Source: Candidatus Parcubacteria bacterium (GTDB lineage: Bacteria; Patescibacteriota; Minisyncoccia; Minisyncoccales; JAGLPU01). Taken from it: a stretch of DNA of 39,246 bases. Below the pieces are notes generated by a model. That model was not told where the DNA came from and made no database searches. It saw nothing but the letters and a program-made list of their open reading frames with translations. This document shows positions 1 to 39,246 of this stretch, one piece after another. Made by a program: the position numbers and the translations under genes. Location of the stretch: positions 1 to 39,246 of the forward strand of contig JAGLPU010000001.1 of NCBI GenBank assembly GCA_023137175.1, written 5' to 3'. How positions within the stretch are numbered: position 1 is the first letter of the stretch; each line of letters opens with the position of its first letter.

Positions 1-69
1 ATGACATTTCTATTTGGGCTAGACACCCATTCCAGGAGTGCCGTATATCTGTTAAAGTAGGGGTTAGGG

Positions 70-97
70 TTGAACATAAATTATTTTATGATAAAAT
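70..97 (+). promoter_or_regulatory. Promoter with extended -10, leaderless start
   Basis: A TTGAAC box at 70-75, a 16-base spacer and an extended -10 (TG at 89-90, TAAAAT at 92-97) lie so that transcription would begin at about 104, which is the A of the next ATG. The same -10 to ATG distance recurs at three other genes in this window. Read by eye. Confidence 0.5.
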
Positions 98-103
98 ACT
101 AAT

Positions 104-745
104 ATGATTATTACTTGGTATGGACAATTTTGTTTTCAGATAACAACTAGTCCCAAAAAAGGCGAGCAGGTTTCAATTGTCATTGATCCTTTTGAAAAGG
201 GTTCTGGCTTAAAGCTTTCTAAGATAAAAACTGATATCTTGCTTTCCACGCATGATGATAGTTCTAAAAATGAGGCTATTGTTTTTAATAATGGCCATTT
301 TTTAATTACTAGTCCCGGAGAATATGAAGCAAAAGGAATATTTGTCCATGGAATTTCTGTTGTTGACAGCGAGAAAAAGAAAAAAACCACTATTTATACT
401 ATGATAGTGGGTGGAATAAGGATTTGCCATTTAGGAAATTTGTCTTTAGAAGAATTAAGTTCTGAGCAGATGGATCAAATTGGTGAAGTTGATATTTTGA
501 TGATTTCTATCGGCGGCGGTGATGCCATTGATTCAAAACAAGCATCAAAGATTATTAAGCAGATTGAGCCGCGCTTGGTGGTTCCGATGAATTATAATAT
601 TCCGGGGCTGAAAGTAAAACTGGAAGAATTACAACAGTTTTTAAATGTAATGGGAATAGAATCAGCCCAAACACAGAACAAGCTATCGATCAAAAAGAAA
701 GATTTGCCGACAGAAAAAACAACAGTAATGGTAATAAAGCCATAG
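104..745 (+). CDS. Metallo-beta-lactamase-fold protein (UlaG-like)
   Basis: 213 residues, close to the length of the small UlaG-like Zn-hydrolase group. The N-terminus (MIITWYGQFCFQI) has the typical strand-turn-strand start of that fold. The expected HxHxDH metal site is degenerate: the corresponding stretch reads STHDDSSKNE, so only one His and two Asp remain. The later strands include TSPGEYEAKGIFVHGI and a C-terminal PMNYN segment where family members carry a metal-binding His region. It is therefore either a divergent hydrolase or a non-catalytic member. It is the first gene of a tight run leading to gyrA (5 bases to the next gene). No Shine-Dalgarno is visible; the start is supported by a promoter that places the transcript start at the ATG. 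No function can be assigned from the sequence alone. Confidence 0.7.
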   Translation: MIITWYGQFCFQITTSPKKGEQVSIVIDPFEKGSGLKLSKIKTDILLSTHDDSSKNEAIVFNNGHFLITSPGEYEAKGIFVHGISVVDSEKKKKTTIYTMIVGGIRICHLGNLSLEELSSEQMDQIGEVDILMISIGGGDAIDSKQASKIIKQIEPRLVVPMNYNIPGLKVKLEELQQFLNVMGIESAQTQNKLSIKKKDLPTEKTTVMVIKP

Positions 746-750
746 CAGAT

Positions 751-1071
751 ATGGATTTTTTAGAAAGAATGAGAAATTTGCCTTTAGCCAAGCGCAAAGC
801 AATTCTTTGGATAATAATAGCTATTATTGGGATAGTTTTAATGAATTGGTGGTTAGGCAATTTTTTAGAAAAGTTAGAAAGTCCTGAAGAGTTATGGCCT
901 GAAATACCGTCAGTGGACATAGAAGAAGTATTTGAGGATGTTCCTGAATTCAATATTTCTCCAGAATTATTAGAAGAATTAGAATTAGAGAAAGCAGCCA
1001 CCTCTTCCCTTGAAAAAGAAGAGCTCAATCCAATTGAAGGGGAACAGGAAGAATTAAAAGAAAATAATTAA
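751..1071 (+). CDS. Small membrane-anchored acidic protein, unknown function
   Basis: 106 residues. One clear membrane segment at about residues 15-37 (ILWIIIAIIGIVLMNWWLG) follows a basic N-terminus (MRNLPLAKRK), predicting a cytoplasmic N-terminus and an outer C-terminal tail. The tail is strongly acidic (runs such as ELLEELELEKAA and EELNPIEGEQEELKENN) and has no cysteines or recognisable domain. It sits 5 bases after the MBL-fold gene and 3 bases before gyrA, so it is almost certainly co-transcribed with them. I do not recognise a family. A long minus-strand open frame overlaps it but looks like a shadow of this gene. Confidence 0.65.
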   Translation: MDFLERMRNLPLAKRKAILWIIIAIIGIVLMNWWLGNFLEKLESPEELWPEIPSVDIEEVFEDVPEFNISPELLEELELEKAATSSLEKEELNPIEGEQEELKENN

Positions 1072-1074
1072 ATT

Positions 1075-3534
1075 ATGCCTAAATCTGAAGAAAAACAAAA
1101 TCAAGAAATTGGTTATATCAAAAAGCAAGAAATAACCAAAGAGATGGAGGAAAGCTATATTGATTATGCGATGTCAGTAATTGTATCGCGAGCTTTACCA
1201 GATGTTCGCGACGGTTTAAAGCCGGTTCACCGTCGGATATTATATGCTGCCGGAGAAATGGGGCTTACTCATACGGCTAAATTCAGGAAATCGGCCACAG
1301 TAGTAGGAGACACGATGGGAAAATTCCATCCGCACGGAGATGCGGCTATCTATGATTCTTTAGTTAGAATGGCTCAAGTTTTTTCTTTAAGATACCCTTT
1401 GATTAAGAGCCAGGGAAATTTCGGATCAATTGACGGAGACCCGGCTGCGGCTGCGCGTTATACAGAATGCAAACTTTCCAAAGCAGGGGAGGAAATGTTA
1501 AAGGATATTAAGAAAGACACAGTTAATTTTGTTGATAATTATGACGGAAGCAGGAAAGAACCAATGGTCTTGCCTGCTCCTGCTCCACAGCTGCTTTTAA
1601 ACGGCGCTTTGGGAATTGCAGTGGGAATGGCTACCAGTATTCCTCCACACAATCTTGGTGAAGTTTGTGATGCCGCGATTTATCTGATTGATAACCCGCA
1701 AGCAGACACAGAGGATATTTTTAAATATATTAAAGGACCGGATTTTCCTACCGGCGGAGCTATTTTTGACCGAAAAGAAATTATTACCGCTTATTCTCAG
1801 GGCAAGGGACCGATATTAATGCGTGGGAAAACAGAAGTGGTGGAAAGCGAAAAAGGAAGGTCTCAAATAATAATTACAGAAATTCCTTATTCAGTTAATA
1901 AATCAACCTTAGTTCAGCATTTCGCCAAGTTAGTTCAGGAGAAAAAAATCAACGGCATAAAAGATATCAGGGACGAATCTGATAAAGACGGTCTAAGGAT
2001 TGTGTTTGACTTGCAAAGAGACGCTTTTCCGCAAAAAATCCTAAATCAGCTCTATAAGTTTAGCGATCTGCAAAAGACTTTTCATTTGAATATGCTGGCT
2101 TTAGTAGATGGCATTCAACCCAAAGTTTTATCTTTAGTAGAAGTTTTAACCTATTATCTGGCGCATAAAAAGGAAGTGATTATCCGCAGAACAAAGTTTG
2201 ATTTAAAAAAAGCGGAAGAGAGAGCCCATATTCTGGAAGGATTGCACAAATGTCTGGCTAATATTGACGCGGTAATTAAGATTATAAAAGGATCAAATAA
2301 TAGGGAAGAGGCGCAGAAGAATTTGATGAAAAAATTCAAGCTGACGCAAATTCAGGCGGACGCTATTCTGGAAACCAAACTTCACGCTTTGGCGAAATTG
2401 GAGAGGGATAAAGTTGAGGAAGAATTGAAACAGAAGCAAAAAGAAATTAAAGGATATCTGGCAATTCTTAAGAGTCAGCAGAAAATAAAGAACATTATGA
2501 AAGAAGAGCTGGCTCAAGTGAAAGAAAGTTTTGGCGATGCCAGAAGAACAAAAGTTTATACGCAGAAAATAGGCGAAATTGCCGAAGAAGATTTGATCCC
2601 ACAGGAAGAAACAATCATTACCTTAACTAAAGGAGGATATATTAAAAGAATAAATCCAGCCACTTATAAAATCCAGAAAAGGGGAGGCAAGGGGATCATG
2701 GGAATGAAGACAGTGGGAGACGATATTGTTGAATACTTTTTGTCTGCCAACACCCATGATTCTTTGTTCTTTTTTACTGATTCCGGGAAAGTATTCCAAA
2801 CTCTGGTTTATGAAATTCCGGAAGCGACAAGGGTAGCTAAGGGAAGGGGGCTGCTTAATTTCTTAGAGATTTCTTCTAATGAAAAAGTGCTGTCTGTTTT
2901 CCCGTTAAGTAAGGAAGATAAGCAAAAGACAAAATATTTGGTTATCAGCACAAAAAAAGGTATAATCAAGAAGACAGCCTTGAAAGAATTTGAGAATGTG
3001 AGGAAGTCTGGGTTGATTGCCATTAATCTTAAAAAAGGAGATTTGCTTCAGGGTGTCTGTAAAGTGAATGAAAAAGACGAAATAATTTTAGTCACTAAAA
3101 AAGGGCAGTCCATTAAATTTAAAGAAAAAGATACTAGAAAGATGGGCAGGGCAGCAGCCGGAGTAAGAGGAATCAGATTGAAAAAAGACGATGAGGTAAT
3201 AGCGATGGATGTTATTCAGGCAGAGACCAAAAACCAAAATTACTTATTGGTCGTAGCGGAAAATGGATATGGAAAAAGAACAGATGTTAAGCAGTATAAG
3301 CTGCAGGGAAGAGGCGGTTCGGGAATTAGAACGGCAGTGGTCAATGCTAAAACCGGAAATGTGGTAATTGCCAAAGTTTTAGTTGACGAGGAAGATTTAA
3401 TTGTTATTTCCCGCAACGGACAGGTAATCAGATCAAGCATTGACTCAATCCCTAAGCTCGGCAGGTCAACCCAAGGAGTAAGAATAATGAGGCTGGGAGA
3501 TGGAGATAATGTAGCCTCGGGAACTTGCGTTTAA
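1075..3534 (+). CDS. gyrA: DNA gyrase subunit A
   Basis: 819 residues, the normal GyrA length. The breakage-reunion domain is recognisable from residue 28 ([20 protein letters not shown]). The catalytic tyrosine is Tyr129 in the ARYTECKL motif. The quinolone-determining loop reads [12 protein letters not shown] at 83-94, with Ala90 at the position of E. coli Ser83. A helical coiled-coil arm covers roughly 370-490. The C-terminal beta-pinwheel contains a good GyrA box, QKRGGKG at 534-540, which separates gyrase from ParC (topoisomerase IV). With GyrB (not in this window) it introduces negative supercoils using ATP. It starts 3 bases after the upstream small membrane gene and is followed after 4 bases by a methyltransferase, so it belongs to the 104-6541 run. 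No Shine-Dalgarno is seen before the ATG. Confidence 0.97.
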
Positions 3535-3538
3535 TGAT

Positions 3539-4060
3539 ATGAATGATTTTATTGATCCAGACAAAATATTAAATGAGCTTGAGCTGCGGGAGGAAATGCA
3601 GGCAGCTGATTTTGGTTGTGGTTCGGGCGGCTGGGTTATTCCTTTAGCTAAAAGATTGGAGCAAGGCAAGGTTTACGCCCTGGATATACTCGAAGAGCCT
3701 ATATCAGCTCTAAGGAGCAGAATTGAGACGGCTAAATTAGTAAATATTGAAATAATTCAATCTAACATAGAGGCTCAAAACGGTTCAAGACTGATTAATG
3801 ATTCTTTAGATTTGGTTTTAATGACCAATCTTTTATTCCAATTAGATAGCGAGAAAGCGGTTTTAGAGGAAGCAAAAAGGGTTTTAAGACCCGGAGGAGA
3901 GATTTTAATCGTGGAGTGGTTATCTAATTCTTCTTTGGGGCCAAAAGGAAAAAGAGTTTCGGCTGATAGAGTTAAGCAGCTTGCATCGGGAATGGGTTTA
4001 AGGCTCAAGAAAGAATTTGGGGCTGGAGCTTGCCACTACGGTTTAGTTTTTGTAAAATAA
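3539..4060 (+). CDS. Class I SAM-dependent methyltransferase
   Basis: 173 residues. Motif I is clear (ADFGCGSGGWVIPLA, about residues 22-36), followed by the acidic strand end of motif II (VYALDILEEP), a motif III-like segment (LVLMTNLLFQL) and the Methyltransf_11/UbiE-type LRPGGEILIVEW at about 118-131. The C-terminal third is short and gives no hint of substrate. Its best general match is a small UbiE/Arsenite-methyltransferase-like fold. The ATG lies 4 bases after the gyrA stop and the next gene starts 7 bases downstream, so co-transcription is likely. The substrate cannot be told from the sequence. Confidence 0.8.
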   Translation: MNDFIDPDKILNELELREEMQAADFGCGSGGWVIPLAKRLEQGKVYALDILEEPISALRSRIETAKLVNIEIIQSNIEAQNGSRLINDSLDLVLMTNLLFQLDSEKAVLEEAKRVLRPGGEILIVEWLSNSSLGPKGKRVSADRVKQLASGMGLRLKKEFGAGACHYGLVFVK

Positions 4061-4067
4061 TAAAAGT

Positions 4068-4643
4068 ATGATATTTGGTAAAAAATTTGTAATTGGCTTA
4101 ATTATTTTTTTAATATTTGCTGCAGGAAATATTTCTGCCCAAGTTTGTGGGGCAGGCGGTTGCGAAGCCGGTGAAAATTGTAATAACTGTTTTGGAGATT
4201 GTCCTTGTCCTGGTGGTCCTGGCGATTGCCAATGGTCATTACTTCTTGACTGGCATTGTACTGTTGCTCCTCCACCACCTCCTCCTGGAACAGCAGGATT
4301 GTGCGAATCGTGTACTGATACGGCAGATTGTAGCACTGGATTGACTTGCGAAGACGGAAAATGTCGAGGATGCCCATGTGATCCCGGAGAAATTTGTTTT
4401 TGCAATCCTGTTCATGCTTGCGCTTTTGATGAATTGATAGACAAGGTTGTTGATTTTATTTTTTATATTGCTTTGGCCGTCGGTCCATTTATGTTTCTAA
4501 TCGCTGGTTTCTATTTTGTCACCGCAGCTGGCGATGCCAAGAGAATCGCCACTGCCAAGACTATAATTATATGGACTTTAGTGGGAATGTTTATTGTTTT
4601 AATGTCTAAAGGAATAATAGGGGTAATAAGGGCATTGTTTTAA
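4068..4643 (+). CDS. Cys-rich secreted domain fused to VirB2/TrbC-like membrane region
   Basis: 191 residues. A signal peptide covers residues 1-25 (VIGLIIFLIFAAGNISA, then QVCGAGG). The mature outer part, about residues 26-120, holds about 18 cysteines, including GCEAGENCNNCFGDCPC, a Pro run (PPPPPPG) and CESCTDTADCSTGLTC. The C-terminal 70 residues carry two hydrophobic helices joined by a short polar loop (FYFVTAAGDAKRIATAKTI), the arrangement found in TrbC/VirB2-type pilins. The two following genes share this C-terminal region, so the three look like paralogues with different ectodomains. A pilin or a membrane-anchored surface protein are both possible; the Cys-rich half is much bigger than the few residues that a normal VirB2 displays. 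Antisense and shifted frames here are shadows. Confidence 0.75.
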   Translation: MIFGKKFVIGLIIFLIFAAGNISAQVCGAGGCEAGENCNNCFGDCPCPGGPGDCQWSLLLDWHCTVAPPPPPPGTAGLCESCTDTADCSTGLTCEDGKCRGCPCDPGEICFCNPVHACAFDELIDKVVDFIFYIALAVGPFMFLIAGFYFVTAAGDAKRIATAKTIIIWTLVGMFIVLMSKGIIGVIRALF

Positions 4644-4656
4644 TAAATCAAAATAT

Positions 4657-6006
4657 ATGAAAAAGATAATTCTATTTAGTTTATTTATTTTAGTTGCTGT
4701 TTTTGGACTAGCAGGCAGCGCTTCTGCTCAAATTTGTGATGGTATTCCAGGGTGTGGAGCAGCAGAGAACTGTAATTGTCCTTCCTGTGATTGTGTTGTC
4801 AAATATGGTCCTGGCTGGGGTTGCGATCCTATTGCGTACCCAGCTGGAGATGGTTGTTATTTGATTCCGGTTCCGGTTTGTGGAAACGGTCTTTGTGAAG
4901 CCGGCGAAACTTGTGTTACTTGCGCTGATTGTATGATTGATCCTGTCCCTTGTCAGTATTGTAATCCAGCATCCCCTAATGCTGATTTAGCAACAGGCTG
5001 CGCTAACATTGATGCTATTGCTGACCCTTTTTGTGATCTAGATCCTGGTTTTCCACCTCAATGGGCTGAAACTTGTTTTCATTCTGATTGTTGTGATATT
5101 GCCGGTGGCGATACTTGTGCAATAAATCCATTACTCCCTTTTCCTTATTTAGAGTGTACTCCTGCCGCGCCGCCTGCTTGCGTCTGTGATGATATTTGCG
5201 ATTTTTTTCCTGGCCCGGAAAATTGCCAGAATTGTTCTTGCGATTGCGGGTGCGAAGACCATGGCGATGAAAGTGTTTGTGATCCTGACGCAGGAGGTGA
5301 TAATTTAACAGGCTGTGTTAATCCTTGTAACCATAACGATATCTGCGAGCCTGGCGAAAATTGTGTTTTTTGCGGCGACTGTATGATTGATCCTAGCCCC
5401 TGTGAATATTGTGACATCGCTCTTCCAGGTCGAGGATGCGCTCCTGCTCCTATTCCTCCATATGCAGAACCATTTGCAACTTGTTTTCATCCAGACAGTC
5501 CTTATTTTGGAAACCCTGCTTATGATTGTGAGAGAGTTCTTAATATATATCCTTGGGTGGATTGGGTTAAAACTCCGGTTTGTCCGAGTGGTAATTGCGA
5601 GCCCGGCGAAAATTGCGCTCCTCAAACTCTTGCTAATCCTTTAGGTTGTCCTGTTGACTGTGTGTGTCGGGGAGGATGGGGATGCAACCCGGGAGCAGTT
5701 GGCGCTGATGCAATAGGCTGCGTTTCTCCTGTTCCGCCTCCACCGGAAGAGATTGATAATCCTATTACCGCCGATACCATGGAAGCTTTAATAGAGAATA
5801 TCATTAATTTTATTTTCTATTTTGCGTTAATTTTTGCCCCATTTCTATTCATAATCGCGGGTTTCTACTTTACCACAGCGGGGGGCGATGTTGGCAGAAT
5901 CGCCACTGCTAAGACTATAGCCGGATGGACCGCAGCAGGGTTGATCACTATTTTGATAGCTAAAGGATTAATTGAAATGATAAAATCAGTGTTAGGTGTT
6001 GCTTAA
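4657..6006 (+). CDS. Large Cys-rich repeat protein with VirB2/TrbC-like C-terminus
   Basis: 449 residues. The signal peptide covers residues 1-24 (ending GSASAQ). About 350 residues of ectodomain hold roughly 50 cysteines and a recurring module of the form C-G-N-G-x-C-E-x-G-E-x-C-x-x-C-x-D-C-M-I-D-P-x-P-C-x-Y-C; two good copies begin near VCGNGLCEAGETC and HNDICEPGENC, and partial ones near CPSGNCEPGENC. A Pro-rich linker (VPPPPEEI) leads to two hydrophobic helices with the loop FTTAGGDVGRIATAKTI, nearly the same as in the gene before. Many disulfides are expected, so the domain should lie outside the cytoplasmic membrane. It sits 13 bases after its paralogue. Likely surface role such as adhesion or pilus; no ligand can be named. 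Confidence 0.75.
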   Translation: MKKIILFSLFILVAVFGLAGSASAQICDGIPGCGAAENCNCPSCDCVVKYGPGWGCDPIAYPAGDGCYLIPVPVCGNGLCEAGETCVTCADCMIDPVPCQYCNPASPNADLATGCANIDAIADPFCDLDPGFPPQWAETCFHSDCCDIAGGDTCAINPLLPFPYLECTPAAPPACVCDDICDFFPGPENCQNCSCDCGCEDHGDESVCDPDAGGDNLTGCVNPCNHNDICEPGENCVFCGDCMIDPSPCEYCDIALPGRGCAPAPIPPYAEPFATCFHPDSPYFGNPAYDCERVLNIYPWVDWVKTPVCPSGNCEPGENCAPQTLANPLGCPVDCVCRGGWGCNPGAVGADAIGCVSPVPPPPEEIDNPITADTMEALIENIINFIFYFALIFAPFLFIIAGFYFTTAGGDVGRIATAKTIAGWTAAGLITILIAKGLIEMIKSVLGVA

Positions 6007-6082
6007 TGTTTTTAATTAGTTTAAAATTAATAAAAGATTAAAGGTCGAACAATATTAAAAAAGATAAAACAAAACGAGAAAC

Positions 6083-6541
6083 ATGAAAAAACTTATTTTA
6101 GTTTTAATCGCTTTAGTAATGTTAATGATGCCGTTAATGGCTTCAGCTGATGAGACTGCTTACACAGATGTAGATGGTTGCACATTAAGGCATGATTTTG
6201 GTGAAGATTTTACAGGTTTTAGGTGTCTTGATAGCGGTGACCTGTGTCCGTTTAGTGACACGAACATCACGCTGGTTGATGGTACTGTTGCTAGTACTAC
6301 TTGTGGAGCTTGTTGTTTACTGGATACCATTTACACAATCACTGATTGGATATTCATTTTAGTTGGAGCGTTGGTAATTATTATGATCTTACTTGGAGGC
6401 TATAATCTGATTACCGCCGCAGGAGAACCGGACAAAATAACTAAAGGAAAGAATTATGTGCTTTGGGCGGCGATAGGTTTCGTTGTGGCATTGGCCTCTA
6501 AATCCATTCCTGCACTTGCTAGAGCGATAATAGGAGCATAG
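6083..6541 (+). CDS. VirB2/TrbC-like pilin family membrane protein
   Basis: 152 residues. A signal peptide at 1-22 (LMMPLMASA, then DETAY) is followed by a short outer part with six cysteines (CTLRHDF, CLDSGDLC, TTCGACCLLDT) and then two hydrophobic helices separated by GGYNLITAAGEPDKITKGKNYV. This pattern, with the sequence TAAGEPDKITKGK between the helices, is typical of the TrbC/VirB2-like pilin proteins frequent in CPR genomes. It is the third member of the local set and the one closest to a plain pilin in size. It lies 76 bases after the previous gene and just before a strong terminator. An SD-like GAGAAAC precedes the ATG by a few bases. Confidence 0.8.
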   Translation: MKKLILVLIALVMLMMPLMASADETAYTDVDGCTLRHDFGEDFTGFRCLDSGDLCPFSDTNITLVDGTVASTTCGACCLLDTIYTITDWIFILVGALVIIMILLGGYNLITAAGEPDKITKGKNYVLWAAIGFVVALASKSIPALARAIIGA

Positions 6542-6560
6542 ACGCACTGAATTTGTTGAC

Positions 6561-6605
6561 ACAAAAAACCCCGCCAGTTTATAAATTGGCGGGGTTTGAT
6601 TTTTC
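6561..6605 (+). terminator. Strong rho-independent terminator, probably bidirectional
   Basis: CCCCGCCA (6569-6576) pairs with TGGCGGGG (6587-6594) across a ten-base loop. T-rich sequence follows on the plus strand, and an A-run precedes it, giving a T-run on the minus strand. It closes the gyrA/pilin-like run and could also stop minus-strand transcription from hsp20. Confidence 0.9.
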
Positions 6606-6613
6606 TACAGCCT

Positions 6614-6636
6614 ATTGCTAAGCTTAGCTTAGCAAT
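6614..6636. repeat. Inverted repeat before tRNA-Leu
   Basis: ATTGCTAAG (6614-6622) and CTTAGCAAT (6628-6636) form a perfect 9-base inverted repeat with a five-base loop. No T-run follows, so a terminator is unlikely. A TATAAT box at 6650-6655 lies just downstream, only four bases before the tRNA. Confidence 0.55.
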
Positions 6637-6659
6637 ACTAGTTTAGCGATATAATACTT

Positions 6660-6743
6660 GCCGCGGTGGTGAAATTGGCAAACACGCTGGGTTTAGGACC
6701 CAGTGGGAGCAATCCCTTGAGAGTTCGAGTCTCTCCCGCGGCA
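6660..6743 (+). tRNA. tRNA-Leu (anticodon TAG)
   Basis: Acceptor arms GCCGCGG and CCGCGGC pair fully. The anticodon arm is CTGGG-TTTAGGA-CCCAG, giving anticodon TAG. A class II variable arm and the T-loop TTCGAGT are present. CCA is not encoded. The next gene is on the opposite strand, its stop two bases beyond the tRNA. Confidence 0.95.
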
Positions 6744-6745
6744 CA

Positions 6746-7156
6746 TTATTCTTTCTCTTTGATAGTTATTTTCTTTTTCTTTTCATTCTGGGTTTTTGGT
6801 ATAGTGATAGTTAAAATACCATCATTCATTGCTGCTTCAGCTTCTATATTATTGACTTCTTCAGGCAAGATTGCCTGTCTAGAGAACGGTCCCCAATAGC
6901 ATTCTTGGTAAAGGTAGTTTTTTTCGGTCTTAGAATCTTGCATTTTTGGTCTTTTTCTGTCTCCTTTTATAGTCAGCATATTGTTTTCAATAAAGATATC
7001 TAGTTCTTCTGTTTTTATTCCGGCAATAGTTGATTGGACTATAATCTCAGAATCAGTTTCAAAAACATCAATCGCCAGTTCTCCTTCCGGCTTGAACCAC
7101 TCTTTATCTTTTTTTGAAATTTTTGTTTTTTTGAAAAAGGATATCATATTTTGCAT
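6746..7156 (-). CDS. Hsp20/alpha-crystallin family small heat-shock protein
   Basis: 136 residues, usual for a bacterial sHsp. The alpha-crystallin domain runs from about residue 25 (GELAIDVFETDSEIIVQSTI) to 125. It contains the family landmarks: AGIKTEELDIFIENNMLTIKG, an acidic insertion, the FSRQAILPEEVN strand (the family's F-R-LP) and A-x-x-NDGILTITIPK, the A-x-x-x-n-GvL motif near the end. It acts as an ATP-independent holdase in the cytoplasm. It overlaps the PrsW-type gene upstream by 13 bases, so the two are probably transcribed together. Its stop lies two bases from the 3' end of tRNA-Leu on the other strand. Confidence 0.92.
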   Translation of the reverse strand: MQNMISFFKKTKISKKDKEWFKPEGELAIDVFETDSEIIVQSTIAGIKTEELDIFIENNMLTIKGDRKRPKMQDSKTEKNYLYQECYWGPFSRQAILPEEVNNIEAEAAMNDGILTITIPKTQNEKKKKITIKEKE

Positions 7157-7872
7157 ATGCTGCCCATCTTTTTAAGTTTTCTAAAGCGAGAGAAAACAAA
7201 AGAGCCGAGGCAGATTAAAATGATAGCAGGAATGGTAATTTTAAACACTCCGTTAATATTCATTATAGAGAAATTAAAGAGTCCGTGCAAGAAAGTGGCT
7301 AAGAGCACTCCGGTAAGAAATAATCTGACTTGGATGATTTTTTTACGTTCATAAAAGGACAAAGCAAGAAAATAGCCTATTGTTCCTGAACATAAAGCAT
7401 GCAGGAATATTGCCCCTATAAAACGAAAGATGTTTATTTCCAAGGCATCTGAAAAACTATTGGCAAAAGGGAACAAAGCCAGGATATTTTCCAAGCCTGC
7501 AAAACCTAATCCGGCAATAATCATATAAAGCATGACATCTGTGGGCTCATCAAACTCCTGGTCTTTTAGAGCTTTTCCCTTAACTACTAAATATTTAAAA
7601 AGTTCTTCAATAAGAGCTACGCCGATAAAAGTTCTTAAAACAATCAACAAAGTTGGAGAAAAAGATGTGCCTAAGGCTTCCAAATATTTTTCAATTCCTA
7701 ATTCCACCAGAACTGTGGGAATAGTGGCTAATGCTCCCCAGAAAAAGACTTTTAAAATTATTCCGTTTGATTCGGGATGAGCGTCTTTACACAAAAATAT
7801 CGACAGCCAAATTAGGCTGGGAAGAAGGCCGAAAATAATTAGTAAAATTGTGGGGATAGTAAGATTGTCCAT
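7144..7872 (-). CDS. PrsW family intramembrane metalloprotease
   Basis: 242 residues with about seven hydrophobic segments. The PrsW hallmark EELFK is at residues 89-93. A second conserved region, GLGFAGLEN, and a third, FLHALCSGTIGYFLA, supply the Glu and His expected for the metal site; a final HGLFNF is also typical. In Bacillus, PrsW cuts an anti-sigma factor, but no such partner is visible here and CPR homologues are of unknown target. The gene starts one base after the tsaD stop and overlaps hsp20, so tsaD, prsW-like and hsp20 may form one minus-strand unit. Confidence 0.82.
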   Translation of the reverse strand: MDNLTIPTILLIIFGLLPSLIWLSIFLCKDAHPESNGIILKVFFWGALATIPTVLVELGIEKYLEALGTSFSPTLLIVLRTFIGVALIEELFKYLVVKGKALKDQEFDEPTDVMLYMIIAGLGFAGLENILALFPFANSFSDALEINIFRFIGAIFLHALCSGTIGYFLALSFYERKKIIQVRLFLTGVLLATFLHGLFNFSIMNINGVFKITIPAIILICLGSFVFSRFRKLKKMGSICKI

Positions 7873-7873
7873 A

Positions 7874-8974
7874 TCAAATTCTAAGATTGGCGTTTGCTTT
7901 GAGATTGCGCCAATTTTTAGTTTTTTTCTTAGGCCAGTGATGGCAAGCGGTGATTCCGATCATTGCCGCGTTGTCGGTGGAAAACTTGGTTTTTGGAACC
8001 AGAAACTCAAGCTTTAATTCTTTTGTTTTCTCCTGGAATTGTTTTTTTAATTCTTTATTCGCGGTTACGCCTCCTCCCAGAATAATAGTCTTAGCTTTGT
8101 GTTCTTGAGCAGCCCTCATAGTCTTGCGGATCAAGACATCAATTATCGACTGTTGGATCTCAGCGCACATTTCTCTGATGTATTTTTTTGAAATTTTTGT
8201 TTGCTTTTTAAAATTATACAATACAGCGGTTTTAAGTCCAGAAAAACTAAAATCATAATTTTTACTGTAGATCATTGGCCTTGGCAGTTTAATATTTTTT
8301 TGCCTTTTTGCTTCGGAAGCCATTTTTGCGATTTCTGGTCCTCCTGGATAACTTAATCCCAGGATTCTGGCTGTTTTGTCAAAACATTCTCCGGCTGCGT
8401 CGTCCCTTGTCTCTCCCAGTATCTTGTACTTTCCTAAGGCTTTCATTAAGATTAACTGTGTGTGACCGCCGGAAACAACTAAGGCAGCAGCAGGAAACTT
8501 TATTTCAGTGTTGATAAGGTTGGCAAAAATATGAGCTTCAATATGATTTATTGGGATTACTGGAAGATTCCAATAATGACTTAGCGCTTTACTAAAATTT
8601 ATTCCCGCCCATAAACAAGGTTCAAGACCAGGCCCGACTGTCACGGCTATGGCATCAATTTTCGGCTTCTGATATTTTTTTAGAAAGGTTATCAGTTTTT
8701 TAGATAAGCCTTGCTCTCTGGCCAGAATATCTTTTAATTCTTCTTCATCTAGTTTTTGATTTTCTTGTTTTAATAATTTTGCTATTTTCAAAGACTGCCT
8801 TAAAACCGGCACTAAATTTTTTTGATGTTCTCTTTTTGCCAAAGCAGGGAATACTCCTCCATATTTTTTATGAATTTCTATTTGCGACGAAACAACGTTA
8901 GAAAGAATATCAAAATCTTTAATAACACTTATACAGGTGTCGTCGCAGGATGTTTCAATAGCTAAAATAATCAT
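7874..8974 (-). CDS. tsaD: tRNA N6-adenosine threonylcarbamoyltransferase
   Basis: 366 residues from the ATG at 8974, which gives the conserved N-terminus MIILAIETSCDDTC. Upstream in-frame starts (TTG at 9013, ATG at 8989) add unconserved residues and are less likely; GAAGAC lies just upstream of the chosen ATG. TsaD transfers threonylcarbamoyl to A37 of ANN-reading tRNAs, with TsaB and TsaE (not in this window). The metal-binding NHIEAH motif is present, as are the ASKHA-fold elements GPGLEPCLWAGI, SGGHTQL, DDAAGECFDK and GGGVTANKEL. Between HQKNLVPVLRQ and IDAIAVTVGPG there is an insertion of about 30-35 residues, rich in Lys and Glu, compared with typical bacterial TsaD. The gene stops one base before the PrsW-type gene. 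Confidence 0.95.
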   Translation of the reverse strand: MIILAIETSCDDTCISVIKDFDILSNVVSSQIEIHKKYGGVFPALAKREHQKNLVPVLRQSLKIAKLLKQENQKLDEEELKDILAREQGLSKKLITFLKKYQKPKIDAIAVTVGPGLEPCLWAGINFSKALSHYWNLPVIPINHIEAHIFANLINTEIKFPAAALVVSGGHTQLILMKALGKYKILGETRDDAAGECFDKTARILGLSYPGGPEIAKMASEAKRQKNIKLPRPMIYSKNYDFSFSGLKTAVLYNFKKQTKISKKYIREMCAEIQQSIIDVLIRKTMRAAQEHKAKTIILGGGVTANKELKKQFQEKTKELKLEFLVPKTKFSTDNAAMIGITACHHWPKKKTKNWRNLKANANLRI

Positions 8975-9058
8975 CTTGTCTTCTATCATACCGAAAAGGT
9001 TGCTTTTTTTCAATTTTTAAGATAGAATTATTCAAATAGTTTTGTAACTATCTCATAT

Positions 9059-9130
9059 GGCGCTATCGTCTAATGGTTAGGACACTGGGTTTTCATTCCA
9101 GCAATCGGGGTTCGATTCCCCGTAGCGCTG
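9059..9130 (+). tRNA. tRNA-Glu (anticodon TTC)
   Basis: Acceptor GGCGCTA pairs with TAGCGCT with one G-T at the end. The anticodon arm CTGGG-TTTTCAT-TCCAG gives TTC. The T-loop is TTCGATT. CCA is not encoded. The next start codon is only six bases away. Confidence 0.95.
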
Positions 9131-9136
9131 CTTATA

Positions 9137-10681
9137 ATGGATAAAAAATCTTTAGAAATCAGCCGGGCATCAGAGGTTCCTTCTTCTTCTGGAAAAAGGA
9201 TTTACCGTTTTTTTGAAATTTTGCCGGGAGCATTAAGCTGGGGCACCTTGATTGGCGCTTTCTTTTTTTCTTGGTATAAGCCAGTTTGGGTTTCTATTTT
9301 TATTATTTTATTTTGTCTTTTCTGGCTCTGCAAGGTTATAGGTCTTTCTTTTTATCAGTTCGTTAGTTTCAAAAAGCTTAAAAAGGCCACTAAAACTGAT
9401 TGGCTTAAAAAATTGGATCAGTTAGAGTCTTTCAATTCTCAATTTTCTTTTAATAGCTGGAAAGATGTCTATCATCTGATAGTCCTTCCTGTCTATAAAG
9501 AGGACGCGCAGATAGTAAGAGTTACTTGCCAGGCTTTGGCAGAAGCAAATTATCCTCAAGATAAAATGATTGTAATTTTAAGCTGCGAGGAAAAAGCAGG
9601 TAAAGAAGCGCAGGAAACAGCGCGTATTATTCAGCAAGAATATCAGAAAAAGTTTGGTCAGATTTTAGTTACTTTTCATCCCAAAAATATGGCTGGAGAA
9701 ATAGCGGGAAAAGGTTCTAATGTGGCATGGGCATTAAATTTTGCAAAAAAGGAAATTACAGACATTCCTGATGAAAATATTATTGTTTCCACTTTTGACA
9801 CAGATACTAAAATCTATCCCCAGTATTTTGTATGTCTAACCTGGCATTACTTGACTGCCAAGAGTCCGTTTAAGAGCAGCTTTCAGCCTATTCCTGTTTA
9901 CAATAATAATATTTGGGAAGCTGTTCCTTTTGCCCGGGTAATTGCCACTTCCAACACCTTTTGGCAGATGATGCAGCAGGAAAGGCCGGAACAGCTGGTC
10001 ACTTATTCTTCTCACGCCATACCATTTAAAGTTCTAAAGGAAGTAAGCTATCCAACGAATGTGGTCCCCGATGATTCGCGGATGTTTTGGAAAGCATATT
10101 TCCATTACGATGGGGATTACAGGACTATTCCTTTATATTATCCCGTGTCTATGGATATGGTAATGGCTGAAAATCTGTTTAAGACAGTAATTAACCAATA
10201 CAAACAACAGCGTCGTTGGGCTTGGGGTTGTATGGAGATTCCTTATATCATCTATGGATTTTTAAGGAGCAAAAATATTCCTTTTGCCAAGAAGTTTTTT
10301 CACATTTTCAATGTTTTAGATGGGTTTTGGTCCTGGGCCGTGGCCGCTTTGTTGATTTTTGGTTTAGGTTGGCTGCCTTTAACTTTAGGAGGGGAGGTTT
10401 TTAATACTACTCTTCTTTCATATAATCTACCTAAAATGACAGGCATTATCATGGGGATAGCTATGTTTGGCATGCTATTCTCAGCTGTGTTGAGCGTGTT
10501 TCTTCTGCCCAAGCGTCCAGTTCGCTACGGCAAGAGCAAAAGCTTTTATGTTGCTTTGCAGTGGCTGCTGCTTCCTTTCACCTTGATACTTTTTGGAGCT
10601 TTCCCGGCTCTAGATGCCCAGACTCGCCTAATGTTTGGCAAGTATATGGGATTTTGGTCAACCGATAAGATTAGAAAATAG
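9137..10681 (+). CDS. Membrane-bound family 2 glycosyltransferase
   Basis: 514 residues. Two N-terminal hydrophobic segments (about 33-75) precede a GT-A catalytic domain. The domain has the strand LIVLPVYKED, a DTD metal site at 221-223 and the QQRRW form of the QxxRW motif at 357-361, which marks processive inverting GT2 enzymes. At least three membrane segments follow (about 390-500). The enzyme should use a nucleotide sugar to build a cell-surface polysaccharide, but the sugar cannot be told. No second ATG near the start fits the domain, so the ATG six bases after tRNA-Glu seems right. The mRNA would then be cut from the tRNA transcript with a very short leader. Confidence 0.85.
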   Translation: MDKKSLEISRASEVPSSSGKRIYRFFEILPGALSWGTLIGAFFFSWYKPVWVSIFIILFCLFWLCKVIGLSFYQFVSFKKLKKATKTDWLKKLDQLESFNSQFSFNSWKDVYHLIVLPVYKEDAQIVRVTCQALAEANYPQDKMIVILSCEEKAGKEAQETARIIQQEYQKKFGQILVTFHPKNMAGEIAGKGSNVAWALNFAKKEITDIPDENIIVSTFDTDTKIYPQYFVCLTWHYLTAKSPFKSSFQPIPVYNNNIWEAVPFARVIATSNTFWQMMQQERPEQLVTYSSHAIPFKVLKEVSYPTNVVPDDSRMFWKAYFHYDGDYRTIPLYYPVSMDMVMAENLFKTVINQYKQQRRWAWGCMEIPYIIYGFLRSKNIPFAKKFFHIFNVLDGFWSWAVAALLIFGLGWLPLTLGGEVFNTTLLSYNLPKMTGIIMGIAMFGMLFSAVLSVFLLPKRPVRYGKSKSFYVALQWLLLPFTLILFGAFPALDAQTRLMFGKYMGFWSTDKIRK

Positions 10682-10684
10682 TTA

Positions 10685-12799
10685 TTATTCAAGATGGATT
10701 CCTTCTTGGAACTTTTTTAATCTCTGTTTCAAAGAAGGACAATATTCTAATCCAGGGTCTTGAATGAGAATTTGTTTAGCCGCTTCTCTGGTTTTTTCCA
10801 CTAAAGAAATATCTTTTAAACCAGCCATGGCTAAATCAGGAATTCCCCATTGTCTGACTCCGTAAATTTCTCCGGGTCCGCGGAGTTTTAAATCTTTTTC
10901 CGCTAAGCTGAATCCGTCTTCGCAATCTATCAAAGCTTTCAGCCTTTGGTAGGTTTTTTGAGAATGGGAATCAGTGAGAAGAAAGCAGTATGACTGGTAT
11001 TTGGATCTGCCTACTCTTCCTCGGAATTGATGAAGCTGAGCCAAGCCAAACCTGTCTGCTCCCTCAATAAGCATTACCGTGGCATTGGGAATATCAATGC
11101 CCACTTCTACCACTGAAGTTGATACTAAAATATCAGTCTTTCTGTTTTTAAAAGCTCTCATCGTTCTTTCTTTTTCTTTTCCAGCCATTTTTCCATGCAG
11201 CATGGCAATTTTAAAATCCGGAAAGATTTTCTTAGACAATATCTCGTATTCTTCTTTTACCGCTTTTAAAGGAGGCATTTTAGTTTCTTCGTCTTCTTCC
11301 GGCGTTTCTATTCTGGGGTAAATGATAAATATCTGCCTGTCCTTTTTAACTTGTTTGCTGATAAAATCGTATGACTTTTGTCTATCTTTTGGAGCAATGT
11401 ATTCAGTAATGATCTTCTTTCTTCCTTTGGGCAACTCTCCAATTATTGATAAATCCAAATCTCCGTAGATAGTTAAAGCTAAGGTGCGTGGGATCGGAGT
11501 GGCGGTCATGGAAAGCAAATGGGGAACTTCGGCTGTTTTTTTGGTTAACTTTGCTCTTTGTCCAATGCCAAAGCGGTGCTGCTCGTCTAAAACCACTAGG
11601 GCAAGGTTGCCGAATTTTACTTTGTCTTGAATTAAAGTATGAGTGCCGATTAAAATATCTATTTCTTTGTTTAATGTTTTTTCCAATAGTTTTTCTCGGG
11701 ATATTTCTATAAAATCATTAGGCAGTTTTTTAGAAACATACTTGTCTTCTTTGCCGGTTAATAATCCGATATTGATTTTAAAGTCCTGTAATAACTTAGC
11801 GATTCCTTGGAAGTGCTGTTTGGCCAGTATTTCAGTGGGAGCCATAAAAGCCACTTGGTGGCCGGCTTTTATAGCATTCAAGGCTGCCATTATTGCCACT
11901 ACTGTTTTGCCCGAACCCACATCTCCTTCCAGTAATCTGTTCATGGGACAAGGTCTCTCCATATCTCGGAGAATGCGATAGGCCGATTTTTTTTGAGCGT
12001 CAGTCAGTTTAAAAGAAAGAGTTTTAACGAATCTTTTTATCAATTTAATATCAAGAGGAACAGCAACGGCTTTTTTTTGATTCAGTTTCATTCTTTCTTT
12101 CAGCACTGCCAGTTCAATCACAAAAAGTTCTTCAAAGGAAAAGCGCTCTTGAGCTTTTTTGGCCAAAGCCAAAGAATCCGGAAAATGAATTTGCCAGATA
12201 GCTTGGCTTATTGGGATCAGCTTGTTTTCTTTTATAATCTCCGGAGTTAAGATTTCCGGCATTTTGTATTTAAAATGAGCTAATATGGGTCTTAAAATGT
12301 ATCTTAGCCAGCGGGAGGATAATCCTTCTGTTTCCGGATAGACCGGAATTAGCCGTCCAGTATGGGTCAGTTTTTCTTTAGTGTAATTTCCAGGAGGCAT
12401 CTTTTCATAAGACGGCCCGGTTAAATAAACTCCTTTGTCTTTAACCATAACTTTTCCAGCCAAACAGACATTACTTCCGGCTGATAGAGTTTTGGTTAAA
12501 TATGGCTGATTAAACCAGATGACCTTGATGGCTCCGCTGGCATCTTCCACTACAGCTTCAATTAAAGACATGTTCTTTTTCCAGGTGCGGCTGGATTCTA
12601 TTTCCAGAATCTTTCCCATAATACAGCAGGTTTCGTTTATTTTTACTTTTGCAATGGGGATCATCTTGGAAAAATCCTCATAGCGGTGAGGGAAATGATA
12701 AAGCAGATCATGGACTGTTTTAACGCCCATCTTGTGTAGCTTTTTTATATATGCCGGACCGATGCCGGGGATTTCTTTGATAGGAGTGAAAAGTGTCAT
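10685..12799 (-). CDS. recG: ATP-dependent DNA helicase RecG
   Basis: 704 residues, the usual size. The N-terminus has the RecG helix-hairpin start (IKEIPGIGPAYIKKLHKMGV) and the OB-fold wedge domain (roughly 55-150), which grips branched DNA. The helicase core has GDVGSGKT around 292-300, DEQH at about 405-408, SATPIPRTLA, and the C-terminal QFRGRVGRS motif VI. RecG remodels stalled forks and Holliday junctions. Convergent with the glycosyltransferase, the two stops being 3 bases apart. A number of plus-strand open frames inside the gene are shadows. Confidence 0.96.
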   Translation of the reverse strand: MTLFTPIKEIPGIGPAYIKKLHKMGVKTVHDLLYHFPHRYEDFSKMIPIAKVKINETCCIMGKILEIESSRTWKKNMSLIEAVVEDASGAIKVIWFNQPYLTKTLSAGSNVCLAGKVMVKDKGVYLTGPSYEKMPPGNYTKEKLTHTGRLIPVYPETEGLSSRWLRYILRPILAHFKYKMPEILTPEIIKENKLIPISQAIWQIHFPDSLALAKKAQERFSFEELFVIELAVLKERMKLNQKKAVAVPLDIKLIKRFVKTLSFKLTDAQKKSAYRILRDMERPCPMNRLLEGDVGSGKTVVAIMAALNAIKAGHQVAFMAPTEILAKQHFQGIAKLLQDFKINIGLLTGKEDKYVSKKLPNDFIEISREKLLEKTLNKEIDILIGTHTLIQDKVKFGNLALVVLDEQHRFGIGQRAKLTKKTAEVPHLLSMTATPIPRTLALTIYGDLDLSIIGELPKGRKKIITEYIAPKDRQKSYDFISKQVKKDRQIFIIYPRIETPEEDEETKMPPLKAVKEEYEILSKKIFPDFKIAMLHGKMAGKEKERTMRAFKNRKTDILVSTSVVEVGIDIPNATVMLIEGADRFGLAQLHQFRGRVGRSKYQSYCFLLTDSHSQKTYQRLKALIDCEDGFSLAEKDLKLRGPGEIYGVRQWGIPDLAMAGLKDISLVEKTREAAKQILIQDPGLEYCPSLKQRLKKFQEGIHLE

Positions 12800-12927
12800 A
12801 AGTTAAGCTTGTTATTGTCTTGCTTTTATACTATCTTAAAATTAGCAATAGATAAATAAGAATCGATTGATTAATTTTAAAAATATATTTAAGAACTTTT
12901 TAATAGTCAAAGATTATTTACAAAAAT

Positions 12928-13350
12928 ATGGAAATATCGGAATTAAGAGGCCATCAAGTTATTTGTAGTGCATTTATCGAAAAAGATAATAAGTTTCTTA
13001 TTGTAATGTGTCCACGTTTTAAAGTTTGGAGAGTTCCTGGTGGAAGAACTGAACATGGAGAAAAGCTAGAAGAAACTTTAATTCGAGAAATGCAAGAAGA
13101 AACAGGAATTACATTTGAAAATCCTAAATTTGTTGGCTTTGGTCAAGATCAGCAATTTCATGTTGCCGGCCAAAGAGAAACTTCAAGATTAATCATGTTT
13201 TTCCATGTTAAAACTAATGAAGAGCCAAAACTTGATCCCAATGAAGCCGAAGATTTCAAATGGGTAAAATTTGATGACCTTAAAAAGATTGAAAATAAAG
13301 AAGGCGCTCTCACAGATTTTTTTAAAAGAAATTCAGATTTCTCGCTGTAA
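12928..13350 (+). CDS. NUDIX hydrolase
   Basis: 140 residues. A complete NUDIX box runs from Gly39 (Gx5E with Glu45) to REMQEETG at 53-60. The fold context (FLIVMCPRFKVWRVPGG before the box, FFHVKTNE after it) is normal. It should hydrolyse a nucleoside diphosphate linked to another group; the substrate is unknown. It stands alone: 128 bases separate it from the divergent recG start and about 100 from the ECF genes. The upstream region is AT-rich with no convincing Shine-Dalgarno. Confidence 0.9.
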   Translation: MEISELRGHQVICSAFIEKDNKFLIVMCPRFKVWRVPGGRTEHGEKLEETLIREMQEETGITFENPKFVGFGQDQQFHVAGQRETSRLIMFFHVKTNEEPKLDPNEAEDFKWVKFDDLKKIENKEGALTDFFKRNSDFSL

Positions 13351-13451
13351 TTATCGCATAAATTTTAGGAAAATTTAAAGTTACTTAATAAAATATATTT
13401 GGTCGCGGAAACTATTGGTAAAATTATAATAATTTAATACAAAAAACTTAT

Positions 13452-14198
13452 ATGAATGATATTAAAGAAAAAGACAATTCAATAACTATTCCTAAAACAC
13501 TCAAGACTACTATGATTGGCGTTTTTGCCGCTCTGACAATTGTGCTGGCTCTGGCTCCATTGCCAAGTATTGGCTATGTGAATCTCACTGCCGTCATGGA
13601 AACAATTGGCGCATTAGTTGGCTCAACAGGATTTTTAGGAGCCTTGGGCGTTACAGTAGGCGGTCTTATATACAATCTATATAAGCCAAGCAGCTTATTC
13701 TTACAGGCTGGCTTTCTGCCTATGGCAATGGGGGCGATTTTTATGGCTTTGCTAATGTACCGAAAACATTCTTTGGCTCTATTTTTGGCGACTGCTTTAT
13801 TAGCATTGTTCTTTATTGCTCCGGGCAATACTCATGTTCCTTTTTGGGCGCTTTGGGACAAGTATCTGGCTATTTTATTGATAATCCCCGCCATAATTCT
13901 TGTTAAGAAAACTTTTAGGCCGAAAATCAATCTAAAATATCTTTTTCCGACAGTGCTTCTTGTTTCTTTTGTCGGGCTGGAAGTTGATGCCATGATGGGC
14001 AACCTTTTATTCGGATTATACAGCTACAGCCTTTTGGGAATGACGGCTGAAGCTGTCGGAGACCTCTATATTCCTTTTGCTTTAGCCGCTGCATGGGAAA
14101 GATTGATTGTGGCTCTTATCTCAGCCCTTATTACCGTTCCTCTTATTATTGCCGTGGATAAAAATCCGAAAATCCGCTGGCTAATTCATAGAAGATGA
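13452..14198 (+). CDS. ECF transporter substrate-binding (S) component
   Basis: 248 residues with six or seven hydrophobic segments. The order (short polar N-terminus, then a helical bundle with small residues such as GALVGSTGFLGALGVTVGG) fits an S component of an energy-coupling factor importer. The identification relies mostly on the next two genes, which encode the ATPases and the T component: the stop overlaps the ATPase start as ATGA. The substrate (a vitamin, metal or other micronutrient) cannot be read, and no riboswitch is visible in front. A TATAAT at 13425-13430 gives a short leader. The family is not a close match to BioY, ThiT or RibU as far as I can see. Confidence 0.7.
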   Translation: MNDIKEKDNSITIPKTLKTTMIGVFAALTIVLALAPLPSIGYVNLTAVMETIGALVGSTGFLGALGVTVGGLIYNLYKPSSLFLQAGFLPMAMGAIFMALLMYRKHSLALFLATALLALFFIAPGNTHVPFWALWDKYLAILLIIPAIILVKKTFRPKINLKYLFPTVLLVSFVGLEVDAMMGNLLFGLYSYSLLGMTAEAVGDLYIPFALAAAWERLIVALISALITVPLIIAVDKNPKIRWLIHRR

Positions 14199-15574
14199 TA
14201 AGGATTGAAAATCTTTCTTTTTCTTTTCCTGAATCAGAAAAGTTTGCTCTGAAGAATATAAGCTTAGATATTGCTAAGGGTGAATTTGTTGCACTTCTTG
14301 GCCCGAACGGTTCAGGCAAAACCACTTTAGCCTTATGCCTTTGCGTAATTATTCCTCATTTTTTTCATGGGAATTTTCAGGGGAAAATTTTCATTAATAA
14401 CAAAGACACGGCAGATTGCCAAATCCATGAACTCGCGAAAGAAACAGGAGTTCTTTTACAGGATTACGAATCCCAGCTTTTTTTGCCGACAATTGAAGAA
14501 GAAATCAGATTTCAATTAGAAAACTTTGGTTTTCCAGCAGACGAAAAAATAGCCGAACTGGAACAAGACGCTCATTTTTCTCATCTTCTGAAGAAAAAAG
14601 TTTTTAGTTTGTCTGAGGGGGAAAAGCAAAAAGCGCTTATGGTCGCAATACTGTCTGTAGATTCGGATATTCTGATACTTGACGAGCCGACATCACAGCT
14701 TGATAAGAAGGAAAGAGAGCAGCTTTTAGAAACTCTTAAAGAGTTGAACAAGCAAGGGAAAACCATTATTCTAATTACCCATGATACCTGTTTCGCCAAG
14801 CATTGTTCTCGGTTTATAACTCTTAACTCCGGTAAGATTGTCAGAGACGAAGAATCCCTGGAAACTATTGATTCACTGGGCGTAGAACCCATAGATTATA
14901 AATGGGGAACTAAAAATAATAGAGAAAGAAGAATACAAAACACCAAAATATCCATTAAGGATTTAAGTTATGAGGATGTGCTTAATAAAGTAAATTTGGA
15001 TATAAAGAACAATGAGTTTGTGTTGATTTGCGGCGCTAATGGCAGCGGGAAAACAACTTTGGTTAAGCATATTATAAAATTACTAAAAATACAGAAAGGA
15101 GAAATAGAAATAGACGGCAAAGCTTTGAAAAAATATTCTCAAAGAGATATTGCCAGCCGAATCGGTTTTGTATTTCAGAATCCCAATCATCAGATTTTTA
15201 GAAATTCCATAGAGGAAGAACTGGAATTTACTCTTAAACTATTAGGCAAAGAAAATAAAGAAAAAGAGATTAATGAAATGCTTTCATTTTTTGACTTGGA
15301 AAAATACAGGAACAAAAGTCCGCAAGCTCTTTCAACCGGAGAAAAGTACAGGGTGGCTATGGCGTCTTCTCTTGTTTCTAATCCGGATATTATAATTTTA
15401 GATGAGCCGCTGACCCATCTTGATTTCAAAGCGAAACAGCATTTTATAAAGTATCTTGCAGAGCTGAAAGAAAAAGGAAAAACAATTATCGTGATATCCC
15501 ATCACCCGGATTATTATCAGTCGCTTGTTGATAGAATATTTATTATAAAAAACAAAGAGGTTATAGAACAATGA
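14195..15574 (+). CDS. ECF transporter ATPase with two fused ABC domains
   Basis: 459 residues, twice the normal EcfA size. Domain one has Walker A GPNGSGKT at 36-43, a signature LSEGEKQKAL near 138 and Walker B ILILDEPTSQLD. Domain two has Walker A GANGSGKT at 280-287, Q-loop FVFQNPNHQIF, signature LSTGEKYRVAM and Walker B IIILDEPLTHLD. Both sites thus look complete. In this arrangement the fused pair replaces the EcfA-EcfA' heterodimer, which binds the T component and drives uptake of the S-bound substrate. It overlaps the S gene before (ATGA) and the T gene after (ATGA), so translational coupling is likely. Confidence 0.93.
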   Translation: MIRIENLSFSFPESEKFALKNISLDIAKGEFVALLGPNGSGKTTLALCLCVIIPHFFHGNFQGKIFINNKDTADCQIHELAKETGVLLQDYESQLFLPTIEEEIRFQLENFGFPADEKIAELEQDAHFSHLLKKKVFSLSEGEKQKALMVAILSVDSDILILDEPTSQLDKKEREQLLETLKELNKQGKTIILITHDTCFAKHCSRFITLNSGKIVRDEESLETIDSLGVEPIDYKWGTKNNRERRIQNTKISIKDLSYEDVLNKVNLDIKNNEFVLICGANGSGKTTLVKHIIKLLKIQKGEIEIDGKALKKYSQRDIASRIGFVFQNPNHQIFRNSIEEELEFTLKLLGKENKEKEINEMLSFFDLEKYRNKSPQALSTGEKYRVAMASSLVSNPDIIILDEPLTHLDFKAKQHFIKYLAELKEKGKTIIVISHHPDYYQSLVDRIFIIKNKEVIEQ

Positions 15575-16254
15575 AAAACATATTTGAGTATGAAGACAAA
15601 GATGGAATTTTTCATAAAGCAGATCCTCTGGTTAAGATTATTTTTCTGCTAATTTTTTGGACAGTCTGTTTTTATGCGAATCTTTGGCAACTGGCAATAA
15701 TTGTTATTTTCATATCTGTTATGGCAATATGTTTTGGGTTGCGGAAAAGATTCTTTCAGCAGGCGCGTTTTTTCCTTATTTTTGTTTTTCCTTTTATTCT
15801 TGTATTTCATTTGTTTTTTTATCAATCTTTTTCCGCCCAGAATCCGTCTCTTTTCTTTTTTAATCCCAGTCTTTCAATAGAAGGTTTTAAAATGGGACTA
15901 CAGATAAGCTTTAGGCTGTTTTGTCTTCTTTCTTCTTCTATCCTTTTTATTGCCACCACCAGTCCCTTAAGACAGGCTAAGAGATTGTCGGGAATAAAGA
16001 TATTGGGACATAAGATACCAAAAAGCATTGTTTTTTTATCCATTTTTATAAATCGTTCTATCGCCTTAATATTCAATGACCTTGAACAGATTCTTGATGC
16101 CCAGAAAGCAAGGGGATTTTCCCTGCGGGAAGCGAAAATCAAGGACAAGGTTGCCGGCTATACAGGTTTATTGATTCCCTTATTAACAATATCTCTTGAG
16201 CGTGCGCAAAAACAAGCGATAGCGCTTGAACTAAAGGGTTTTAAATCTAAATGA
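15571..16254 (+). CDS. ECF transporter T component (EcfT)
   Basis: 227 residues with about five hydrophobic segments. The EcfT/CbiQ fold is marked by the DPLVKIIFLLIF start and by the coupling helix region near residues 165-185 (LEQILDAQKARGF), the A-R-G motif that docks in the ATPases. A second such motif is ERAQKQAIALELKGF near the end, matching the usual paired Arg-Gly motifs. It starts with ATGA overlap on the ATPase gene. It ends with TGA; the 114 bases after it hold no gene, and an extended -10 box for the next gene. Confidence 0.88.
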   Translation: MKNIFEYEDKDGIFHKADPLVKIIFLLIFWTVCFYANLWQLAIIVIFISVMAICFGLRKRFFQQARFFLIFVFPFILVFHLFFYQSFSAQNPSLFFFNPSLSIEGFKMGLQISFRLFCLLSSSILFIATTSPLRQAKRLSGIKILGHKIPKSIVFLSIFINRSIALIFNDLEQILDAQKARGFSLREAKIKDKVAGYTGLLIPLLTISLERAQKQAIALELKGFKSK

Positions 16255-16322
16255 TATACAGATAATAAAACGGTTGAGAAGATAAAGAATTCTGAGATTA
16301 CATTTATTACTGTTAAAATAGA

Positions 16323-16331
16323 TGGTATAAT
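16323..16331 (+). promoter_or_regulatory. Extended -10 element
   Basis: TGGTATAAT at 16323-16331 upstream of the DUF2007 gene. No good -35 box. The start of transcription would be near 16338, leaving a leader of about 30 bases. Confidence 0.45.
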
Positions 16332-16368
16332 AAAATAATTTGGTACGAAAGAATAATGTTTAAAATTT

Positions 16369-16581
16369 ATGTCTGATTTAATTACAATCAAAACATATGG
16401 GAACAGAATAGAAGCCGAAATTGACAAAGGCTTATTGGAAAACAATAATATAAAAGCTGTTATCTCATCAGATGATTGTGGTGGACTTTATCCTCAACTA
16501 TCTTCCAAAGGGGTTAAACTGATTATCCAAGAAAAGGATACAGAGAAAGCAAACGATATTTTAGGGATTATAAACAATTAA
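16369..16581 (+). CDS. DUF2007 family small protein
   Basis: 70 residues. The start (DLITIKTYGNRIEAEIDKGLLENNNI) and end (KLIIQEKDTEKANDIL) match the small DUF2007 (putative signal transducing protein) fold, a ferredoxin-like beta-alpha-beta unit: strand with T-Y-x-N-x-x-E-A-E, helix with LL, strand, then E-D-x-x-K-A-x-x-I-L. Most members have unknown roles; some are related to PII-like folds. It is 4 bases before the DUF2061 gene and likely shares a transcript with it. Confidence 0.8.
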   Translation: MSDLITIKTYGNRIEAEIDKGLLENNNIKAVISSDDCGGLYPQLSSKGVKLIIQEKDTEKANDILGIINN

Positions 16582-16585
16582 ATTC

Positions 16586-16798
16586 ATGGATACACACAAA
16601 AGAACAGTACTCAAAACAATTACTTGGAGAATAGTTGCGACTTTAACTACTGTATTGGTGATATATCTTTGGACTAACAGCTGGTCTCTTGCTCTTGGTT
16701 CTGGTTTGGTTACTAATGCCCTGAAAACAATATTTTATTATATTCATGAAAGAATATGGAATTTAGTTAATTTTGGTCGGCTGTCTATAAAAAAGTAA
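16586..16798 (+). CDS. DUF2061 family small membrane protein
   Basis: 70 residues. The family pattern is plain: KRTVLKTITWRIVATLTT at the start, one or two short hydrophobic stretches (VLVIYLWT, LALGSGL) and TIFYYIHERIWNLV near the end. Members are predicted inner-membrane proteins of unknown function, sometimes fused to sulfate-assimilation genes elsewhere. It lies 4 bases after the DUF2007 gene. Confidence 0.85.
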   Translation: MDTHKRTVLKTITWRIVATLTTVLVIYLWTNSWSLALGSGLVTNALKTIFYYIHERIWNLVNFGRLSIKK

Positions 16799-16835
16799 AG
16801 AGAGTTTTTTAAATATTATTTAAACACATTTTATT

Positions 16836-17024
16836 ATGAATAAAAAATTAGCTCAAGGCGCTTGGTTAATAATTGTCACTCTATTTATCAGCATGCTGGT
16901 CTATCATGTTTTAACTGAAAATTATGGTGACCTGATTATTGCCCTTATGACAGTAATAATTATACTGGTTATATTCGCGGCTTATTATTTGCTAAAGCAG
17001 GGCAAAAATGGTTGTTGTCGATGA
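16836..17024 (+). CDS. Small two-helix membrane protein, unknown
   Basis: 62 residues with two hydrophobic helices (about 10-25 and 32-52) separated by LTENYGDL, and a short basic tail (KQGKNGCCR). I do not recognise the family. Its stop TGA overlaps the ATG of the dihydroorotate dehydrogenase gene as ATGA, which supports that both are expressed together and that this small gene is real. Confidence 0.6.
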   Translation: MNKKLAQGAWLIIVTLFISMLVYHVLTENYGDLIIALMTVIIILVIFAAYYLLKQGKNGCCR

Positions 17025-17947
17025 AGACCTTAACTAAAATAGCCGGAATAGAGTTTAGTTCCTGTATTCTTAACGCTTCCGGACCGAACGATACAACGTT
17101 TGAAGAATTGGCAGCGATAGCTGAATCTATGTCTTCTGCCATTATGATGAAATCTTGCACGATTGAGCCCAGACAAGGAAATGACAAGCCAAGATATGTC
17201 AGGCTTCCTTTAGGTTCTATCCAAAGTATGGGACTACCGAATCTGGGTTATAAGGAATATGTAAGATTTGCCTCTGAATTGAAAAAGTATAATAAACCGA
17301 TTATTGCCAGCGTGGCTGGTTTATGTACTGCTGATTATATCCAAATGGTAAAAGAGTTTCAGAAGAGCGAGGTTGATTTGATTGAAGTGAATTTATCTTG
17401 CCCTAACTTAGAGGGCAAACCGCAGGCTGCTTATGATTTTCAACAAACAGAAAATATTCTCAGTAAGGTTTTTGAGTTGGGCGAAAAGCCTATAGGGCTT
17501 AAGCTTCCTCCTTATTATGACTTGGCTCAGTATCAACAAATGGCTGAGTTGATTATTAGATATAATGTTTCCTTTATTACTTGCATTAATTCTATTGGCA
17601 ACACTTTAATTATTGATCCTGAAACAGAAACACCGGTTATAAAGGCGAAAAGCGGTTTTGGAGGTCTTTGTGGAGATTATATAAAGCCGATTGCCTTAGC
17701 CAATGTAAGATATTTTTACGAACTCTTAAAAGATAAAGTTTCTATTTTTGGAGTTGGCGGCGTTAAATCAGGCACAGATGTTTTTGAATTTCTTTTAGCC
17801 GGGGCAGACGCTGTTCAAATAGGAACAGCTTTTGAAAAAGAGGGGGTTGGTTCTTTTCAAAGAATCAATGAAGAATTACTAGAAATTATGCGAAGAAAAG
17901 GATATAGTTCAGTTCAAGAAGTAAAGGGAAAATTGAAATATCTTTAA
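17021..17947 (+). CDS. pyrD: Dihydroorotate dehydrogenase, class 1A
   Basis: 308 residues. I use the ATG at 17021, which gives MKTLTKIAGIEF and an ATGA overlap with the previous gene; a TTG 9 bases upstream is less likely. The segments NASGPND, GSIQSMGLPNLGY, NLSCPNLEGKPQAAYDFQ, GLKLPPYYDLAQY, NSIGNTLIIDPE and GFGGLCGDYIKP are strongly like the class 1A enzyme of Lactococcus lactis. Cys127 in NLSCPN is the class 1 active-site base (class 2 enzymes have Ser). Class 1A enzymes are soluble FMN homodimers using fumarate as acceptor, so no PyrK partner is needed, and none is visible. It makes orotate for pyrimidine synthesis. No other pyrimidine gene is near. Confidence 0.93.
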   Translation: MKTLTKIAGIEFSSCILNASGPNDTTFEELAAIAESMSSAIMMKSCTIEPRQGNDKPRYVRLPLGSIQSMGLPNLGYKEYVRFASELKKYNKPIIASVAGLCTADYIQMVKEFQKSEVDLIEVNLSCPNLEGKPQAAYDFQQTENILSKVFELGEKPIGLKLPPYYDLAQYQQMAELIIRYNVSFITCINSIGNTLIIDPETETPVIKAKSGFGGLCGDYIKPIALANVRYFYELLKDKVSIFGVGGVKSGTDVFEFLLAGADAVQIGTAFEKEGVGSFQRINEELLEIMRRKGYSSVQEVKGKLKYL

Positions 17948-17956
17948 ACATAGTCT

Positions 17957-19147
17957 ATGGAAATATTTGAACAAAAAAAATTAGAGAGCAATATCTGGAA
18001 ATTTTATATCTTCCAGATATTAAGCAATTTATTTTTCTTTCTTCCGATTCTTGTGCTTTTTTATCAGGACAATGGTTTAAGCATGACTGAAATCATGCTT
18101 TTGCAGGCTACTTATGCCGCGTTTATAGTTTTACTAGAAATTCCGACAGGGTATTTCGCCGATATTTTTGGAAGAAAAAAATCATTAGTTTATTCTGGAT
18201 TTTTTTTATTCTTCGGTGTCTTGTCATATTGTGTTGGGTCTAGCTTTTATCATTTTTTAATTGCGGATATTTTATGGGCGCTCGGTGTTTCTTTGATTTC
18301 CGGAAGTGATTCAGCGTTTGTTTATGACACCTTAAAGGAATTAAAGCGAGAGAATTCTTATAAAAAGATTTGGGGACATTCAGTGTTTCTGCTTTTAATC
18401 TCGGTTGCTTTTGCCAGCGTGGTTGGCGGCCTTATCGGGGCAATTAATTTTCGTTGGGCATTTTTGGGGATGCTTCCGTTTTTAGCCTTGCTTATTCCTT
18501 TGGCGACTTCCATGCATGAGCCAAAAAGACATAAGCTGATATTTGAAAAAGGATATATGTGGGAATTATTAAGAATAATAAAATATTCCTTGACGGAAAA
18601 TAATAAATTAAGATGGCTGATGATTTATTCCGGAATAGTCTATTCGTTTGGCATGGCTTCCTTCTGGCTCTACCAGCCCTATTTTTCCTTAAGCGGCCTA
18701 GATATAATGCATATTGGCTTTATTTTTGCCTCGTTCCAGATAGTTGCCGCAATTACAGCTAAATATTCTCACAAGATAGAAGAAAGGCTGGGAGAAAAAT
18801 ACTCTTTAATAATGTTAATCGCGTTAATTGGAATAAGTTATTTTCTAATGAGTAGTTTTGTTTATCTTTTTAGCTTTGTTTTTGCTTTCCTGCAGCAATT
18901 TGTCAGAGGATTTTCCAATGTTGTTATAAATGATTATATAAACAAGCTGACAACTTCAGATATTAGGGCGACTATTTTATCCGCAAAAAATATGATAGGG
19001 CAGCTTATCTATGCCATAATGATTCCTTTTGTCGGCTGGTTTACGGATGTTTATAGTCTGCTTCAAGCGTTTACAGTGTTAGGAGCTACTGTACTAATAA
19101 TAGGAACAGTGCCTTTATTCGCGCTTTATAGAAATAAAGTCGTTTAA
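17957..19147 (+). CDS. MFS transporter
   Basis: 396 residues with about twelve hydrophobic segments. The signature between helices 2 and 3 is present: EIPTGYFADIFGRKKSLVYSG (D-x-F-G-R-[KR]). The N- and C-halves have the usual break near the cytoplasmic loop MHEPKRHKLIFEKGY. The start ATG lies 9 bases after pyrD. It may export or import a small solute or drug; the substrate cannot be given. Confidence 0.88.
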   Translation: MEIFEQKKLESNIWKFYIFQILSNLFFFLPILVLFYQDNGLSMTEIMLLQATYAAFIVLLEIPTGYFADIFGRKKSLVYSGFFLFFGVLSYCVGSSFYHFLIADILWALGVSLISGSDSAFVYDTLKELKRENSYKKIWGHSVFLLLISVAFASVVGGLIGAINFRWAFLGMLPFLALLIPLATSMHEPKRHKLIFEKGYMWELLRIIKYSLTENNKLRWLMIYSGIVYSFGMASFWLYQPYFSLSGLDIMHIGFIFASFQIVAAITAKYSHKIEERLGEKYSLIMLIALIGISYFLMSSFVYLFSFVFAFLQQFVRGFSNVVINDYINKLTTSDIRATILSAKNMIGQLIYAIMIPFVGWFTDVYSLLQAFTVLGATVLIIGTVPLFALYRNKVV

Positions 19148-19157
19148 ATGAATTATT

Positions 19158-19940
19158 ATGACAAAAATTACAATCTTGCATAATGAGTTGGACGAGTTTA
19201 TAGAAAAAACATCAGGTTTTGGTGTTCTAATAGAAACAGAAAATAAAAAGCTTTTATTTGATGTTTCTTATTCTGACGATATTATTAAAAATACCGAAAA
19301 GGGAAATATTGATTTAAGTAATATTGATTATCTTGTTTTAAGCCATGGGCACATAGATCATACTGAAGGATTAAAATTTATTGATTTTTCAAATGTTAAA
19401 AATTTACTGGCTCATCCAGATTGTTTTCAGAAAAAGTATTTTTCAGGAGTGGGGCATATTGGCGTTCCTTTGCCACTGGATTACTTACGGAAAAAAACAA
19501 AAGTCATTTTAGCAAAAGAGTCTTATTGGATAGAAAAAGATAAAATTGTGTTTTTGGGAGAAATTCCCAGTAAGACAGATTTTGAAGTTCGAGAGCCAAT
19601 TGGATATTTGGAAAATAAGGAAAGCGATTCTGTTTTGGACGATTCAGCCATTGCTATAAAAACAGATAAGGGATTGATTATTATTTCGGGCTGTTCCCAT
19701 GCCGGCATTTGTAATATAATTGAGCATGCTAGGGAAGTTTGCAACGAGAAGAGAGTTTATGTTGTTATGGGCGGGTTCCATTTATTTAATAATGGAGTCA
19801 CGGACAAAACAATAGAATTTATTAAAAACCAGGGTATAGAGAAAATTTATCCGGCTCATTGCTTAAGCCAGTATGCTTTCGCTGAATTCAAGAAAATAGG
19901 AGGAAAAAGAGTAAAAACTCTTCAAGAATTAGTTTTCTAA
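19158..19940 (+). CDS. MBL-fold metallohydrolase, MJ0936/beta-RFAP-synthase-like group
   Basis: 260 residues. The metal motif is intact: SHGHIDH with His63, His65, Asp67 and His68. Later ligands are present in SGCSHAGICNI, in MGGFHLF and in the end PAHC. This layout, including ETENKKLLFDVSYSDDIIKN, is that of the group annotated as 7,8-dihydropterin-6-methyl-beta-ribofuranosylaminobenzene 5'-phosphate synthase-like proteins, whose true role in bacteria is mostly unknown. It begins 10 bases after the MFS gene and is probably the third gene of its transcript. Confidence 0.85.
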   Translation: MTKITILHNELDEFIEKTSGFGVLIETENKKLLFDVSYSDDIIKNTEKGNIDLSNIDYLVLSHGHIDHTEGLKFIDFSNVKNLLAHPDCFQKKYFSGVGHIGVPLPLDYLRKKTKVILAKESYWIEKDKIVFLGEIPSKTDFEVREPIGYLENKESDSVLDDSAIAIKTDKGLIIISGCSHAGICNIIEHAREVCNEKRVYVVMGGFHLFNNGVTDKTIEFIKNQGIEKIYPAHCLSQYAFAEFKKIGGKRVKTLQELVF

Positions 19941-19958
19941 GATTTAATATCATTCACT

Positions 19959-19967
19959 TGATATAAT
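19959..19967 (+). promoter_or_regulatory. Extended -10 element, leaderless start
   Basis: TGATATAAT at 19959-19967, then six bases, then the ATG of the NUDIX gene at 19974. No clear -35 box. The predicted transcript start coincides with the start codon. Confidence 0.5.
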
Positions 19968-19973
19968 CAAATT

Positions 19974-20411
19974 ATGGTCAAAGAAAGATTCAAAATAATT
20001 CCATCAGTCTATTTAGTTTTGATGAGAGGTAGCCAAATTTTTCTTTCTCGGAGATATAATACGGGATTTTGCGATGGCGAATATAGTTTTCCCGCAGGGC
20101 ATCTTGATCCAAATGAAAGCTTAACACAGGCGATGGCCAGGGAAGCAAAAGAAGAAATTGGGATAGGGCTAAATCTAGAGGATTTAAAATTAGTTCATAC
20201 GATGCACAGGAAGGAAACAAATGACAATAGAGTTGATTTCTTCTTTACAGCAAAAAGATACATAGGAAAACCTGAAATTATGGAGCGGGACAAATGTGAT
20301 GATTTAAAGTGGTTTGATATTAATAATCTTCCGGACAATATCATTCCTTATATCAAACAAGCTATTAATTGTTTTAAAAATAAAAATAGCTATAGTGAAT
20401 ACGGGTGGTAA
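19974..20411 (+). CDS. NUDIX hydrolase
   Basis: 145 residues. Full NUDIX box: Gly42 to Glu48, then REAKEEIG at 56-63. The strand before it (FCDGEYSFPAGHL) is typical of the MutT/ADP-ribose-like group, and the segment after (HTMHRKETNDNRVDFFFTAKRY) is common in NUDIX proteins of Gram-positive and CPR bacteria. The nucleotide substrate is unknown. It has its own extended -10 close to the ATG, so translation likely starts on a leaderless message. The cupin gene follows 8 bases after the stop. Confidence 0.9.
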   Translation: MVKERFKIIPSVYLVLMRGSQIFLSRRYNTGFCDGEYSFPAGHLDPNESLTQAMAREAKEEIGIGLNLEDLKLVHTMHRKETNDNRVDFFFTAKRYIGKPEIMERDKCDDLKWFDINNLPDNIIPYIKQAINCFKNKNSYSEYGW

Positions 20412-20419
20412 ATAGTAAT

Positions 20420-20761
20420 ATGTTAATTAAAAAGGCAAATTTAAAAAAGAAAGAAAACTCTAAGTCATGTGCAGTCTGGGAATATGAATATCCTAGTGAG
20501 GATTTTAGTTTTGCTACTGCGTTAATAGACGGACGATATCCTGAAGAAAAAAAAGTTGTTAATCTAGAATGCGAAGAAATTTATTATGTCATCTCCGGTT
20601 TAGGAACTGTCCATTCCAAAAAAGGAGATTTTAAAATCAATGAAGGGGATCTGTATTTTTTTGAAAAAAGAGAAGTATATTGGATTGAAGGCGATAATTT
20701 ATTATTAGTTCTAGTAAACGCGCCCAAGTGGACACCGGAACAGCATAAAATTGTTGATTGA
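20420..20761 (+). CDS. Cupin domain protein
   Basis: 113 residues from the ATG at 20420 (an in-frame GTG at 20405 would overlap the NUDIX stop). Small single cupin barrel: conserved first motif around ECEEIYYVISGLGTVH and second around INEGDLYFFEKREVYWIEG. The usual His residues of the metal site are partly replaced (Glu and Tyr in the first motif, Tyr in the second), so catalysis or metal binding is uncertain. Such lone cupins often sense or bind a sugar or small acid. It is co-directional with the NUDIX gene and is followed by a terminator. Confidence 0.75.
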   Translation: MLIKKANLKKKENSKSCAVWEYEYPSEDFSFATALIDGRYPEEKKVVNLECEEIYYVISGLGTVHSKKGDFKINEGDLYFFEKREVYWIEGDNLLLVLVNAPKWTPEQHKIVD

Positions 20762-20810
20762 AACATTATTGGAAAACTAGAATCGGATGAAGTGAAGATA
20801 CTTTAAAAGG

Positions 20811-20838
20811 AAAACCTGATAATATTATCAGGTTTTTT
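20811..20838 (+). terminator. Rho-independent terminator
   Basis: A perfect 26-base palindrome (arms 20811-20823 and 20824-20836) with CCTGATAAT on one arm, followed by a T-run. It ends the NUDIX-cupin transcript and may also serve the convergent minus-strand gene. Confidence 0.85.
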
Positions 20839-20851
20839 TGATTCTTGGTGG

Positions 20852-21166
20852 CTAGTTGTTTGGAAATAATTCAATTAGCTTTTCCTTGATTGCTTCAGAG
20901 ATTGCATCTTCATTAGTTACGGCAGATATTAAGTCGGGCAATTCTAGCTCTAATTTAATTTGTTCATCGGAAACTTTAATTTTTCCGTAAACAGTGGGGT
21001 TTAAAAGCCCTATACTTACATCAAAAGAGAAAGACAATATGTTATAGTGCAATCGTTTATTAAAGTTGCTGATTTCAACATTGTTAGGAAGTAATTTTTC
21101 TAAATTGTTGTCAACTCTTTTAATTGCCTCCCTATTTTCCATATTATGGTCATGCACGATTTTCAT
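20852..21166 (-). CDS. Polyhydroxyalkanoic-acid-system-like small protein
   Basis: 104 residues. The layout KIVHDHNMENREAIKRVDNNLEKLLP then a beta-rich half (LSFSFDVSIGLLNPTVYGKI, KLELELPDLIS) and a C-terminal helix (AISEAIKEKLIELF) resembles the small PHA_gran_rgn family (putative polyhydroxyalkanoic acid system protein), though no PHA gene is here. The match is by overall layout and I rate it as moderate. An AGAGGTG Shine-Dalgarno (complement of 21172-21178) stands six bases before the ATG, unusual in this window. Confidence 0.6.
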   Translation of the reverse strand: MKIVHDHNMENREAIKRVDNNLEKLLPNNVEISNFNKRLHYNILSFSFDVSIGLLNPTVYGKIKVSDEQIKLELELPDLISAVTNEDAISEAIKEKLIELFPNN

Positions 21167-21171
21167 TTAAG

Positions 21172-21178
21172 CACCTCT
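21172..21178 (-). promoter_or_regulatory. Strong ribosome binding site
   Basis: The minus strand reads AGAGGTG here, well spaced from the ATG at 21166. It fixes the start of the 104-residue protein. Confidence 0.7.
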
Positions 21179-21312
21179 TTTTTTATTTTTGTTAAAGTTC
21201 TTTTATCTATAAAAGCATAGTTGGAAAAAATATCAACCACTATAAAAAGTTTTAAATATTTATGTTATTATAAATAATATATTAAATAAGCAGAATTAAA
21301 ATAAATGTTTTC

Positions 21313-21468
21313 ATGGAATTTACAGAGAAAAAAGTAAAGATTATAGCTATAATTTTATTTATCATTATGTTTGTTTTGATAGGGATTTTAATATTTGTTC
21401 CTGCGCCGGAATTAGAGCCAGAGACATCGTCTCCACTGGAGATTTGTTTTGGTCAAAGGTCGATTTAA
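21313..21468 (+). CDS. Short single-helix membrane protein, unknown
   Basis: 51 residues from ATG 21313 to TAA 21468. One hydrophobic helix of about 20 residues (IIAIILFIIMFVLIGILIFV) follows a charged start (MEFTEKKVK), then an acidic tail (PELEPETSSPLEICFG). Composition and order look like a true small membrane protein, but no family can be named. It overlaps only the weak TTG extension of the next gene. Confidence 0.45.
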   Translation: MEFTEKKVKIIAIILFIIMFVLIGILIFVPAPELEPETSSPLEICFGQRSI

Positions 21469-21487
21469 ATATAAAGAAAATAAAAAT

Positions 21488-21688
21488 ATGAATATTTTTA
21501 CTTGGTCTGAAGAAAAAATAAGAAAATTAAGCTGGACGGATATGGCGCTGACAAAAATAGCCATTGCTGCCGCAACTTTAATGTTGGCAAAACTTTGGAG
21601 TCCTTTGCTTGGCTTGGACTGGTATTGGTACGGCTTAATATATATCTTAGCTGTAGCCAAACCATTCTCTAAAGTGTTTTGTAAATAA
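21488..21688 (+). CDS. Small membrane protein, unknown
   Basis: 66 residues from the ATG at 21488 ([16 protein letters not shown]). A frame extension back to a TTG at 21449 would run into the preceding small gene and has no support. The start is an amphipathic helix, then a hydrophobic stretch ([19 protein letters not shown]) and another ([15 protein letters not shown]). Similar small proteins are common in CPR genomes but their role is unknown. One base separates its stop from the next ATG, so it is probably coupled to the HAM1-like gene. Confidence 0.6.
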
Positions 21689-21689
21689 G

Positions 21690-22232
21690 ATGGCTCTCTA
21701 TTTTATAACCGGAAACCGGAATAAATTTGCGGAAGCTAACTCTGTTTTGCCAGAGGTTCAGCAGATTGATATTGACTTGCCGGAAATTCAGGACATTGAT
21801 GCCACCGAGATTGTTGAAGCAAAGCTTTTAGAAGCGCTAAAACAAAAGGAAGGTGAATTTATTGTTGAAGACACCTCCCTGTATTTTGATTGCTTGAATG
21901 GGCTGCCAGGTCCCTTGATAAAATGGTTTTTGAAAACAATCGGCAATAAGGGCTTGTTTGATATAGTTGATAAATTGGGGGACAATAAAGCAGAGGCCAA
22001 AACTATTATCGGATACGCTAAAAATAAGCAGCAAGTACATTTTTTTGAAGGATTAATCAAAGGAAAAATCGTTCCTCCTCGAGGCGATTCCAATTTTGGC
22101 TGGGACCCGATTTTTCAGCCGGAAGGATGTTCTAAAACTTTTGCTGAGATGAGTTCTGAGGAAAAGAACGCTATTAGCATGAGAAGAGTTGCTTTGAATA
22201 AACTAAAAGAATTTATCAATAAAGAAAAATAA
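21690..22232 (+). CDS. ITPA/HAM1-type non-canonical purine NTP pyrophosphatase
   Basis: 180 residues. The TGNRNK motif of the family is at 8-13. The sequence has [42 protein letters not shown] and RRVAL in order, each nearly the same as in eukaryotic ITPA (LPGPYIKWFL, APRG, FGWDPCFQPDG, EMPKAEKNAVSHR). The bacterial RdgB type differs at several of these. It cleaves dITP, ITP and XTP to the monophosphate to keep deaminated purines out of nucleic acids. ATG starts one base after the small membrane gene and the HD-domain gene follows after two bases. Confidence 0.92.
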
Positions 22233-22234
22233 TT

Positions 22235-22807
22235 ATGAAAGATCAAATTACTATAGAAGAAGCCAATAATATTTTAAAAAAATATCTAAGCCAGCCACAT
22301 CTCTTGCATCACTCAAGAGAAACCGAAGTGGTAATGAGGGCTTTGGCTAAACACTTTGGAGAAGATGAAGAATTTTGGGGCGTCACCGGACTGCTTCATG
22401 ATTTGGATATGGAAGCAATAGGGAGAAAGGCTGAAATTCATGGGACAAAAGCTTGCGAAATGTTAGCAGAAGAAGGGTTTGATATTCAGGAAATGTTCAA
22501 AGCTATTAAGTCACATGTTGAAACATTAGGATTTTTGGATGTGAAAAGAGAAACAAAATTAGAATATTGCCTTTCAGCCGCGGAAAATGTTACTGGATTG
22601 GTTACCGCTTACGCTTTAATGAGGCCGGAAAAGCTGGAAGGAATGAAGGCAAGTTCTTTGAATAAGAAATTTAAGTCAAAAGCTTTTGCCGCCAATGTTA
22701 ACCGTGAACTTATCAATGATATTGAAAAAATAGGGCTGCAGAAAAATGAGTTTTTTGAAATAGCCATCAAAGCGATACAGAGCATAGCTTCTGAAATAGG
22801 GCTATAA
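22235..22807 (+). CDS. HD domain protein (probable phosphohydrolase)
   Basis: 190 residues. The HD pair is at 55-56 (LLHDLDME), with a His-rich start (PHLLHHSRE, 21-29), HG at 69-70 and SHVETLG near 89-95, so the four typical metal-binding sites are all plausible. This is a short HDIG-type protein that probably hydrolyses a nucleotide or phosphate ester. It is 2 bases downstream of the pyrophosphatase, so it may act on the same class of nucleotides; this is inference. A hairpin follows its stop, but its T-run faces the minus strand. Confidence 0.82.
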   Translation: MKDQITIEEANNILKKYLSQPHLLHHSRETEVVMRALAKHFGEDEEFWGVTGLLHDLDMEAIGRKAEIHGTKACEMLAEEGFDIQEMFKAIKSHVETLGFLDVKRETKLEYCLSAAENVTGLVTAYALMRPEKLEGMKASSLNKKFKSKAFAANVNRELINDIEKIGLQKNEFFEIAIKAIQSIASEIGL

Positions 22808-22834
22808 AAAATAAATCACCGTTATTCGGTGATT
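22805..22834 (-). terminator. Terminator for the minus-strand gene
   Basis: AATCACCG (22814-22821) and CGGTGATT (22827-22834) form an 8-base stem with a five-base loop. On the minus strand a T-rich run follows directly, so it ends the 153-residue gene whose stop abuts it. Confidence 0.75.
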
Positions 22835-23296
22835 CTAGGTTGAAGGAAAGGAAACATTCTTTCCTTCGAGAATAAAGGGAACCATTTCCTTTGGAGAATA
22901 GAGAACTGGATTGTTTTCGTTTCTCCTGATACCTTTTATTCCATCAGCTAATATTTTTAGGCTGGATTCTTCCGGCATATTTGCAGCCCTGTTTTTTAAA
23001 GCGGCAGAGAATTTATTAGCAGAGTACTTTCCTTTAATTCTAACAAACCATCTTTCCTTTATATAAGGAAACGATACATATTTTACTCCGCCTGACCGAA
23101 AATGGAAATAGAAGATTAGAGAACATTTTTCGGCGAATCTTTTGTAGTCTTCTTTCTCTCTTCGGTAAGGTTCTTGCCAGTTGATTTCAAAAATGATATC
23201 TGTCCACTTATTGTTCCGTTCAACTATCCATTCTTTTATTTCTTTAGGAATGGAATTTGGTCTTTCTTTCATTGATAATTCGTTTATAACTATCAT
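22835..23296 (-). CDS. Hypothetical protein, unknown function
   Basis: 153 residues, no family recognised. It is mostly polar with several Trp and Arg (WIVERNNKWTDIIFEINWQEPYRRE) and a beta-rich centre (SLIFYFHFRSGGVKYVSFPY) and contains no signal peptide or membrane helix. Its end (EMVPFILEGKNVSFPST) is hydrophobic. A very good Shine-Dalgarno, GGAGGTG, stands close before the ATG at 23296. It is expressed alone, divergent from Thi4 and with its own terminator. Confidence 0.6.
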   Translation of the reverse strand: MIVINELSMKERPNSIPKEIKEWIVERNNKWTDIIFEINWQEPYRREKEDYKRFAEKCSLIFYFHFRSGGVKYVSFPYIKERWFVRIKGKYSANKFSAALKNRAANMPEESSLKILADGIKGIRRNENNPVLYSPKEMVPFILEGKNVSFPST

Positions 23297-23301
23297 GTTC
23301 T

Positions 23302-23308
23302 CACCTCC
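23302..23308 (-). promoter_or_regulatory. Strong ribosome binding site
   Basis: The minus strand reads GGAGGTG about five bases before the ATG at 23296. It decides the start of the 153-residue protein. Most other starts in the window have no such site. Confidence 0.7.
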
Positions 23309-23359
23309 AATGAGCTAGGAAAAATATAGCATAAGTAATAAGCAAAATCAAATTTATAA

Positions 23360-24174
<815 letters not shown>

Positions 24175-24175
<1 letters not shown>

Positions 24176-24203
24176 AAATCACCAATTAATTGGTGATTTT
24201 TTA
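24175..24203 (+). terminator. Bidirectional terminator
   Basis: A perfect 26-base palindrome (24175-24200, ATCACC and GGTGAT in the arms), with T-runs on both sides. It ends thi4 on the plus strand and tRNA-Arg on the minus strand. Confidence 0.85.
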
Positions 24204-24211
24204 TCTTTTTG

Positions 24212-24283
24212 TGCCCCCGAGAGGATTCGAACCTCTATTACAGGCTCCGCAAGCTTGCGTTCTATCCATTGAACTACGAGGGC
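24212..24283 (-). tRNA. tRNA-Arg (anticodon GCG)
   Basis: On the minus strand GCCCTCG pairs with CGGGGGC (one T-G). D-arm GTTC/GAAC and T-arm AGAGG/CCTCT are sound. The anticodon loop TTGCGGA gives GCG; the anticodon stem CAAGC/GCCTG has one A-C mismatch at the middle pair. CCA is not encoded. Most bacteria read CGN codons with an ACG tRNA, so GCG is unusual. Confidence 0.85.
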
Positions 24284-24370
24284 GAACTTGTTTAATGATT
24301 GCATATATTTTTCTAATTTTCAAGTTGATTTTTTAAAGCTTTAATGCTAAATTAAAAACAATTTAGAAGT

Positions 24371-24457
24371 GGAGAGGTGCCTGAGTGGTTGAAAGGGGCA
24401 CCCTGCTAAGGTGTTAGTTGCGCAAGCGACTCGAGGGTTCGAATCCCTCCCTCTCCG
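24371..24457 (+). tRNA. tRNA-Ser (anticodon GCT)
   Basis: Acceptor GGAGAGG pairs with CCTCTCC. The anticodon loop CTGCTAA gives GCT. A long variable arm (GTTGCGCAAGCGAC) marks class II. The discriminator G is followed directly by an encoded CCA (24458-24460), unlike the other three tRNAs here. The island of defence genes begins right after it. Confidence 0.95.
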
Positions 24458-24462
24458 CCAAT

Positions 24463-24476
24463 TCGTGCTAGCACGA
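24463..24476. repeat. Palindrome just after tRNA-Ser
   Basis: TCGTGCTAGCACGA is a perfect 14-base palindrome two bases after the encoded CCA. No T-run follows, so it is unlikely to be a terminator. It sits at the presumed left edge of the island. Function unknown. Confidence 0.5.
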
Positions 24477-24523
24477 GGAAGCTAGTACAGAGAATTTATT
24501 CAAAAAATAATATATTATTTATC

Positions 24524-25207
24524 ATGACATCTATAGCAACAAGTTCTATTGTTACACTTGTTTCGTTGTCGCTCAACGATGATCTCTCACTGTCGTTTGT
24601 TATGAGTGCATGGATAGTCGGTGCAATATTAGTATTTATATTATATTTTTTGATTCGTAAGTATTCAGGCCTGGGGAGGGGACAGAATTTTGAAATTGAT
24701 AAAGCAGAGGTCGGACTCGGTCAGGGAAAAATTATCTTCAAACCAAACATAGGCGACCAGCAGATTGCTTATCAAATATGGATTGAGCTGAGTACACGAA
24801 AAATTGGATTGCCGATAGATCTTCAGCACGATGTTGTGGTCGAGGTCTACAAATCTTGGTACGAATTTTTTTCCATAACTAGAGAGTTAGTTAAAGATAT
24901 CCCAGTTAATAAGGTGAAGAATAAGAGCACGCAAGAAATAATTAATCTTTCAATTTCTCTCCTAAACGATGGCCTACGACCTCATCTTACGTTATGGCAA
25001 GCTCGTTTTCGTCATTGGTACGAGCTACAATCAAAAAAAGTGAAAGCGGAAGATGATATTGACCCACAAACACTTCAGGCTAAATACCCAAGGTTTAAGG
25101 AATTAAAAAAAGACATGGAAATCGTGAACGAGCGTCTTATTAAGTATCGTGAAAAAATGTACGAATTAGTTTTAGGGCCATTGAAAGAAACTTCATCAAA
25201 GAAATAA
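24524..25207 (+). CDS. Single-helix membrane protein, partner of TIR-like protein
   Basis: 227 residues. One strong hydrophobic helix at about 26-47 (MSAWIVGAILVFILYFLI), then a cytoplasmic part with a beta-rich segment (EVGLGQGKIIFKPN), a helical core (IDLQHDVVVEVYKSWYEFFSITRELVKDIP), a Trp-rich stretch (LWQARFRHWYELQSKKV) and a basic coiled C-terminus. No known domain recognised. CGN codons supply 7 of about 10 arginines. It is followed after 49 bases by the Thoeris-type TIR-like gene, so the two may form a system in which this protein is the membrane effector. This is inference from order only. Confidence 0.6.
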   Translation: MTSIATSSIVTLVSLSLNDDLSLSFVMSAWIVGAILVFILYFLIRKYSGLGRGQNFEIDKAEVGLGQGKIIFKPNIGDQQIAYQIWIELSTRKIGLPIDLQHDVVVEVYKSWYEFFSITRELVKDIPVNKVKNKSTQEIINLSISLLNDGLRPHLTLWQARFRHWYELQSKKVKAEDDIDPQTLQAKYPRFKELKKDMEIVNERLIKYREKMYELVLGPLKETSSKK

Positions 25208-25256
25208 TTTATACTGAGCAATCAATCTACTGTTAAATATTAATATATAAATAAGT

Positions 25257-25868
25257 ATGCACAATATTTTCATTAGTTATCATCATGCTAACGATCAAAA
25301 GTATAAAGAAGGCCTTCTCGCAATGAATGGCGAGGGGATAAATAGAATTTTCATTGATGGATCAGTTGATACTGGAGATATATCCGACGATTTCTCAGAT
25401 GAAGAAATAAGAAAAAAAATTAGAGATGAATATCTACGTGACACAACTATAACAATTATACTTGTGGGATTAGAAACGAAATGGCGTAAACATGTGGACT
25501 GGGAAACCTACTCCAGTATGTTCGATGGAACAGTTAATAAAAAATCTGGCGTTCTTGTAATAATTCTACCAACAGCTGATAATAATTGTTTTACAGCGTC
25601 CCATGCTGACGAAAAAGAAAATATATATCCCGAAACACATAATTGGATATCTATTGATAATAGAATAGAATATGAAAGACGCTATCCATATTTGCCAGAT
25701 CGCATAATTGACAACTTGTTATGCAAAAATGCAAAAATTTCAGTTGTTCAGTGGAATAAAATCTGTGATGATCGTGAAAAACTAAAGTTTTTGATAGAAG
25801 CTACATATAATGACCGACTTAATTGCAACTATGACATGAGTAGAGGGTTGAGGCGACAGAATTCATAG
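25257..25868 (+). CDS. TIR-like (Thoeris ThsB/DUF1863 type) domain protein
   Basis: 203 residues. The start MHNIFISYHHANDQKYKEGLL is the typical TIR-like fold opening of the MTH538/ThsB group (FISYxH then D). The middle, IRDEYLRDTTITIILVGLETKWRKHVDWE, holds the conserved strand-turn and the W-x-x-x-V-D-W-E motif whose Glu is the expected NAD-processing residue. ThsB proteins make a cyclic ADP-ribose type signal after phage infection. No ThsA effector with SIR2/SLOG or Macro domains is visible; the membrane protein before it is the only candidate effector. The terminator at 25949 ends the two-gene transcript. Confidence 0.78.
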   Translation: MHNIFISYHHANDQKYKEGLLAMNGEGINRIFIDGSVDTGDISDDFSDEEIRKKIRDEYLRDTTITIILVGLETKWRKHVDWETYSSMFDGTVNKKSGVLVIILPTADNNCFTASHADEKENIYPETHNWISIDNRIEYERRYPYLPDRIIDNLLCKNAKISVVQWNKICDDREKLKFLIEATYNDRLNCNYDMSRGLRRQNS

Positions 25869-25948
25869 AGAAGGTCTCGTCATGCAGTCTCAGCTATTTA
25901 GATTCATCACGAAGTATTTATTTATAAAGTATAAAGTTAGCTTTTAAG

Positions 25949-25971
25949 AACGCCTGATAAGGTGTTTTTTT
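25949..25971 (+). terminator. Rho-independent terminator
   Basis: AACGCCT pairs with AGGTGTT around a GATA loop, with one G-T pair, followed by a T-run. It closes the membrane-protein/TIR pair and separates it from the XRE-led genes. Confidence 0.75.
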
Positions 25972-26005
25972 GTATATACTATGTCTTTTGGGGTATTATC
26001 TTTTA

Positions 26006-26022
26006 ATATAACATTGTGATAT
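26006..26022. promoter_or_regulatory. Candidate operator overlapping the -10 box
   Basis: ATATAACA, one base, then TGTGATAT: a 17-base palindrome with seven of eight pairs matching. It overlaps the extended -10 of the XRE gene (26017-26025) and would block it if bound. The likely binder is the XRE protein itself, as in restriction-modification controllers. Confidence 0.5.
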
Positions 26023-26025
26023 AAT
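26017..26025 (+). promoter_or_regulatory. Extended -10 element of the XRE-led operon
   Basis: TGATATAAT at 26017-26025, six bases before the ATG at 26032, so the message would be leaderless. No clear -35 box. Confidence 0.55.
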
Positions 26026-26031
26026 AAAATT

Positions 26032-26238
26032 ATGAAAAGTGAAGCTAAAAAGCTTGGAAAAAACTTAAAACGCATACGAACAGGAAAAAGTATATCGCAA
26101 GGTGATATCGCTAGGTTGCTAAGCGTTAGTAGAAGTTTTGTTAGTAATGTAGAAAATGGAAAGACTAATCCTACTCTTTCAACAATTACAAAATTAGCTA
26201 ATGCAGTCGGAGTATCATCCGATGAGCTTTTGAAATAA
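26032..26238 (+). CDS. XRE-family helix-turn-helix regulator, possible controller protein
   Basis: 68 residues, almost nothing but an HTH_3 domain. The turn is GDIARLLSVSRSFVSNVENGKTNPTL, with the recognition helix SRSFVSNVENG. It ends at residue 68 (SDELLK). This size and the place directly ahead of restriction-like genes fit a C protein, which times expression of a restriction-modification system. Its ATG lies 6 bases after an extended -10, and a 17-base palindrome overlaps that box. The helicase gene starts 2 bases after its stop. The control role is inference; the DNA-binding fold is clear. Confidence 0.85.
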   Translation: MKSEAKKLGKNLKRIRTGKSISQGDIARLLSVSRSFVSNVENGKTNPTLSTITKLANAVGVSSDELLK

Positions 26239-26240
26239 TT

Positions 26241-29200
26241 ATGTCAGCAATAATAACAAACATAGGCAATAACACACTTTCAGAGAATCTGAAAAAAATT
26301 CTTCCAAATTGTGATAAAATTGATGCACTGGTGGGGTATTTTTATTTCTCTGGATTTAAAGATCTTCATAACGAGTTGAAGGACAAACAAATTAGGATTC
26401 TTGTCGGGATGGATATTGATAAAAAGATTATTGAAAAAGTTTCGTCACTTGAAAATTTAAATTTTGATTTACACACCACTGATACGAGATTATCATCTCG
26501 TTCAGGTGCAAAAGCTGATTATATTGAAAATTTTGCGAAGATTTTTAATGACACTGATCATTTCGATAATGAAGATGCTAAAATATCATTTGAAATATTT
26601 TTAGACAAAATTAAAGATAGTAGTTTGCAAATTAAAAAAACTGCACAAGCAAATCATTCTAAATTTTACATCTTACACAATAAATCTGAATTATCGAAAG
26701 ATGGCGAGATGCCAGGAATTGTTATTGAAGGCTCAAGTAATTTAACTTTTTCTGGACTTAAAGGACAAAGAGAACATAATCGAATACTTCAAGAAAAGCA
26801 TTACTATGAGGATGATGTAAAAAGATTTGAGGAATCTTGGAATGATCCGGATAACATAGTTATTACTGATATAGAAACTTCAGAAGAGTTTATTGCAGAG
26901 ATTAAAAGTAAGATTTGGCTGTATTCACTTCCTGATCCGATTCTTATGTATTATAGAGTTCTCAATGAATATTTTTCCGTAGATATTATTGAGGGTATGA
27001 AAACTCCACAAAAAATAACAAGCGGAAAGTTTTTTGATCTTAAATATCAAAAAGATGCAGTAAATCTTGGAATCGACAGAATTAAAAAATTTGGAGGAGT
27101 AATTATTGCTGATGTTGTTGGTCTCGGAAAAAGTATTATTGCTTCTACTATTGCTCATAATCTTAATCTAAAAACTATCATCATCGCACCACCGCACCTT
27201 GAAACTCAATGGAAAGATTACGTGGCTGATTTTGATGTTAAGGGCTTTGTATATACTACAGGAAAAATTGAAGAAGCACTTGAAAGACACGAGAATGATA
27301 AAAGTAAACTTCTTATTATTTTGGATGAGGCTCATAAGCACCGAAATGAGGATACCGATAATTACAAGGCACTCCATAAGTTGTGCGCTGGTAATTCTGT
27401 TATGGCACTTTCAGCAACACCATTCAATAATGATCCAAAAGATATTTATGCACTCATTAAACTTTTTAGTACTCCAGGGCAGTCAATAATTAAAACAGTA
27501 GAAAATCTTAGCATATCATTTAATGAACTTTTCAAAAGATATAAAGCAATTCGTAAAGAAATAAGAAAAAATGTAAAAGGAGAAAATGTAAGTGATTCTA
27601 TAAAAGTTACAAATGAAATTAAATCTATAGCCGATGAGCTAAGAAAAATGATCGAACCACTCGTCATTAGACGTTCTCGCTTGGACCTTGAAGAAATACA
27701 AGATTATAAAGATGATTTAGAGCAACATGGCGTCGCGTTCGCAAAAGTTAAAGATCCTGAACTGCTTGAATACGATCTAGGTGATCTATTTGATCTTTAT
27801 GCAAGTACTTTAAATCAGATTTCCTCTGATGACGGAAGTAAAAGTTTTGAAGGAGTACGATACAAACCAGTTAGTTATATAAAGCCTGGGTCCGAATCTA
27901 TACAGAAAATCATAAATAGCGAAGATAATGAAGAAGACATGTCCCCAGAGGAAAGAATACAACGAATGACACAAGCCCAAACAAACATAGCTAAATTTAT
28001 GCGACGTTTATTGGTGCGTCGTTTTGAGAGTTCAATTGGGGCATTCAAAGCATCACTAGAAAATATGATTACTTCTTCGGAGGCGATGCTTAACTGGTAC
28101 ACAGAGCGGAATGAAGTACCTGTTTATAAGAAAGGTTCTTTACCAGATATAGCAGATCTTGAGAGTATGGGCGATGAGGAAAGAGATGCTATCTTCTCTA
28201 AACTGAAAGATAAAGGGCTTATATTAATACCAGTAACAGAAATCAATCCAATATTTGAAGATGATTTAAAAAAAGATATTAAATTATTAAAGGAAATTCA
28301 ATTAAAGTGGTCAGAAATTGCAGCTGATCCTAAATATAATTTTTTTAGAAATAATATTTCTGAGTCAATAAAAAATGAAAAAAACCGAAAAATTATTGTT
28401 TTTACAGAATTTTCAGACACTGCTAATTATGTTTATGAAAAATTATGTAACGATGGCTTTGAAAGAGTTTATAAATACAGCTCTGAGAATGCATCCAAAA
28501 TGAACAAAGAAATAATTCAGAAAAATTTTGACGCTGGATTGGATAAATCAAAACAAGTAAACGATTATGATATTATAATTGCAACGGATGCTATTTCGGA
28601 AGGATTTAACTTACATCGTGCAGGAACAGTTATAAATTATGACATACCATATAATCCAACTCGAGTAATTCAACGCGTAGGTCGCATAAACCGTATAAAT
28701 AAAAAAGTATTTGAGGAACTTTATATTTATAATTTTTTTCCGACCACGACAGGTGAAGCAGAAACAAATACTCGCGCAATTTCAACGCTAAAAATGAATC
28801 TCATACATTCACTTTTTGGTGAAGATACGAAGATATTTACTAAAGATGAAGATCTTAAAAATTATTTTGCAGAACAATATCAGGAAGAAAATAAAAAAAA
28901 CGAGAGTCTCTCATGGGACGCTCCATATAGAAATGCATGGTTGAAAATAAAAGATGATCCAGGAATTATGCAAAAGATTGCGAAGATTCCTCATCGTGCA
29001 AGAATTGCACGAAAATTCGCTATTCCAGGCGTTGTCGCATTTGCTAAAAGAAGTGGAAATTTTGTATTTGCTTACGGTAAGACCCCTGAAACAGTACAGA
29101 TCGTTTCTCCACAGATAGCATTGCCATTATTTAATGATATAGCTGACGCAGAAAAGCCATTAGAAACTACAGCAAATTTTGAGCCAATTTATAAAATTGC

Positions 29201-29537
29201 AAAAGAACACATTTTTAAAGATAATACTAAGCCACCAATAAATGGTAAGCGCAAGCAAGAAGCGCTTGGTAAAGTGAAAGTCTTTTCTAATCAACATTCA
29301 CCGGCCAATGATTTTTGTCGAGATATAGAAAAAATAATTAAAGAGCTAGATGGTCTCCCAAATGGTGTGCTTAAAGAATTTGCAGACTTTAAAATTGATA
29401 AATCAAATTTAAGTAATTCGTTTAAAGAATTAAAAAAGATTGTACCACAAAATTATTTAGACAGTATTTTTGAGACCGCAGAACGTGCTAACGAAACTGG
29501 CAAGTTAATAGTTCTGTCTGAAGAATTAATAATATGA
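26241..29537 (+). CDS. PLD-nuclease/SNF2-type helicase fusion
   Basis: 1098 residues. An N-terminal phospholipase D-like nuclease domain (1 to about 230) has one HKD-type half-site: H139-S-K141, then GSSN at 164-167. The helicase core follows with Walker A VGLGKS near 293-298, DEAH at 362-365, SATPFN at 391-396, a charged insertion from about 430 to 650, and the C-terminal lobe with TEFSDTANYVYEKL, ATDAISEGFNLH and QRVGRINRI at 811-819. The last 200 residues are of unknown fold. A one-site PLD nuclease would act as a dimer. It overlaps the next gene by 4 bases (ATGA), so the helicase and the methyltransferase are likely made in equal amounts. Role: ATP-driven DNA translocation and cutting; probable restriction subunit. 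Confidence 0.82.
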   Translation: MSAIITNIGNNTLSENLKKILPNCDKIDALVGYFYFSGFKDLHNELKDKQIRILVGMDIDKKIIEKVSSLENLNFDLHTTDTRLSSRSGAKADYIENFAKIFNDTDHFDNEDAKISFEIFLDKIKDSSLQIKKTAQANHSKFYILHNKSELSKDGEMPGIVIEGSSNLTFSGLKGQREHNRILQEKHYYEDDVKRFEESWNDPDNIVITDIETSEEFIAEIKSKIWLYSLPDPILMYYRVLNEYFSVDIIEGMKTPQKITSGKFFDLKYQKDAVNLGIDRIKKFGGVIIADVVGLGKSIIASTIAHNLNLKTIIIAPPHLETQWKDYVADFDVKGFVYTTGKIEEALERHENDKSKLLIILDEAHKHRNEDTDNYKALHKLCAGNSVMALSATPFNNDPKDIYALIKLFSTPGQSIIKTVENLSISFNELFKRYKAIRKEIRKNVKGENVSDSIKVTNEIKSIADELRKMIEPLVIRRSRLDLEEIQDYKDDLEQHGVAFAKVKDPELLEYDLGDLFDLYASTLNQISSDDGSKSFEGVRYKPVSYIKPGSESIQKIINSEDNEEDMSPEERIQRMTQAQTNIAKFMRRLLVRRFESSIGAFKASLENMITSSEAMLNWYTERNEVPVYKKGSLPDIADLESMGDEERDAIFSKLKDKGLILIPVTEINPIFEDDLKKDIKLLKEIQLKWSEIAADPKYNFFRNNISESIKNEKNRKIIVFTEFSDTANYVYEKLCNDGFERVYKYSSENASKMNKEIIQKNFDAGLDKSKQVNDYDIIIATDAISEGFNLHRAGTVINYDIPYNPTRVIQRVGRINRINKKVFEELYIYNFFPTTTGEAETNTRAISTLKMNLIHSLFGEDTKIFTKDEDLKNYFAEQYQEENKKNESLSWDAPYRNAWLKIKDDPGIMQKIAKIPHRARIARKFAIPGVVAFAKRSGNFVFAYGKTPETVQIVSPQIALPLFNDIADAEKPLETTANFEPIYKIAKEHIFKDNTKPPINGKRKQEALGKVKVFSNQHSPANDFCRDIEKIIKELDGLPNGVLKEFADFKIDKSNLSNSFKELKKIVPQNYLDSIFETAERANETGKLIVLSEELII

Positions 29538-32500
29538 TGAAATTTGATGAAAAATATAATTCAGAAATATTTTTATCTTTTCTGCGGGATTTTTTACCTA
29601 AGGATTATGAAAATAAGGAAAAAGATATTACAGAACTAAATAGATGTAAAATAATCAACAAAGCCAAAGAATTAGGCTATTGTAAATCTATAGATTTATA
29701 TGTTCTGGAGATGAGTCATTCTAGAGAGACTGATCCTCGCGTTACTATTGCTACAGATGGATTTAAAATTCTTGCAACCTATGGAATAGACAAAGCGCTT
29801 GTAGTGTTTAAAAATGATGAATCTGAAAATTATAGATTTTCATATCTAACAATATCTCTCGATGTTAATGAAAAAAATAAAGTAGTTAGAAAATATTCTA
29901 ATGCTCGTAGGTATTCTTTTTATCTCGGGCCTGGTGCAAAAATAAACACGCCGACAAAGTACCTTATAAAAAAGGGGAGGATTTCTGACATTGACGATTT
30001 GAAAGACAGATTTTCACTTGAAGTCGTTAATAAAGATTTTTATAAAGAGATTTCTCATCTATTTACAAAATTGATTGGAGGATCTTTTGGTAACAGTAAG
30101 AACAAAAATAATTATGATTCATTATTGAAATTACCATCAGTTGCTGATAGGAGTAAAACAAGCTTAGAGTTTGGAGTAAGGTTGATTGGTCGTGTAATAT
30201 TTTGTTGGTTCTTAAGGGAGAAAAAAAGTGTTCATGGCATATCTTTAATGCCGAATGAATTACTTTCTTTTCAAACGTCAAAAAAGAGTCAAGATTATTA
30301 TCATAAAATTTTGGAGCCGATTTTTTTTGAAGTTTTAAATAAACCTATTAATAGAAGAAAAGAGGAATATTCTGATAAACTTTTTTCATCAATACCATAT
30401 TTAAATGGAGGTTTGTTTTCTCCTCAATCCGATGACTATTACAGTTATAATGGTGGTAAACAGACGATTTATCAAAATACAGTAATAGTACCAGACAGTT
30501 GGATACAAGATTTTTTTGAGTTTTTGGAAACATATAATTTTACAATTGATGAGAACATCAGTTTTGATGAGGAACTTTCCATTGATCCAGAGATGCTCGG
30601 TAGAATTTTTGAAAATTTACTTGCTGAAATAAATCCTGAAACTGGAGAGTCGGCTAGGAAAAGCACGGGTAGTTACTATACACCAAGAATGATAGTAGAT
30701 CATATGGTCGATGAAAGTCTTTTTGCTTATTTGGATAACAAGACAAAAATTGGTGATAAAAAACTTCGAGCAGTAATTAGTTACAATCTCCTAGATGATA
30801 TGGAAGCACCCTTGACCCAAGACGAGAAAGAGAAGGTTGTGTTTTCTTTAAGTAAAATTAAAATACTGGATCCTGCTTGTGGATCTGGGGCATTTCCAAT
30901 AGGAGCACTTCAAAAAATAGTTTTCATACTTCAGCAGGTTGATCCAGATGGTCAAAAATGGTTTAAAAAACAAATAGGAAATACATCTCCAGAAATACAA
31001 AGAGTTATCGAGCGTGAATTTAAAAATAAGAATTTTGACTATATAAGAAAGCTCGGAATTATCAGGGAAAATATTTTTGGTGTTGATATCCAACCAATTG
31101 CTACAGAAATCTCAAGGCTCAGATGCTTCCTTACTTTGATTGTGGATGAAAGCATTCAAGATAGTTTAGAAAATAGAGGGATAGAACCTTTACCAAATCT
31201 TGATTTCAAATTTGTAACAGCAAATAGTCTTATTGGGTTACAAGGTTTTTCAAAAATTAATCAGAATGGTTTATTTGAAGACAGGTCTGGTATCAGTGAA
31301 TTACAAGAGCTTAGAGATATGTTTTTTACAGCATCAGGTGTTGAACGTGATCAATTAAAGTTACAGTTTGTTCAAGTTCAGCGTCAAATGTTAGAAAATT
31401 TAATTAGTAATAATATTCGTGGTCATGCCGAATTAACTACTAAGCTTACCACTTGGGATCCTTTTAGTCATAAAGCATCATCATGGTTTGATTCAGAATG
31501 GATGTTTGGAGTTAAAAATGGTTTCGATGTTGTAATAGCGAATCCGCCCTATCTAAGTCATGTAAATTTTTCTAAAAAAGAAAAAGGATTATTACGAACT
31601 AGTTTTCAAACATTTAAAGGGCGAGCAGATATTTATATCGCATTTTATGAACAAGGGATTAAATTATTGAAAGATAATGGAAATTTAATATATATTACTC
31701 CTAATAAATTTTTTAGAGCTGGTTATGGAGAAAAATTACGCAAGTATCTTAAAGATAATACAAAAATTATCTCAATAATTGATTTTGGTGACGCGTCTAT
31801 TTTTGAAGCAACAACATATTCTAGTATTATTTTACTTCAGAAAAACAGTCTTCAAAAAAGTAAGTTTAGTTTTCTTAAAATTAAAAAACTTGAAGAATTA
31901 TACCATAAAAAAAATTTTGAAATGCTAGATAGTAATTATTTATCAAACGATTTGTGGACATTTGAAAATGAAGACTTATTACAGATTTGGAAGAAAATGA
32001 AATTTTCTTCAGTTGGTTTACTTGAATACATTAATAATAAATTTTATAGAGGGATTGTAACTGGATTAAATGAAGCTTTTATTATTGACGAAAAACAAAA
32101 AGATATTTTAATTAAAAAGAATATTCTTGTATCCGAAATCATCAAGCCATATTTAAGAGGTAGAAATGTAAAAAGATGGGTTTCAAATTCTAATTCTTAT
32201 GTTATTTTCACTTATCATGGTGTTGATATTAATAAATATCCAGAAATACTTGATTATTTAAGTCCTTTTAAAGACAAGCTAGAGAAGAGGGCTACTAGTG
32301 AAAATCACAAATGGTATGAACTACAACAACCTCAAACTGGGATATATAAGTATTATAAACAGACAAAAATTATTTCTACTGATATTGCAAAGAGATGTGA
32401 ATTTACTATTGATGATAGTGGCTTTTATATTGATGCAACAATTTTTTGTATACCCTTTAATGATTTATATCTTTTAGCAATTCTTAATTCAAAATTAATT

Positions 32501-32785
32501 GAAGCGTATTATAGAAATCAAACTAGTACTATAAGAGGAGATTTTTTACGTTTTAAAAAAATTTACTTAGGTTTGTTACCTATTAAAGAAATTACAGATG
32601 ATAGAAAAGAAATATTTATTAAGCTTGCTGAAAAAATTATAACTCTAACTAAATGTGAGGATTATATAGAAAATAATTTCAAGCATAATCAAGTACGAGA
32701 ATACGAAAAAGAAATCGATCAAGTGGTTTACCAACTTTATAATTTAACTAAAAAAGAAATTAAACTCATTGAATCTAGTTGTTGA
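29534..32785 (+). CDS. Eco57I-type DNA methyltransferase with specificity domain
   Basis: 1083 residues. The N-terminal part (to about 430) is the family-typical region containing LSIDPEMLGRIFENLLAEI and KSTGSYYTPRMIVDHMV. The SAM site is DPACGSGAF at 446-454, and the N6-adenine catalytic motif is NPPY at 670-673. The remaining 400 residues resemble the TaqI-like C-terminal specificity domain (IVTGLNEAFIID, IKPYLRGRNVKRW, DATIFCIPF, LLAILNSKLIEAYYR). It should methylate adenine in a defined sequence without a separate S subunit. No PD-(D/E)XK or other nuclease motif was noticed at its N-terminus. It overlaps the helicase gene by 4 bases. Confidence 0.85.
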   Translation: MMKFDEKYNSEIFLSFLRDFLPKDYENKEKDITELNRCKIINKAKELGYCKSIDLYVLEMSHSRETDPRVTIATDGFKILATYGIDKALVVFKNDESENYRFSYLTISLDVNEKNKVVRKYSNARRYSFYLGPGAKINTPTKYLIKKGRISDIDDLKDRFSLEVVNKDFYKEISHLFTKLIGGSFGNSKNKNNYDSLLKLPSVADRSKTSLEFGVRLIGRVIFCWFLREKKSVHGISLMPNELLSFQTSKKSQDYYHKILEPIFFEVLNKPINRRKEEYSDKLFSSIPYLNGGLFSPQSDDYYSYNGGKQTIYQNTVIVPDSWIQDFFEFLETYNFTIDENISFDEELSIDPEMLGRIFENLLAEINPETGESARKSTGSYYTPRMIVDHMVDESLFAYLDNKTKIGDKKLRAVISYNLLDDMEAPLTQDEKEKVVFSLSKIKILDPACGSGAFPIGALQKIVFILQQVDPDGQKWFKKQIGNTSPEIQRVIEREFKNKNFDYIRKLGIIRENIFGVDIQPIATEISRLRCFLTLIVDESIQDSLENRGIEPLPNLDFKFVTANSLIGLQGFSKINQNGLFEDRSGISELQELRDMFFTASGVERDQLKLQFVQVQRQMLENLISNNIRGHAELTTKLTTWDPFSHKASSWFDSEWMFGVKNGFDVVIANPPYLSHVNFSKKEKGLLRTSFQTFKGRADIYIAFYEQGIKLLKDNGNLIYITPNKFFRAGYGEKLRKYLKDNTKIISIIDFGDASIFEATTYSSIILLQKNSLQKSKFSFLKIKKLEELYHKKNFEMLDSNYLSNDLWTFENEDLLQIWKKMKFSSVGLLEYINNKFYRGIVTGLNEAFIIDEKQKDILIKKNILVSEIIKPYLRGRNVKRWVSNSNSYVIFTYHGVDINKYPEILDYLSPFKDKLEKRATSENHKWYELQQPQTGIYKYYKQTKIISTDIAKRCEFTIDDSGFYIDATIFCIPFNDLYLLAILNSKLIEAYYRNQTSTIRGDFLRFKKIYLGLLPIKEITDDRKEIFIKLAEKIITLTKCEDYIENNFKHNQVREYEKEIDQVVYQLYNLTKKEIKLIESSC

Positions 32786-32813
32786 AAGTCTGATCGGTTT
32801 AAATAATAAACAT

Positions 32814-35800
32814 ATGTTACAGGAAATTAATTGGGATAACTTTAGGGTAAAATTTAGTGCTGACAAACGAGGAGCATTTGAGCGGCTTTGTTATATTCTA
32901 TTCTGCAAAGAACATAGCAAAGATATCGGAATATCTCGCTTCAAAAATCATACTGGTATAGAGACGGACCCAATTGAAGTGAATGGAAAAGTTATTGGCT
33001 GGCAAGCAAAATTTTACGATACAAGATTATCGGAACACAAAAAGGACTTTATTAATTCTATAGATACCACTAAAACTAGACATCCGAAGATCAATAAGGT
33101 AATTTTTTATACTAATCAAGAATTTGGACAAAATCCCAATGGTACTGATCCTCAATACAAAACAGATATAGAAAATCACGCAAAATCTAAGAACGTAGAG
33201 ATAGAATGGCGTACTGAAAGCTATTTTGAGTCTCCCTTTGTTTGTGAAAAAAACGCAAATATAGCAAAATATTTCTTTACCCTCAAAGAGAAGAGTATAA
33301 TTGATCTCATAAATGAATTATCTCAACATACAGAAGCGATTTTGGACCCTATTCGCTCAGAAATTACCTTTAATAATAAGGCAATTAAAATCGATAGGTC
33401 GCTATTCATGGAAGCCCTTAAAGATGCCATCGCTAGATCTACTCTGATTGTTGTGAGTGGGGAAGCGGGAATTGGCAAAACAGCGGTAATAAAAGATTTC
33501 TATAACCAAATCAAAAGCACGGTGCCCTTTTTTGTGTTTAAGGCAAATGAGTTCAATGTCGTAAATATGAATGAAATCTTCAAGAGTTATGGCGATTTTA
33601 CACTGTCAGACTTAGTACAAGAATATCAAGATGCAGAAGAAAAATACATCATTGTTGATTCCGCGGAAAAGCTGTCAGATATAGAGCATACGGAGGTGTT
33701 TCAGCAGTTTTTATCGATACTGCGGAATAATGGTTGGAAAATAATTTTCACTACAAGGCTCAGCTACCTTGATGACCTCAAGAATGCGTTTGTTCAAATC
33801 TATAACGTTAGTTTCGAACCTCTCAATATCCCAAACCTTACAAGCGAGGAATTGGTGACGCTATCTACCGAATATCAATTTAACTTGCCACAAAGCCAGC
33901 GATTGCAGAAACTTCTGCAAAATCCTTTTTATTTAAACGAGTACTTGCTTTATAATCCTGTGGGAGAAACGACAATAAACTATGCAGATTTTAAAGATAC
34001 AATTTGGAATAAGAGAATCGCAAAATCCTCCTATCAAAGGAACAATACGCATAGGAAAAGAGAGGATTGTTTTTTAGAAATAGCAAAGAAAAGAGCAACT
34101 TCAGGCAACTTCTTCGTGACGGTGGACGGATTTGATGACGAAATATTGCAATTATTAGAAATAGATGAGATTATCAGATTTGATTCAAGTGCTAGGGGGT
34201 ATTTCATTACTCACGATATTTATGAGGAGTGGGCGCTTAATAAGGTTATAGAACAAGCATTTTTTAAATCCACAGACTACAAAGCTTTCTATAGAGAAAT
34301 CGGACATTCCTTGGCAATCCGCAGAGCATTTCGAAACTGGTTGTCTGAAAAATTTGCTTCAAATGACAGCGACATCATGGGTCTCATTGAAACCACCGTT
34401 GAGAGCGATCAGATTGATCCTTGCTGGAAAGATGAAGCGCTTGTTGCTGTTTTGCTCTCAGAGTACACTACTACTTTTGTAAACCACTTTGAGAAAAAAC
34501 TTTTAAAGTCACCCGAAAGAATTGTTGAACAGGAAGAGTCATCACCAGTAGTGAGGTCAATCTTGATTCATTATAAATACGAGGACAGCTTGTTGTATAG
34601 AATCATTTTTTTACTCAGAATTGCCTGCAAAGAAATAGACCAAGATTTTTTAAAACTACTCGGTGTACCTAAGTTTAATAACATAGCTTTATCTATGCTT
34701 GTTACGAGGCCAAAGGGTCAGGGTTGGGAGAGTATTATAGGTTTTGTAAACAAACACAAGGAAAAATTGGGCTTGATGTATATGCACTTTATTCTCCCAG
34801 CGCTTGATGACTGGAATAGAAATAATAAACAAGGGGAAACAACTAAAAATGCGAGCCAGATAGCACTATTTTATTATAATGAATTAACAAAGCAAGAAAA
34901 TTTCTATTTTAGCTCTCGCGACGATACAAAAGATAAGCTCATTAGAACAATACTAAATGGATCTCATGAGATAAAAACAGAACTGACACATATTTTCAAT
35001 GAGGTTGCAGCCAATAAGGAAACCAGCCATAGAGGTAGATACTACGAACTGATCAAAGTGGTACTTTCGTCTCTTGCTGAGAGTGCTGAAATTGCAAAGA
35101 GTCTTCCAAATGAAATAATAACGCTGGCAAATCTCTTCTGGTTCTATACCCCTAAAGAAACAGACGGGTATTCAGATTATAGGAATGATATTGAGCAGTA
35201 CTTTAATTTATCGGGAGGCCATCTTGAATATTATCCGGCAAGTGCTTTCCAAACACCCGTATTTCAGATGTTGCAAACAGCACCCGAAGAGACCGTTAAC
35301 TTTATTTTATCTTTCACAAATAAGTCAATTGAATACTTTGCAAAGTCAGAGTTTGCAAAGCACGAAGCTGAAGAAATTGAAGTACTCGTTGATGATTCTG
35401 GGACACCCGTAAAGCAATACATATGTCACAGAATTTGGAACCTATATCGAGGAACCCAAACAGCACCCTCTCTCCTTGAGTCTGTGCACATGGCGTTGGA
35501 AAGGTGGTTACTTATGGTTGCGAAGACAGCGAAACCAAAGATTCTTGAAGAATGGTGTTTGTATCTAATACAAAACTCTCGTTCAGCATCTATCACAGCC
35601 ATTGTTACAAGCGTTGTTCTTGCTGAGCCCTCTAAGTTATTTAATGTTGCTCAAATTTTATTCCAGACAAAAGAGTTTTTCTTTTACGATACAGCTAGAA
35701 TGCAACTTGATATAACGGCGAAGAGTACCTACTTAATGAGCCATGACCCTGAAGGCATATTTAAGAACGAACGTCTTAAAACCTGTGAGGATAATAAGCA

Positions 35801-37646
35801 TCGTGGTCATTCACTTGAGCATCAAGCGTTTAATTATCAGCTTTTTGCAAGCGAGGACGAAAAAGGAGAGATTGCCAAGAAACGACAAGATGTTTTGTGG
35901 AAAATATTTGACAACTATTATGCTCAACTCCCCGATAAAACAAAAGAAGTAGAGAATGACAAGACGTGGAGGTTGTATCTAGCAAGAATGGATAGAAGGA
36001 AGATAAACATCACGACGGAAAGAAAAGACGACAAAGTTCTTATAAGTTTCAATCCAGAAATTGACCCTGAATTACGAAAATACAGTGAGGATTCACTGAC
36101 AAAAAGTTCGGAGGCGATGAAATATTCGTCGCTACAGGTCTGGTCACGCTACAGATTTGAACGCAACGAAATCGAGTATCAGAAATATCCGCAATACGAC
36201 AATGATCACAAACTTGTAATCTCTGAAACAGAGCAAATTATTGAAGGACTAAAGGATGATAAAAGCGAAGGCAGAAGTTTTACTTTGTTTTATCGTTCAA
36301 TACCTCCTTACACATGTGCCGTACTAATTCGTGATTACTTCAACCAACTTGATGCCAAAGAGAAAGAATTTTGTAAAGACATAATCCTTCGATATGCTTC
36401 AATGCCATTAAAGCATGGCTACCGATATCAAGCTGGCGATGGTGTGGATGTGGCGCTTAATGTTTTGCCGCTCTTATTGAAGCATTTTATTCAAGACTCT
36501 AAGGCAATAAAGGAAACATTGCTGTTTGCATTATTTGACTCGTATTTAGTCGGTATGAATCAGCGATTCTCGGATCACGCTGTGTCAGCAGTTTTGCAAC
36601 ACTTATGGAAAGAGAGTCCTGAAGACGCCAATTCTATATTTTTAGGATACCTACTACTAAAGCCAAAGTTCGATAATTTAAGCAAATTAGTCAGAGAAGA
36701 AAACAGTAAAAAGAATAAGTATGGTCTTTCAAACGTAACCGTATTGGAGCGTCTCACGACTGAATATAAATCAGAAATTTCCAAGGTTATCTCTAATCAA
36801 CTTACCTACAGAGAAGTGCACAATGTGATTGATTTCGATCCTGGTACGCTGGTAACCGCATTCTTGCTTCTGCCTACAAAAACCACAAACGAGGATTACA
36901 AAAGATTTGTGTGTGAAATCTGCCCAGTTCTTTCAGAATTTATGAAGAATAACGATCGTGGAGGAGAGTTAGATTACACACTCAACCACCGGTTTTTGGA
37001 AAAATTAGCTTATTTCGTTTTGACTTCGAAAAAAGAGGATATTGAGGCCTATTTGAAACCGTTTATTGACGATTTTGGAAAATTAGAAGAACCGGCAGAT
37101 ATTTTTAGCGAGTTTATTATGGCTGAAAACAGTTTGAATCAATATGATGAGTTTTGGGTAGTCTGGAATCTTTTCTATCCAAAGATAATAGAACTATGTG
37201 AAGGTGGTAATCTGCAACGGCATTCAACAAACATTGTGCATAATTACCTATTAGCCTGGCAGTACTGGGGTAAAGACGTAAAAAAATGGCATTCGCTAAA
37301 AAAACAAGACAAAATATTTTTCAAGAAAGTAGCAGAAGATATTGGTGGAAATCCCGCAGTTTTGTATTCGCTTTCGAAGTTACTGAATGAAATTGGGAGT
37401 AGTTTTGCCGACGATGGAATATTTTGGATTAGTGACATTTTGCAGAAAAATCCAGATGTTTACGGCAAGGAACTAGAAGTGAATACTGTTTATTATTTAG
37501 AGAATCTTGTTAGAGGATATATTCTCAGAAATCGTTATAAAGTTCGAACAACACCACAGATAAAGAAACAGATACTAGTGATATTGAATTTTCTTTTTAA
37601 TAAAGGCTCGGTCACTGCATATATACTAAGGGAAGATATTTTGTGA
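32814..37646 (+). CDS. Mrr-like nuclease/STAND NTPase, Avs-like
   Basis: 1610 residues from the ATG at 32814; a TTG at 32769 overlaps the previous gene and adds nothing conserved. An N-terminal PD-(D/E)XK-type domain has Glu23 (AFERLCYILF), the pair ETD at 50-52 and QAK at 64-66 (GWQAKFY), the usual D-Q-x-K arrangement of Mrr-like nucleases. A STAND-type NTPase follows: Walker A GEAGIGKT at 216-223, Walker B ending Asp282 (YIIVDSAEK), and TTR at 313-315. The rest, over 1200 residues, is helical and probably forms a sensor solenoid. Size and order fit the Avs (AVAST) phage-protein sensors, especially Avs4 with its Mrr domain. It starts 28 bases after the methyltransferase and lacks a clear ribosome site. 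The base composition is visibly richer in G and C than its neighbours, suggesting a separate origin. Confidence 0.72.
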   Translation: MLQEINWDNFRVKFSADKRGAFERLCYILFCKEHSKDIGISRFKNHTGIETDPIEVNGKVIGWQAKFYDTRLSEHKKDFINSIDTTKTRHPKINKVIFYTNQEFGQNPNGTDPQYKTDIENHAKSKNVEIEWRTESYFESPFVCEKNANIAKYFFTLKEKSIIDLINELSQHTEAILDPIRSEITFNNKAIKIDRSLFMEALKDAIARSTLIVVSGEAGIGKTAVIKDFYNQIKSTVPFFVFKANEFNVVNMNEIFKSYGDFTLSDLVQEYQDAEEKYIIVDSAEKLSDIEHTEVFQQFLSILRNNGWKIIFTTRLSYLDDLKNAFVQIYNVSFEPLNIPNLTSEELVTLSTEYQFNLPQSQRLQKLLQNPFYLNEYLLYNPVGETTINYADFKDTIWNKRIAKSSYQRNNTHRKREDCFLEIAKKRATSGNFFVTVDGFDDEILQLLEIDEIIRFDSSARGYFITHDIYEEWALNKVIEQAFFKSTDYKAFYREIGHSLAIRRAFRNWLSEKFASNDSDIMGLIETTVESDQIDPCWKDEALVAVLLSEYTTTFVNHFEKKLLKSPERIVEQEESSPVVRSILIHYKYEDSLLYRIIFLLRIACKEIDQDFLKLLGVPKFNNIALSMLVTRPKGQGWESIIGFVNKHKEKLGLMYMHFILPALDDWNRNNKQGETTKNASQIALFYYNELTKQENFYFSSRDDTKDKLIRTILNGSHEIKTELTHIFNEVAANKETSHRGRYYELIKVVLSSLAESAEIAKSLPNEIITLANLFWFYTPKETDGYSDYRNDIEQYFNLSGGHLEYYPASAFQTPVFQMLQTAPEETVNFILSFTNKSIEYFAKSEFAKHEAEEIEVLVDDSGTPVKQYICHRIWNLYRGTQTAPSLLESVHMALERWLLMVAKTAKPKILEEWCLYLIQNSRSASITAIVTSVVLAEPSKLFNVAQILFQTKEFFFYDTARMQLDITAKSTYLMSHDPEGIFKNERLKTCEDNKHRGHSLEHQAFNYQLFASEDEKGEIAKKRQDVLWKIFDNYYAQLPDKTKEVENDKTWRLYLARMDRRKINITTERKDDKVLISFNPEIDPELRKYSEDSLTKSSEAMKYSSLQVWSRYRFERNEIEYQKYPQYDNDHKLVISETEQIIEGLKDDKSEGRSFTLFYRSIPPYTCAVLIRDYFNQLDAKEKEFCKDIILRYASMPLKHGYRYQAGDGVDVALNVLPLLLKHFIQDSKAIKETLLFALFDSYLVGMNQRFSDHAVSAVLQHLWKESPEDANSIFLGYLLLKPKFDNLSKLVREENSKKNKYGLSNVTVLERLTTEYKSEISKVISNQLTYREVHNVIDFDPGTLVTAFLLLPTKTTNEDYKRFVCEICPVLSEFMKNNDRGGELDYTLNHRFLEKLAYFVLTSKKEDIEAYLKPFIDDFGKLEEPADIFSEFIMAENSLNQYDEFWVVWNLFYPKIIELCEGGNLQRHSTNIVHNYLLAWQYWGKDVKKWHSLKKQDKIFFKKVAEDIGGNPAVLYSLSKLLNEIGSSFADDGIFWISDILQKNPDVYGKELEVNTVYYLENLVRGYILRNRYKVRTTPQIKKQILVILNFLFNKGSVTAYILREDIL

Positions 37647-37659
37647 TTTTTTTTAAATT

Positions 37660-39003
37660 CTATTTCAATAAAATTTTTTTATTCTTCAATAAAATTTTTC
37701 CTTCTAGACAACTAAGAAGTTCTCTCTTTTCTTGAATTTCACCCTCTTTCAATAAATATTTTGCATAATTTCGTATATCGATGTCGTCTATAATAATTTT
37801 CTCCTTTTTACCAAGAATAAATTGTTGAAACTTTTTAAATTTTTCAACATCTTCTCTAAGCTTCTTTTTGATTTCAGTTTCGTCTAAATCAATTTTCTCA
37901 ATCAGATTTTCAAATTGTTTAATTAAATCAATTTCGTTTATATATCCACATTTACAATTTTTGTCCTTTGCTTTTGTGCATCCATAATATACATGCCTAT
38001 TATGGTCACCATTTTTTAGTTTCTTAAACTTTTCAGTTGCTGAAATACCAGAACCACATAATCCGCATCTCATAATTTTTGTAAATGCGAATTCAATATT
38101 TTCTTTTCTAACTAATTGAGAGTTTTTGATTTGTTTTTGCACTAGATCAAATAATTCTTTAGTAATGATTGGTTTATGTTTGCCTTGGTACCAATTACCT
38201 GATCTTCGTGGATATTCAAATGCACCATAATAAAATGTATTATCTAGTATTCTATAGATATTCCCGAGGCTTAAATGTTTTTTGCCTAAGGCTGTTCTGA
38301 AATTAAGATCGAACTTAAGCCAATGATAAATTTTTCTGCCCGACCATTTTCCATAAGCTACTTTTTCAAACATTTGTTTTATAACAGGCGCCCTATCGGG
38401 ATCAACCAGACATCCGCCCTTATGGTCAATTCGTTTTTCTTTAAAGTATCCAGTTGGGGGACATGTCGGCCATAGTCCCATTTCACATCTTGTCCGCAAT
38501 CCACGTTTTACATTTATACCTCTGTTGTCATTTTCAAGCTTTGCTTGAGAGCAGAGTATCATTAACAAAAACTTTTCATTTGGTGAATCACTGAAAGCCT
38601 GTCCGTATGTACGAATACTGAGAAGTTTTTTTGCGTCCATAAGGTCAACGAGCGACCCTAAATCTCCAGCATTTCTAGATAATCTATCTGGTGCCCATGT
38701 GAGAATAGCATTGAATCTATCTTCTGATATGTCACGAATTAATTCTTTAAATATAGGTCGTTTATTTGAGTCTTTAGCTGATTTTGATTCTCTTCTGATA
38801 TCAATAATTTCAAGATTTTCACGTTCGGCGATTTGGAGCATTTCTTTAACTTGAGATTCAATAGAAAGTGCCTGACGTTCATCTGATTCAGTACTCTTTC
38901 GAGCATATAAGCAATATCTCATTTTGATATCCGGAGGCACAGCAGACCTTGTTTGTTGTGATAATAAATTACTATCCATATATTCATTAATGACACACTT
39001 CAT
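37660..39003 (-). CDS. Large serine recombinase
   Basis: 447 residues. The resolvase-type catalytic domain has Ser37 (YARKSTES), ALSIESQ and WAPDRLSRNAGDLG. A Recombinase domain (GYFKEKRIDHKGG through YRILDNTFYYG) and a zinc ribbon (CGLCGSG and CTKAKDKNCKCG) follow, with a basic, coiled end. It cuts and rejoins two att sites by a 5'-linked serine exchange. The start is open: the conserved part begins at Met28 (38922), so the first 27 residues may or may not be made. The C-terminus ends in a repeated ILLK motif. It converges with the STAND gene; 13 bases part the stops. No excision-directionality gene is visible. Confidence 0.9.
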   Translation of the reverse strand: MKCVINEYMDSNLLSQQTRSAVPPDIKMRYCLYARKSTESDERQALSIESQVKEMLQIAERENLEIIDIRRESKSAKDSNKRPIFKELIRDISEDRFNAILTWAPDRLSRNAGDLGSLVDLMDAKKLLSIRTYGQAFSDSPNEKFLLMILCSQAKLENDNRGINVKRGLRTRCEMGLWPTCPPTGYFKEKRIDHKGGCLVDPDRAPVIKQMFEKVAYGKWSGRKIYHWLKFDLNFRTALGKKHLSLGNIYRILDNTFYYGAFEYPRRSGNWYQGKHKPIITKELFDLVQKQIKNSQLVRKENIEFAFTKIMRCGLCGSGISATEKFKKLKNGDHNRHVYYGCTKAKDKNCKCGYINEIDLIKQFENLIEKIDLDETEIKKKLREDVEKFKKFQQFILGKKEKIIIDDIDIRNYAKYLLKEGEIQEKRELLSCLEGKILLKNKKILLK

Positions 39004-39010
39004 AGGGTCT

Positions 39011-39045
39011 GCTAAGTTGGTAACTTGTTGGTAACTTTCCTTAGC
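39011..39045. repeat. Tandem repeat inside inverted repeat before the recombinase
   Basis: GTTGGTAACTT occurs twice in a row (39016-39026 and 39027-39037). Around them lie GCTAAG (39011-39016) and CTTAGC (39040-39045) as an inverted pair. Each repeat has AACTT/AAGTT half-symmetry. It is just upstream of the recombinase start, where att sites or an autoregulatory operator would be. Confidence 0.45.
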
Positions 39046-39094
39046 AAAACATCAAATCAGCGTTATAATATGAGAGCCGGCTATAGAAGAATAA

Positions 39095-39246
39095 TTAAAA
39101 GATTGTATCCATAGTTATTCTATCTCTATCTAAATCTTCAAGAGGGCCTCTTCGTGGAGTTCCTCCAACGATAATGTCGCTAATATTATAACGACCTCTT
39201 GGTGGTTTTTCAAATAGTCCAAGCACAAGTGTTGAAAATGCGTCAG
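39095..39246 (-). CDS. C-terminal end of an unidentified gene (partial)
   Basis: The frame runs from the window edge and stops with TAA at 39097-39095, giving 49 residues that end DLDRDRITMDTIF. The segment FEKPPRGRYNISDIIVGGTP has no hydrophobic helix and no family that I recognise. The 91 bases between it and the recombinase start hold the tandem repeat at 39011-39045. Same strand as the recombinase, so both could share a promoter. Confidence 0.5.
   Translation of the reverse strand, partial: DAFSTLVLGLFEKPPRGRYNISDIIVGGTPRRGPLEDLDRDRITMDTIF

What the first reader, a model, noticed from the sequence alone, without database searches (positions are those of the whole stretch)
32814..37646. 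Avs-like Mrr-STAND protein in a CPR bacterium
Seen: E23, E-x-D 50-52, Q-A-K 64-66, GEAGIGKT, VDSAEK, TTR, then a solenoid over 1200 residues. Known: Avs proteins have an N-terminal effector, STAND core and C-terminal sensor of this length; Avs4 has an Mrr-like nuclease and detects phage portal protein. Inferred: this is a diverged Avs4-like sensor, perhaps for phages of CPR bacteria.
Basis: partly seen in the sequence, partly recalled or inferred. Interest (0 to 1): 0.75.

Follow-up and report, generated by a model that had tools for sequence, protein, structure and literature searches.

The report
Genuine Avs4 phage sensor in Patescibacteria
This gene is a complete copy of Avs4, a known bacterial immune receptor that cuts DNA after sensing a phage portal protein; here it sits at the end of a restriction-like operon inside a mobile defence island of a tiny, probably CPR, bacterium, so the protein is a known kind and only its host and setting are unusual.

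Summary
ORF 32814-37646 encodes 1,610 residues that match AVAST type 4 (Avs4) end to end: NCBIfam equivalog NF041815 at 2,063 bits (cut-off 1,500), PADLOC Avs4 at 1,998 bits, and phmmer to the E. coli Avs4-portal cryo-EM chain 8dgf over residues 5-1610 (E=0). It is an ordinary full-length Avs4, not a 'diverged Avs4-like' protein. The motifs are present, but D52 is not part of the conserved site: E23, E50, Q64 and K66 are invariant across the Avs4 set, while position 52 is D, N or E. The host is probably CPR/Patescibacteria (0.78 Mb genome, no ribosomal protein uL30, gyrase as close to a named Buchananbacteria genome as to other genomes of its phylum). Avs4 is rare there and moves horizontally. 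The gene ends a co-directional operon (PLD-SNF2 helicase, Eco57I-type methylase, Avs4) in an island bounded by tRNA-Ser(GCT), a 14-bp palindrome and a CcrB-like serine recombinase. In the three CPR loci with an upstream neighbourhood, Avs4 lies just downstream of a restriction-type operon, of a different type each time. Verdict: new member of a known kind; modest interest for host and context.

The parts
32814..37646 (+). Avs4 gene, 1,610 aa
   Evidence: NF041815 equivalog 2,063 bits, cut-off 1,500; PADLOC Avs4 1,998 bits; 8dgf_A full length
32814..33308 (+). Mrr-like PD-(D/E)xK nuclease domain, residues 1-165; conserved E23, E50, Q64, K66
   Evidence: phmmer to 8dgf_A E=5e-47; residue conservation
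33381..34313 (+). STAND NTPase core, about residues 190-500; Walker A 216-223, Walker B 281-285, R315
   Evidence: weak Pfam AAA/nSTAND hits; alignment
34314..37643 (+). C-terminal helical solenoid, predicted phage-protein sensor
   Evidence: phmmer of residues 600-1610 to 8dgf_A E=2e-263; AlphaFold plus Foldseek/VIA to 8dgf
29534..32785 (+). Eco57I/TaqI_C-type N6-adenine methyltransferase, 1,083 aa (DPACGSG 446, NPPY 670), 28 nt upstream of avs4
   Evidence: Pfam Eco57I 1.8e-41, TaqI_C 1.7e-20; PADLOC type IIG RE-MTase; motifs
26241..29537 (+). PLD (single HKD, H139-S-K141, GSSN 164) plus SNF2-family helicase, 1,098 aa; stop overlaps the methylase start
   Evidence: Pfam SNF2-rel_dom, Helicase_C, PLDc_2; DrmD/HKD+Snf2; motifs
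25257..25868 (+). ThsB-type TIR protein, 203 aa, in the same island
   Evidence: Pfam ThsB_TIR 3e-18
24524..25207 (+). Small protein of unknown family, probable N-terminal membrane anchor
   Evidence: No Pfam or PADLOC match; translation
37660..39003 (-). Large serine recombinase, CcrB-like, at the far side of the island
   Evidence: Pfam Resolvase, Recombinase, Zn_ribbon_recom; NCBIfam CcrB 3e-33, below cut-off
24371..24460 (+). tRNA-Ser(GCT): left boundary of the island
   Evidence: ARAGORN; synteny with same-genus genome G001 stops at 24461
24455..24478 (.). Predicted attL, 24 bp repeated at G000:C17:4360-4383; contains the palindrome TCGTGCTAGCACGA (24463-24476), found only 3 times in the genome

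Best explanation
The gene is a functional-looking Avs4 (AVAST type 4) receptor. Its helical solenoid binds a conserved phage protein, the portal in characterised Avs4. ATP binding by the STAND core drives oligomerisation, which brings the N-terminal Mrr-like nuclease domains together, and the activated nuclease cuts phage and host DNA and stops the infection by altruistic death. In this genome it is the last gene of an operon whose first two genes look like a restriction-modification-type module, and it travels in a serine-recombinase island at a tRNA-Ser gene. Shown here: family identity over the whole length, conserved catalytic and nucleotide-binding residues, solenoid match to portal-bound Avs4, gene order, island boundary on the left. 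Inferred from characterised relatives: portal ligand, oligomerisation, DNA cleavage, death. Inferred from context: co-transcription with the upstream genes, and mobility of the island.
For: NF041815 2,063 bits against cut-off 1,500, profile 1-1579; PADLOC Avs4 1,998 bits; 8dgf_A residues 5-1610 E=0, N- and C-terminal parts separately E=5e-47 and 2e-263; invariant E23/E50/Q64/K66, Walker A and B; solenoid model matches portal-bound Avs4 well above other solenoids. Literature: Avs1-4 nucleases cleave phage and host DNA on recognising terminase or portal (PMC12931631); Avs4 recognises the phage portal (PMC12724215).
Against: No phage, portal or activity was tested. Identity to E. coli Avs4 is only about 42-44%, and 36% in the last 400 residues, so the ligand could have shifted. 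The AlphaFold model of the N-terminal half was too poor to use (pLDDT 46). The operon is inferred from spacing only; the promoter scan was no better than shuffled sequence.
Confidence: 0.88

Rival explanations
1. It is an Avs4 by descent whose sensor now recognises another conserved virion or packaging protein of phages that infect CPR bacteria, not the portal.
For: Sensor identity to E. coli Avs4 falls to about 30-34% in residues 1191-1400, the least conserved stretch; in the Avs5 family different ligands trigger different clades (PMC12931631).
Against: The solenoid aligns with portal-bound Avs4 along its whole length and residues 911-1120 stay 43-59% identical to the E. coli proteins.
Confidence: 0.12
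2. Avs4 is not an independent system here but a built-in fail-safe of the upstream restriction-type module: it acts when phage escapes restriction.
For: 28-nt spacing and same strand; in the two other CPR loci with an upstream neighbourhood Avs4 is also directly downstream of restriction genes, type I RM in L002 and AlwI-type RM in L034.
Against: Three different module types, and E. coli Avs4 loci without adjacent restriction genes, show that Avs4 needs no fixed partner; clustering in defence islands can explain the pattern. The PLD-SNF2/methylase pair also exists without Avs4 in a Parabacteroides plasmid. Only three loci.
Confidence: 0.2
3. The gene is a decaying relic without activity.
For: The host genome is reduced, and the Desulfothermus and Pacearchaeota relatives are broken or frameshifted in their assemblies.
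Against: Open 1,610-codon frame with all catalytic and nucleotide-binding residues conserved.
Confidence: 0.03

Closest known systems
E. coli Avs4 (PDB 8dgf, bound to the PhiV-1 portal; NCBIfam NF041815)
   Same: Same architecture and length over 1-1610; same nuclease, Walker A and Walker B residues; solenoid sensor aligns end to end.
   Different: About 42-44% identical; different host group and different neighbours. E. coli loci have two integrases and two hypothetical genes upstream instead of restriction genes.
Avs4 of Ca. Buchananbacteria (L002) and of G281
   Same: Closest relatives; they form one clade with the window (support 100/98 for the three, 100/99 for the pair). L002 is 60% identical.
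   Different: L002 lies behind a type I restriction-modification operon, not a PLD-SNF2/methylase pair; the G281 copy is cut by the contig end.
Type-2 BREX-related systems (HKD-SNF2 helicase plus N6-methylase; PMC12839542) and DISARM DrmD
   Same: The two genes upstream of avs4 have the same domain pairing: HKD nuclease at the N-terminus of a SNF2 helicase, next to an N6-methylase.
   Different: No DUF499 ATPase and no DUF3780 gene between the tRNA and the recombinase; scores far below the DISARM and other equivalog cut-offs.

Membership tests
Avs4 (AVAST type 4) | Full-length match above the curated equivalog cut-off | tested here: met
   NF041815 2,063 bits, cut-off 1,500, profile 1-1579/1579
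Avs4 (AVAST type 4) | N-terminal Mrr-like nuclease with acid and QxK | tested here: met
   8dgf_A E=5e-47 for residues 1-166; E50, Q64, K66 invariant, D52 not. Fold not confirmed by structure: model pLDDT 46
Avs4 (AVAST type 4) | STAND NTPase core with Walker A, Walker B and following TTR | tested here: met
   Residues 216-223, 281-285, 315 conserved
Avs4 (AVAST type 4) | Long C-terminal solenoid homologous to portal-bound Avs4 | tested here: met
   E=2e-263; Foldseek 6.5e-48, VIA Z 26.8 over 743 residues, rmsd 21.4 because of the low-confidence global curvature
Avs4 (AVAST type 4) | Activation by phage portal protein | not testable with these tools
   Needs expression or a complex structure
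Avs4 (AVAST type 4) | ATP-dependent oligomerisation and DNA cleavage | not testable with these tools
   Needs biochemistry
Type-2 BREX-related system (for the two upstream genes) | HKD-endoDNase fused to SNF2 helicase plus N6-methylase | tested here: met
   definition from PMC12839542
Type-2 BREX-related system (for the two upstream genes) | DUF499 ATPase and DUF3780 in the locus | tested here: not met
   The six proteins between 24524 and 39003 gave no such Pfam hit; the right end of the island, on another contig, is only partly known
CPR/Patescibacteria host | Small genome, lack of uL30, gyrase affinity | tested here: met
   0.78 Mb at 90% completeness; uL30 absent in G000, G001, G111 and Buchananbacteria G473 but found in 13 of 14 controls; GyrA 56% to G473, the same as to other genomes of the phylum. 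No 16S in the assembly

The most novel reading that the evidence does not exclude
In CPR bacteria Avs4 is regularly built into restriction-type operons as their last gene, so that the receptor acts as a death switch when restriction fails, with interchangeable restriction modules upstream.
Probability: 0.2. Interest if true: 0.5.

Novelty: new member of a known kind. Interest (0 to 1): 0.3.

Why it matters
It places a complete STAND immune receptor, of the class compared with NOD-like receptors, in a very small genome of a group where few phages and few defences are known. Because Avs4 reads a conserved phage protein, the receptor could be used as a probe to learn which portals, and so which phages, attack these uncultured bacteria.

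Tried and rejected
AlphaFold of residues 1-500 gave pLDDT 46 with only three aligned sequences and was not used for fold claims. No Avs4 relative was found in IMG/VR contigs, and phage genomes gave only one weak partial hit, so carriage by a phage is not supported. A 16S check failed because the assembly has no 16S; gyrase and uL30 were used instead. The original Avs4 paper is not in the library. A search for CPR papers that name AVAST found none. Promoter and terminator scans were at shuffle level and say nothing about the operon. The idea that Avs4 needs a restriction partner was rejected as a general rule because of the E. coli loci. Middling structural matches of the sensor to importins and CAND1 were taken as the common solenoid fold, not as relatives.

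Full report
WHAT IS THERE. The ORF 32814-37646 (+) codes for 1,610 residues. It is Avs4: NCBIfam NF041815 2,063 bits over the whole profile, cut-off 1,500; PADLOC Avs4 1,998 bits; phmmer to the solved E. coli Avs4 chain 8dgf_A over residues 5-1610, E=0. No other family in Pfam comes close (weak P-loop hits only). It is the only copy in the 779-kb genome.

RESIDUES. Against Avs4 from Buchananbacteria, G111, two E. coli lineages, G583 and Pacearchaeota, E23, E50, Q64 and K66 are invariant where aligned, as are the P-loop and Walker B residues and R315. The Calothrix homologue keeps the STAND core and the sensor but has no Mrr domain: the effector end is swapped in that branch.

STRUCTURE. The N-terminal model was unusable (pLDDT 46). 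The C-terminal model (residues 600-1610, pLDDT 64) has 8dgf as its best PDB match with a wide gap to the next: Foldseek 6.5e-48 against 6.3e-6, VIA Z 26.8 over 743 residues against 12.1. The large rmsd (21 A) reflects uncertain global curvature, so fine geometry should not be read from it.

HOST. Genome 0.78 Mb at 90% completeness; no uL30 in it, its congener, G111 or the named Buchananbacteria genome, while 13 of 14 controls and Desulfothermus have it. That CPR bacteria lack uL30 is my own knowledge of the group. GyrA is 56% identical to Buchananbacteria G473 and 56% to two other genomes of its phylum.

DISTRIBUTION AND TRANSFER. Over the curated cut-off Avs4 is found in 1 of 100 relatives searched (the window's own genome), 2 of 380 genomes of the phylum (a third copy, in G281, is cut by a contig end) and 1 of 381 genomes around Buchananbacteria. 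The window protein is 60% identical to the Buchananbacteria Avs4, more than their gyrases (56%), although immune genes usually change faster; with the patchy distribution this points to transfer between lineages. In the tree the window, Buchananbacteria and G281 form one clade (100/98), while G111 of the same phylum falls with E. coli, archaeal and Desulfothermus sequences: at least two Avs4 lineages entered the phylum.

NEIGHBOURS. Two genes precede avs4 on the same strand: a PLD-SNF2 helicase (26241-29537) whose end overlaps the start of an Eco57I/TaqI_C-type adenine methylase (29534-32785), which ends 28 nt before avs4. The pair occurs together in a Parabacteroides plasmid (43% and 37% identity, adjacent, with a TIR gene nearby and no Avs4 annotated in the stretch), so it is a module of its own. 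Its domain pairing is that of the Type-2 BREX-related systems of PMC12839542, but DUF499 and DUF3780 are missing, so I do not file it there. In Buchananbacteria avs4 follows a type I RM operon (hsdM, hsdS, hsdR, then a small SprT-like gene, 13 nt gap); in G111 it follows two methylases and an AlwI endonuclease (140 nt gap). Three of three CPR loci with a readable upstream side thus have restriction genes there, each of a different type. With three loci and no background rate this is a lead, not a result.

ISLAND. Synteny with the same-genus genome G001 stops at 24461, one base past tRNA-Ser(GCT). A 24-bp stretch there (24455-24478), holding the perfect palindrome TCGTGCTAGCACGA, recurs at C17:4360-4383 beside the tRNA-Ser(TGA)/CBS-protein block that follows tRNA-Ser(GCT) in G001, so C17 probably carries the right end. 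The palindrome occurs three times in the genome and only at such sites; the third is at tRNA-Ser(GGA) on C33, behind which lies a second island with a 90.6%-identical recombinase, a cytosine methylase and a GHKL ATPase. The window therefore shows one of two related serine-recombinase defence islands. Joins between contigs are inferred.

MECHANISM. Sensor binds a phage protein, STAND core oligomerises with ATP, Mrr nucleases cut DNA, infection aborts. For Avs1-4 nuclease-driven death on recognising terminase or portal is stated in PMC12931631 and portal recognition by Avs4 in PMC12724215. None of it was tested on this protein.

VERDICT. The protein is a new member of a known family; host, mobile island and the restriction-operon position give it moderate interest.

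Noticed in passing
G000:C33 (L071) 1-6980: Second island at tRNA-Ser(GGA) with a 90.6%-identical serine recombinase, C5-cytosine methylase, GHKL ATPase and response-regulator-like protein; the same 14-bp palindrome at its tRNA end.
   Followed up: partly
24463-24476; G000:C17:4362-4375; G000:C33:6877-6890: Perfect palindrome TCGTGCTAGCACGA occurs exactly three times in the genome, each at a likely attachment site of the island recombinases.
   Followed up: yes
24524-25868: Probable membrane protein of unknown family next to a ThsB-type TIR protein; no ThsA-like partner was recognised among the island genes.
   Followed up: partly
L037 7869-12224: Calothrix plasmid homologue with Avs4-like STAND core and sensor but no Mrr domain: a replaced effector end.
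   Followed up: partly
L035 4630-8867: In G220 a 313-aa ORF has an Mrr domain related to Avs4 (29%) followed by the start of a different NTPase, then a 1,053-aa helical ORF, near a serine recombinase: possibly one split Mrr-STAND gene.
   Followed up: no
G000:C17 (L072) 4384-5989: Two ORFs without any Pfam or PADLOC match at what is probably the right end of the Avs4 island.
   Followed up: partly
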